In this document: positions 1 through 42,642 of the stretch, in pieces
Position numbering within the stretch: position 1 is the stretch's first letter
Layout of the letters: every line of letters starts with the position of its first letter
Origin: Bacteroidales bacterium
GTDB lineage: Bacteria > Bacteroidota > Bacteroidia > Bacteroidales > UBA932
Direction: 5' to 3'
NCBI GenBank assembly: GCA_017934185.1
Contig: JAGBJY010000007.1
Coordinates: forward strand, 1 to 42,642
Length of the DNA stretch: 42,642 nt
Translations under genes and position numbers: made by a program
The notes under the pieces: model-generated
What the model saw: only the letters and a program-made list of their open reading frames with translations
The model's database searches: none
What the model was told of the DNA's origin: nothing

Positions 1-66
1 GCCCCCTTCCCCTCATCTCCCTTCCTCACCCCCCCCTCCATATTACTACAAAGTCAGAAAAAAAAC

Positions 67-104
67 AAGGCCACAAATCGCCCACTACAGCGGTCTGTGG
101 CCTT
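67..104. terminator. Intergenic hairpin, possible terminator
   Basis: A perfect 9-bp stem (AAGGCCACA at 67-75, TGTGGCCTT at 96-104) lies between an A-rich run on its left (57-65) and TATCTTT on its right, so it could stop transcription in either direction. It most likely ends a gene outside the window to the left. Positions 1-196 hold no gene that I can support; the first 40 bases are almost pure pyrimidine. Confidence 0.45.
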
Positions 105-196
105 ATCTTTCGCCCTGCCTGACTAAATCAAAGTGTCAAACATGGGAAGGTAGCAACTATTTTTGAACTGACAAATTTTTTTTGAGTTTTTTTAAC

Positions 197-204
197 TAAC
201 TTTG
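197..204 (+). promoter_or_regulatory. Bacteroidetes -7 box for the chromate transporter operon
   Basis: TAACTTTG matches the Bacteroidetes -7 consensus TAnnTTTG. It ends only 6 bases before the ATG at 211, so the transcript would have almost no leader. No TTTG is found at the ideal 19-21 base spacing; the nearest, at 181-184, is too close. Confidence 0.6.
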
Positions 205-210
205 TGCAAC

Positions 211-777
211 ATGAAAAAAGAAGTATCTCTCTGGCAGATTTTCGGGGTGTTCGCCAAGATTGGAGCGTTCACCATTGGCGGCGGGTACGCCATGATTCCG
301 CTCATCCAGGCCGAAATGTCCAAGCGGAACTGGATATCAGACGACGAACTCCCGGACATCGTGGCCCTTTCCCAAAGCGCTCCGGGCGTGATGGCGGTGA
401 ACATTTCCATCTTCGCAGGACACAAGCTTCGCGGATTCAAAGGCAGTGTAGCCGCCACGCTCGGAAGCATCCTGCCCTCGTTCCTCATCATTCTGGCCAT
501 CGCCATGTTTTTTACCGCCTTCAAGGACAACCCATGGGTGGAACGGGCGTTCAAGGGCATTCGGCCTGTAGTGATTTCACTCATCGCTGTGCCCATGGTG
601 AACATGGCCCGCAAATCCTGCAAAACCTGGTGGGCATGGGGGCTGGCTGTGGGTTCGCTGGTGCTGGTGGCACTGCTGAACGTGTCGCCGATATATATTA
701 TTATATGTGTGCTGGTGATGGGGTTCAGTGTGACGTATTTCAGACAGAAGAGAGATTCTTCGCTTCGCTCAGAATGA
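211..777 (+). CDS. chrA: Chromate transporter subunit (short CHR domain), first of pair
   Basis: A 188-residue hydrophobic protein of the CHR family, which exports chromate or related oxyanions across the inner membrane. The N-terminal half carries the family hallmarks: FAKIGAFTIGGGYAMIPLI near residues 12-30 and the SQSAPGVMAVNISIFAGHK segment near 55-75, followed by several membrane spans. It has half the length of fused two-domain ChrA proteins, and its partner follows directly, which is the usual short-CHR pair. I chose ATG 211 (MKKEVSLW) over an upstream TTG at 202 because that TTG lies inside the -7 box. The last eight residues (RDSSLRSE) and the stop come from a palindromic repeat, so the native tail was probably replaced. 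The physiological substrate in an anaerobe is uncertain. Confidence 0.9.
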   Translation: MKKEVSLWQIFGVFAKIGAFTIGGGYAMIPLIQAEMSKRNWISDDELPDIVALSQSAPGVMAVNISIFAGHKLRGFKGSVAATLGSILPSFLIILAIAMFFTAFKDNPWVERAFKGIRPVVISLIAVPMVNMARKSCKTWWAWGLAVGSLVLVALLNVSPIYIIICVLVMGFSVTYFRQKRDSSLRSE

Positions 778-798
778 CAAAGAGACGCTCAGAATGAC
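753..798. repeat. Dispersed palindromic repeat at a gene junction, one full and one partial copy
   Basis: Positions 753-778 are the reverse complement of the repeat at 32103-32128, with 25 of 26 bases identical; its core is GTCATTCTGAGCG. Positions 785-798 repeat 14 bases of the same unit. The full copy encodes the end and the TGA stop (775-777) of the first transporter gene; the partial copy contains the ATG (794-796) of the second. Confidence 0.85.
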
Positions 799-1399
799 AG
801 ATACACTACTTCTCATCGGCCAGCTGGCCTGGACTTTTTTTGTGATCGGCGCCTTTACTTTTGGCGGCGGGTACGCCATGCTGTCCCTCATCCAGAACCA
901 GGTGGTGGTGGAACATCCCTGGATCAGTGAAAGCACCTTCACGGATATTGTAGCCGTGTCGCAGATGACCCCCGGCCCTATCGGCATCAACAGCGCCACT
1001 TATGTGGGGTACGATGTGCTTTTTAACGCCACCGGAAGCCATTTTCTGGGCATCTGCGGCTCCCTTACCGCTACGCTGGCCCTCATCCTGCCGTCGTTCC
1101 TGATTATGCTGCTGATTGTGCGCTTCTACCTCAAATTCAAAAGCAGCAGACTCTACGCCGGCACCATGAACTGGCTCAAACCGGCGGTGGTGGGCCTTAT
1201 CGGCGCCGCAGCCGTCATCCTTATCCTCAAAACCACCTGGACGGGCTTTACGCCGCAGGTGCAGGTGGTGGCCGATAACTTCCCCGACTGGAAAAGCTGG
1301 GTGCTGCTGGGCGCCGCCTTCGTGGCCGGCTATTGGGGCAAGGTGAATCCCATTTACCTGATTCTTTGCGGGGCGGCCATCGGCCTTCTTATCTATTGA
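794..1399 (+). CDS. chrA: Chromate transporter subunit (short CHR domain), second of pair
   Basis: A 201-residue CHR-family membrane protein and the partner of the preceding gene; such pairs work as an antiparallel heterodimer. The motifs FVIGAFTFGGGYAMLSLIQ (about residues 15-33) and SQMTPGPIGINSATYVGY (about 55-72) parallel those of the first subunit. Hydrophobic segments continue to the C-terminus, which ends in a membrane span (PIYLILCGAAIGLLIY). The gap to the first gene is 16 bases, so the two are co-transcribed. Its start codon lies in a partial copy of a dispersed repeat. It is the only in-frame start ahead of the first conserved segment. Confidence 0.9.
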   Translation: MTDTLLLIGQLAWTFFVIGAFTFGGGYAMLSLIQNQVVVEHPWISESTFTDIVAVSQMTPGPIGINSATYVGYDVLFNATGSHFLGICGSLTATLALILPSFLIMLLIVRFYLKFKSSRLYAGTMNWLKPAVVGLIGAAAVILILKTTWTGFTPQVQVVADNFPDWKSWVLLGAAFVAGYWGKVNPIYLILCGAAIGLLIY

Positions 1400-1408
1400 T
1401 ATTTTTTG

Positions 1409-1416
1409 TATCTTCG
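1409..1416 (+). promoter_or_regulatory. Likely -7 box for the GH20 gene
   Basis: TATCTTCG is one base from the TAnnTTTG consensus and lies 19 bases before the ATG at 1436, just after the stop of the transporter gene. I see no clear TTTG at the right distance upstream. Confidence 0.4.
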
Positions 1417-1435
1417 CACAAATATTACTGACACT

Positions 1436-3139
1436 ATGAAACGCATAACCCTCTTTCTCTCGCTAGCGCTTCTGGCCGCCTGTGCCAAACCGCAACCGCA
1501 AGCTTTCCAAGTTATTCCCATGCCCGCCGATGTCACGGTCTCCGACGGAGCGTTTAACGTCAAAGGCGTAGCCATTGCCGTAGACCCTGCCCTGGACAAG
1601 CTCTCGCAAAAGGCCGTCGGGCGCTTTGTATCGGCCCTGGAAACAGCCACCGGCGTCAAAACCAAAAGCGGCGAAGGCGGAATCAGCTTTGTCCTGAACC
1701 CCAACCTGGCCGCGGAGCAATACGCCATTAACGTGAAGGCCGATGGTGCCGTGGTGGAAGCATCGGCCCTCAATGGCTTTGTGTATGCCTGCGAAACCCT
1801 GAAGCAAATGCTTCCGGCTGCCATTTACGGCTCCGCAAAGGCCAAGGCCGATTGGGTACTCCCCTATGTCAGCATCCTGGACCAGCCCCGCTTTTCCTAC
1901 CGCGGCATGCATCTGGACCCCTGCCGCCATTTCTGGACCATCGAGGAAACCAAGCGCTACCTGGACGTAATGACCGCCTATAAGCTGAACCGCTTCCACT
2001 GGCACCTTACCGAAGACCAGGGCTGGCGCATGGAAATTAAGGCCTATCCCCGCCTGACGGAAGTGGGCGCCTGGCGCAACGGCACCGTCATCAAGAAGGA
2101 CTGGGGCAGCAACGACGGCATCCGTTACGGCGGCTTCTACACCCAGGACGAACTCCGCGAGGTTGTAGCCTACGCTGCCGAGCGCGGTATTACCGTAATT
2201 CCGGAAGTGGACCTGCCCGGTCACATGGTGGCCGCCCTCACCGCCTATCCGGAGCTGGGCTGCACCGGCGGTCCCTATGAGGTCTGGACCCGCTGGGGCG
2301 TGGCCAAGGATATTCTCTGCGCCGGCAACGACCGGATTTTCACCTTCCTGGAGGGCGTCCTCACAGAGGTGATGGACATTTTCCCATCGGAGTACATCCA
2401 CATCGGCGGGGACGAATGCTTTAGCGGAGACGCAGAGCCCGGACGTCCGGACCCCTGGGATGTGTGCCCCAAGTGCGCCGCCCGCATGCGCAGCCTGGGC
2501 ATCAAGAAGGGCCCCGAGGCCAAACACCTCCTGCAGAACTACGTAACCGACCGCGTGCAGGCTTTCCTGAACGCCCATGGCCGCAAGATCATCGGCTGGG
2601 ATGAGGTGCTGGAAGGAAATCTTTCCGAAGGGGCTACCGTCATGTCCTGGCGGGGTGTGGCCGGCGGTATCAAAGCCGCAGAGAAAGGCTTTGACGCCAT
2701 CATGACCCCCACTTCCTACATGTACTTTGACTTCTACCAGAGCCAGGAGCGTGACAAAGAGCCCTTCGGCATTGGCGGACACCAGCCCCTGGAAAACGTG
2801 TACAGCTATGAGCCCTTCGACGGCCTCAAGCCCGGCACCGAAGACCACATCCTGGGGGTTCAGGCCAACCTCTGGACCGAATACATTGCCACTCCTGAGC
2901 ACCTGGAGTACATGCTCCTGCCCCGTATGTGCGCCCTGTCGGAGATTCAGTGGTGCGCCGCAGACAAGAAAGACTATGAGCGCTTTAACGCCTCGCTGGA
3001 GCATACTTTCCAGATGCTGGACGCCATGGGCCTGAACTACAGCCTGGACTGCCGCGGACTCATCGGCCTGGACCGCCAACCGGCCCGCACAACCGAGGAG
3101 TTGGAGGAATACTTAGCCAAAAAAGACTGGGGCTGGTAA
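1436..3139 (+). CDS. GH20 beta-N-acetylhexosaminidase lipoprotein
   Basis: A 567-residue enzyme expected to remove terminal beta-linked GlcNAc or GalNAc from glycans in the periplasm or at the cell surface. It starts with a lipoprotein signal peptide (MKRITLFLSLALLAACAK, lipidated Cys 16), followed by the small N-terminal GH20b domain and the TIM barrel. The barrel opens with QPRFSYRGMHLDPCRHFW and has NRFHWHLTEDQGWRMEIK. The catalytic pair Asp326-Glu327 sits in HIGGDECF, as required for substrate-assisted catalysis. Trp-rich motifs (WDEVLEG, VMSWRG, VQANLWTEYI) complete the active site. A start 30 bases upstream would add a non-signal extension overlapping the -7 box. It stands alone, but its activity fits the host-glycan locus that begins at 23 kb. 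Confidence 0.95.
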   Translation: MKRITLFLSLALLAACAKPQPQAFQVIPMPADVTVSDGAFNVKGVAIAVDPALDKLSQKAVGRFVSALETATGVKTKSGEGGISFVLNPNLAAEQYAINVKADGAVVEASALNGFVYACETLKQMLPAAIYGSAKAKADWVLPYVSILDQPRFSYRGMHLDPCRHFWTIEETKRYLDVMTAYKLNRFHWHLTEDQGWRMEIKAYPRLTEVGAWRNGTVIKKDWGSNDGIRYGGFYTQDELREVVAYAAERGITVIPEVDLPGHMVAALTAYPELGCTGGPYEVWTRWGVAKDILCAGNDRIFTFLEGVLTEVMDIFPSEYIHIGGDECFSGDAEPGRPDPWDVCPKCAARMRSLGIKKGPEAKHLLQNYVTDRVQAFLNAHGRKIIGWDEVLEGNLSEGATVMSWRGVAGGIKAAEKGFDAIMTPTSYMYFDFYQSQERDKEPFGIGGHQPLENVYSYEPFDGLKPGTEDHILGVQANLWTEYIATPEHLEYMLLPRMCALSEIQWCAADKKDYERFNASLEHTFQMLDAMGLNYSLDCRGLIGLDRQPARTTEELEEYLAKKDWGW

Positions 3140-3149
3140 TCTCTGCTAT

Positions 3150-3260
3150 GCAAAAGGTCGGCTTTCATGATGCCAACCTTTTGCACCCAAACGGCAATTT
3201 GGCATCATCGGCTCAAATAACAGCGCAAAAGGTCGGACCGCTAAAATCCGACCTTTTGCA
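3150..3260. repeat. Four-armed inverted-repeat cluster between convergent genes
   Basis: The arm GCAAAAGGT occurs at 3150-3158 and 3225-3233, and its complement ACCTTTTGC at 3176-3184 and 3251-3259. The second pair extends to 13 bp (GCAAAAGGTCGGA with TCCGACCTTTTGC). Nested in it is a second inverted repeat, ATGATGCCAA (3167-3176) with TTGGCATCAT (3199-3208), which shares a base with one arm, so alternative folds compete. It lies between the ends of the GH20 gene and the flippase gene and probably acts as a two-way terminator. Confidence 0.75.
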
Positions 3261-3286
3261 TGTTCTTACAGAACGAAACCTATAAA

Positions 3287-4714
3287 CTAGGCCTGTGGTA
3301 CCGGCCGGCAGCGGAGCAGAAGCCCTGCGGCGCCGGCATAGAGGGCCGTGATGGCGGTGTTCAGGGCAAGGCGGGTGAAGAGGGAAGGGAAATCGGCCAC
3401 AAAAAGCATCCCGAAGTACGCTATAGCCATAAGGCCAAAAATGAGGAGAAGCCTGCCCCATTTGTAAGGAATGGGGTAGTACTTCTGGCCCAGCGCGGCG
3501 CTGAGGATGAACATCACAAGATAGCTTGTCAGGTGCGCAAAGGCCGATGCCCAGTAGGAGAAGCGCGGCATGAACACGATGTTCACCACCGCAGTAACGG
3601 CAAGGCCCGCCAGGGTAATCCAGATGGCCATGTTGGTGCGGCCGGACAGCTTGTACCACATGGACACGTTGAAGAGCATACCCAAAAGCATATAGCTCAG
3701 GAGCATCACGGGCACCACCCCGATGCCCACACGGAAATCCCGGCCCAGGAAGAGCGAAATGACGTCTATATACGCAATGACGCCCACAAACACCAAGCCG
3801 CAGAATGCCGTAAAGTATTCCATCACAACGGCATACAGTTCCCTGGAGCCTTTGTCCCGCGCGCGCTGGAAAAAGAAGGGCTCGGCCGCATAACGGAACA
3901 TCTGGATGAACAGGTTCATGATAACCGCCAGCTTTACGGCCGCCTGGTAAACGCCCAGGGTAGCCAGCCACTGCTCCGATGAAGTGTCAAAGAAACGGAA
4001 CAGCACCCTGTCCAGAAAGTCGTTGGCCACCCCCGGAAGGGCCGCCACCATGAGCGGGATGGAATACACCAGCATCCGTTTTACAACACTCTTATCCCAG
4101 GTGAGACGGAGCCGCACAATATCCGGGACAAAGAGCGCCAGGCACAGCACGCAGCTCACGAAGATGGCGAAAATGGGATAGGTGAAATCCGGCTGGGCCG
4201 GGAACACAAAGAACAGGAACAGATTGGCTCCCAGCTCCGTAAAAATCTTGATGGTCTTAAGGATGGCAAACTTCACGGCCTTATGCTCCTGCCGCAGCTT
4301 GGCAAAAAGGATGGCCGTAATGCTGTCGCAGAAAAGGATAGCCGCTACATAGATAATCAGCCGCTGGTACCCCGCATAGCCAAGAGCGGCCGACAGGGGC
4401 CCGGAAAAGGCCACCATGGCGGCCAGGAAGGCCAGATTAAGGCCAAAAACCGTCAGGAGCGCTCCGGAATACACTTTCCGCGGGTCCTCCCCTTCTTTGT
4501 TGGCAAAGCGGAAACAGCCCGTTTCCAGGCCCAGGACCAGCACCACCTGCAGGATGGCAATGTAGGCCATGAACTCCGTAACCACGCCGTACTGCATCTG
4601 GGTAAGTGTACGGGTATAAAGGGGCACGAAAAGGAAATTCAGGATGCGTGCCAGGATGGAACTGAAGCCGTAAATTGCGGTTTCGCCGGCAAGTTGTTTG
4701 AGCGGATTGGACAT
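3287..4714 (-). CDS. Wzx-like polysaccharide flippase (MOP superfamily)
   Basis: A 475-residue inner-membrane protein of the MOP exporter superfamily, whose members flip lipid-linked oligosaccharides across the membrane for capsule, O-antigen or exopolysaccharide assembly. The N-terminus (LAGETAIYGFSSILARILNF, then LFVPLYTRTL and MQYGVVTEFMAYIAILQVVL) is the conserved opening of the family, and about twelve to fourteen hydrophobic spans follow. Length is normal. It stands alone, with no glycosyltransferases nearby, so its glycan cannot be named. It shares a palindromic intergenic promoter region with the divergent cyclophilin gene and would have a leader of only a few bases. Confidence 0.88.
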   Translation of the reverse strand: MSNPLKQLAGETAIYGFSSILARILNFLFVPLYTRTLTQMQYGVVTEFMAYIAILQVVLVLGLETGCFRFANKEGEDPRKVYSGALLTVFGLNLAFLAAMVAFSGPLSAALGYAGYQRLIIYVAAILFCDSITAILFAKLRQEHKAVKFAILKTIKIFTELGANLFLFFVFPAQPDFTYPIFAIFVSCVLCLALFVPDIVRLRLTWDKSVVKRMLVYSIPLMVAALPGVANDFLDRVLFRFFDTSSEQWLATLGVYQAAVKLAVIMNLFIQMFRYAAEPFFFQRARDKGSRELYAVVMEYFTAFCGLVFVGVIAYIDVISLFLGRDFRVGIGVVPVMLLSYMLLGMLFNVSMWYKLSGRTNMAIWITLAGLAVTAVVNIVFMPRFSYWASAFAHLTSYLVMFILSAALGQKYYPIPYKWGRLLLIFGLMAIAYFGMLFVADFPSLFTRLALNTAITALYAGAAGLLLRCRPVPQA

Positions 4715-4721
4715 ATCTTCG

Positions 4722-4739
4722 CAAAATTAACTAATTTTG
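4722..4739. promoter_or_regulatory. Palindromic divergent promoter (two back-to-back -7 boxes)
   Basis: CAAAATTAACTAATTTTG consists of two TAATTTTG -7 boxes, one on each strand, separated by 2 bases. The minus box serves the flippase (ATG 7 bases on), the plus box the cyclophilin gene (ATG 21 bases on). Because the boxes touch, polymerase could occupy only one direction at a time. Confidence 0.7.
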
Positions 4740-4760
4740 CAGAAAGAAACGAAAAGAAAG

Positions 4761-5483
4761 ATGAAGAAGTTCGTATACCTTGCCCTAATCCTGAGCGTGG
4801 CACTCTCCTGCAAGGGCCGCGGTCAAAAGGCCGAAATCGCCCCCGTGCAGCTGGAGCCGGACACTGTAGCTGTTGCCAAAGCAGCCCAGGCACTGCCCCA
4901 GGAGCCCGTTTTTGACATTGTCACCAGCATGGGCACCATCCGCGTGAAACTGTACAAGGACACGCCCCGCCACCGCGACAACTTTGAAAAACTGGCCCTT
5001 TCGCACTATTACGACAGCCTGCTTTTCCACCGCGTCATCAACGGCTTCATGATCCAGGGCGGAGATCCCTTCACCCGCGACACCTCCCTGGTGGAGCGCT
5101 ACGGCGAAGGCGGCCCCTCCTACACCATCCCCGCGGAGATGAGGGCCGATGATGGCACGCCCCTCCATCGGCACAAAAAAGGAGCCCTGGCAGCCGCCCG
5201 GCGCGGAGATCTGGCCAATCCCTTCAAGGCATCCTCCGGTTCCCAGTTCTACCTTGTGCAGGACCCGGACAACTGCATTCACCTGGACGGAGAGTACACC
5301 GTTTTTGGCGAAACCGTGGCCGGCCTGAACGTCATTGACAAAATTGCCGCCACCCCCACGGACCGCTACGACAGGCCCCTGAGCGATGTTCGCATCCTTC
5401 GCATCGTCCCCAACGACGAGCTCAACAAAGTTCAGCTGGAAAAGGAAAGTGGCATGGAATTTGATAACAAAAATGACGAATAG
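4761..5483 (+). CDS. Cyclophilin-type peptidyl-prolyl isomerase lipoprotein
   Basis: A 240-residue protein that speeds cis-trans isomerisation of proline bonds during folding of exported proteins. A lipoprotein signal (MKKFVYLALILSVALSCKG, lipidated Cys 17) places it in the periplasm on a membrane. The cyclophilin domain starts near residue 55 with TSMGTIRVKLYKDTPRHRDN and contains FHRVINGFMIQGGDPF, which holds the catalytic Arg, the GSQFYLVQ strand and the VFGETVAGLNVIDKI end. An insertion between FMIQGGDP and the core is typical of bacterial periplasmic forms. I chose ATG 4761, since upstream codons only add a basic tail before the signal. The COG0523 gene follows after 84 bases. Confidence 0.93.
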   Translation: MKKFVYLALILSVALSCKGRGQKAEIAPVQLEPDTVAVAKAAQALPQEPVFDIVTSMGTIRVKLYKDTPRHRDNFEKLALSHYYDSLLFHRVINGFMIQGGDPFTRDTSLVERYGEGGPSYTIPAEMRADDGTPLHRHKKGALAAARRGDLANPFKASSGSQFYLVQDPDNCIHLDGEYTVFGETVAGLNVIDKIAATPTDRYDRPLSDVRILRIVPNDELNKVQLEKESGMEFDNKNDE

Positions 5484-5520
5484 TTTTTTTAATAGGTTAA
5501 GTTTTTAGGTTAGAATGATG

Positions 5521-5550
5521 GATGCCGCTTGCTGGGAAGCACGCGGCATC
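5521..5550 (+). other. Leader hairpin upstream of the COG0523 gene
   Basis: GATGCCGC (5521-5528) pairs with GCGGCATC (5543-5550) around a 14-base loop, ending 17 bases before the ATG at 5568. No promoter of the TAnnTTTG type is visible between it and the cyclophilin gene. It could be an RNA control element or a processing site; it resembles no riboswitch class I can name. Confidence 0.4.
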
Positions 5551-5567
5551 TTAACGTGAAAAAGACT

Positions 5568-6713
5568 ATGGAAATTAAGTACAATACACAAGAAGTGCCG
5601 GTGCTTCTGATCACCGGATACCTCGGAAGCGGCAAGACAACGCTCCTGAACCGCATCCTCCAGAACAAGAAGGGAATCAAGTTCGCCGTCATCGTGAACG
5701 ACATCGGCGAGGTGAACATTGACGCCAACCTTATTGAGAAGGGCGGCATCGTGGGCGGCACGGACGACTCTCTGGTGGCCCTGCAGAACGGCTGCATCTG
5801 CTGTACCCTCAAGATGGACCTGGTGGCCCAGATTGCGGAGCTCACTGCCAGTCGCCGCTTCGACTACATTGTGATTGAGGCCAGCGGCATCTGCGAGCCC
5901 GCACCCATCGCCCAGACCATCTCCACCATCCCGGCTCTGGGGCCCCAGTACGTGAAGGGCGCCCTCCCCTATGTGGACTGCATCACCACCGTGGTGGATG
6001 CCCTCAGGATGAAGGACGAATTCGAAGGAGGATCGGCCCTTGAGAAGGAAGACATCGACGACGAAGACCTGGAACGCCTTGTGATTGAGCAAATTGAGTT
6101 CTGCAATATTGTGCTGCTGAACAAGGCCGATGAGGTGACGCCGGAGGAACTGGGCAAGCTCAAAGGCATTGTCAAAAGCATCAACCCCGGGGCCAAGGTG
6201 CTGGAGTGCAATTTCGGCGACGTAGACCTGGACGAGCTCATCTACACCGGCATGTTCCGCTTTGACGAAGTGGCCACATCGGCCGCCTGGATTGCCGCCA
6301 TCGAGGGCGAAGAAGAGGAAGACGAGGCCGAGGGTGAGGCCCTGGAATACGGCATCGACACCTATGTTTACTGCCAACGCCCGGCGCTGGATATGAACAA
6401 GTTCGACCACATGGTGGCCACCAAATGGCCCAAGAACATCATCCGCGCCAAGGGCCTTTGCTACTTCTCCAACGATACCGACAAGTGCTACCTCTTTGAG
6501 CAGGCCGGCAAGCAGAAGAGCATCCGCGACGCCGGGCTCTGGTTTGCCACCATGGAAGAGGAGGAACTGCAGGAGATGATGGCACGTGACCGCAACCTCC
6601 GCCGCGACTGGGACCCCACCTACGGCGACCGCATGCAGAAGATTGTGTTCATCGGCCAGCACCTGGACAAGGAAGCCCTGGAAAAACTGATGGACTCCTG
6701 CCTCGCAGAGTAA
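5568..6713 (+). CDS. COG0523 (CobW/ZNG1-like) GTPase metallochaperone
   Basis: A 381-residue G3E GTPase; the family delivers zinc, cobalt or related metals to client proteins. Walker A is GYLGSGKT (residues 17-24), and the metal-binding GCICC motif is at 75-79. The guanine-specificity motif NKAD follows (LLNKADEV), and the CobW C-terminal domain fills roughly residues 260-380. Between the two domains lies a strongly acidic stretch (EGEEEEDEAEGEALEYG), where many relatives have His-rich metal loops. ATG 5568 directly precedes the first beta strand; an upstream in-frame start would run through the leader hairpin. Metal and client are unknown, and the neighbours give no clue beyond possible co-transcription with the isomerase. 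Confidence 0.9.
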   Translation: MEIKYNTQEVPVLLITGYLGSGKTTLLNRILQNKKGIKFAVIVNDIGEVNIDANLIEKGGIVGGTDDSLVALQNGCICCTLKMDLVAQIAELTASRRFDYIVIEASGICEPAPIAQTISTIPALGPQYVKGALPYVDCITTVVDALRMKDEFEGGSALEKEDIDDEDLERLVIEQIEFCNIVLLNKADEVTPEELGKLKGIVKSINPGAKVLECNFGDVDLDELIYTGMFRFDEVATSAAWIAAIEGEEEEDEAEGEALEYGIDTYVYCQRPALDMNKFDHMVATKWPKNIIRAKGLCYFSNDTDKCYLFEQAGKQKSIRDAGLWFATMEEEELQEMMARDRNLRRDWDPTYGDRMQKIVFIGQHLDKEALEKLMDSCLAE

Positions 6714-6719
6714 GTTTTT

Positions 6720-6750
6720 TTTGCAAAACAAGAAAAAGTTCCTATATTTG
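6720..6750 (+). promoter_or_regulatory. Promoter of tRNA-Ser
   Basis: TTTG at 6720-6723 and TATATTTG at 6743-6750 are separated by 19 bases, an exact match to the Bacteroidetes -33/-7 promoter. The tRNA begins 28 bases after the -7 box. A small stem (TCCCG, TTTT, CGGGA) lies in the 5' leader. Confidence 0.85.
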
Positions 6751-6778
6751 CAGTCCCGTTTTTCGGGAGCATAATCCT

Positions 6779-6866
6779 GGAGAGATGCTCGAGTGGCTTA
6801 AGAGGCACGCCTGGAAAGCGTGTATACTCCAAAAGGGTATCCCGAGTTCGAATCTCGGTCTCTCCG
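6779..6866 (+). tRNA. tRNA-Ser (anticodon GGA)
   Basis: An 88-base class II tRNA. The acceptor stem is GGAGAGA/TCTCTCC with discriminator G. The anticodon stem-loop CACGC-CTGGAAA-GCGTG carries anticodon GGA, which reads UCC and UCU. A long variable arm (ATACTCC/GGGTAT region) and the T arm CCGAG-TTCGAAT-CTCGG are present. The CCA end is not encoded. Confidence 0.96.
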
Positions 6867-6874
6867 CAAGATTG

Positions 6875-6909
6875 AAAAGCTGTGCAGGAACTTCCTGTAC
6901 AGCTTTTTT
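6875..6909 (+). terminator. Rho-independent terminator after tRNA-Ser
   Basis: AAAAGCTGT-G-CAGGAA pairs with TTCCTG-T-ACAGCTTTT (one internal mismatch) and runs into a T tract. It lies 9 bases after the tRNA and 19 bases before the GH28 start. Confidence 0.9.
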
Positions 6910-6927
6910 GTTAAAGGACCACAGGAT

Positions 6928-8253
6928 ATGAAAACTAAAAAAGCCGGCCTCTTTGCAGCCCTCCTTTTACTTTGCCTGACCTTAGGAGCGCAAGAAAAAC
7001 CCAACATCCCCTCCACAAGCGTCTCGCTGGCCGATTTTGGCGCTGTGGCCGATGGCGTCACCCTCAACACCAAGGCCTTTGAGAAGGCGATATCGGCCCT
7101 TTCCAAAAAGGGCGGCGGACACCTGATTGTGCCGGAAGGACTGTATCTTACCGGGCCGATCAGCCTGAAGGACTGCATGGACCTGCATCTGGAGCGGGGC
7201 GCCATCCTCCTCCTATCCCCGGACAAAAAAGACGCCTGGGACGGCAAAAGCGTAAAGGCGGGGATATCGGCCTCCAAGCGGCACGACGTGGCCATCACCG
7301 GCGAAGGCATCATTGACGGGAACGGCGCCTGGTGGCGGGCCGTCAAACGCTCCAAAGTGAGCGACGTGGAGTGGAAGGAGTTCCTGAAAAAGGGCGGCAC
7401 GGTGGACGGCAGCCTCTGGTACCCTTTCAACCTGAACCATTATGAGAACATTGCCGCCGATGCTCGCAGCCAGGAGAAACTGCGCACGCATCTGGTGCGT
7501 TTCACCTCCTGCGAACGGGTACTGGTGAGCGGGGTCACCCTGCAGAACTCCCCCAAATTCCACCTGGTGCCTCGCTTCTGCAAAGACGTTACGATTGAAG
7601 GCGTTACGGTGCGCTGCCCCTGGAATGCCCAGAATGGCGACGGCATTGACATCATGCAGTGCCAGGACGTGCTTGTGAGCCGATGCACCGTGGATGTGGG
7701 CGACGACGGCATCTGCCTCAAGAGCGGCGCCGGCGCCAAAGCGCTGGAGGAAGGCGGCCCCTGCAAAAACATTGTCATTGAATACAATACGGTGTATCAC
7801 GCCCACGGCGGCTTTGTGATTGGCAGCGAATTCAGCGCCGGCTGCGAGGACATTGTGGTGCGGCATAACAGCTTTCTGGGCACCGACACCGGTCTCCGTT
7901 TCAAAAGTGCCCCTGAGCGCGGCGGGCGCACGAAAAACATCCGCATCTCAGACATCTATATGGCCGATATCACAGAGGAAGCCATTGTGTTCCAGACCGA
8001 CTACGCCGACCGCCCGGCCGGATATGAAGACAATGAGGCCGCCAAAACCCTCAACTTCATCCCCGACTTCCAGGACATTGAAATGGAGAGGGTGGTGTGC
8101 CGCGGCTGCTCCGTGGGGGTGAAGGCCCAGGGCCGGGAAATCCGCAACATCCTCCTGAAAGACAGCCACTTCTTCTGGTACGATGCCGCCACAGACATCC
8201 AGAAGGCCGATATGATTACCCTGGAGAACGTTCAGTTCCACAGCTTTGAATAG
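6928..8253 (+). CDS. GH28 polygalacturonase-like enzyme
   Basis: A 441-residue secreted right-handed beta-helix hydrolase of the pectinase family, which cleaves galacturonan or rhamnogalacturonan, or removes terminal galacturonic acid. A signal peptide (MKTKKAGLFAALLLLCLTLGAQ) is followed by the pectate-lyase-like opening VSLADFGAVADGVTLNT. All four GH28 signatures are recognisable: NGDGID near residue 235 (usually NTDG), GDDGIC near 257, HGGFVIGS near 292 (usually GHG) and RFKSA near 323. The three catalytic aspartates are therefore present. It begins directly behind the tRNA terminator, with no obvious TAnnTTTG box in the 19-base gap, so its promoter is unclear. Its last codons overlap the start of an esterase gene, which suggests joint action on esterified pectin. 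Confidence 0.93.
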   Translation: MKTKKAGLFAALLLLCLTLGAQEKPNIPSTSVSLADFGAVADGVTLNTKAFEKAISALSKKGGGHLIVPEGLYLTGPISLKDCMDLHLERGAILLLSPDKKDAWDGKSVKAGISASKRHDVAITGEGIIDGNGAWWRAVKRSKVSDVEWKEFLKKGGTVDGSLWYPFNLNHYENIAADARSQEKLRTHLVRFTSCERVLVSGVTLQNSPKFHLVPRFCKDVTIEGVTVRCPWNAQNGDGIDIMQCQDVLVSRCTVDVGDDGICLKSGAGAKALEEGGPCKNIVIEYNTVYHAHGGFVIGSEFSAGCEDIVVRHNSFLGTDTGLRFKSAPERGGRTKNIRISDIYMADITEEAIVFQTDYADRPAGYEDNEAAKTLNFIPDFQDIEMERVVCRGCSVGVKAQGREIRNILLKDSHFFWYDAATDIQKADMITLENVQFHSFE

Positions 8254-9196
8254 CCTCCTTCTCCTATTGTTATCACTCCCCCTGAAGCTCTGGGCTCCGG
8301 TGGAGGCGAACCTGTGCGTAGTGGAAAGCGAGCAGCGGAACGGCTACACCTGCCACCTGGTGGAATATACCGCCACTGAAGGGGAAAGGGTGCGGTCTTT
8401 CCTGCTGGTGCCCGAAGGGGTATCGGCCGACCATCCCGCACCGGGCCTGGTGCTGCTGCACGACCACGGCGCCCGCTTTGACATTGGTAAGGAAAAACTG
8501 GTAAGGCCGATGGCATCGGCGCCTGAGCATATCAAGGCGTCGGCCCGGCAGTGGGTGGACAGCGGCTTTGACGGGGTGTTTTTTGGCGACCGCCTGGCCT
8601 CCGAGGGTTATGTGGTCATTGTGCCGGACGTGCTGTACTGGGGCGAAAGAGGCACCCGCAAAGGCACAAAAAAGGAGGTATACGAAGGCCAGCGGGCGGT
8701 GTACGACTCGCTGGCACGGCGCGGCGTAGTCTGGGCCGAGAAGACGCTGAACGAAGATGCGGCGGCGGCCCGTCTGCTGGCGGGACTTCCGTATGTGTGG
8801 ACGGTGGGCTGCTTCGGCTGGTCCATGGGAGCGCACAGGGCGTGGCTCCTCGCGGCCTTCTGCCCGGAGGTTCAGGCCGGCGTTGCGCTGTGCTGGATGA
8901 CCCTCAAGGAGGCCCAGCCTTCTCAGCTGTCGGCCTCCGACTATTCCATGATAATCCCCTCGCTGCGGAAGCAGTATGATTTTCCGGATATTGCCCGCTG
9001 GATATCGCCTAAACCGTTTTTATTCCTGAGCGGCCGCACCGATAAGCTGTTCCCGCAGTGGGCTGTGCAGAAAGCCTTCTCGCAAATGGCCGGTCTCCCT
9101 GGCATTGAGACGCAGTTTTTTGACGGCGGCCACCATTGCGGCCTCGCGGAGCAGGATCGCATCATCGGCTTTTTAAGGGCCGCGCTGGGAAACTGA
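8246..9196 (+). CDS. Secreted alpha/beta-hydrolase, acetyl-xylan/pectin esterase-like
   Basis: A 316-residue hydrolase resembling the dienelactone-hydrolase/Abhydrolase_7 group that includes carbohydrate deacetylases. The nucleophile elbow GWSMG has Ser193, and GGHHCG near residue 295 supplies the catalytic His; Asp in SGRTDKLFP is a likely third member. HDHGARFDIGKEKLVRP near residue 75 is typical of the group. There is no ATG until well inside the domain. The TTG at 8246 gives a signal peptide (MNSLLLLLLSLPLKLWAPVEA) and overlaps the GH28 stop by 8 bases, so I take it as the start. Translational coupling to GH28 is likely. Removing acetyl or methyl groups from pectin would open the polymer to the GH28 enzyme (inference). 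Confidence 0.82.
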   Translation: MNSLLLLLLSLPLKLWAPVEANLCVVESEQRNGYTCHLVEYTATEGERVRSFLLVPEGVSADHPAPGLVLLHDHGARFDIGKEKLVRPMASAPEHIKASARQWVDSGFDGVFFGDRLASEGYVVIVPDVLYWGERGTRKGTKKEVYEGQRAVYDSLARRGVVWAEKTLNEDAAAARLLAGLPYVWTVGCFGWSMGAHRAWLLAAFCPEVQAGVALCWMTLKEAQPSQLSASDYSMIIPSLRKQYDFPDIARWISPKPFLFLSGRTDKLFPQWAVQKAFSQMAGLPGIETQFFDGGHHCGLAEQDRIIGFLRAALGN

Positions 9197-9204
9197 GCAC
9201 CCCC

Positions 9205-9225
9205 AAAAACGGCGGCCCGGCCGTT
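9205..9225 (-). terminator. Terminator of the XRE/small-ORF module
   Basis: Read on the minus strand, AACGGC pairs with GCCGTT around GGGCCG or similar and is followed by a short T run, 9 bases after the stop of the XRE gene. The plus-strand text CAAAAACGGCGGCCCG recurs at 9924-9939. Confidence 0.75.
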
Positions 9226-9233
9226 AAAGAGCG

Positions 9234-9659
9234 TCAATCACGTTTAGGGCCTTTTTTCTTACGGGGCTTATAACCCTCGACAAGATGCTTGGTTTTGGGT
9301 ACAGTTGAGCCATCAAAGTTATAAGAATCATTCAGATATGCTGGCTTTTCCGCATCAAAATCTGTTAAAACGGCACCAATGATATCAAAGTGAAGCGCTT
9401 TTTCTAGTTTTGCCAAAGTCTCCAGCGTCATATTTACGCGCCCGTTCAGGAGCACGGAAACATGCTGCTGGGAACAGTTCAGTTCTTCTGCCAACTGTTT
9501 TTGCGTAAGTCCTAAAATTTCCATTCTGTGCTTAACTTTAATAGCAATGGCATAAGAATACTTTAGCCAGTCCCAATTCTCGCGCAGGTACTGTGCCTGT
9601 TTTACGAACGAATCATTGCCTTGATACTCGTTTGCTCTAAGATATTCAATCGTATTCAT
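9234..9659 (-). CDS. XRE-family regulator, antitoxin-like
   Basis: A 141-residue DNA-binding protein. A helix-turn-helix of the Cro/XRE type occupies about residues 48-90 (ILGLTQKQLAEELNCSQQHV, then NMTLETLAKLEKAL). The N-terminal 40 residues are helical and charged, and the tail is very basic (YKPRKKKGPKRD). It starts inside the stop of the preceding small gene (ATGA overlap at 9656-9659), so the two are translationally coupled. The layout small protein first, XRE protein second, behind an imperfect palindrome at the promoter is that of HigBA-type modules with autoregulation. The partner is not a recognisable HigB, so 'antitoxin' is an inference. Confidence 0.85.
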   Translation of the reverse strand: MNTIEYLRANEYQGNDSFVKQAQYLRENWDWLKYSYAIAIKVKHRMEILGLTQKQLAEELNCSQQHVSVLLNGRVNMTLETLAKLEKALHFDIIGAVLTDFDAEKPAYLNDSYNFDGSTVPKTKHLVEGYKPRKKKGPKRD

Positions 9660-9856
9660 GCATCTTCTGAGTTTAATTCTTTTAATCCACTTGAGTCAAA
9701 TACGCCATTATCAATGAGATAGTTTCTCACTTGCTCCATTTTGTTGAGCTCCTCCAAAGTATGCTGTCTCTCCGCCATGGTGTGGGTTAGCTTGATGGCA
9801 CCACCAGTTACAGACCAAAGCTTCCCGTTATGCAGTACATCTTCAAACTTCATCAT
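9656..9856 (-). CDS. Small protein coupled to an XRE regulator, possible toxin
   Basis: A 66-residue protein (MMKFEDVLHNGKLWSV at the N-terminus, acidic tail KELNSEDA). I recognise no family. The middle (HTMAERQHTLEELNKMEQVR) is predicted to be helical and could be an interaction segment. It is the first gene of a two-gene unit with its own promoter, a palindromic operator and a terminator. It is much shorter than RelE/HigB toxins (about 90-110 residues), so it is either a new small toxin, a truncated one or an accessory protein. Two adjacent ATGs (9856 and 9853) could both serve as start. Reading frames extending further upstream would run through the promoter and are not credible. Confidence 0.65.
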   Translation of the reverse strand: MMKFEDVLHNGKLWSVTGGAIKLTHTMAERQHTLEELNKMEQVRNYLIDNGVFDSSGLKELNSEDA

Positions 9857-9870
9857 CTGTCCTTTTTCTG

Positions 9871-9912
9871 CAAAGATATAGACAATTTTTGAATTGTACA
9901 AATTAAAAATTG
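9871..9912 (-). promoter_or_regulatory. Promoter with overlapping palindromic operator
   Basis: On the minus strand, TTTG (9899-9902) and TATCTTTG (9871-9878) are 20 bases apart, a near-ideal promoter. A 30-base imperfect palindrome, centred on GTAC with outer arms CAATTTTT (9883-9890) and AAAAATTG (9905-9912), covers the spacer and the -33 element. Its placement fits binding by the XRE protein of the same operon. Confidence 0.75.
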
Positions 9913-9924
9913 TTTTTACGCCGC

Positions 9925-9955
9925 AAAAACGGCGGCCCGTGGGTGGGTCGCCGTT
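9925..9955 (-). terminator. Terminator of the minus-strand SusC/SusD operon
   Basis: On the minus strand AACGGCG pairs with CGCCGTT across a loop of GACCCACCCACGGG type and runs into TTTTT, 23 bases after the SusD stop. Its distal half is nearly identical to the terminator at 9205-9225. Confidence 0.75.
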
Positions 9956-9977
9956 AGAGAGAGAGTCAAGTGACTGA

Positions 9978-11972
9978 TTACTGGATGTAACCGTAGTATT
10001 CGGCATCCGTTGCGCAGTCCCACCAGACGGGGATGCTCCAGATGTCATCTTCCGTGGCGTGCTTGTTGGACGCCTTGGCATTGGTGGCATTGTAGTTCAG
10101 CTCCGTAGTGGCAGGCAGGCGGTAGCGGCGGACCCAATACTGAGGATCGGTCTTGCTGGTACCGGGGAGTTTGGCCTGACCGGTGAAGAGCGGGCCTCTG
10201 TCATAACCTTCATAGATGACGCCATAGTCGCCGATGTCGCCGGCACTGAAGTTGAAGCGGCGCATATCTACCCAGTTCTCAATGTGGAAGCCCATGGCAA
10301 CATATTTCTGCAGCATGATGTCCTTCATGGTGAGGTCTCCACTGTTCTGAGCTACAGCAGCACTGGCCAAGTAGGCGGTGATGTCGGCGTCATTCATGGG
10401 AGCCATATCCGGATTGTTGGCGCTGAAGCCGGCACCCTCCCATTCGCGCAGTTCCTTCTGCATACGTTCCATGTGGGCACGGATACCATCCTTATAAGCC
10501 TGCAGGGCACCGGGCTTGTCGCCTTTCCGGAACAGCACCTCGGCTTTGATGAAGCAGAGCTCATAGTAGGTCATGACGTCCCAATCGGACTGCGGGTGCA
10601 CCTGGAAAGAGCCCGTGGAGCCAACCACCCCGGCGTTGAACTGGGCAGGTCCGGTATACCAGTTCACGTCGGTAGCGGGCTGCCCGGAGCCGGCCATGGA
10701 CTTCTGGGAATTGCTACGGATGTTCACATACTGGATATCATTGGCATAGACGTAGTTGTTGCTGGAGCAATACATGGAGCCGGCAGGATAAGTGACCGTA
10801 ACGTCCTTTCCGTCTGCCTGATAAGCCAGTGTCCCCAGGCCTGCGATGAAAGCAGCACGTTCTGCGTCGTCATTGATGGTATACTTCACGTCTGTATCCG
10901 CACTGGCATAAACGGGCGTCTGGATAGACGCGGCGCCACCACTCGCAAGAAGACGCGTAGCGTCACCATAACTGTCAACGCCTTCGGAACGAAGCCAATC
11001 ATAGGAAGCGACCTTGCCATTGGCATCCAAGGTCACGTTCACCATGGTGGCGGGGACAATCTTGGGCATACGGGGATCTTCCACACCGGCACCGCGCATA
11101 TTCACCAGAAGGTCCTTGTAGAACTTGGAAATGCGCTGCGTGGAGCCATAGGCAACATAATCCCAGGTGGGATTGGTCATAATGGGATCCTGCATCCAAT
11201 AGTCAATCACATCGGAGGCGGAGTTATAGCAGAGCATGTAGATGTTCTCGTCATTGGACTGCGGGCCCTTGGCAATGCAATCCAAAATCTCGTCCGGGTC
11301 AAAGAGGTCGCTCTTCTTGGAAAGACGCAGGAGATAACGGGCTTTCAGGCCATAGGCCAGCTTGGTCCACTTGGCAGGATCGCCGCCGCACCACATATCA
11401 CCCAAGGCCAGCGGAGTCGCCGTGCTGGGTTGCTCTTTGGCAAAGAGTTCGATGGCGTGGTTCAGTTTTGCGATACAGCCGTTGAAGATGGTTTTACCGT
11501 CATCGTACTTAGGGGAAGCTATGCCGGCCAGTGCTTCTGTATAGGGGAATTCGCCCATGGTGTCCAGCATCCCCATAAAGCCCATGGCGTGAATGACTTC
11601 CGCGGCGCCCATATAGTAATACGCATCCTCTTTCTCGGCTTTGTTATAGAGGTCGGGGAGGTTACAGGCTGCATTCACAAGCCAAATCTGCTCGGAGGCA
11701 GTGGTAGATCCGGCCTGGCAGTTCCAAGTGGTGGAAAGATGGTTGTTGTTGGCGTTGGTACTGTACAGACTGCCGGAAATACAAGATGTGCGCATATCGG
11801 CCGGGCCCGTAGCATAGCCATAGAAGTGCTGTATCCAGGGCAGACGGTTCTCTACCAAGGCACTCTCGTTGTTGGGAGAGTCTGGATCCGTATTCACATC
11901 CAGCCACTTGTTGCAAGAAGCCAGGGACAGGATTGCGATGGCGCAAAGGAAAAATTTATAAAGTGTTTTCAT
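9978..11972 (-). CDS. SusD-like outer-membrane glycan-binding lipoprotein
   Basis: A 664-residue SusD/RagB-type lipoprotein that captures substrate at the cell surface and forms the lid of the neighbouring SusC channel. The signal peptide MKTLYKFFLCAIAILSLASC ends in a lipobox and is followed by NKWLDVNTDPDSPNNE, typical of SusD-like proteins (the SusD-like_2 group). Helical repeat regions follow, with FIKAEVLFRKGDKPGALQAY as a conserved late motif. It is longer than most relatives (about 500-550), suggesting extra loops around residues 340-430. It lies 13 bases after its SusC gene. No glycosidase is linked to the pair, so the substrate is unknown. Confidence 0.93.
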   Translation of the reverse strand: MKTLYKFFLCAIAILSLASCNKWLDVNTDPDSPNNESALVENRLPWIQHFYGYATGPADMRTSCISGSLYSTNANNNHLSTTWNCQAGSTTASEQIWLVNAACNLPDLYNKAEKEDAYYYMGAAEVIHAMGFMGMLDTMGEFPYTEALAGIASPKYDDGKTIFNGCIAKLNHAIELFAKEQPSTATPLALGDMWCGGDPAKWTKLAYGLKARYLLRLSKKSDLFDPDEILDCIAKGPQSNDENIYMLCYNSASDVIDYWMQDPIMTNPTWDYVAYGSTQRISKFYKDLLVNMRGAGVEDPRMPKIVPATMVNVTLDANGKVASYDWLRSEGVDSYGDATRLLASGGAASIQTPVYASADTDVKYTINDDAERAAFIAGLGTLAYQADGKDVTVTYPAGSMYCSSNNYVYANDIQYVNIRSNSQKSMAGSGQPATDVNWYTGPAQFNAGVVGSTGSFQVHPQSDWDVMTYYELCFIKAEVLFRKGDKPGALQAYKDGIRAHMERMQKELREWEGAGFSANNPDMAPMNDADITAYLASAAVAQNSGDLTMKDIMLQKYVAMGFHIENWVDMRRFNFSAGDIGDYGVIYEGYDRGPLFTGQAKLPGTSKTDPQYWVRRYRLPATTELNYNATNAKASNKHATEDDIWSIPVWWDCATDAEYYGYIQ

Positions 11973-11985
11973 ACTTCTTGCCTAA

Positions 11986-14900
11986 TTATTTGATGACACA
12001 TACAGCCACGCGGTTGGATTCGGGAGCCAGGGAGGCGTCCTTGTCGGTGCCGGTGGAATCGAAGGTGATGCGGTCGGCGCTGATACCGGCCTTCTTGAGC
12101 ATATTCACCACCACCTCGGCGCGCCGGGCCGACAGGCTCTTGTTCTTGTCGGGAGTACCGGTAGCGCTGTCGGCATATCCGGTGATGGTTACACGGGCAT
12201 GAGGATTGTCCTTGAGTACACGGGAGATTTCACCCAGCTTGAAGGCCTCGTCGGGACGGATTTCGGCCTTGCCGATGACGAAGTAGATGTCGTCGGTGTA
12301 GACGCCGTCAAGGGTGTTGGCGGGAACTTCCTTCACCACTTCCTTGACTACTTCTTTCTCTACCACCTTTTCCTTCACAACCTCTACCTCGCGGACAATT
12401 TCCTGGATGGCTGCTACGGAAGGAGCAGACTTGACCTTACCCTCGGACGGGCTGCCGCCAAAGCTGACATTTACGCCGAAGGAAACAGTGGAAACGGCCG
12501 GTACGCTGGCATAATCGATGCCCGTAGCGCCGGAACCACCGGTACCACCTGCTGTGCTCACTTCCGGATCCATGCCCTTGTAGTTGGTAATGGTAAAGAG
12601 GTTGGTGCCGCTGAGCGTGGCGCTGAGGCCCTTGATGATGCTAGTCTTCTTGATCAGGGAAGTAAAATCGTAAGTCAGGGAGAGCGAACGGAGCTTGAGC
12701 CAGTTCACATCCGTAATGAAGTTGTAGGAATTGCTCCTGTAATTGGACCAATAGCTCTGAATCAGAGACTTACCATTATAGGTAACACCCTTGATTTCGT
12801 AGTTCTGGTCGGCATTGTAGGTAACGGTTACAGGATCTCCGGCCGCGACATTCTGGCCGCCGATAACACCGTCGGCAGAAGCTACACCGGTAAGGGTGAC
12901 GCTCTGGCGGTCATTCAGGGTGGTCACAGGGCTGATACCGGAATTCACCATGAGCCAGTCGGTACCATTGTAAACGGCACCGCCGATGCGGAAGTCCAGG
13001 AGGAAGGACAGCGAGAGGTTCTTGTAACGGAGGGTGTTGGCCAAACCGCCGATGAACTTGGGCTCGCGGTTGCCCACCAGGGCATCCGTTTCGGTGGACA
13101 CCTTGTACAGGCCGGTATTGGGGTCGATGGCATAGGCGCCGCCCATGATTTCGTTGCCATCGGCATCCTTTTCATACTCATAACGGGTACCTACCAAACC
13201 GAGGAAAATACCGCCGTTGGGGATGGAGGCCGCCTGCACGGAACCGAACTGGGCGTCCGTAGGATAGAACTTGGTCACACCCTCAAGGAACTGTCCCAGC
13301 GTGCCGCGGTTATAGGAACCGTTGAGCACAATGGTCCAATCCCAATTGCGGTTGGAAACCGGGATAAAGGTGAGGGCGAATTCCTGGCCACGGTTGATAA
13401 CCGAACCGGAATTGATGGTGGTCATGGAGTAACCACTGGCCTGGGACAGACGGGGACGGGCAATCTGGTTCATGGTCTCACTGTGGTAGTAAGTCCAGTC
13501 CAGGCCGATGCGTCCGTTCAGGAATTTGAGTTCGGCACCCACTTCCCATGCGGTCTGGATTTCGGGCACCAGGTAGGGGTTGCCGGCTTCGAAATAGTTA
13601 CCTACCAGGGTAAAGTTGCCATAGGTGTAGGGAGCCAGGAGGTTGGTGGAAGTTACATAGGCCTCGGCATCTTTACCTACGCGGGCCCAGGAGGCGCGGA
13701 CCTTACCGAAGGAGAGGATGTTGTTCTGAGGAATGAGTTCAGAGAAAACGAAGGACCCGGACACAGAAGGATAGAAGTAACTTCTGTTGTCGATGGGAAG
13801 GGTTGAGGACCAGTCGTTACGGCCGGTAACGGTGAGGTAAGCAATGTTCTTATAGGCCACACCAAACTCACCGTACACACCTACAAGGCGCTTCCGGACG
13901 GTTGCATCTTTGAACTGCTGGTTGCCCTTTGCAATATTGGTGAACGATGCGGTACCGGCGGTGATAAAGTTATAGCCCCAGTGCTGCTGGTTATGACGCT
14001 CGGTTGCTTCAGTGGTGGTACCCACGAGCAGATGCAGGTCAAAATTACCAAAGCTCTTGTGCATGTTGCTCATCACGTTGGTGGATAGGTACTGATAGTT
14101 GTAGTCGCTCTTGTTCAGACGGCCATTCTGGTACATATCCCTTACAACGGAACCAGGGGCAATATAAGTATAAGCATCGGTGGTGAAGGTGTCGTAACCC
14201 ACACGGGCCGATACATTCCACCAGTCGGTGATATCGAAACCGGCATTCAGGGCACCGGTAAAGCGGTTGGTCTTGTCGTAAAGCTGGTCTTTATTGATGA
14301 TCCAGTAAGGGTTTTCCTTATCATCGGCCAGTTCCCAGATGCCGTCGAAGAGGCGGTACTTGGAACCGTCTTCATTCAGATAATGGCTCATGTTTTCGGT
14401 GATGGGCCAGGTGTAGAGGGATTCCATGGAACCGGAACCGCCACCGTCATACAGACCGGCTGAAGTGAGGGTCTTGTCGGTCTTGGAAATGGCATACGAA
14501 ACATTGGCACCTACCGTCAGGCGGCCGAATTTCTGCTCGCCGTTGAAACGGACAGTGGTCTTGTTATAACCGGTATTGGGAACGATACCTTTCTGATTGA
14601 AGTTGGACAGGGACAGATAGAAAGAATTGTTCTTGGTACCACCGGAAACACTCACGTTGTTATCATAAATAACGCCGGGCTTGAAGAAGTTGCCGATATT
14701 GTCATAAATCTGTGCACCAGCGCCCAATTTTTCGCCCCAAAGGCTGTAAGTCTGGTCATTAAGAACGCCATTGGTGGTATAAGAGCCGCGGCCGAAAGTG
14801 GTCTGGGCCTGAGGGAGCTTGTTTCCCCAGGAGACACTGGCCTTGCCGGCATAGTCTACTTTCACGGAGCCTTCAGAGCCCTTCTTGGTGGTGATGATGA

Positions 14901-15651
14901 TAGCACCATCGGCCGCCTTGGAACCGTAAAGAGCGGCAGCAGCGGCACCTTTCAGCACGGACATGCTCTCGATATCTTCGGGGTTGATATCCATTACACG
15001 GTTGGAATAGGTGGTGTTGCTGCGGGACATGCCGTCTGTTCCGGTATTACCGAGTACCGTAGTGGAGTTATCGTAGATGATACCGTCCACAACGAACAGC
15101 GGGGTATTGTCGCGGCCCTCGTAGGTGGAGTTGGCGCCACGGATGATGATGGAAGCACCGGCACCGGCGGCACCGGAAGACTGGGTAACATTCACACCAG
15201 GGACCTTACCTGCCAGGGAATTGATCACATTGGCGTTTTTGTTCTTCAGGAGTTCTTCGGAATTCACTTCAGACACCGAATAGCCCAGTGCCTTTCTTTC
15301 ACGCTTGATACCCAGCGCCGTCACCACGGATTCTTCCAGGATGTCGTTGTCTTCCTGCAGGGTGATGCGAAGATTGCCGGCAGCGGCGGCCACCTCCACG
15401 GTGGAATAGCCGATGCAGGAAATCTCCAGAGTAGCACCGGAGGGAGCTGTCAGGGCAAAGGCACCGTTCCCGTCGGTCATGGTACCGTTGGTGGTTCCTT
15501 TGACAATTACGCCTGCTCCCGGAACGGGCTGACCGCTCTCATCGGAGACAGTTCCCTTCACAGAAATGTTCTGTGCAGAAAGCCCCACACAGACCAGCAG
15601 TGCAGCAAATACCGTCACCACACGTGCACTAAATAGTTTTTGAAGAGACAT
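11986..15651 (-). CDS. SusC/RagA TonB-dependent transporter fused to an OmpA-like domain
   Basis: A 1221-residue outer-membrane importer. Order of parts: signal peptide (to about residue 26, ending VGLSAQ); a carboxypeptidase-regulatory-like domain (ISVKGTVSDESGQPVPGAGV, residues 29-100); a TonB plug starting VVTALGIKRERKALGYSV; and a 22-strand barrel that ends near residue 1066 with VSTVSFGVNVSFGG. Normal SusC proteins stop at that strand. Here a 49-residue charged linker (EKVVEKEVVKEVVKEV) and an OmpA-like domain (about 1116-1221) follow. The OmpA domain has TITGYADSATGTP and the peptidoglycan-binding motif NKSLSARRAEVVVNML with the key Asp and Arg. It is co-transcribed with SusD behind a strong promoter at 15741-15771. 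Confidence 0.95.
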   Translation of the reverse strand: MSLQKLFSARVVTVFAALLVCVGLSAQNISVKGTVSDESGQPVPGAGVIVKGTTNGTMTDGNGAFALTAPSGATLEISCIGYSTVEVAAAAGNLRITLQEDNDILEESVVTALGIKRERKALGYSVSEVNSEELLKNKNANVINSLAGKVPGVNVTQSSGAAGAGASIIIRGANSTYEGRDNTPLFVVDGIIYDNSTTVLGNTGTDGMSRSNTTYSNRVMDINPEDIESMSVLKGAAAAALYGSKAADGAIIITTKKGSEGSVKVDYAGKASVSWGNKLPQAQTTFGRGSYTTNGVLNDQTYSLWGEKLGAGAQIYDNIGNFFKPGVIYDNNVSVSGGTKNNSFYLSLSNFNQKGIVPNTGYNKTTVRFNGEQKFGRLTVGANVSYAISKTDKTLTSAGLYDGGGSGSMESLYTWPITENMSHYLNEDGSKYRLFDGIWELADDKENPYWIINKDQLYDKTNRFTGALNAGFDITDWWNVSARVGYDTFTTDAYTYIAPGSVVRDMYQNGRLNKSDYNYQYLSTNVMSNMHKSFGNFDLHLLVGTTTEATERHNQQHWGYNFITAGTASFTNIAKGNQQFKDATVRKRLVGVYGEFGVAYKNIAYLTVTGRNDWSSTLPIDNRSYFYPSVSGSFVFSELIPQNNILSFGKVRASWARVGKDAEAYVTSTNLLAPYTYGNFTLVGNYFEAGNPYLVPEIQTAWEVGAELKFLNGRIGLDWTYYHSETMNQIARPRLSQASGYSMTTINSGSVINRGQEFALTFIPVSNRNWDWTIVLNGSYNRGTLGQFLEGVTKFYPTDAQFGSVQAASIPNGGIFLGLVGTRYEYEKDADGNEIMGGAYAIDPNTGLYKVSTETDALVGNREPKFIGGLANTLRYKNLSLSFLLDFRIGGAVYNGTDWLMVNSGISPVTTLNDRQSVTLTGVASADGVIGGQNVAAGDPVTVTYNADQNYEIKGVTYNGKSLIQSYWSNYRSNSYNFITDVNWLKLRSLSLTYDFTSLIKKTSIIKGLSATLSGTNLFTITNYKGMDPEVSTAGGTGGSGATGIDYASVPAVSTVSFGVNVSFGGSPSEGKVKSAPSVAAIQEIVREVEVVKEKVVEKEVVKEVVKEVPANTLDGVYTDDIYFVIGKAEIRPDEAFKLGEISRVLKDNPHARVTITGYADSATGTPDKNKSLSARRAEVVVNMLKKAGISADRITFDSTGTDKDASLAPESNRVAVCVIK

Positions 15652-15740
15652 AAATTGGTTAGTTGGTTAATGAACTATTTGTTAATAAATAGGAATATCG
15701 TTTCCTTGCAATGTTTAATTTTTTGAATTATACTTCAATA

Positions 15741-15771
15741 CAAAGGTAAACAAATTTAAAAAACAGACAAA
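15741..15771 (-). promoter_or_regulatory. Promoter of the minus-strand SusC/SusD operon
   Basis: Minus-strand TTTG (15768-15771) and TACCTTTG (15741-15748) have a 19-base spacer, matching the Bacteroidetes consensus. The leader is about 85 bases and AT-rich, with short direct repeats (GTTAGTTGGTTAATGAAC on the plus strand). Confidence 0.82.
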
Positions 15772-15825
15772 GGATTTTCTCTCTTTTTTCATTGTGTACA
15801 AGACTGGTCTCCTATGACCCTTTTG

Positions 15826-17289
15826 TCAGACTTCTGCGAACAGGTCATCGGCCGTAACAACGGCATTCACGATTCCTGCATATTTATTCCTGACAATGCC
15901 GTATGTTGTTACCAAGATGGTCTGGATGGGCTTTTTTATCTTTGTGACCGACCGGAAAGAAGTCCGTCTCCGGGCAAAATCTTTTTCGTCTTTTTCCGAA
16001 AGCGGATAGTCATCTTCGTAAAAACGCATTTCACAGAGATTGACGCCAAGGCTCCCTTTGTCAATTACAAGGTCAATCTGTGCTCCTTCAATCCCCTTAT
16101 CCGGGTCTTTTCTGCATTGCCAGGAACAGACATTCGTGGGGATTCCGCCGATTCCCAGTTTTTTCTTGATTTGTTCACTATGGAGGAGGCAGACTCTTTC
16201 GAATGCATGTCCGGCCCAATTGTCAAACACTTTGGCAGGAATTTGGGTGAAATCATCACTGTAGCGGGTTCCATCCTTCATGAATTTGAAGTAGAATAGC
16301 GTAAAGTTGTCAATTAACTGGTACATGGAATCCTTCTTGGCTTTTCCGAAAGCAGTGTATCTGCGGATGAAACCGGCTTTCTCCAGATCCTCAAGAAGAG
16401 CGGACAGAGTTCCTCCATCACTCAATCCGCTGGTCTTGATAATCTCCTCTCGTAGCATGCCCACCCCTTTTTCTGATAATGCGGTAATTACCTTCACATA
16501 GGGCCGCGGCTGCTCAAAAGCCACCCTGAAGAGCATTTCAAATTCATTGTCTAAAGTGGGCGACTCTCCGAAAAACATCCGGTTTACTCCGCTTGCCACC
16601 GTATCCATCGGTAAAAATTCGTCCCAATAATATGGGATACCGCCCAGAATCATATATGCTTCTATGATGTTCTTTCGTGACATGGCCAGATGTTTGTATT
16701 CGGCAAATGCCTCACATTCACGAAGATTGAAGGGTTTGATATTAAGAACATCCGATTGTCTGCGGTACAGTCCTCCTTTGTCTGCCAGCAATCTCTTGAA
16801 AATCCAGGATGTGGAAGATGCGCAGACCACCATAAGGATGTCGTGGCGTTTGGATGCCCATCCGTTCCAAAACGAGGACAGCATGGAAAGAAAGTCGGAT
16901 TCTGGAGTTTCCATCCAAGACAGTTCATCCAGGACGATGACTTTTTTAGTTGGGTGCTCCGCTGTCACATCCTCAGCGCCAATCAAATCTTTCAACAGTT
17001 CAAACGCCTCGCGCCAATCGGCAGGTAGCGGGCATTTGTCAAAACCATGCCGCAGCAGAGAATTCCGGAACGCATGGAGTTCCTGTGAAAGCATTTCACA
17101 GGCAGTCTTTGTTCCGTCGTTTGCTATATATTCCCCGGTGTGCTCAAAAAACAACCTTCCGCGGAAAGTTTCATTCACAAGGAAAGTTTTCCCGACCCTC
17201 CTTCTCCCATAGACAATAACCAGTCGGGAATAGTCAGACTCGTAGGCGTGCAGTAACCGTTCCTGCTCAGTTTCTCTTCCAATAATCAT
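15826..17289 (-). CDS. AAA ATPase with DUF234 C-terminal domain
   Basis: A 487-residue ATPase of the ATPase_2 (archaeal-type) group with a DUF234 C-terminal part. Walker A is GRRRVGKT (residues 28-35), and Walker B is VIVLDELSWM (near 118-127). A GG-type loop (YMILGGIPYYWDEF) and the DUF234 segment (LIDNFTLFYFKFMK, then a restriction-endonuclease-like core with GAQIDLVID) follow. The family is common in Bacteroidetes and archaea, often on mobile DNA, and its biological job is unresolved; a DNA-related role is suspected because the C-terminal region resembles nuclease folds. Length is complete. Codon use is more AT-rich than its neighbours, and an integrase remnant and hairpin repeats flank it, which points to acquisition by transfer. 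Confidence 0.9.
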   Translation of the reverse strand: MIIGRETEQERLLHAYESDYSRLVIVYGRRRVGKTFLVNETFRGRLFFEHTGEYIANDGTKTACEMLSQELHAFRNSLLRHGFDKCPLPADWREAFELLKDLIGAEDVTAEHPTKKVIVLDELSWMETPESDFLSMLSSFWNGWASKRHDILMVVCASSTSWIFKRLLADKGGLYRRQSDVLNIKPFNLRECEAFAEYKHLAMSRKNIIEAYMILGGIPYYWDEFLPMDTVASGVNRMFFGESPTLDNEFEMLFRVAFEQPRPYVKVITALSEKGVGMLREEIIKTSGLSDGGTLSALLEDLEKAGFIRRYTAFGKAKKDSMYQLIDNFTLFYFKFMKDGTRYSDDFTQIPAKVFDNWAGHAFERVCLLHSEQIKKKLGIGGIPTNVCSWQCRKDPDKGIEGAQIDLVIDKGSLGVNLCEMRFYEDDYPLSEKDEKDFARRRTSFRSVTKIKKPIQTILVTTYGIVRNKYAGIVNAVVTADDLFAEV

Positions 17290-17308
17290 GGCATGTTATT
17301 TTTTTTTA

Positions 17309-17316
17309 CAAATATA
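17309..17316 (-). promoter_or_regulatory. -7 box for the DUF234 ATPase
   Basis: Minus-strand TATATTTG lies 19 bases before the ATG at 17289. The expected -33 position falls in the first hairpin repeat (from 17335), which lacks TTTG, so a protein bound to that repeat could affect this promoter. Confidence 0.5.
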
Positions 17317-17334
17317 AACATTTATTTCGAGTCT

Positions 17335-17371
17335 CCAGCGGAATCTCGATTTTTTTGGCAGATTCCGCTGG
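17335..17371. repeat. Hairpin repeat, copy 1
   Basis: CCAGCGGAATCT (17335-17346) and AGATTCCGCTGG (17360-17371) form a perfect 12-bp stem around a T-rich 13-base loop (CGATTTTTTTGGC). An almost identical copy lies exactly 90 bases further right. Confidence 0.88.
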
Positions 17372-17424
17372 GGTATTCTCTTTAAAGCACAACTATATAT
17401 CTGTCTCTCAATTACATAAACATT

Positions 17425-17461
17425 CCAGCGGAATCTCGAATTTTTTTGAAGATTCCGCTGG
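17425..17461. repeat. Hairpin repeat, copy 2
   Basis: The same 12-bp arms as copy 1 (17425-17436 and 17450-17461), with the loop CGAATTTTTTTGA. Arms are conserved base for base while the loop differs, so the stem or the arm sequence is what has been kept. It ends 15 bases before the stop of the recombinase stub. Confidence 0.88.
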
Positions 17462-17475
17462 AGCGTAGGCTAACG

Positions 17476-17640
17476 TCACTCTTCAGGCCGAAACTCCATG
17501 AAGCAGAGGCGGGCGCGGACTTGTCGGCTCGGGGTGGGAAGGAGGAAGGTGGCATACACTTTTTCGGTGACCAGAACCGACGTGTGGCCCAGCAGGCGGC
17601 TGATCATGTGCACGCTCACGCCGCCGTAGATCTTAAAAAA
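17476..17640 (-). pseudogene. Tyrosine recombinase, C-terminal remnant
   Basis: The last 49 or so codons match the C-terminal catalytic end of phage-type integrases: GVSVHMISRLLGHTSVLVTE followed by KVYATF. The His of the LGH motif and the nucleophilic Tyr are present; the N-terminal domains and the first catalytic Arg are missing. The open frame continues rightward to 17787, but that part crosses a large inverted repeat and shows no integrase similarity. It is therefore a remnant, and evidence that this patch was once mobile. The 217 bases from 17641 to 17857 hold only the inverted repeat and a promoter. Confidence 0.85.
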
Positions 17641-17649
17641 CATAAAATA

Positions 17650-17703
17650 AATCGGTTGAAACACACAAAAAGGTTGTAAAACAACACAATTTTTCAACCG
17701 ATT
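17650..17703. repeat. Long inverted repeat abutting the recombinase remnant
   Basis: AATCGGTTGAAA (17650-17661) and TTTCAACCGATT (17692-17703) are perfect 12-bp arms. Inside is a smaller stem, GTTGT/ACAAC. It may be a terminator-like element, a recombination site or a tiny inserted element. It marks the point where integrase similarity ends. Confidence 0.8.
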
Positions 17704-17816
17704 ATAGGAAATCTGCACTCCATTCTTTAGGTTTGTCACAGGGCCATTGTCTATATGCCCCATCGAAGACGAAGCGGAAAATTTCACATATATGTAAAGA
17801 AATTATTAGATAAATC

Positions 17817-17847
17817 TTTCATTATTAATGTTTAATATTTAAATTTG
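17817..17847 (+). promoter_or_regulatory. Promoter of the second toxin-antitoxin-like pair
   Basis: TTTC (17817-17820; one mismatch to TTTG) and TAAATTTG (17840-17847) are 19 bases apart. The ATG follows 10 bases later. Confidence 0.7.
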
Positions 17848-17857
17848 CAGAGCAATT

Positions 17858-18361
17858 ATGGAACAAGTGCAGAAAGTGGAGTTTGTGCCCTTCTTATTGA
17901 CAAAGGCTGTTGATATTTATGCTATTCGTTTTGGAGGTAGTGCAGACACAGAACTCAAAAAATTCATGTTGCTGTTTAAGGACAGCGAAGATGTTTACCT
18001 AAAAGATGATTATGACAGGATAAGAGCTGCTATTGTAAAAATTGCCGAGAATGGTGCCCTGGAATCCTATTTTAGGCTGGAGGGGCATCAAGATGACAGG
18101 GTCGCAGCAATCCCCTTGCTGATAAAACCGCGAAACCATTCCAGAAATGGGACACTAAGACTTTACTGCATTCGGATTTCAGATCAACTGCTTATCGTAG
18201 GAGGAGGGGGACTTAAGACCACAAGAACATATGAAGATGACAACTACTTGAGCCAGCAAGTTGCAACGCTACAGTCAATAGATGCAGTGCTCAAAGAATT
18301 AGAGTCAGACGGGAAGAGACTGGAAGATGAATTGCCGAACATAATTATTGAAGTTGAGTGA
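17858..18361 (+). CDS. Putative toxin of a two-gene XRE module
   Basis: A 167-residue cytoplasmic protein that I cannot assign to a named family. The N-terminal half is mixed helix and strand (VEFVPFLLTKAVDIYAIRFG). The second half has a pair of strands resembling the core of RelE/HigB-like toxins: NGTLRLYCIRISDQLLIVGG, then GLKTTRTYEDD, then a helix SQQVATLQSIDAVLKELESD. It is longer than usual HigB toxins. It is followed after 4 bases by an XRE-type regulator, and the pair has its own promoter in an AT-rich patch beside a recombinase remnant. The order toxin then antitoxin is HigBA-like. Toxic activity is inferred from this context only. Confidence 0.7.
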   Translation: MEQVQKVEFVPFLLTKAVDIYAIRFGGSADTELKKFMLLFKDSEDVYLKDDYDRIRAAIVKIAENGALESYFRLEGHQDDRVAAIPLLIKPRNHSRNGTLRLYCIRISDQLLIVGGGGLKTTRTYEDDNYLSQQVATLQSIDAVLKELESDGKRLEDELPNIIIEVE

Positions 18362-18365
18362 ACCA

Positions 18366-18659
18366 ATGAAAGCAAAGTACATAGATCCGGAACTAAAAGA
18401 TTTCATTAACGGTATTCCAAAGCCGATTGAAAAGGAGGTTGGGTACTCTTTTGATATAGCAAAAAGAATACTGGACGTCCTTCATAAGAAAGGCTGGAGT
18501 CGGTCTGATTTGGCAAAAGCAACAGGCAAACGTGAGTCTGAGATAACACGTTGGCTCAGCGGAACACACAACTACACCATCCGCACGATAGCGCTCATAG
18601 AATCTGCTTTGGGAGAGGAAATCATCTCCGTTAAAAGATATCGTAGATCCCAGTCTTAA
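18366..18659 (+). CDS. XRE-family regulator, putative antitoxin
   Basis: A 97-residue Cro/XRE-type DNA-binding protein. The helix-turn-helix covers about residues 42-90 (VLHKKGWSRSDLAKATGKRE, SEITRWLSGTHNYTIRTIAL). The N-terminal 40 residues (YIDPELKDFINGIPKPIEKE) would be the toxin-contacting part if the pair is a toxin-antitoxin module. I start it at ATG 18366, 4 bases after the upstream stop; a TTG at 18348 inside the upstream gene would add six residues. The transcription unit ends just before the U32 gene, with no clear terminator. Confidence 0.85.
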   Translation: MKAKYIDPELKDFINGIPKPIEKEVGYSFDIAKRILDVLHKKGWSRSDLAKATGKRESEITRWLSGTHNYTIRTIALIESALGEEIISVKRYRRSQS

Positions 18660-18701
18660 GGTCCCGTGTCACAGCCGGCAACTTTTTTCGGCAAAAAGCA
18701 G

Positions 18702-18709
18702 TACCTTTG
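18702..18709 (+). promoter_or_regulatory. -7 box for the U32 gene
   Basis: TACCTTTG ends 4 bases before the ATG at 18714. In Bacteroidetes transcription usually starts a few bases after this box, so the mRNA should begin at or next to the start codon. No clear -33 TTTG is seen. Confidence 0.6.
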
Positions 18710-18713
18710 CACC

Positions 18714-19970
18714 ATGGACAGGAAAGAACTGGAAATCATGGCCCCGGCGGGGAGTTTTGAGTGCCTTCTGGCCGCCATTCAGGGCGGAGCAGACTCCGTT
18801 TACTTTGGCGTGGGACATCTGAACATGCGCTCACACAGCGCGGGGAACTTCACCAAGGAGGACCTGCCGGAAGTGATGCGCATCTGCCGGCAATATGGCA
18901 TCAAGGGCTACCTCACCCTTAACATCACCCTCTACGGGGAAGACCTTGCCGATGCACGCGAAACCCTGGACGCCGCCAAGGCAGCGGGAGTGAATGCCAT
19001 CATCGCTTCCGACATGGCCGCCATCCTGTACTGCCGATCCATCGGCCTGGAGGTGCATATTTCCACGCAGCTATCCATCTCCAACATAGAAGCCCTCAAG
19101 TTCTACGCCCAGTGGGCCGATGTGGTGGTGCTGGCCCGGGAGCTGAACCTCACTCAGGTAAAAGCCATCCACGACGCCATAGAGAAAGAGCAGATCAAAG
19201 GCCCTTCCGGAAACCTAGTCCGCATAGAGATGTTCGCCCACGGAGCCTTCTGCATGGCCATTTCCGGCAAATGCTACCTTTCCCTGGCGGCCTACGGGGA
19301 AAGTGCCAACCGGGGCGCCTGCCTGCAGGTTTGCCGCCGCGGCTACCTGGTAACGGACTACGAAACCGGCAACCAGATTCACATTGACAACAAGTACATG
19401 ATGTCCCCCAAGGACCTGTGCACCATTGGTTTTGCCGATAAATTCGTGGAGGCCGGGGTGAAAGTGTTCAAGATTGAAGGCCGCGCCCGCAGCGCCGACT
19501 ACGTGAAAATCACTGCGGAGTGCTACCGCAAGGTCGCCGATGCCGTAGCCGACGGAAACTTCACCAAGGAGCTGGGCGAGCGCCTCAAAGAGCGCCTTGC
19601 CACCGTTTTCAACCGCGGCTTCTGGGACGGCTATTACCTGGGTGCCAAGATGGGCGAGTGGAGCGCCATCTACGGCAGCCACGCCACCCGGCGCAAGGTG
19701 TACATCGGCAAAGTGACCAATTGGTTCGACCGCATCGGCGTTGCGGAAATCCAGGTAGATGCCGCTCCCCTTCACAAAGGGGACGACCTTCTTTTCATCG
19801 GCCACACCACCGGCATCGTGGAAATGAAGATTGAAGAACTTCGCGTAGACCTGCTTCCGGCCGATACCGCCCCGCAGGGCGTGCGCTGCTCCGTAGCCGT
19901 GCCGCCGCAAGAAGGCGAATTCCACCCCCACCGCGGAGACAAGGTCTACGTATGGAATTATGAAAAATAA
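18714..19970 (+). CDS. U32 family protein, likely tRNA uridine hydroxylase (TrhP/YegQ-like)
   Basis: A 418-residue member of the U32 'peptidase' family. Characterised relatives (TrhP) hydroxylate uridine 34 of tRNA rather than cut proteins. The N-terminal barrel starts ELEIMAPAGSFECLLAAIQG and has VYFGVGHLNMRS. The family signature with cysteines is EMFAHGAFCMAISGKCYLSL followed by GESANRGACLQVCRRGY, which fits an iron-sulfur cluster site. YMMSPKDLCTIGF and VFKIEGRARSADYVK close the core, and a beta-rich domain ends the protein. Overall length and motifs favour the TrhP branch, though RlhA (23S rRNA) is an alternative. ATG 18714 is preferred over upstream frames because these would run through the promoter box. 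Confidence 0.88.
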   Translation: MDRKELEIMAPAGSFECLLAAIQGGADSVYFGVGHLNMRSHSAGNFTKEDLPEVMRICRQYGIKGYLTLNITLYGEDLADARETLDAAKAAGVNAIIASDMAAILYCRSIGLEVHISTQLSISNIEALKFYAQWADVVVLARELNLTQVKAIHDAIEKEQIKGPSGNLVRIEMFAHGAFCMAISGKCYLSLAAYGESANRGACLQVCRRGYLVTDYETGNQIHIDNKYMMSPKDLCTIGFADKFVEAGVKVFKIEGRARSADYVKITAECYRKVADAVADGNFTKELGERLKERLATVFNRGFWDGYYLGAKMGEWSAIYGSHATRRKVYIGKVTNWFDRIGVAEIQVDAAPLHKGDDLLFIGHTTGIVEMKIEELRVDLLPADTAPQGVRCSVAVPPQEGEFHPHRGDKVYVWNYEK

Positions 19971-19974
19971 TTCC

Positions 19975-19982
19975 TACCTTTG
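19975..19982 (+). promoter_or_regulatory. Possible -7 box for the nucleoside-gate membrane protein
   Basis: TACCTTTG lies 20 bases before the ATG at 20003 and 4 bases after the U32 stop. No -33 TTTG at the proper spacing. Confidence 0.45.
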
Positions 19983-20002
19983 TTTCCACTAACCACACAA
20001 GT

Positions 20003-21142
20003 ATGAAAAAAACACGGCGGTCCACTGTTGAGGCCCTCATTTTCCTGACCCTTCTTATCCTGGTTTTCAGCCTGCTGGGCTCCCGCATGGGCGGAGGCAA
20101 CATGCTCAAGACCATCATGAACACGGCGCACGACTTGCTGCTGAACACGGTGTTCTACCTCATGGGCATTACGGTGCTCACCGGAGCCTTGTCCAAACTA
20201 ATGTCGGAATTCGGGGTGGTAACCCTGCTGGAGCGCGTTCTGCGGCCCCTGATGAAGCCGCTGTACAACCTGCCCGGCGTAGCAGCCCTGGGCGCGGTGA
20301 TGACCTTCCTCAGTGACAACCCCGCCATCATCGCCCTGTCCAAGGACAAGACTTTCAGCGCCTATTTCAAGAAATACCAGCTCATCTCGCTCACCAACTT
20401 CGGAACCGCCTTCGGCATGGGCTTCGTGGTCATTATCACCATGATTGGCTACGGCCAGCTCACCGGCGCCTTGGTAGGACTTTTCGGGGCCTTCTGCGGC
20501 TCCATCATCAGCACCCGCATCATGCAGCGGAGCTGCCTCAAGACCTACCCTGAACTTGCAGAGCCCGTTCAGGACGAAGCCCCGGAAACCATCCAGGAAG
20601 AGCACCTGGAGCAGGAGCAGAAAGACGGCATTTTCATGCGCTTTCTCAACGCCGTGCTGGACGGCGGCAAGAACGGTGTGGAACTGGGCCTTCAGATTAT
20701 TCCCGGCGTGCTGATTATCACTACGGCCGTCATTATGATTACCTTCGGTGTGGGCCCGGAAGGCGTGTACAACGGCTCATCTTCGCAGGGCGTTCCCATC
20801 CTCCCCTGGCTGGCCGAAAAGATTCACTGGGTGTTTGAATGGCTCTTCGGCTTTGAGCACATGGAGCTTATCGCCTTCCCCATGACCGCCCTGGGCGCCG
20901 TGGGTGCCGCGCTGGGCCTGCTGCCCACCTTTGACGGAGCCGGCATTCTGGACGGCAATGCCATCGCGGTATTCACCGCCATCGGCATGTGCTGGAGCGG
21001 TTTCCTCTCCACACACACCGCCATGCTGGATTCACTGGGTTACCGGAAAGTGATTTCCAAGGCCATCGGTGCACACACGGTGGCCGGCCTCTGTGCAGGC
21101 ATCATCGCCCACTTCGTTTTCCTCTTGGTTTCGCTGCTTTAG
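20003..21142 (+). CDS. Nucleoside-recognition (Gate) domain membrane protein, CD0519/CD1768-like
   Basis: A 379-residue inner-membrane protein with two Gate-type halves. The first contains LLLNTVFYLMGITVLTGALS and the motif TFLSDNPAIIALSKDKTFSA; the second begins after an acidic loop (QDEAPETIQEEHLEQEQKDG, about residues 190-210) with NGVELGLQIIPGVLIITTAV. It resembles proteins annotated as the CD0519/CD1768 family; I recall no established substrate for them, and transport is an inference from the Gate fold. The final 41 bases overlap the convergent RNase R gene. The start ATG is followed by a basic stretch (MKKTRRS) before the first membrane span, as expected. Confidence 0.78.
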   Translation: MKKTRRSTVEALIFLTLLILVFSLLGSRMGGGNMLKTIMNTAHDLLLNTVFYLMGITVLTGALSKLMSEFGVVTLLERVLRPLMKPLYNLPGVAALGAVMTFLSDNPAIIALSKDKTFSAYFKKYQLISLTNFGTAFGMGFVVIITMIGYGQLTGALVGLFGAFCGSIISTRIMQRSCLKTYPELAEPVQDEAPETIQEEHLEQEQKDGIFMRFLNAVLDGGKNGVELGLQIIPGVLIITTAVIMITFGVGPEGVYNGSSSQGVPILPWLAEKIHWVFEWLFGFEHMELIAFPMTALGAVGAALGLLPTFDGAGILDGNAIAVFTAIGMCWSGFLSTHTAMLDSLGYRKVISKAIGAHTVAGLCAGIIAHFVFLLVSLL

Positions 21143-23279
21143 CCTCCCCGCCCTTCGTACTCCGTTTCGCGCGTTTTTGGCCTTTTTTGACCGATTTCAC
21201 TTCGGCCGATATGTCAAATCGGTCATTTTGGGCCGAAATTGACCGCTTCGAATCGGAAGTCGAAGGTGCCGAAGGAGCCTCCGAAGGCAAATCTTCCACC
21301 AGCTCGTAGTCCAGAAGCTTCTGCTCCAGGGAAGTGGACTTTACGCGGATGCGGATAAGGTCTCCCAGGCGGATGCTCATGTGCGTACGCCGCCCCACAG
21401 CGCGGTAGTGCTCCTCGTCGTACACGTAGAAGTCGCTCTTGATGGTGCGGTAGGGCACCATGCCTTCAATTTTGGTGGGCTCAATTTCCACGTAGAGGCC
21501 CCATTCCGTGACGCCGGAAACATGCCCGTCGAATTCCTGCCCCACCTTGTCCTGCATGAATTCCACCAGCTTGTACTTGATGCTTTCCCGCTCGGCCTCG
21601 ACAGCCACGGTTTCGCGCTCGGAGGCATGTTTGCAAAGGAGGGCATAATCGTCGGCCGATGCACTGTCCCCGCCTTCCAGATACTGCGCCAGCAGGCGGT
21701 GCACCATCATGTCCGGATAGCGGCGGATGGGGGAAGTAAAGTGCGTATAGAAATTGAACGCCAGGCCGTAATGGCCGATGTTATCCACTGAGTAACAAGC
21801 CTTTGCCATGGAGCGAAGGGCCAGGATCTGGATGGCGGCCAGTTCTGGCTTGTCCTTGGCATCCACCATGAGGGTGTTCAGGGTCTTGGCTATCTCCTTG
21901 CCGTTTTCTATGCCGCCCACCTTGTAACCAAAGTGCCCGGCAAACTCGCGCAGGCCGCTCAACTTCTCCAGATTGGGCTCGTCGTGCACGCGGTACACGA
22001 AGGTTTTGGCTTTGGCGATGGCCTTCCCGCCCATTTTTCCGCCGGTGGCCACCCATTCGGCAACGGAGCGGTTGGCCAGCAGCATAAACTCCTCAATGAG
22101 CCAGTTGGCCTCTTTGGAGAACTTCTGGTGCACGCCGATGGGTTTTCCATCGGCATCGATGTCCACCTTCATCTCCGGACGGTCAAAGTTCACGGCGCCG
22201 GCGGCAAAACGCTTTTTCCGCAGTTTGAGGGCCAGGCTGTTGAGCACCCTCAGGGCCTCCCGGATTTCAGAAGGAACCTCCTCCGGCTCAGCCCCTTCCA
22301 GAATGGCCTGGGCGCCTTCGTAGTCAAAACGGTAGTCGGAGATGATATGGGTGCGGCCAAACCAGGGATGAATCACCTTGGCCTGGGGCGTAAGTTCAAA
22401 GACGGCGCTGAAGGTGAGCTTCTCTTCGTGCGGGCGCAGGGAACAGAGCTTGTTGGAGAGCTTTTCCGGCAGCATGGGCACGGTGCGGTCTACCAGATAC
22501 ACGGAGGTGCCCCGCTCCTGGGCTTCCTTGTCCACCGCCGTTCCGGGCTGTACGTAGTAAGTGACATCGGCAATGTGGACGCCCACTTCGTAGTTTCCGT
22601 TTTCCAGCGCCCGGAAGCTGATGGCATCGTCGAAGTCCTTGGCGTCGGCGGGGTCTATGGTGAAAGTGAGCACCTTGCGGAAGTCCCGCCGATGGGCCCT
22701 GTCTTTGTCTGTAATGGCCTCCGGAATGGCATCGGCCGCATGCTCCACGGCTTTTTCAAAGCGGTACGGAAGGCCGAACTCCGCCAGGATGGCGTGCATC
22801 TCGGTGTCGTTCTCCCCCGGCATGCCCAGAATGTCCACCACATGGCCGTGCGGAGAAGTCTCTCCCCTTTCCCAGCCGTCTACCACCGCCGCCACTTTCA
22901 TGCCCCGCTTACCGCCTTCCGGCACGGGAACCGCTATGTCATAGGGCATGGTTTTGGAGCTCATGAGCACCCAGGCCTGTTTTCCCACAATGTGGAGCAG
23001 CCCCACGAAAGGCTTGCCGGAGCGCTCCACCACCGCCACAATTTCTCCGCTGCGGCGCTTGGCCGGACCTGTTTTTTCCTGGGTTACAGCCACCCGCACC
23101 GTGTCTCCGTGCAGGGCGCCCCGCGTTTTGGAGGCCTTCATAAACACATCTTCTTCCTGTCCCTCAATGCGCACAAACACAAAGCCTTCACGGGACATGA
23201 GGGCTTTTCCTACATACTCCGGTATCACACGTGCACGCTTTCTGTTCTTCCGGTTGGGGCTGTTTTTCCTTTTTGACAT
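21102..23279 (-). CDS. rnr: Ribonuclease R
   Basis: A 725-residue 3'-5' exoribonuclease that degrades structured RNA. The basic N-terminus (MSKRKNSPNRKNRKRARVIP) leads to OB-fold cold-shock domains, then the RNB catalytic core with TIDPADAKDFDDAISF, whose aspartates bind the catalytic metal, and the HYGLAFNFYTHFTSPIRRYP motif. An S1 domain follows (DGHVSGVTEWGLYVEIEP) and a Lys/Arg-rich tail (about 50 residues). An open frame extends some 100 codons upstream, but its residues are not conserved-looking and run through the promoter, so I use ATG at 23279. The tail is encoded across the end of the neighbouring convergent gene (41-base overlap). Confidence 0.96.
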   Translation of the reverse strand: MSKRKNSPNRKNRKRARVIPEYVGKALMSREGFVFVRIEGQEEDVFMKASKTRGALHGDTVRVAVTQEKTGPAKRRSGEIVAVVERSGKPFVGLLHIVGKQAWVLMSSKTMPYDIAVPVPEGGKRGMKVAAVVDGWERGETSPHGHVVDILGMPGENDTEMHAILAEFGLPYRFEKAVEHAADAIPEAITDKDRAHRRDFRKVLTFTIDPADAKDFDDAISFRALENGNYEVGVHIADVTYYVQPGTAVDKEAQERGTSVYLVDRTVPMLPEKLSNKLCSLRPHEEKLTFSAVFELTPQAKVIHPWFGRTHIISDYRFDYEGAQAILEGAEPEEVPSEIREALRVLNSLALKLRKKRFAAGAVNFDRPEMKVDIDADGKPIGVHQKFSKEANWLIEEFMLLANRSVAEWVATGGKMGGKAIAKAKTFVYRVHDEPNLEKLSGLREFAGHFGYKVGGIENGKEIAKTLNTLMVDAKDKPELAAIQILALRSMAKACYSVDNIGHYGLAFNFYTHFTSPIRRYPDMMVHRLLAQYLEGGDSASADDYALLCKHASERETVAVEAERESIKYKLVEFMQDKVGQEFDGHVSGVTEWGLYVEIEPTKIEGMVPYRTIKSDFYVYDEEHYRAVGRRTHMSIRLGDLIRIRVKSTSLEQKLLDYELVEDLPSEAPSAPSTSDSKRSISAQNDRFDISAEVKSVKKGQKRAKRSTKGGEAKAAKPRGKRSGR

Positions 23280-23300
23280 AGACTTTTTTCGTTTTCGGGT

Positions 23301-23332
23301 ACAAAGATACAAAAAACTTGTGCTATCTTTGT
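23301..23332. promoter_or_regulatory. Divergent promoter pair with mirrored -7 boxes
   Basis: ACAAAGATA (23301-23309) and TATCTTTGT (23324-23332) are perfect inverted 9-mers, each containing TATCTTTG in its own direction. The left one drives RNase R (ATG 22 bases away), the right one the GH3 gene (ATG 24 bases away). Each box lies in the other promoter's upstream region, so the two are likely to interfere. Confidence 0.7.
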
Positions 23333-23355
23333 AGACCGAACGCATTTTACGCCCT

Positions 23356-25713
23356 ATGCTAAAACTTTTTAACCGGATTTTCACAGCTTTGACCCTCACA
23401 GTCCTTCTCTGTGCCTGTTCCAGCAAAGCCCCCCGATACAAAGATGCCTCCCTCAGCGCCCAGGAGCGGGCCGATGACCTGATTTCCCGCATGACGGTGC
23501 CCGAAAAACTGGGGCAGCTGCTGTGCCCGCTGGGATGGCCGATGTATGAAAAGACGGAAGAGACTGTCCACATCACGGACGAGTACCGCCGCTTCATTCA
23601 GGAGAACCACGGCGGCATGCTCTGGGCCACTTTCCGGGCCGATCCCTGGACCCGCAAAACCCTGGAAAACGGCCTTACGCCGCAGCTCTCGGCCAAAACT
23701 TACAACGCTTTGCAGCACTACGCCATAGACTCCACCCGCCTGGGCATCCCCATCCTCCTGGCCGAGGAAGCCCCGCATGGGCACATGGCCATCGGCACCA
23801 CCGTGTTCCCCACCTCCATCGGCCTCAGTGCCACCTGGGACCCCGAACTCATTGAGCAGGTGGGCCGCGTCATTGGAGAGGAACTCACCGCCCAGGGCGG
23901 ACACATCGGCTACGGACCGGTGATTGACCTGAGCCGCGAGCCCCGCTGGTCCCGCGTGGAAGAAACTTACGGCGAGGATGTTTACCTCACTTCCCAGATG
24001 GCTTCGGCCATGGTGCGCGGCACTTCTTCCAAGGGGGTCATCTCTACTTTGAAGCATTTTGTGGCGTATGGCATTCCGGAGGGCGGTCACAACGGCAGTC
24101 CCAGCCACATCGGCGCCCGGGATTTGGAAGAAAATGTGCTGCCCACTTTCAAGGCGGCCATCGATAATGGCGCCCTCAGCGTCATGACCAGCTACAACAC
24201 CATTGACGGGGTCCCCACCAGCTGCAACCCGGAACTGCTCACCGGCGTGCTCAGGGACCGCTGGAACTTCCGCGGCTTTGTGGTGAGTGACCTGGAGAGC
24301 ATTGACGGCATCTTTGGCAGCCACCATGTGGCCGGAAGCCTGCAGGAAGCCGGTGAAATGGCCCTCAATGCCGGGGTGGACGTAGACCTGGGGGCACACT
24401 GCTTTGCCCTGTTGGAGCAGTCCGTGGAGGAAGGCCGTGTGAGCATGGCCACGCTGGACCGCGCCGTAAAGCGGGTGCTCCTGAGAAAATTCGAGCTGGG
24501 CCTCTTTGACCATCCTTACCTTCCGGAAGGGTCGGCCGGGGAAGTTCGCAGCGCCGCACATGTGGAAGTAGCCGCCCAGGCGGCCCGCGAAAGTGTGACG
24601 CTCCTGAAAAACAACGGCGTACTGCCGCTGAGGGCCGGTACGCGCATCGCCCTCGTGGGGCCCAATGCCCATAATCAGTACAATCAGCTGGGCGACTACA
24701 CCGCTCCGCAGCCCGACGAAAACGTGGTAACCATGCTGGAAGGCCTCCAGAACGCCGGTGCGGCCGTTAGCTATGTGAAAGGCTGCGCCATCCGGGACAC
24801 CCGTACGGAGAACATCGCCGCCGCCGTGCAGGCCGCGCGCCGCGCCGATGTGGTGGTGGCCGTGGTGGGCGGTTCATCGGCCCGGGATTTCAAGACCAAG
24901 TACATTGATACCGGCGCCGCCGTGGTGGACGAAACCTCCGTATCCGACATGGAGGCCGGCGAAGGCTTCGACCGCAGCACCCTGGACCTCCTGGGCCTCC
25001 AGGAGCCGCTGCTGAAACAGCTGAAAGCCACCGGAAAGCCCCTGGTGGTGGTGTACATTGAAGGCCGCCCGCTCAGTAAAAACTGGGCCGCGCAGGAGGC
25101 CGATGCCCTCCTCACCCTCTGGTATCCCGGCGGCGAAGGCGGACAGGCCCTCGCCGATGTCCTGCTGGGCCGATACAACCCCGCCGGACGCCTCTCCGTG
25201 AGCGTACCCCGCAGCGTGGGGCAGCTTCCGGTGTACTACAACCGGAAAATCCCTTACAGCCACGACTATGTGGAAGAAAGCGCCCAGCCGCTGTATCCTT
25301 TTGGCTATGGGCTCAGTTACACTACCTTTGCGTACAGTAACTTGAGGACTGAGATGCCCGGTCAAGCCGGACATGACGGAGCGTCATTGCCGGCCACGAC
25401 CGGCAATCTCCCTACAAAAGTCTTTGTGGACGTGACCAACACCGGGGCCATGGACGGCGACGAAGTGGTGCAGCTGTACATCCGCGACCTGGTGGCCTCC
25501 ACGGCCCGCCCCCGCAAGCAGCTCTGCGCCTTTAAGCGCGTACATGTGAAGGCCGGCGAAACCGTCACGGTGGAGCTCCCCCTGCAGCGCAGCGCCTTTG
25601 AACTGGTGAATCCCGCCATGCAGCGCGTAGTGGAGCCCGGCGAATTTGAGCTCCAGGCGGGCGCCAGTTCCGATGACATCCGGCAGACGTTAACTGTAAC
25701 TTATCAGCACTGA
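23356..25713 (+). CDS. GH3 beta-glucosidase/beta-xylosidase-like lipoprotein
   Basis: A 785-residue exo-acting beta-glycosidase, first gene of the large glycan locus. The lipoprotein signal ends LTVLLCACSS. The TIM barrel carries RADDLISRMTVPEKLGQLL, then KHFVAYG and the nucleophile Asp312 in GFVVSDLESI. The alpha/beta sandwich follows (RIALVGPNAHNQYNQLGDY, TLWYPGGEGGQALADVLLG), then an FnIII-like domain (VFVDVTNTGAMDGDEVVQLY). Between YTTFAYSNLR and the FnIII strand a 20-odd-residue insertion (EMPGQAGHDGASLPATTGNL) is encoded by two palindromes at 25354-25407, apparently an in-frame repeat. Exact sugar specificity cannot be told; GH3 includes glucosidases, xylosidases and hexosaminidases. 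It ends 34 bases before the GH2 gene. Confidence 0.94.
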   Translation: MLKLFNRIFTALTLTVLLCACSSKAPRYKDASLSAQERADDLISRMTVPEKLGQLLCPLGWPMYEKTEETVHITDEYRRFIQENHGGMLWATFRADPWTRKTLENGLTPQLSAKTYNALQHYAIDSTRLGIPILLAEEAPHGHMAIGTTVFPTSIGLSATWDPELIEQVGRVIGEELTAQGGHIGYGPVIDLSREPRWSRVEETYGEDVYLTSQMASAMVRGTSSKGVISTLKHFVAYGIPEGGHNGSPSHIGARDLEENVLPTFKAAIDNGALSVMTSYNTIDGVPTSCNPELLTGVLRDRWNFRGFVVSDLESIDGIFGSHHVAGSLQEAGEMALNAGVDVDLGAHCFALLEQSVEEGRVSMATLDRAVKRVLLRKFELGLFDHPYLPEGSAGEVRSAAHVEVAAQAARESVTLLKNNGVLPLRAGTRIALVGPNAHNQYNQLGDYTAPQPDENVVTMLEGLQNAGAAVSYVKGCAIRDTRTENIAAAVQAARRADVVVAVVGGSSARDFKTKYIDTGAAVVDETSVSDMEAGEGFDRSTLDLLGLQEPLLKQLKATGKPLVVVYIEGRPLSKNWAAQEADALLTLWYPGGEGGQALADVLLGRYNPAGRLSVSVPRSVGQLPVYYNRKIPYSHDYVEESAQPLYPFGYGLSYTTFAYSNLRTEMPGQAGHDGASLPATTGNLPTKVFVDVTNTGAMDGDEVVQLYIRDLVASTARPRKQLCAFKRVHVKAGETVTVELPLQRSAFELVNPAMQRVVEPGEFELQAGASSDDIRQTLTVTYQH
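25354..25407. repeat. In-frame double-palindrome element inside the GH3 gene
   Basis: Two stems lie side by side: ATGCCCGG/CCGGACAT (25354-25374) with loop TCAAG, and ATTGCCGG/CCGGCAAT (25386-25407) with loop CCACGA, perfect in the second. Together they encode a Gly/Ala/Pro-rich stretch in a linker between two folded domains. Size, paired GC hairpins and in-frame location resemble Rickettsia-type palindromic elements. Confidence 0.75.
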
Positions 25714-25747
25714 GACACAATTGCACAAATAACTGATATACAATAAC

Positions 25748-28700
25748 ATGCATTTCACACTTCTTTTACTCCTTACAGCGCTGCCTTACTGGCAGGACGT
25801 GAACGTAACTTCCGTGAACGCAGAAACCCGGCGCACGGAAGTGGTGTACTACCCCACCCGTGAGGACGCCTTGCAGAAAGGCTTCCGCGAAAGCCCCAAC
25901 TACGTAAACCTGAACGGAACGTGGGACTTCCGCTACTTTGAAGACTGGAAAGAGATTCCCGGTATGGACAGCGCGGTGATGCCCGGCTACACCGACCAGA
26001 TTCACTGGGAGCAGATTACCGTTCCCGGCAACTGGGAAGTTCAAGGCTGGGGCATTCCCATCTATGTGAACCAGCCCTACGAGTTCAGCATGGAGAATCC
26101 GCAGCCCCCCACCCTGCCGGACGCTTTCCCGGCAGCCCTGTATCACCGGAAATTTACGGTGCCCGAGAGCTGGAAAGGCCGTGAGATTTTCCTGAATCTC
26201 TGCGGCACCAAGAGCGGCACCTATGTGTATGTAAACGGTCAGGAGATTGGCTACAGCGAAGACTCCAAAGACCTGGCCCGCTTCAACATCACCCAGGCCC
26301 TGGTTGCAGGAGAGAACGACCTGCTCCTGCGCATTTTCCGCTATTCCACCGGGTCTTATCTGGAGTGCCAGGACTTCTGGCGCATTTCCGGTATTGAGCG
26401 GGACGTGTACCTGTCCAGCGAAATCAAGGACAGCGGCTTTGACTTCAGCGTTGTGTCCACCCTCACCGAAGACCTGTTCACGGGTATTTTCAAACTGAAA
26501 ATGCATTCCTCCGCCCCCACCGAGGTTTCCTACGAACTGCTGGACAAGGACGGCAGCACCGTGGCCGATGCTTGCTTCGAGTTCAACGGCCGCATGGCCA
26601 CCGTCACGGACAGCATCCCCGGCGTAAGGCTCTGGAGCGCCGAAACCCCTGAACTGTACACCCTTCTGCTGAAAGTCAACGGCGAATATACCCGCTTCCA
26701 CGTGGGCTTCCGCCGCCTGGAAATCAAGGAAGTGGCCGATGGCGACAAAATGGTGCACGCTTTCTTCGTAAACGGCCAGCCGGTAAAATTCAAGGGCGTG
26801 AACCTGCATGAGCACAATCCCTACACCGGTCACTACATTACCAGGGAGAACATCCTGGAAGACCTGAAACTCATGCGCCTTTGCAATATCAACGCCATCC
26901 GTACCTGCCATTACCCGCAGCCGCGCGAGTTCTATGAGCTCTGCGACTCCCTGGGCTTCTATGTGTACGACGAGGCCAATATCGAGAGCCACGGCATGGG
27001 CTACGACCTGGACCGCACTCTTGGCAACAAACCCGACTGGTACATCAAGCATCTGGACCGCACCCTGAACATGTACCGCCGCACGGCCAACTATCCCTGC
27101 GTCACCATCCTTTCGCTGGGCAACGAAGCCGGCAACGGTGTGAACTTCTACAACACCTACAAGGAGCTGAAAGCCCTGGAAGAGAACGGACAGAACCGTC
27201 CCGTGGTGTATGAACGCGCCCAATATGAATGGAACACCGACTTCCTGAATCCCATGTACCCCGGCACTTCCTGGCTCAAGCGGCAGGGAGAAAACTACAA
27301 GGAAAAACCCATCGTGCTGTGCGAATACACCCATGCCATGGGTAACTCCAACGGCTCGCTGGATTGGCAGTGGGAGCAGTTCTACGCCCACACGCACCTG
27401 CAGGGCGGCTTCATCTGGGACTGGGTGGACCAGGGCCTGTTTGACAAGGAGCGCGGCTGGACCTACGGCGGCGACTACGGCGAGAACGCCCCCTCCGACG
27501 ACAACTTCAACTGCAACGGCGTGGTGAATCCGGACCGTGACCCGCACCCCGGCTTCTACGAAGTAAAACACGTGTACCAGAATGTGAGCATCACCCCTGT
27601 TGATGCCCGCAGCGGCGTTTTCCAGATTTTCAACCGCCACTATTTTGTGACCCTCAAAGACTTCTCCGTGAAGTGGTGGGTAGAGCGCGACGGCCGCAAG
27701 CCCTGGTACTGGAAAAAGCATACGCTCCACTTTGACACGGCTCCCCAGACCGCCGAAGAATTCACCCTCAAGCTCCCCAGAATGGGCAAAGCCTGCGAAT
27801 ACCGCATCTTCTTTGAGGTATCGGCCGCAAAGAACGGCCTCCTGGTAGAGAAAGGCGAGGTTTATGCCTTTGACGAGGCCCTCATCAAAGACACCTCGGC
27901 CCCGGAAAAACGCGTTGTGAAGGGAACGCTGGACTGCACCGACGGCGACACCCAGATTGTAGTACGCGGGAAAAACGTGGAACTGGTCTTCGACAAGGCC
28001 AATGGTACCGTCAAAAGCTGGAAGGTGAAGGGCCAGGACATGATTGACCCGGCTTTCGGCCTCAGGCCCAACTACTGGCGCGCTCCCATTGACAATGACT
28101 ATGGCAACCGCGCTCCCGTAAGAGCGAAGTACTTCAAGGAGCCCGGCACTCCGGTGAGCGTACAGGCTGTGAAGGAAAACGAAACCGTAATTATTAAGGT
28201 AAGCGGCAATGACGTCCGCAAGAGCGAGCGTTACACCGTGTATCCGGACGGCGCCCTCAAGATTGAGGTGGAGACCGCCGCGGTAGATGCTCCCAAGCCC
28301 GAAAACGAATACTACCGGATGGAAATCCCGCGCCTGGGCCTGCGCTTCCATGTGGCGGAGGATGCCTTCTCCTACTTTGGCCGCGGACCCGTGGAGAACT
28401 ACTGGGACCGCAACAGCGGCACTTTCAAGAGCATCTGGAAGTCATCGGCCAGCAAAGAATACTATCCGTATGTGCGCCCGCAGGAATGCGGCCACCACAC
28501 CGAAACGTCCTGGCTGCAGGTGGGCGCAATGACAGTGCTGTCTGAGGAGCCCTTCGAGTTCAACGCCCTTCGCGTGAGCATTGAAGACCTGGACGGCGGC
28601 CTTACCAAGAGCCAGACCCACATCACCGACGTGCAGGAAAAAGACTACACCGAGGTGTGCATCGACTACAAGATGAGCGGTATCGGCGGCTACGACAGCT

Positions 28701-28804
28701 GGGGCTCCCGTCCGGAAAAGGCCCGCACCCTGTGGGCCGACGAAGCCTACAGCTACAGCTTCACGCTGGTTCCCGGAAAGGTTAACGGAAAAATCGTTTA
28801 TTGA
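25748..28804 (+). CDS. GH2 beta-galactosidase (LacZ-like)
   Basis: A 1018-residue exo-beta-galactosidase with the full five-domain LacZ layout: sugar-binding domain (NLNGTWDFRYFEDWKEIPGM, ITVPGNWEVQGWGIPIYVN), immunoglobulin-like domain, TIM barrel (FKGVNLHEHNPYTGHYITRE), second Ig-like domain and the C-terminal Bgal_small_N domain (LRPNYWRAPIDNDYGNRAPV). The acid/base Glu460 lies in LSLGNEAGNG and the nucleophile Glu526 in IVLCEYTHAMGNS. The N-terminus (MHFTLLLLLTALPYWQDV) is a short signal peptide, so it is exported, unlike cytoplasmic LacZ. In this locus it would remove terminal galactose from glycan antennae. Three bases separate it from the fucosidase gene. Confidence 0.95.
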   Translation: MHFTLLLLLTALPYWQDVNVTSVNAETRRTEVVYYPTREDALQKGFRESPNYVNLNGTWDFRYFEDWKEIPGMDSAVMPGYTDQIHWEQITVPGNWEVQGWGIPIYVNQPYEFSMENPQPPTLPDAFPAALYHRKFTVPESWKGREIFLNLCGTKSGTYVYVNGQEIGYSEDSKDLARFNITQALVAGENDLLLRIFRYSTGSYLECQDFWRISGIERDVYLSSEIKDSGFDFSVVSTLTEDLFTGIFKLKMHSSAPTEVSYELLDKDGSTVADACFEFNGRMATVTDSIPGVRLWSAETPELYTLLLKVNGEYTRFHVGFRRLEIKEVADGDKMVHAFFVNGQPVKFKGVNLHEHNPYTGHYITRENILEDLKLMRLCNINAIRTCHYPQPREFYELCDSLGFYVYDEANIESHGMGYDLDRTLGNKPDWYIKHLDRTLNMYRRTANYPCVTILSLGNEAGNGVNFYNTYKELKALEENGQNRPVVYERAQYEWNTDFLNPMYPGTSWLKRQGENYKEKPIVLCEYTHAMGNSNGSLDWQWEQFYAHTHLQGGFIWDWVDQGLFDKERGWTYGGDYGENAPSDDNFNCNGVVNPDRDPHPGFYEVKHVYQNVSITPVDARSGVFQIFNRHYFVTLKDFSVKWWVERDGRKPWYWKKHTLHFDTAPQTAEEFTLKLPRMGKACEYRIFFEVSAAKNGLLVEKGEVYAFDEALIKDTSAPEKRVVKGTLDCTDGDTQIVVRGKNVELVFDKANGTVKSWKVKGQDMIDPAFGLRPNYWRAPIDNDYGNRAPVRAKYFKEPGTPVSVQAVKENETVIIKVSGNDVRKSERYTVYPDGALKIEVETAAVDAPKPENEYYRMEIPRLGLRFHVAEDAFSYFGRGPVENYWDRNSGTFKSIWKSSASKEYYPYVRPQECGHHTETSWLQVGAMTVLSEEPFEFNALRVSIEDLDGGLTKSQTHITDVQEKDYTEVCIDYKMSGIGGYDSWGSRPEKARTLWADEAYSYSFTLVPGKVNGKIVY

Positions 28805-28806
28805 CC

Positions 28807-30252
28807 ATGAAACGCGGCATCATCGGCCTGTTGGCTGCCCTTGCGGCGGCTTCCTGCGCAAAAGCGCCCGCCCCTTACGGCACCCTGCCCTCCCCCGCCC
28901 AGGTTCAGTGGCAGCGGCAGGAACTCATCATGTTTTACCACTATGGCCAGGCCACTTTCAGTGGCTGGGACGGGGAAAACGGCAGCTGCAACGGTACTCC
29001 CTGGAGTGAAGACCTCCTGCTGGAGCATTATGCCCCTGAGGCCCTGGATGTGGACCAGTGGGTGAAAGTGGCGGCCGACAACGGCTTCAAGGAAGTGATT
29101 ATCACCGCCAAACACCACGACGGCTTCTGCCTCTGGGACAATCCGGAAAGCACGGCCGATATAGCCAACCCCGCCTGCAAGAACCCTACAGACGTAGTGC
29201 AGGCCGTCCGGGATGCCTGCAACAAATATGGTGTGCGCCTGGGCATTTACTTCTCGCCCTGGGACCGCGTGATTGAGTCCCAGAACCAGGACCTGGCCAC
29301 TTACGAGGCAGGGTACAAACGGGCTGCCGCAGACCTCATGACGCGTTATGCCCCCGTGGTGGAATTCTGGCTGGACGGCAATCACGCCGCCGCCTTTGAC
29401 TGGCCCGAGATTCACCGCACGGTGCTGGAACAGAACCCCGACTGCATCATCTTCTCCGACGGCGGTCCAGGCTGCCGCTGGGTGGGCAACGAACGCGGCC
29501 GCGCCGGCGAGACCAACTGGGCCACGCTGGACGTGGAGCGCTGGGGCCTCACCCCCGGCAACGCCCCTTCCAACTACGCCACGCTGCTCGCCGAAGGTGA
29601 CAAAGGCGGCCCCCTGTGGGTCCCCGCCGAATGCGACTTCTCCATCCAGGAGATTGGCGACCCCGACGGCTGGTTCTATGACCCCGCCGATGCCGTAAAA
29701 TCCGGACTGGAGCTGCTTCAAATCTATTATTCCAGCGTGGGCCGCGGCGGCGTTTTCCTCATGAATGTGCCGCCTTCCCCGGAGGGGGTGATTGCGCCCA
29801 AAGAGCTGGCCGCCATCGAGGAATTCACCGCCATGCGCCGGAAGGTGTTTGAGACCAATTTGGCCGAGGGCGCCGGCGTAAGCGCCTCCAGCGTGCGCGG
29901 GAAGAAATTCGGCCCCGAAAAGCTGCTGGACGGAGAATATGACTCTTATTTCGCAGCGCCGGATGAGGCCACTTCGGTGAGCCTGGAATTCAAGCTTCCG
30001 GAGAAAAGGACCTTCAACCGCCTGGTCCTCCAGGAATACATCCCGCTGGGGCAGCGCGTAGAGAGTTTCTCTGTCCAGTATCGCGACGCCGACGGGCAGT
30101 GGCAAGACTGGCAGAAAGGCACCACCATCGGCTACAAACGCATTTTGCTGGGGGCCGATGTAACTACGGACGCTGTTCGCGTTACCATTGAAGCGGCCCT
30201 CGCCTGCCCCGTACTCAACGGCTTCGGCCTGTATTATGACCCTTATCAATAA
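28807..30252 (+). CDS. GH29 alpha-L-fucosidase, first tandem copy
   Basis: A 481-residue alpha-L-fucosidase. The signal (MKRGIIGLLAALAAASCAK) is lipoprotein-like. The catalytic barrel begins QWQRQELIMFYHYGQATFSG and has ITAKHHDGFCLWDNPES; the nucleophile is probably Asp190 in VVEFWLDGNH. The last 130 residues form a discoidin/F5-8C-like sugar-binding domain (NLAEGAGVSASSVRG to the end, with RLVLQEYIPLGQRVESFSVQ). The next gene is a close paralogue. I chose ATG 28807 because the TTG at 28801 overlaps the GH2 stop and adds only two residues. With the neighbouring GH2 it would strip fucose and galactose from host or plant glycans. Confidence 0.94.
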   Translation: MKRGIIGLLAALAAASCAKAPAPYGTLPSPAQVQWQRQELIMFYHYGQATFSGWDGENGSCNGTPWSEDLLLEHYAPEALDVDQWVKVAADNGFKEVIITAKHHDGFCLWDNPESTADIANPACKNPTDVVQAVRDACNKYGVRLGIYFSPWDRVIESQNQDLATYEAGYKRAAADLMTRYAPVVEFWLDGNHAAAFDWPEIHRTVLEQNPDCIIFSDGGPGCRWVGNERGRAGETNWATLDVERWGLTPGNAPSNYATLLAEGDKGGPLWVPAECDFSIQEIGDPDGWFYDPADAVKSGLELLQIYYSSVGRGGVFLMNVPPSPEGVIAPKELAAIEEFTAMRRKVFETNLAEGAGVSASSVRGKKFGPEKLLDGEYDSYFAAPDEATSVSLEFKLPEKRTFNRLVLQEYIPLGQRVESFSVQYRDADGQWQDWQKGTTIGYKRILLGADVTTDAVRVTIEAALACPVLNGFGLYYDPYQ

Positions 30253-30255
30253 ACT

Positions 30256-32088
30256 ATGAAATTTGGAAAATGGGCTGTCTGGATGGCAGCCGCCTTGCTG
30301 GGCTGCGCCTGCAGTCCCGCAGAAAAACCCTCCGGAACGGAAGAGAACATTCCTGCCACCGCCGTAATCCTGAGCCGGGAGAGTCTTTCGGTGAAAGTGG
30401 GCGATGATTTTAAACTGGCCGCCCGCATACAGCCGTACAACGCTACCAATCAGACGGTTAACTGGTCGGCTGGGGATGAAAGCCTCCTTCAGATCAATGC
30501 CCAGACCGGGCAGGCAAAGGCCCTTGCCGAAGGCAGCACCACCGTTACGGCCACCGTGGCCCAAAGCACCGTATCGGCCTCCTGCAATGTGACCATTACG
30601 GCATCGGCCAAACCCAATCCGGATCCCGACCCGGACCCTGATCCAGACCCCAATCCCGACCCCGATCCGGATCCCACAGACCCCGGAGCACCTGCCGCAT
30701 ACGGCGCCGTGCCTTCCTCCGGACAAGTGGCCTGGCAGCGCCAGGAACTGCTCATGTTCTATCACTACGGCCAGGCCACCTTCAGCGGTTGGGACGGTGA
30801 AAACAGCAATTGCAACGGCAGCAGCTGGAGCGAAAGCCTCCTGCTGCAGAATTACGCCCCCACCACCATTGACGCCGACCAGTGGGTGAAAGTGGCCTAC
30901 GACAACGGCTTCAAAGAGGTGATTCTCACCGCCAAGCATCACGACGGCTTCTGCCTCTGGGACAATCCCGAGAGCACCACGGACGTGGCCAACACCAATT
31001 GCAAGAACCACACAGATGTGGTAAAGGCCGTGCGCGACGCCTGCAACAAGTACGGCGTGAACATGGGCATCTACCTCTCCCCCTGGGACCGCATGATTGA
31101 AGTCTCCGGCAAGAGCACTTCCCAGTATGAGACCATGTACAAAAACGCCCTCAAGGACCTCATGACCCGCTATGCCCCCGTGGTGGAAATGTGGTTTGAC
31201 GGTAACCACGCCGGCAATTTCAACTGGTCCAGCGTGAACCAGGTGGTCTTTGACGTGAACCCCAACTGCGTCATCTTCTCCAATGGCGGCCCCGGCTGCC
31301 GCTGGGTGGGCAACGAAAACGGCGACGCCGGCGAGACCAACTGGGCCACCATCAATATCAAGGGCCGCGGTCTTACCCCCAGCAACCTGCCCGGAGGCTA
31401 TGAAAGCTACCTTTCCCAGGGCGACCGCAACGGCGACACCTGGTGCCCGGCCGAATGTGACTTCTCCATCCAGCAGATCGGAGACCACAACGGCTGGTTC
31501 TACGGTGCCAACGATTCCCGCAAAACCGCCAAGCAGCTCATGCAGCTCTATTATGAGAGCGTGGGCCGCAACGGCGTGTTCCTGATGAATGTCCCGCCCA
31601 GCGACAAGGGCGTGATTGACGACAAGGAGAAGAAAATCATCGAGGACTTCACCACCATGCGGAAGGCCGTCTTTGCCACCAACCTGGCCGAGGGTGCCAC
31701 CGCCACGGCTTCTTCCGTGCGCGGCAATTACACCCAGGGATACGGAGCACAGAACCTGCTGGACGGCAATTACGACACTTATTTCGCCACCGACGACAAC
31801 GTCAAGACCGTTGACATTGAAATTGCCCTCAGTGGCAGCAAAACCTTCAACCGCGTGGTGCTGCAAGAGTACATCCCGCTGGGCCAGCGCGTAGAAAGCT
31901 TCACCGTCCAATACAAGAGAAACGGCAGCTGGACCGACTGGAAACAAGGGACCACCATCGGCCACAAACGCATCCTTATGGGCTCCAGCGTAACCACGGA
32001 CGCCGTGCGCATCCGGATAACCGCTGCCCTGGCCTGCCCGGTGCTCAATACCTTCGGGCTTTACAACGATACGGTTTCCGGACTATGA
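30256..32088 (+). CDS. GH29 alpha-L-fucosidase with Big2 domain, second tandem copy
   Basis: A 610-residue paralogue of the preceding enzyme with additions at the N-terminus. A lipoprotein signal (MKFGKWAVWMAAALLGCACS) is followed by a Big2-type immunoglobulin-like domain (SLSVKVGDDFKLAARIQPYN, about residues 35-115), an Asp-Pro repeat linker (about 119-142), the GH29 barrel (ELLMFYHYGQATFSGWDGEN) with nucleophile Asp315 in VVEMWFDGNH, and a C-terminal F5/8C-like domain. The domain order suggests a cell-surface enzyme held away from the membrane by the spacer, with the first copy acting nearer the membrane or in the periplasm (inference). It ends with an ATGA overlap into the DUF1573 gene. 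Confidence 0.94.
   Translation: MKFGKWAVWMAAALLGCACSPAEKPSGTEENIPATAVILSRESLSVKVGDDFKLAARIQPYNATNQTVNWSAGDESLLQINAQTGQAKALAEGSTTVTATVAQSTVSASCNVTITASAKPNPDPDPDPDPDPNPDPDPDPTDPGAPAAYGAVPSSGQVAWQRQELLMFYHYGQATFSGWDGENSNCNGSSWSESLLLQNYAPTTIDADQWVKVAYDNGFKEVILTAKHHDGFCLWDNPESTTDVANTNCKNHTDVVKAVRDACNKYGVNMGIYLSPWDRMIEVSGKSTSQYETMYKNALKDLMTRYAPVVEMWFDGNHAGNFNWSSVNQVVFDVNPNCVIFSNGGPGCRWVGNENGDAGETNWATINIKGRGLTPSNLPGGYESYLSQGDRNGDTWCPAECDFSIQQIGDHNGWFYGANDSRKTAKQLMQLYYESVGRNGVFLMNVPPSDKGVIDDKEKKIIEDFTTMRKAVFATNLAEGATATASSVRGNYTQGYGAQNLLDGNYDTYFATDDNVKTVDIEIALSGSKTFNRVVLQEYIPLGQRVESFTVQYKRNGSWTDWKQGTTIGHKRILMGSSVTTDAVRIRITAALACPVLNTFGLYNDTVSGL
30612..30681 (+). repeat. Asp-Pro dipeptide linker repeat
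   Basis: About twelve tandem repeats of a Pro-Asp or Pro-Asn codon pair (GATCCC, GACCCG and similar) encode a stiff acidic spacer between the Big2 and GH29 domains. Codons vary at the third base, so the peptide rather than the DNA is conserved. Absent from the first GH29 copy. Confidence 0.85.
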
Positions 32089-32849
32089 CCCCTCAGCACG
32101 CTGTCATTCTGAGCGCAGCGAAGAATCTCCTGCCCCTCTGCCTCCTTGTGGCCGCAGCCTGCGGCCCCAAGGACGGCATCCGCACCCTCCGCACCACCAC
32201 CTCCACGGAGGCTGACCTGGGCCGCATCAAGGAAATTGACGGCCCTGTAACGGTGCGCCTCCTGGTGAAAAACGACTATACCGATACCCTGTACCCTGTT
32301 CACCTGTACACCCCTTGCGCCTGCACCCAGGTGCAGTTTGACCGCAAACCGGTGCCTCCTGGGCAGGACGAGGTGCTGCTGGTGAGCTACAACCCCGCCT
32401 ATCGGCCCGGCCCCATGATGGAAGAATTTGTAGTGTATTACAGCAACTCCCCCGTCAAGACCCGCAGCCTGGTCATCAAGGGCGAAGTCATCGGCTACAA
32501 CCATCCCATTGAGGAAGACCGGCCCTATGCCTTCGGCGAAGGGCTGTACATGAGCCACAAGGTCCTGAGCTTCGGGGCCTGCCGGCCCGGCGAAACCCGC
32601 GACATGTTCTTCCGCCACGGCAACGGGAATTCGCACAAATCTGTCATCCATTTTGAGATTCCTTCCCAGTGGCAGCCGTATCTGAGGATGCGCCAGCCCG
32701 GCAAAATGAAGGCCGATGAACGGGACACCATTCATGTCAAGTTCACCATGCCGGAAGGAATTGATTCAGTGGAGTTTACCGTTCAGCCCACGGTGGACGG
32801 CGCCCTCACCGAAGAAAAATTGACCATCCGGGCCGTCTTAAAGCAATAA
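32085..32849 (+). CDS. DUF1573 lipoprotein
   Basis: A 254-residue exported protein with one or two DUF1573 immunoglobulin-like modules (about 45-120: EADLGRIKEIDGPVTVRLLV, then the TPCACTQV motif, PPGQDEVLLVSYNPAYRPGP). DUF1573 proteins are frequent in Bacteroidetes as periplasmic or surface lipoproteins; function is not established. The signal peptide ends LLVAAACGPKDG, but its first third (AVILSAAKNL) is encoded by a dispersed repeat. The start overlaps the fucosidase stop (ATGA), so it is translationally coupled to the enzyme operon. A later start is possible only by losing the signal peptide. A promoter for SusC follows. Confidence 0.85.
   Translation: MTPQHAVILSAAKNLLPLCLLVAAACGPKDGIRTLRTTTSTEADLGRIKEIDGPVTVRLLVKNDYTDTLYPVHLYTPCACTQVQFDRKPVPPGQDEVLLVSYNPAYRPGPMMEEFVVYYSNSPVKTRSLVIKGEVIGYNHPIEEDRPYAFGEGLYMSHKVLSFGACRPGETRDMFFRHGNGNSHKSVIHFEIPSQWQPYLRMRQPGKMKADERDTIHVKFTMPEGIDSVEFTVQPTVDGALTEEKLTIRAVLKQ
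32102..32130. repeat. Dispersed palindromic repeat inside a signal-peptide coding region
   Basis: The same repeat as at 753-778 in the opposite orientation (25 of 26 bases; core GTCATTCTGAGCG, then AGCGAAGAATCT). Here it encodes VILSAAKNL in a lipoprotein signal peptide. Confidence 0.85.
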
Positions 32850-32890
32850 TTTTTTAACAAAAAATCCGTTCAATTGTTCTAAATTATTGC

Positions 32891-32898
32891 TAACTTTG
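32891..32898 (+). promoter_or_regulatory. -7 box for the SusC/SusD/GH18 operon
   Basis: TAACTTTG matches TAnnTTTG and lies 54 bases before the SusC ATG. The upstream 45 bases are AT-rich; no TTTG at 19-21 bases, so activation may need a regulator. None is encoded in the window. Confidence 0.6.
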
Positions 32899-32952
32899 CA
32901 TGCTTAAACCTTTTAGCTACTGCTAACAACCAAATATAACCAAACACAACCT

Positions 32953-35900
32953 ATGAGTTACCAACTTAAGCGAGTTCTTGCAGGAGCCATCACAGCTCTT
33001 GCCGGACTGTTCGTAGCCGGCACACTCGCCATGGCCCAAAACCGGACCGTGACGGGCACCGTGCTGGATGACTACGGCGAGCCCCTCATCGGCGCAAGTG
33101 TGACTGCAGAAGGAGTGACGCCCCCGCTGGGCGTCGTCACCGACCTGGACGGACGTTATGAGATTTCCGTTCCCGCCGGCGTGACGCAGCTGCGTTTCTC
33201 TTTCATCGGCCAGGAAGACGCCCTTGAGACCATCGGCAGCCGCAGTGTCATTGATGTAACCCTCGTGGCTGCCAACAACGTCCTCAACGCGACGGTAGTC
33301 ACCGCCATGGGTATCAAGAAGGAGGAGAAATCCCTCTCCTACAACGTACAGCAAACCAAACTGGAGGGCGTTTCTCCGGTGGGTTCGTTCGTCAACAGCC
33401 TCAACGGTAAGGTGGCGGGCGTTTCCATCAGCCAGTCCTCCACGGGTGTGGGCGGCAGCTCCCGTATCGTGATGCGCGGCTCCAAGTCCATCTCCAACAA
33501 CAACAATGCGCTGTACGTGATTGACGGTATTCCCATGCAGTCCCTGCGCGGAACCCAGCCGGAAGGTGTATACGCCGGCGCCGGGCAGACCGGTGACGTG
33601 CTGGGCTCCATCAACCAGGACGATATCGAGAGCATCTCCGTGCTCTCCGGCCCTTCGGCCGCAGCCCTGTACGGTGCCAACGCCGCCAACGGTGTTATTA
33701 TCATCACCACCAAGAAGGGCGGGAAGGACAAGCTGGACATTGACTACAGCAACTCCACCACCTTCTCCCGGGCCTTTGTGATGCCGCAGTTCCAGAGCAC
33801 CTACGGTGCCACCGCTCCCGGATCCTTCTACAGCTGGGGCGCCAAGCTGGACACGCCGTCCACCTACAACCCGCGCGATTACTTCCAGACGGGCCTGAAC
33901 GAGGTGAACTCCCTGGCCGTTTCCACCGGCACCGAGCGCAGCCAGACCTACCTTTCCGCTGCTGTTGCCAATGCCCGCGGCATTGTGCACAACAACAATG
34001 TGAACCGTTACAACCTGAGCTTCCGCAACACCACGGACATTGTCAAGGACATCCTCACCATGGACGTAAACATCACGTACGGACGCGTGAACGAGCAGAA
34101 CATGATTGCCCAGGGTGAATACGGCAACCCCATTGTGCCGGTGTACCTCTTCCCCGCCAGCGAAGACTGGTCCAGGGTACAGATTTACGAGCGCTACGAC
34201 ATCGGCCGCGGCCTCAAAACCCAGTTCTGGCCCTACGACTTCGAACATTCCATGCAGAACCCCTACTGGATTACGGAACATCAGAAATGGCAGAACGGCA
34301 AGAACCGTCTCATGGGCAGCGCCCAGCTCTCCTACAAGCCCTGGAAGTGGCTCACCCTGAGCGCCCGTGCCAAATATGACCGCACCGACGAAGTGCAGGA
34401 GCAGAAATTTGATGCCGGCACCAACACCCTCTTCACCGCCTCCAAGCATGGCCGTTACTACCGTAACAACCAGTACACGGAGCAGAAGTTCGGGGAAGTG
34501 CTGGCCACCTTCAACAAATACTTCGGAGACAACATTGTGAACCTCTCCGGCGTAGTGGGTGCCAACATTGACGACATTGCTTTCCGCACCGACTGGATTG
34601 GCGGTCCCCTGGCCCAGGTGAACAACAAGTTCGACCTGAACAACATTGACCGCGCCAGCGCCAATACTTCCGTAGGAACCGACGGTTACCGCATGCAGAA
34701 CCAGTCCGTCTTCGCCAACGCCCAGGTGGGCTTCCGCAGCAAGGTTTATCTGGACATGACCTTCCGCGCCGACTGGAACTCGGCCCTCTGGACGGCCGGT
34801 GCCATCACCTACCCCACCATCGGCCTCTCCGGCATTGTGACGGAAATCATTCCCGGTATGAAGAGCAGTTTCTTCCCTTACTGGAAGATCCGCGCCTCCT
34901 ATTCCGAGGTAGGTAACTCTCCGGATCCCGCCCTGTACCTGCTGGATCCCCGCGCCGAGCAGAAAGAAGGTGCCATCACCCGCAATACCCGCCGTGCCAA
35001 TACCGACCTCAAGCCGGAGCGCACCAAATCCTGGGAAGTGGGGACCAACATCCACTTCTTTGACAGCAAGGTCCAGTTGGACGCTACCTATTATAAGGCC
35101 AGCACCTTCAACCAGTTCTACAATCCCCGTCTGTCCTCCACCTCCACCAACAGCAATATTTATCTGAACGGCGGCCAGGTGGACAACTGGGGCGTGGAAA
35201 TGGCCCTGCGCTACGACGACAACGCGGGCAAGTTCAACTGGGGCACCTACCTCACCTGGACTTGGAACCAGAACAAGATTGTGGACCTGCATTTCACCGA
35301 TCCCGTCACCGGTGAAACCTATGACGGAAACGGCCTCCCCATGGGCGGCTTCGGCGGTGTGAACACCTTCCTCTATGAAGGCGGCACCCTGGGTGATGTG
35401 TATGTAACCACCATCGCTACCGACGAAAAAGGCTTCTACAGCCTCAACTCCGCCGGTATGATTCAGGCCGATTACAATGAAAGCAACATGATTTACGCCG
35501 GCACCACTGATGCCAAGCACCGCCTGAGCTGGGGTGGCCATCTGGGTTACGGCGGATTCACAGCCAACTTCCTCTTCACGGCCCGTCTGGGCGGCGTTGC
35601 CATTTCCAAGACCCAGGCTATCCTGGATTACTATGGTATTTCCAAGGATACGGCAGACGCCCGCGAAGTGGGATACTTTGACTTCAACGGCATGCGCACC
35701 TATGACGTGCAGGGCTATTACCAGACCCTGGGCGTGCGCGACGGTGTGATGAGCCAGTATGTCTATGACGCCACCAACGTACGCCTCGCCGAGGTTTCCC
35801 TGGGCTACGACTTCCCGGTTTCCAAATGGGGAACCTGGATCAAGGGCCTGAACCTGTCCGTGGTGGGCAACAACCTGGCCATGCTCTACCTCAAGGCTCC

Positions 35901-36471
35901 GTTCGATCCCGAAATGACCTCCAACGTGGGCACTTACAACCAGGGCGTAGACTACTTCATGCAGCCTTCCACCCGCAGCCTGGGCTTCTCCGTGAAGGTG
36001 AAATTCGGCGGCAGCACCGCCGAGAAGGCCCCTGCAGCCCCTGTGCAGGTAGAACCCTATGTGGCTCCCAAGCCTGAGATTGTGAAGGAAATCGTAGAGA
36101 AGGAAGTCATCAAGGAAGTGGTGAAGGAAGTTCCCGCCAAGACCCTCAAGGGCATCTACGAGGACGACCTGTACTTTGTCATCGGCAAGGCCGAAATCCG
36201 TCCGGATGAAGCTTTCAAGCTGGGACAGATTGCACAGATCCTGAAGGACAACCCGGATGCCAAGGTTACCGTTACCGGCTATGCCGACAGCGCTACCGGC
36301 ACCCCTGCCATCAACAAGGCCCTCTCCGAGAAGCGCGCCGACAAGGTGGTGGAAATGCTCACCAAGGCCGGCATCAGCGCCAGCCGCATCAGCTACACCG
36401 CTGCCGGCACCGACCGCGACGCTTCCCTGAAACCCGAAAATAACCGTGTTGCCGTGTGCATCGTTAAATAA
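32953..36471 (+). CDS. SusC/RagA TonB-dependent transporter fused to an OmpA-like domain (second)
   Basis: A 1172-residue outer-membrane importer with signal peptide (ending GTLAMAQ), carboxypeptidase-regulatory-like domain (VTGTVLDDYGEPLIGASVTA), plug (VVTAMGIKKEEKSLSYNVQQ, then GSSRIVMRGSKSISNNNNAL) and barrel. The barrel closes near residue 1021 with LGFSVKVKFGGS. A 151-residue extension follows: a linker with EIVKEIVEKEVIKEVVKEV and an OmpA-like domain containing TVTGYADSATGTP and NKALSEKRADKVVEML. The extension is very similar to that of the other SusC at 12 kb, although the barrels differ. It is first in an operon with SusD, a GH18 and surface lipoproteins, so it should import the released oligosaccharides. 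Confidence 0.95.
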   Translation: MSYQLKRVLAGAITALAGLFVAGTLAMAQNRTVTGTVLDDYGEPLIGASVTAEGVTPPLGVVTDLDGRYEISVPAGVTQLRFSFIGQEDALETIGSRSVIDVTLVAANNVLNATVVTAMGIKKEEKSLSYNVQQTKLEGVSPVGSFVNSLNGKVAGVSISQSSTGVGGSSRIVMRGSKSISNNNNALYVIDGIPMQSLRGTQPEGVYAGAGQTGDVLGSINQDDIESISVLSGPSAAALYGANAANGVIIITTKKGGKDKLDIDYSNSTTFSRAFVMPQFQSTYGATAPGSFYSWGAKLDTPSTYNPRDYFQTGLNEVNSLAVSTGTERSQTYLSAAVANARGIVHNNNVNRYNLSFRNTTDIVKDILTMDVNITYGRVNEQNMIAQGEYGNPIVPVYLFPASEDWSRVQIYERYDIGRGLKTQFWPYDFEHSMQNPYWITEHQKWQNGKNRLMGSAQLSYKPWKWLTLSARAKYDRTDEVQEQKFDAGTNTLFTASKHGRYYRNNQYTEQKFGEVLATFNKYFGDNIVNLSGVVGANIDDIAFRTDWIGGPLAQVNNKFDLNNIDRASANTSVGTDGYRMQNQSVFANAQVGFRSKVYLDMTFRADWNSALWTAGAITYPTIGLSGIVTEIIPGMKSSFFPYWKIRASYSEVGNSPDPALYLLDPRAEQKEGAITRNTRRANTDLKPERTKSWEVGTNIHFFDSKVQLDATYYKASTFNQFYNPRLSSTSTNSNIYLNGGQVDNWGVEMALRYDDNAGKFNWGTYLTWTWNQNKIVDLHFTDPVTGETYDGNGLPMGGFGGVNTFLYEGGTLGDVYVTTIATDEKGFYSLNSAGMIQADYNESNMIYAGTTDAKHRLSWGGHLGYGGFTANFLFTARLGGVAISKTQAILDYYGISKDTADAREVGYFDFNGMRTYDVQGYYQTLGVRDGVMSQYVYDATNVRLAEVSLGYDFPVSKWGTWIKGLNLSVVGNNLAMLYLKAPFDPEMTSNVGTYNQGVDYFMQPSTRSLGFSVKVKFGGSTAEKAPAAPVQVEPYVAPKPEIVKEIVEKEVIKEVVKEVPAKTLKGIYEDDLYFVIGKAEIRPDEAFKLGQIAQILKDNPDAKVTVTGYADSATGTPAINKALSEKRADKVVEMLTKAGISASRISYTAAGTDRDASLKPENNRVAVCIVK

Positions 36472-36479
36472 CAAGAGCT

Positions 36480-38060
36480 ATGAACATCAAGAATATATTC
36501 AAAGGAATTGCCCTCGTGGCCCTCTCCACCGCTGTTCTGGCCGGGTGCACCAAAGGTTTTGAAAATCTGAACAAGGATGTGTTCGGCGTGAGCGACGAAC
36601 AGATGGCACAGGACGGTCTGGCCCTGGGCGGTATGCTCCAGCAGCTGGAACGTTCGGTGATTATCTTCCGCGACGGTACCTATCTGGATTCCGACTACCA
36701 GATTATGTACAACCTCTGTGCAGAAACCTGGTGCGGATATATGGCCCCCACCCTGAGTGACGGACACAATGCCGGCTGGGACGTGACCGACGGCTGGCAC
36801 CGCCGCATGTTCACCGTCAAGTACGAGTACGGTATGGGCGGATACAAAGATTTTGAACAGGCCGCCCTGGAACTGGGCATGGAGAACGAACTGGCCTTGG
36901 CCAAAGTGCTCAAAGTGGCCACCATGCATCAGGTAGCCGACTACTACGGCCCCATCGCCTACTCCCACTACGGAGAACTCACCAACCTGTACGACCCCCT
37001 GGACCAGGTATACACCCAGTTCTTCCAAGAGCTGGACAGCGCCATCGAGACCCTGGAGAAAGTAGCCGCCTCCGGCGCCAAACTGCTGGAAGACTATGAC
37101 CTGGTATATAACGGCGATGCCACCAAGTGGGTGGAATTTGCCAACTCCCTGCGCTTACGTCTTGCCATGCGCGTACGCTTTGCCGATGCCGAACTGGCCC
37201 GCACCGAGGCCGAAAAGTCCCTGGCCAGCCCCTTCGGCGTCATTGAGAGCAACAATGACAACGCTGTCATGAGCGGCGTAGACCACCATCCCATCTATGA
37301 AATCAACGTAAACTTCAACGATGCCGACACCCAGGTGGGCGCCTCGCTGGACGTTTATCTGAACGGGTACAACGATCCCCGTAAGTTCCTGTATGCCAAG
37401 CCTGCCGGTGACGGCAACCTGCATGGTGTGCGTCCTGCTGTGGCCCCTTCGGCCTGGACCAATTACAAGAACACCGCCGCCAAGGTATCGGCCCCCAATG
37501 CCAGCCTCTATAAGATTTGCTGGCTCAATGCCGCAGAAGTGGCTTTCCTTCGTGCCGAAGGCGCCCTTATCGGCTGGAACATGGGTGGCAGCGCCAAGGA
37601 TTTCTACGAGCAGGGCATCAAACTTTCTTTCGAGGAATGGGGTGCCGAGGGGGCCAATAATTACCTTGCCAATACCACGGCCAAACCCGCCGAGTTCCGC
37701 GATAACGTGAGCCGTAACCACACCGCAGCCCCGTCTTCCGTAACCATTGCCTGGAATGAAAGCGCAAGCCTGGAAACCAAGCTGGAGAAAATCGGCACGC
37801 AGAAATGGCTGGCCCTTTTCCCCAACAGCTGTGAGGCCTGGGCCGAATATCGCCGCCTGCACTATCCGGTACTGGTTGCTCCCGTTACCAACTTCTCCAA
37901 CGGTATTGTGAATACCGACCAGGGTATCCGCCGCGTACCGTATCCTGTCTCCGAGCAGACCGACAATGCCGCCGGTTACGCCTCCGGTGTAAGCGCCCTT
38001 GGTGGCAACGACAATGCCGGTGTCCGTCTGTGGTGGGATCAGAAACCGTTTAACAATTAA
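36480..38060 (+). CDS. SusD-like glycan-binding lipoprotein
   Basis: A 526-residue SusD/RagB-family protein of normal length, partner of the SusC encoded 8 bases upstream. The signal peptide ends LSTAVLAGC, followed by TKGFENLNKDVFGVSDEQMA. Conserved SusD segments include LAKVLKVATMHQVADYYGPI (first helical repeat pair), FANSLRLRLAMRV and AEVAFLRAEGALIGWNMGG near the end, plus the closing GVRLWWDQKPF. It should hold glycan at the surface and close the SusC barrel. The stop is 14 bases from the GH18 start. Confidence 0.94.
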   Translation: MNIKNIFKGIALVALSTAVLAGCTKGFENLNKDVFGVSDEQMAQDGLALGGMLQQLERSVIIFRDGTYLDSDYQIMYNLCAETWCGYMAPTLSDGHNAGWDVTDGWHRRMFTVKYEYGMGGYKDFEQAALELGMENELALAKVLKVATMHQVADYYGPIAYSHYGELTNLYDPLDQVYTQFFQELDSAIETLEKVAASGAKLLEDYDLVYNGDATKWVEFANSLRLRLAMRVRFADAELARTEAEKSLASPFGVIESNNDNAVMSGVDHHPIYEINVNFNDADTQVGASLDVYLNGYNDPRKFLYAKPAGDGNLHGVRPAVAPSAWTNYKNTAAKVSAPNASLYKICWLNAAEVAFLRAEGALIGWNMGGSAKDFYEQGIKLSFEEWGAEGANNYLANTTAKPAEFRDNVSRNHTAAPSSVTIAWNESASLETKLEKIGTQKWLALFPNSCEAWAEYRRLHYPVLVAPVTNFSNGIVNTDQGIRRVPYPVSEQTDNAAGYASGVSALGGNDNAGVRLWWDQKPFNN

Positions 38061-38074
38061 TGACGGTCGCATCT

Positions 38075-39223
38075 ATGAAAAGAATCAATTACATACTTTC
38101 AGTTGCCCTCGCCGCTGTGCTCCTTTCCGGCTGTGACACCCAAGTGGAGAAACTTCAGCTCCAGCAGTTCAAGAACTACAGCCTGAACGAAGCGGACATG
38201 TCGGCCGAAGACCTGGCTTATTATAAGAACCTCCGGGAATGGAAAGCTTCCAAGCACACCATTTCCTACGTATACTTTGCCGCATGGGCACCCCCGGAGG
38301 GCGCAACCAGCCTGTACATCGAGTACAAGAACATGAAGCCCCGCTTCATGTCCCTTCCGGATTCGCTGGACATCGTGAACCTCTGGATGGGCACGCCCAT
38401 GAAGGATGAGTACACGGATGCCTGCTTCTACGGAGATGTCAAGAACCCCGAGACCGGCGAGATTGAGCGCGGTCCCATGCACAACTACGACTATTCTCCC
38501 AACGCTTACTTCGACCTTGAGTACTGCCAGAAGTTCAAAGGCACCAAGTTCGTCATGCACGCCGATGCTTCCCACTACGGCCAGGAATTCGAACTGGACG
38601 GCAAGTATTATCAGGTAAGCCAGGGCGATGAAGAATCCATCCGCGCCTATGGCCGCCTGGTGGTGGACATTGTGAACACCCATGGCCTGGACGGTGTAGA
38701 CTTCGACTACGAAGGTTGGGGTTCCCAGCAGATTTTCTGGGTCATTGACGAAGTGGGCAAATACTTCGGCCCGCAAGGCGCAGATCCTTCCAAACTCCTG
38801 ATTGTGGACTACTTCGGCGGTTATCCCGACGGCAACATCGAGCCTTACATCAACTATCTGGTGAAGCAGGCTTACTCTGCCCAGGGTGCCGGCGTGGGCG
38901 GTCCCGGCTGGTGCCCCGCAGAGAAGATGGTCTACTGCGAGCAGTATGAGCAGTCTTCCAGCGAAGGCATGAACTACCTCAACGGCGGTTATCCCACCGG
39001 CCAGAAGAACGACAAGGGCGAGACCATGTACACCCTGGAGACCTATGCCCGTCATTCTTCCTCTGCCACCAACGGCGAAGGCGGCGGTTTCGGCGCCTAC
39101 TACATCGACAACGACTACGACAATGGCGAAACGGCCCTGAAGAACAAAGGCTATGCAGATTATCACTATAGCTCCTATGGCTTCCTGCGCCGCGCCATCC
39201 AGATTATCAACCCCCACAAATAG
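38075..39223 (+). CDS. GH18 lipoprotein, endo-beta-N-acetylglucosaminidase-like
   Basis: A 382-residue protein with a lipoprotein signal (MKRINYILSVALAAVLLSGC) and a GH18 barrel. The catalytic motif DxxDxDxE is complete: DGVDFDYE, with Asp206, Asp209, Asp211 and proton donor Glu213. It lacks obvious accessory domains. In Bacteroides, GH18 enzymes sitting next to SusC/SusD in this way release N-glycans by cutting between the two core GlcNAc residues, and I infer the same here. Catalytically dead GH18-like binding proteins also occur in such loci, but the intact motif argues against this. I start at ATG 38075, because the ATG at 38060 overlaps the SusD stop and adds five residues before the signal peptide. 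Confidence 0.9.
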   Translation: MKRINYILSVALAAVLLSGCDTQVEKLQLQQFKNYSLNEADMSAEDLAYYKNLREWKASKHTISYVYFAAWAPPEGATSLYIEYKNMKPRFMSLPDSLDIVNLWMGTPMKDEYTDACFYGDVKNPETGEIERGPMHNYDYSPNAYFDLEYCQKFKGTKFVMHADASHYGQEFELDGKYYQVSQGDEESIRAYGRLVVDIVNTHGLDGVDFDYEGWGSQQIFWVIDEVGKYFGPQGADPSKLLIVDYFGGYPDGNIEPYINYLVKQAYSAQGAGVGGPGWCPAEKMVYCEQYEQSSSEGMNYLNGGYPTGQKNDKGETMYTLETYARHSSSATNGEGGGFGAYYIDNDYDNGETALKNKGYADYHYSSYGFLRRAIQIINPHK

Positions 39224-39232
39224 ACCATGACC

Positions 39233-40489
39233 ATGAAAAAGTATCTTTTCCTTACTATTGTGGCGGTACTGGGATGTATGGCCTGCAACAAGGCAGACAA
39301 ATTCCAATACGGTAAAGAGATTGCCCTGATCACCGGCACGGATGCCTCTCCCGTTTCCAAGGACCAGATTCTGGCCGACCAGGTGCCCATCTCCTACAAC
39401 TACTCGGTGTCCCTCACCGGACCGGCCGCCGAAGACGTTAAAGTGCATATCCAGTTTGACAGCCTGGCCCTTGTGAAGTACAACCAGGCCAACAAGACCA
39501 GTTATGTGAATGTGCCCCGCAACGTGGTGCTCATTAACGATGAGTATGTGACCATCAGCAAAGGAAACGCCGCTTCGGCCCTCACGTCCGTCACCATGCT
39601 GGACAACAGCTTTATCCAGGAAGGTGTCATCTATGTGATTCCCCTGTCTGTGGCTTACCTGGAAAATGGTGGCAATACCGACATCCTGGAGACCTCCAAG
39701 AGCCTGTTCATCAAGGTGGGCAAGACCATGGAGAGCTACTCGCTGGACATCCCCGGCACCGGTGTTTACAGCACTTTCAACCTGGGCTCCGGCAAGTACA
39801 ATCTGGGGGACGCCTGGACCCTGGAACTCAAGGCCCATCCTTACAACATGAAATCCCGCGGCGCCGACCAGCTTTGCCGTCTGGCCTGCTGGAACGAGGA
39901 CAACGGCGGCCAGGTACTGCTCCGTTTCAACGAAAACGGTAAGCCCTGGAAGACCCTGGACATCGTAGCCCCCAACGGCCGCTATGTCACGGGTGCCTCC
40001 GGCGAAGGCGATTCCGCCACCGGTGCCTTCGAGCCCAACGCCTGGTACATGATTTCCATCGTATGGAACGGCGCAGACCTGTCTGTATATGTCAACGGTG
40101 AAAAAGACACCCCTTGGCAGAACACCATCTCCGGCAGCCAGGCATTCAACCTGAACCGCTTCGAGATTGGCATGTCCTGGGGTGGCTACGGCGGCTCCCA
40201 GAGCTACACCGGCCGTATGGCCGAGATGCGCATCTGGAACGTTGCCCGCAGCCAGAGCGACATTGCTTCCACCCTCTGTTCCGTAGACCCTGCGGCCGAA
40301 GGCCTGCTGGGTTACTGGAAGATGAACGAAGGGGAAGGACATGTCTTCCACGATGCCACGGCAAATGGCAATGACATGGACTGGGACAAGAGCGAACGTC
40401 AGAAAGACGAGAGCAACTACACCAACACCCCCGAAGCCGGTGCAGCCGTTTCCTGGGTAAAGGACGAAAAGAACAAGTGTGCACAATAA
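39233..40489 (+). CDS. DUF1735/LamG-like surface glycan-binding lipoprotein
   Basis: A 418-residue lipoprotein (MKKYLFLTIVAVLGCMAC). The N-terminal part (about 20-155) is a DUF1735-type immunoglobulin-like domain (PISYNYSVSLTGPAAEDVKV, YVNVPRNVVLINDEYVTISK) as found in N-glycan locus proteins of the BT3987 type. The C-terminal part (about 180-400) is a concanavalin/LamG jelly roll (AWTLELKAHPYNMKSRGADQ, YTGRMAEMRIWNVARSQSDI, GLLGYWKMNEGEGHVFHDAT). It most likely binds glycan at the surface beside SusD. An ATG two codons upstream (39227) is equally possible as start. The gene lies 9 bases after the GH18 stop. Confidence 0.87.
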   Translation: MKKYLFLTIVAVLGCMACNKADKFQYGKEIALITGTDASPVSKDQILADQVPISYNYSVSLTGPAAEDVKVHIQFDSLALVKYNQANKTSYVNVPRNVVLINDEYVTISKGNAASALTSVTMLDNSFIQEGVIYVIPLSVAYLENGGNTDILETSKSLFIKVGKTMESYSLDIPGTGVYSTFNLGSGKYNLGDAWTLELKAHPYNMKSRGADQLCRLACWNEDNGGQVLLRFNENGKPWKTLDIVAPNGRYVTGASGEGDSATGAFEPNAWYMISIVWNGADLSVYVNGEKDTPWQNTISGSQAFNLNRFEIGMSWGGYGGSQSYTGRMAEMRIWNVARSQSDIASTLCSVDPAAEGLLGYWKMNEGEGHVFHDATANGNDMDWDKSERQKDESNYTNTPEAGAAVSWVKDEKNKCAQ

Positions 40490-40512
40490 CAATAACCAAA
40501 TAATTAACACTC

Positions 40513-42642
40513 ATGAAAAAATTACTCACTGCTTTTGCGATGGCCCTGCTCCTGGTGGGCTGTGCCAAAGAGTACAATGACAAGGAACTGAGAGACCGCG
40601 TCACCACACTCGAAACCAAGGTAGGAAATCTGGAGGCTCAGATGCTGGTGGCCCAAAAGGTGGCCCTGGGTGAGTTTGTCCAGAAAGTGGAGGAAGTGGA
40701 AGACGGTCTTACCATCACCTATGGTGACGGCACCGTGCTTACCGTCCACGTCTCCACCGGCAGCGGTGCCGGTACCCTCTCTGTCCTCAAGAACGCAGCA
40801 GGCGATCTCTGCTGGGCCATTGACGGGACCATTCTTCAGTACGAAGGCAAGGACCTCGTAGTGGGCGCCGTTTCCAACATCTACGTCCAGGACGGCAAGC
40901 TCTTCGCCGTGATTAACGGTGAAGCCAAGGAACTGGGCGGCTTCAGCGGCGGTTCCGAGCTCAAGGACGGCATCTTTACCGGCGTTGAGCTTACTGGCGA
41001 GGCTGTTGTGCTCACCCTTTCCGACGGGTCCAAGATCAACATCCCCCTGGCCAAGGCCTTCAAGCTTGTGATTGCCAAGACCCAGTACGCTGTTACCACC
41101 ACCGATGCTTTCGATGTGGAATACACCGTGCAGGCCAAGACTGCCAACACCGTGGTGGACATCTTCACCGACGCCAACTATGAGGCAGAAGTTCAGGCCG
41201 ACAAATTCGTAATCACCCCCAAGGCCGTTGTCAAGGGTTCCGCCCTGGCCTATGCCGATTCTCAGGTGGGCCTCACCTCCATCGTGAAGCTCAACTTCGG
41301 CGCCGAAGGCGAAGCTGACAAAGTGGAAATCACCGACGATCCTTATTCCACCGACATCGACTACCTGGCCGAGGCCACTGATGGCCTTGTGGAAGCCCAC
41401 ATCGTTGCCAACGTATCCCTGAATGCCGAATCCTTCAGACCCACCGTCAGCTGGATCAAGGTAAAGGACGTCAAGGCTACCAACTACACCCTCACCCTTG
41501 AGATTGAGGACAACCCCACCGAGGAAATCCGTACCGGCGCTGTGGAAATCTATCCTGCCGGTGCCGATAAGCCCATCCAGACCATCACCATTGCCCAGAA
41601 GGCCGGTGAACCCGCTCCTGTTGAGCAGACCTACCGCAATTGGCAGAAGGTGCTGAACCTTGCCGGTGGCGCAGTGAACACCACTTTCAAATGGGACAAC
41701 TCCCTGCAGCTGAATCCTTCTGCCGTCACCCTACAGTGGAAGTTCTATGCCAACAAGTGGAACAATCACAAATTCCAGGACAGAGACGAGAACAATAACC
41801 AGCTCTACAGCAACCGTCTTGCCGAATTCAACGGCTCCGGCCAGGTGCTCCTCCGCTTCTCCAACGACGGTGATGCCGACGGTCAGCTCTGCCTCAATGC
41901 CGCTGCCCTCGGACTGGATCAGGTTCAGGTTACAAAGGACAATGCCGCCTACGTATGGCCCACCGGAAAATGGGTGGTACTCACCCTCGTTTGCGACGGT
42001 TCCAAACTCTCTGTTTACAGCGACAACACCCTGGTGAACGCATACAATGTAACGCCCGGCTCCTCCTGGACCGTGAACCGCTACGACATTTCCATGACGG
42101 CCGACGGTTGGACAGCCGCCCAGGCCTTCAACGGAGACCTTGCCTTCACCCGCATCTGGAGCCGCGCTCTGTCGGCCAGCGACGTTGCCTCCACCCTGTG
42201 TGATGTTCCTGCTAACCAGAAGGAGAACCTGGAAATCTACTGGGCCTTCGACGGTAAGGAAAACACCTATGTGGTGAATGAAGCCAAGAGTGACCAGTCC
42301 TTCTCCCTGGACTTCGAAAAAGGCTATCTGAATGAAGGCGCCCGTTCCGCTGACAACAGCGCTGCTGCCACCGCAGCCTGGAAGACTCCCACCGATCTTG
42401 GCATTGACGCCGTTTGCGAAAAGGGTGCCGATGAGCCCGAACAGCCGGAACAGCCCACCGGAACCATCAAGGCTCTCTATTGGGGCAACAAGGACAATGC
42501 AGTCTGGTACAAGAACTTCCCTGCTGCCATCAGCCTGCCCAACGGTTATTCCATGACCATCCATTTCTATTACGATACCGCCAAGAAACAGCGCCTCTGC
42601 AACTTCGGCGATGCTTCTGAAGCCCCTTGCAACATGCTTCGC
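40513..42642 (+). CDS. Multi-domain surface lipoprotein (DUF4988, BACON, LamG), cut at window end
   Basis: The frame is open from ATG 40513 to the last base, 710 codons, with no stop, so the gene continues outside. Signal peptide and lipobox: MKKLLTAFAMALLLVGCAKE. Next comes a short coiled coil (ELRDRVTTLETKVGNLEAQM) and a DUF4988-like domain (VEDGLTITYGDGTVLTVHVS). A BACON-like domain lies at about 293-365 (ending IQTITIAQKAG), then a LamG-like jelly roll (about 373-585; FNGDLAFTRIWSRALSASDV) and the start of a second one (from about 649, IKALYWGNKDNAVWYKNFPA). BACON and LamG modules typically bind glycans, so this is a likely long surface glycan-binding protein of the locus. An enzyme domain could still follow beyond the edge. 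Confidence 0.87.
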   Translation, partial: MKKLLTAFAMALLLVGCAKEYNDKELRDRVTTLETKVGNLEAQMLVAQKVALGEFVQKVEEVEDGLTITYGDGTVLTVHVSTGSGAGTLSVLKNAAGDLCWAIDGTILQYEGKDLVVGAVSNIYVQDGKLFAVINGEAKELGGFSGGSELKDGIFTGVELTGEAVVLTLSDGSKINIPLAKAFKLVIAKTQYAVTTTDAFDVEYTVQAKTANTVVDIFTDANYEAEVQADKFVITPKAVVKGSALAYADSQVGLTSIVKLNFGAEGEADKVEITDDPYSTDIDYLAEATDGLVEAHIVANVSLNAESFRPTVSWIKVKDVKATNYTLTLEIEDNPTEEIRTGAVEIYPAGADKPIQTITIAQKAGEPAPVEQTYRNWQKVLNLAGGAVNTTFKWDNSLQLNPSAVTLQWKFYANKWNNHKFQDRDENNNQLYSNRLAEFNGSGQVLLRFSNDGDADGQLCLNAAALGLDQVQVTKDNAAYVWPTGKWVVLTLVCDGSKLSVYSDNTLVNAYNVTPGSSWTVNRYDISMTADGWTAAQAFNGDLAFTRIWSRALSASDVASTLCDVPANQKENLEIYWAFDGKENTYVVNEAKSDQSFSLDFEKGYLNEGARSADNSAAATAAWKTPTDLGIDAVCEKGADEPEQPEQPTGTIKALYWGNKDNAVWYKNFPAAISLPNGYSMTIHFYYDTAKKQRLCNFGDASEAPCNMLR

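Follow-up and report, generated by a model that had tools for sequence, protein, structure and literature searches.

A SusC glycan importer with a C-terminal OmpA-like domain, and the distribution of its tail in one Bacteroidales family

What would a domain of the peptidoglycan-binding type do at the end of an outer-membrane glycan importer, and how often is it found there? Gut Bacteroidota that feed on glycans are characterised by SusCD importers, and in a TonB-dependent barrel the C-terminus points into the periplasm. Here, we describe a SusC whose chain runs past its barrel into an OmpA-like domain, encoded in a 42,642-nucleotide stretch of Bacteroidales DNA (the window). A preliminary description, made from the sequence, had presented it as a single odd protein; the SusC-OmpA layout stands, but the tail is a recurrent, exchangeable cassette that many unrelated SusCs carry within one bacterial family.

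Layout and predicted structure of the fusion

The fusion gene (11986..15651, minus strand, as are all features of this locus given below by residue or as the partner gene) is an uninterrupted frame of 1221 amino acids. Its translation begins with a probable signal peptide, judged by eye (residues 1-27; 15571..15651), followed by a CarboxypepD_reg-like N-terminal domain (Pfam PF13715, residues 31-110; 15322..15561) and a TonB-dependent receptor plug (Pfam PF07715, residues 122-250; 14902..15288). In profile searches the SusC/RagA model TIGR04056 matches residues 30-1064 with 643 bits (cut-off 368), and TIGR04057 also matches. The protein is a complete SusC barrel that does not end at the last strand, as is usual for the family, but continues for 155 residues. 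The last strand, AVSTVSFGVNVSFG (12457..12498; an AlphaFold2 strand, mature residues 1025-1038), leads into a Val/Glu/Lys-rich linker of about 55 residues with low model confidence (12292..12456) and then into an OmpA domain recognised by Pfam and by fold (PF00691, residues 1123-1207; 12031..12285), which scores 59.7 bits (cut-off 27.2; E 3.7e-16) in the whole protein and E 2.4e-17 in the tail alone. The reading of a SusC and an OmpA domain in one frame is thereby confirmed, as are its details: the tail of about 155 residues placed after VSFGVNVSFGG counts exactly 155 at the expected positions, linker and domain follow in that order, and the TGYADSATG and N..LS..RA residues are present in the domain. 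The premise that a SusC normally stops at its last strand also holds, with 37 of 39 tail-less SusCs ending in the last Phe, one in Leu, and one with a single Lys after Phe. The periplasmic location proposed for the tail agrees with the established orientation of the C-terminus of TonB-dependent barrels.

Structure prediction bears out this layout. An AlphaFold2 model of the full protein (input of 20 fusions; mean pLDDT 65, pTM 0.65) shows an N-terminal domain, a plug, a barrel of about 22 strands (counted by eye), a low-confidence linker (mature residues 1041-1086, pLDDT below 50) and an OmpA-type alpha/beta end (pLDDT 45-76 by 10-residue blocks); its best structural match is the SusC of BT2261-2264 (5fq6). 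Modelled alone, the tail takes an OmpA fold (mean pLDDT 71.9; residues 1-44 below 50, later 10-residue blocks 73-94) that matches Pal (2hqs), an OmpA-c-like domain (9uu2), OprF (5u1h), PorE (6top) and the A. baumannii OmpA domain with a diaminopimelate peptide (3td5). The tail is a domain and not a Pal, YiaD or PorE protein, because its scores lie far under the whole-protein cut-offs: 61-66 bits against 175 for the closest such model (YiaD-family NF053611), 47.8 against 261 and 43.6 against 125 for the Pal models NF008067 and TIGR02802, and 53.9 against 600 for the PorE model NF052230, which aligns with the OmpA part only.

The fusion shares with SusC/RagA proteins (BT2261-2264, 5fq6; RagAB, 6sln) the CarboxypepD_reg domain, plug, large barrel and adjacent SusD gene, and differs in adding a linker and OmpA domain where these usually end at the last barrel strand. 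OmpA and OprF porins have the same order of barrel, linker and periplasmic OmpA-like domain, but their barrel is small, with no plug and no SusD partner; an OmpA porin has an 8-strand barrel and no plug, whereas the fusion has a Pfam plug and some 22 strands. Pal shares the OmpA-like fold and the same Asp and Arg, but is a short lipoprotein partner of Tol with no barrel, while the domain described here is preceded by a SusC barrel. YiaD-family lipoproteins (NF053611) have an OmpA-like domain but stand alone without a barrel, and one is encoded separately in the same genome. PorE, of the type IX secretion system, resembles the fusion in being an outer-membrane protein of Bacteroidota that combines a CarboxypepD-type domain with an OmpA domain at its C-terminus, but it is a lipoprotein with CpoB-like and TolB-like parts and no barrel. 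A photosystem I chain (PDB 7f4v chain aB) is also a large membrane protein with OmpA-like residues (755-839, by sequence match) near its end, although it belongs to a photosynthetic complex; it may be another, parallel instance of a large membrane protein that ends in an OmpA-like tail.

Directly 3' of the fusion lies the gene for its SusD-like partner lipoprotein (9978..11972, minus strand; Pfam PF12771 and PF12741). The susCD pair is flanked by an ATPase_2-family protein (15826-17289) on one side and by a HigA-like helix-turn-helix protein (9234-9659) on the other, beyond which a GH28 gene and an esterase-type gene lie in convergent orientation (6820-9196). A tRNA-Ser gene (6779-6867) overlaps the mechanical start of the GH28 frame at 6820, so the true start of that frame is probably further in.

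Distribution of tailed SusCs

The source genome is a metagenome-assembled genome (MAG) of 2.13 Mb (85.8% complete, 4.8% contamination). PF00691 has 14 matches in it, seven of them in frames of 1083-1319 amino acids, and all seven frames are TIGR04056 SusCs; the tail is thus present on 7 of the 18 SusCs that score over the cut-off and include the barrel end, a count to which two further SusCs over cut-off, cut before the barrel end, do not belong. One of the seven lies in the window (32953..36471, plus strand; 1172 amino acids, OmpA domain at 36172-36438) and is called here the second fusion. It is followed on the same strand by its SusD partner (36480..38060; Pfam PF12741, E 5.3e-161) and an adjoining GH18/EndoS-like protein (38060..39223), and preceded, also on the plus strand, by genes for GH3, GH2, two GH29 alpha-L-fucosidases and a DUF1573 protein (23356..32849); a LamG protein is encoded downstream as well (locus 23356-40489). 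The GH3, GH2, paired GH29, GH18/EndoS-like and LamG neighbours suggest a fucosylated N-glycan-type substrate for this locus.

A junction profile was built from the last 230 residues of the seven fusions of this genome, and at most seven candidates per genome were scored with it, so that all fusion counts are lower bounds and absence applies at that depth. Whole-junction matches were found in 20 of 398 genomes of the same Bacteroidales family, the source genome included, in two genera; the frames are short in three of the 20 (G347, G358 and G291). With ten genomes reached through relatives of the second fusion and three more, the junction is present in at least 33 genomes of this one family, perhaps that of Cryptobacteroides and its relatives. 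No whole-junction match was found outside the family among the 393 genomes sampled from the order and the 395 from the phylum, samples that include a few members of the family itself; outside it, everything these samples gave was either an OmpA protein standing alone or a barrel end with a stop after it. In genomes of named species, at least 20 loci were found among the matches listed, and all 20 have the junction, two of them (L088 and L091) being cut by contig ends. For ten of these 20 loci the source named is a ruminant: a stomach compartment of goat, sheep, roe deer or water buffalo in eight cases, and reindeer and red deer in the other two.

The tailed set used below comprises 60 distinct genes, 57 of them whole at the 5' side within the available sequence. 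Among them at least L114 (in G286) and L117 (in G322), with a stop inside the SusC match and a start in mid-domain, are broken or misassembled genes. Could the fusion itself be a frameshift, a chimeric contig or an annotation artefact? The source is a fragmented MAG, but the frame is uninterrupted, 60 distinct SusC-OmpA genes, among them the 20 loci from named species, occur in many assemblies, and the alignment with tail-less orthologues is exact up to the tail and again after it. On the strength of the 60 genes and the exact orthologous sites we reject an artefact, the chance of which is negligible.

Several other long frames with OmpA domains were seen. Three of 1277-1335 amino acids (G378:C7, G317:C45 and G317:C24) have weak PF00691 matches (33-35 bits) and are possibly further divergent tails; the G378:C7 frame is also a SusC. 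Outside the family, a 929-amino-acid frame (L229; G1399:C4, 1-1827) ends in an OmpA domain and is not a SusC; its visible part is a polytopic membrane protein that, by eye, resembles a membrane pyrophosphatase, so that here too a wall-type tail sits on an unrelated membrane protein. There are also a 913-amino-acid OmpA frame in G016 and an 806-amino-acid frame with two OmpA domains (G190:C2:85030-86424).

Gain, probable loss and exchange of the tail

The tail behaves as a cassette, occurring on unrelated susC genes, gained, likely lost, and exchanged by recombination. A tree of barrels only (57 tailed, 39 tail-less; FastTree supports, many long branches) requires 16 changes between the two states, at least 12 of them forced by starred branches. 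The 39 tail-less SusCs were collected by profile from six genomes, with best-scoring loci only in the five other than the source genome. In a tree of OmpA domains, which has few columns, holds five genes twice and is missing the second fusion, 63 of the 64 rows from tailed SusCs, representing 58 of 59 genes, form one starred clade, a result biased toward a single clade because resemblance to the tail type of the 11986-15651 fusion was the main basis on which tailed genes were collected. The neighbours of this clade are the domains of ten stand-alone OmpA-type porins (about 360-460 amino acids) from the same family, whose linkers are Pro-rich in eight of ten cases, judged by eye. One SusC with an OmpA tail (L139, G322:C13) falls outside the main tail clade and may represent an independent capture.

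Tail identity barely tracks barrel identity. Pairs with barrels under 30% identical (1148 pairs) have a mean tail identity of 59% (range 28-89%), and pairs with barrels over 90% identical (12 pairs) a mean of 81% with a minimum of 47%. Together with the confinement of observed fusions to the family, this disfavours one ancient fusion inherited by all SusCs and followed by many losses. The clearest exchange is between L092 and L130, from two genomes, with barrels 99% and tails 48% identical. Their DNA is about 96% identical over the barrel and the first half of the linker. In a stretch that opens some 370 bases ahead of the stop and closes some 90 bases beyond it, identity per 60-base window drops to 53-75%, and in susD it is about 95% again; the crossovers lie among the linker's Lys-Glu-Val codons and at the lipobox of susD. 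Concerted evolution within genomes was considered and is weakly seen: for barrels under 40% identical, mean tail identity is 67.6% in nucleotides for same-genome pairs (n=49) and 65.0% for different-genome pairs (n=1567). G378 is one strong case, with two barrels 28% identical in amino acids and tails 88% identical in DNA (dS 0.29).

Among congeners, 21 of 360, the source genome included, match the SusC of the 11986-15651 fusion at E of 1e-120 or lower. Its nearest orthologues, 82% (G986) and 76% (G805) identical, are both tail-less, and none of the 11 inspected orthologue loci (L232-L242) has a tail, each stopping at the last barrel Phe; nine further congener matches, in frames of 878-1112 amino acids, stand outside this count. 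Relative to these tail-less orthologues, the fusion has about 470 extra bases exactly between the codon for the last barrel Phe and the stop, and its tail was therefore most likely gained on its own lineage. The nearest DNA relative of this tail is that of the second fusion (76% over 417 bases), slightly ahead of the others compared. Relatives of the second fusion have a tail at 16 of 20 inspected loci. Two of them, L208 and L209 (85% and 83% identical to the second fusion over the barrel query stretch), are tail-less and end in FGHVSNVK and FGSVNSVK, and from these short remnants after the barrel end we infer a likely loss of the tail; two others, L222 and L223 (70% and 69% identical), end at Phe.

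A putative wall anchor on glycan importers

The tails have the hallmarks of the peptidoglycan-binding type that had been proposed. Besides the fold shared with Pal, OprF and the OmpA of 3td5, two predicted diaminopimelate-binding residues, Asp1161 (12169..12171, minus strand) and Arg1177 (12121..12123, minus strand), aligned with Pal, are the same in every one of the 60 tails, and so are the Thr-Gly that follows the Asp and the Asn and Leu that precede the Arg. In A. baumannii OmpA, Asp271 and Arg286 are described as binding diaminopimelate in PMC12108004, the correspondence with the tail running via the Pal alignment and not through direct alignment with 3td5. A median tail dN/dS of 0.25 (64 orthologue-like pairs) indicates purifying selection. 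The linker, measured where the start of the domain is recognised (51 of the 60 tails), has 40-79 residues (median 53) and is 24% Val, 15% Glu and 14% Lys in composition. Just downstream of 59 of the 60 tailed genes an open reading frame of at least 250 amino acids begins (the gap is between -79 and 29 bases for 58 of them and 339 bases for the other), with matches in overlapping sets to SusD-like_3 (41), SusD_RagB (39), SusD-like_2 (27) and SusD-like (14); the remaining gene (L096) has a downstream frame too. Diaminopimelate in the organism's own wall is assumed from its congeners, since dapF scores over cut-off in all six congeners searched and was not found in its own MAG (86% complete).

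It is probable, in our judgement, that tailed SusCDs are glycan importers with a C-terminal peptidoglycan anchor on SusC, the anchoring step being suggested by the OmpA fold and the conserved Asp and Arg. The SusC barrel would insert into the outer membrane as usual, and the chain would leave its last strand into the periplasm, where the flexible Val/Glu/Lys linker of about 40-79 residues would span toward the wall and the end domain would grip the stem peptide at diaminopimelate through one Asp and one Arg. Each tailed transporter would then tether outer membrane to wall, be held against the pull of TonB, stay in the cell body, and supply more envelope links the more strongly its PUL is expressed. 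The cassette itself is grafted onto unrelated susC genes, probably lost at times, and swapped by homologous recombination, with crossovers observed at the repetitive linker and the susD lipobox. The tail might bring several benefits, namely immobilisation, resistance to TonB pull, retention against vesicle loss and extra tethering of the envelope; it may also position SusCD beside wall sites, as the preliminary description proposed. In these bacteria most SusCs, the inspected orthologues of the 11986-15651 fusion included, have no tail, so the tail is not needed for import.

Other uses of the domain have to be weighed. The chief benefit could be retention, with SusC and its SusD lid kept out of outer-membrane vesicles: according to PMC4604654, vesicles in current models bud at places where lipoproteins no longer join outer membrane to peptidoglycan, and many Tannerella SusC and SusD proteins stand in its table of vesicle-preparation proteins. 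We think this unlikely to be the main benefit; it is compatible with a wall anchor and not opposed to it. Binding to a protein (a periplasmic domain, TonB/ExbD or a dimer mate) in place of peptidoglycan, or a role in assembly, is a poor prospect in our estimate. An OmpA fold is by itself no proof of wall binding, and Pal, a near structural match of the tail, has also been solved in complex with the protein TolB; yet the Asp and Arg that contact diaminopimelate are both invariant in all 60 tails, and one tail type is common to barrels only 24-35% identical, a pattern more readily explained by a universal ligand, for instance the wall, than by a partner specific to each barrel. That the tail is a tolerated passenger of recombination, spread by an easily recombining linker and susD leader, would account for its gain, likely loss and exchange and for the 11 of 11 tail-less orthologues, but purifying selection and the invariant predicted binding residues make it improbable.

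A wall anchor on importers would add to other candidate anchors and be no substitute for them, since a YiaD-type lipoprotein and other OmpA frames are encoded alongside. The YiaD-family glycine-zipper/OmpA lipoprotein is present in the source genome (L003) and in G283 (L197) at 208.7 and 208.8 bits (cut-off 175), and other OmpA-domain frames occur in all 19 tailed genomes scanned, on which ground replacement of lost OmpA proteins by the tail was rejected. A broader proposal is that these importers double as substrate-inducible, recombination-shuffled tethers of outer membrane to wall, in a phylum reported to lack Pal, with glycan PUL expression tuning the fastening. We regard this as doubtful, and the stand-alone YiaD-family lipoprotein of the source genome makes it less likely.

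As the preliminary description had supposed, no account of a SusC with an OmpA tail was found in the open-access full-text literature, a scope outside which subscription papers fall. Pollet and others reportedly surveyed the domains of Bacteroidetes TonB-dependent transporters in 2021. Oar proteins were named for their resemblance to OmpA. Among the Tannerella proteins listed in PMC4604654 is one of 121 kDa named "Oar-like OM protein, OmpA family". In PMC12204202, no pal genes are reported as detected in Bacteroidetes, PorE is proposed as a possible tether of outer membrane to wall, and similar systems stabilising the outer membrane are said to be still to be revealed in this group. The tailed SusCs show that TonB-dependent transporters can exchange a C-terminal domain through recombination. 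A natural experiment on whether wall anchoring alters importer mobility, TonB-driven transport and loss in vesicles is provided by orthologues about 76-85% identical that differ in having the tail, and by barrels that are nearly the same but bear different tails.
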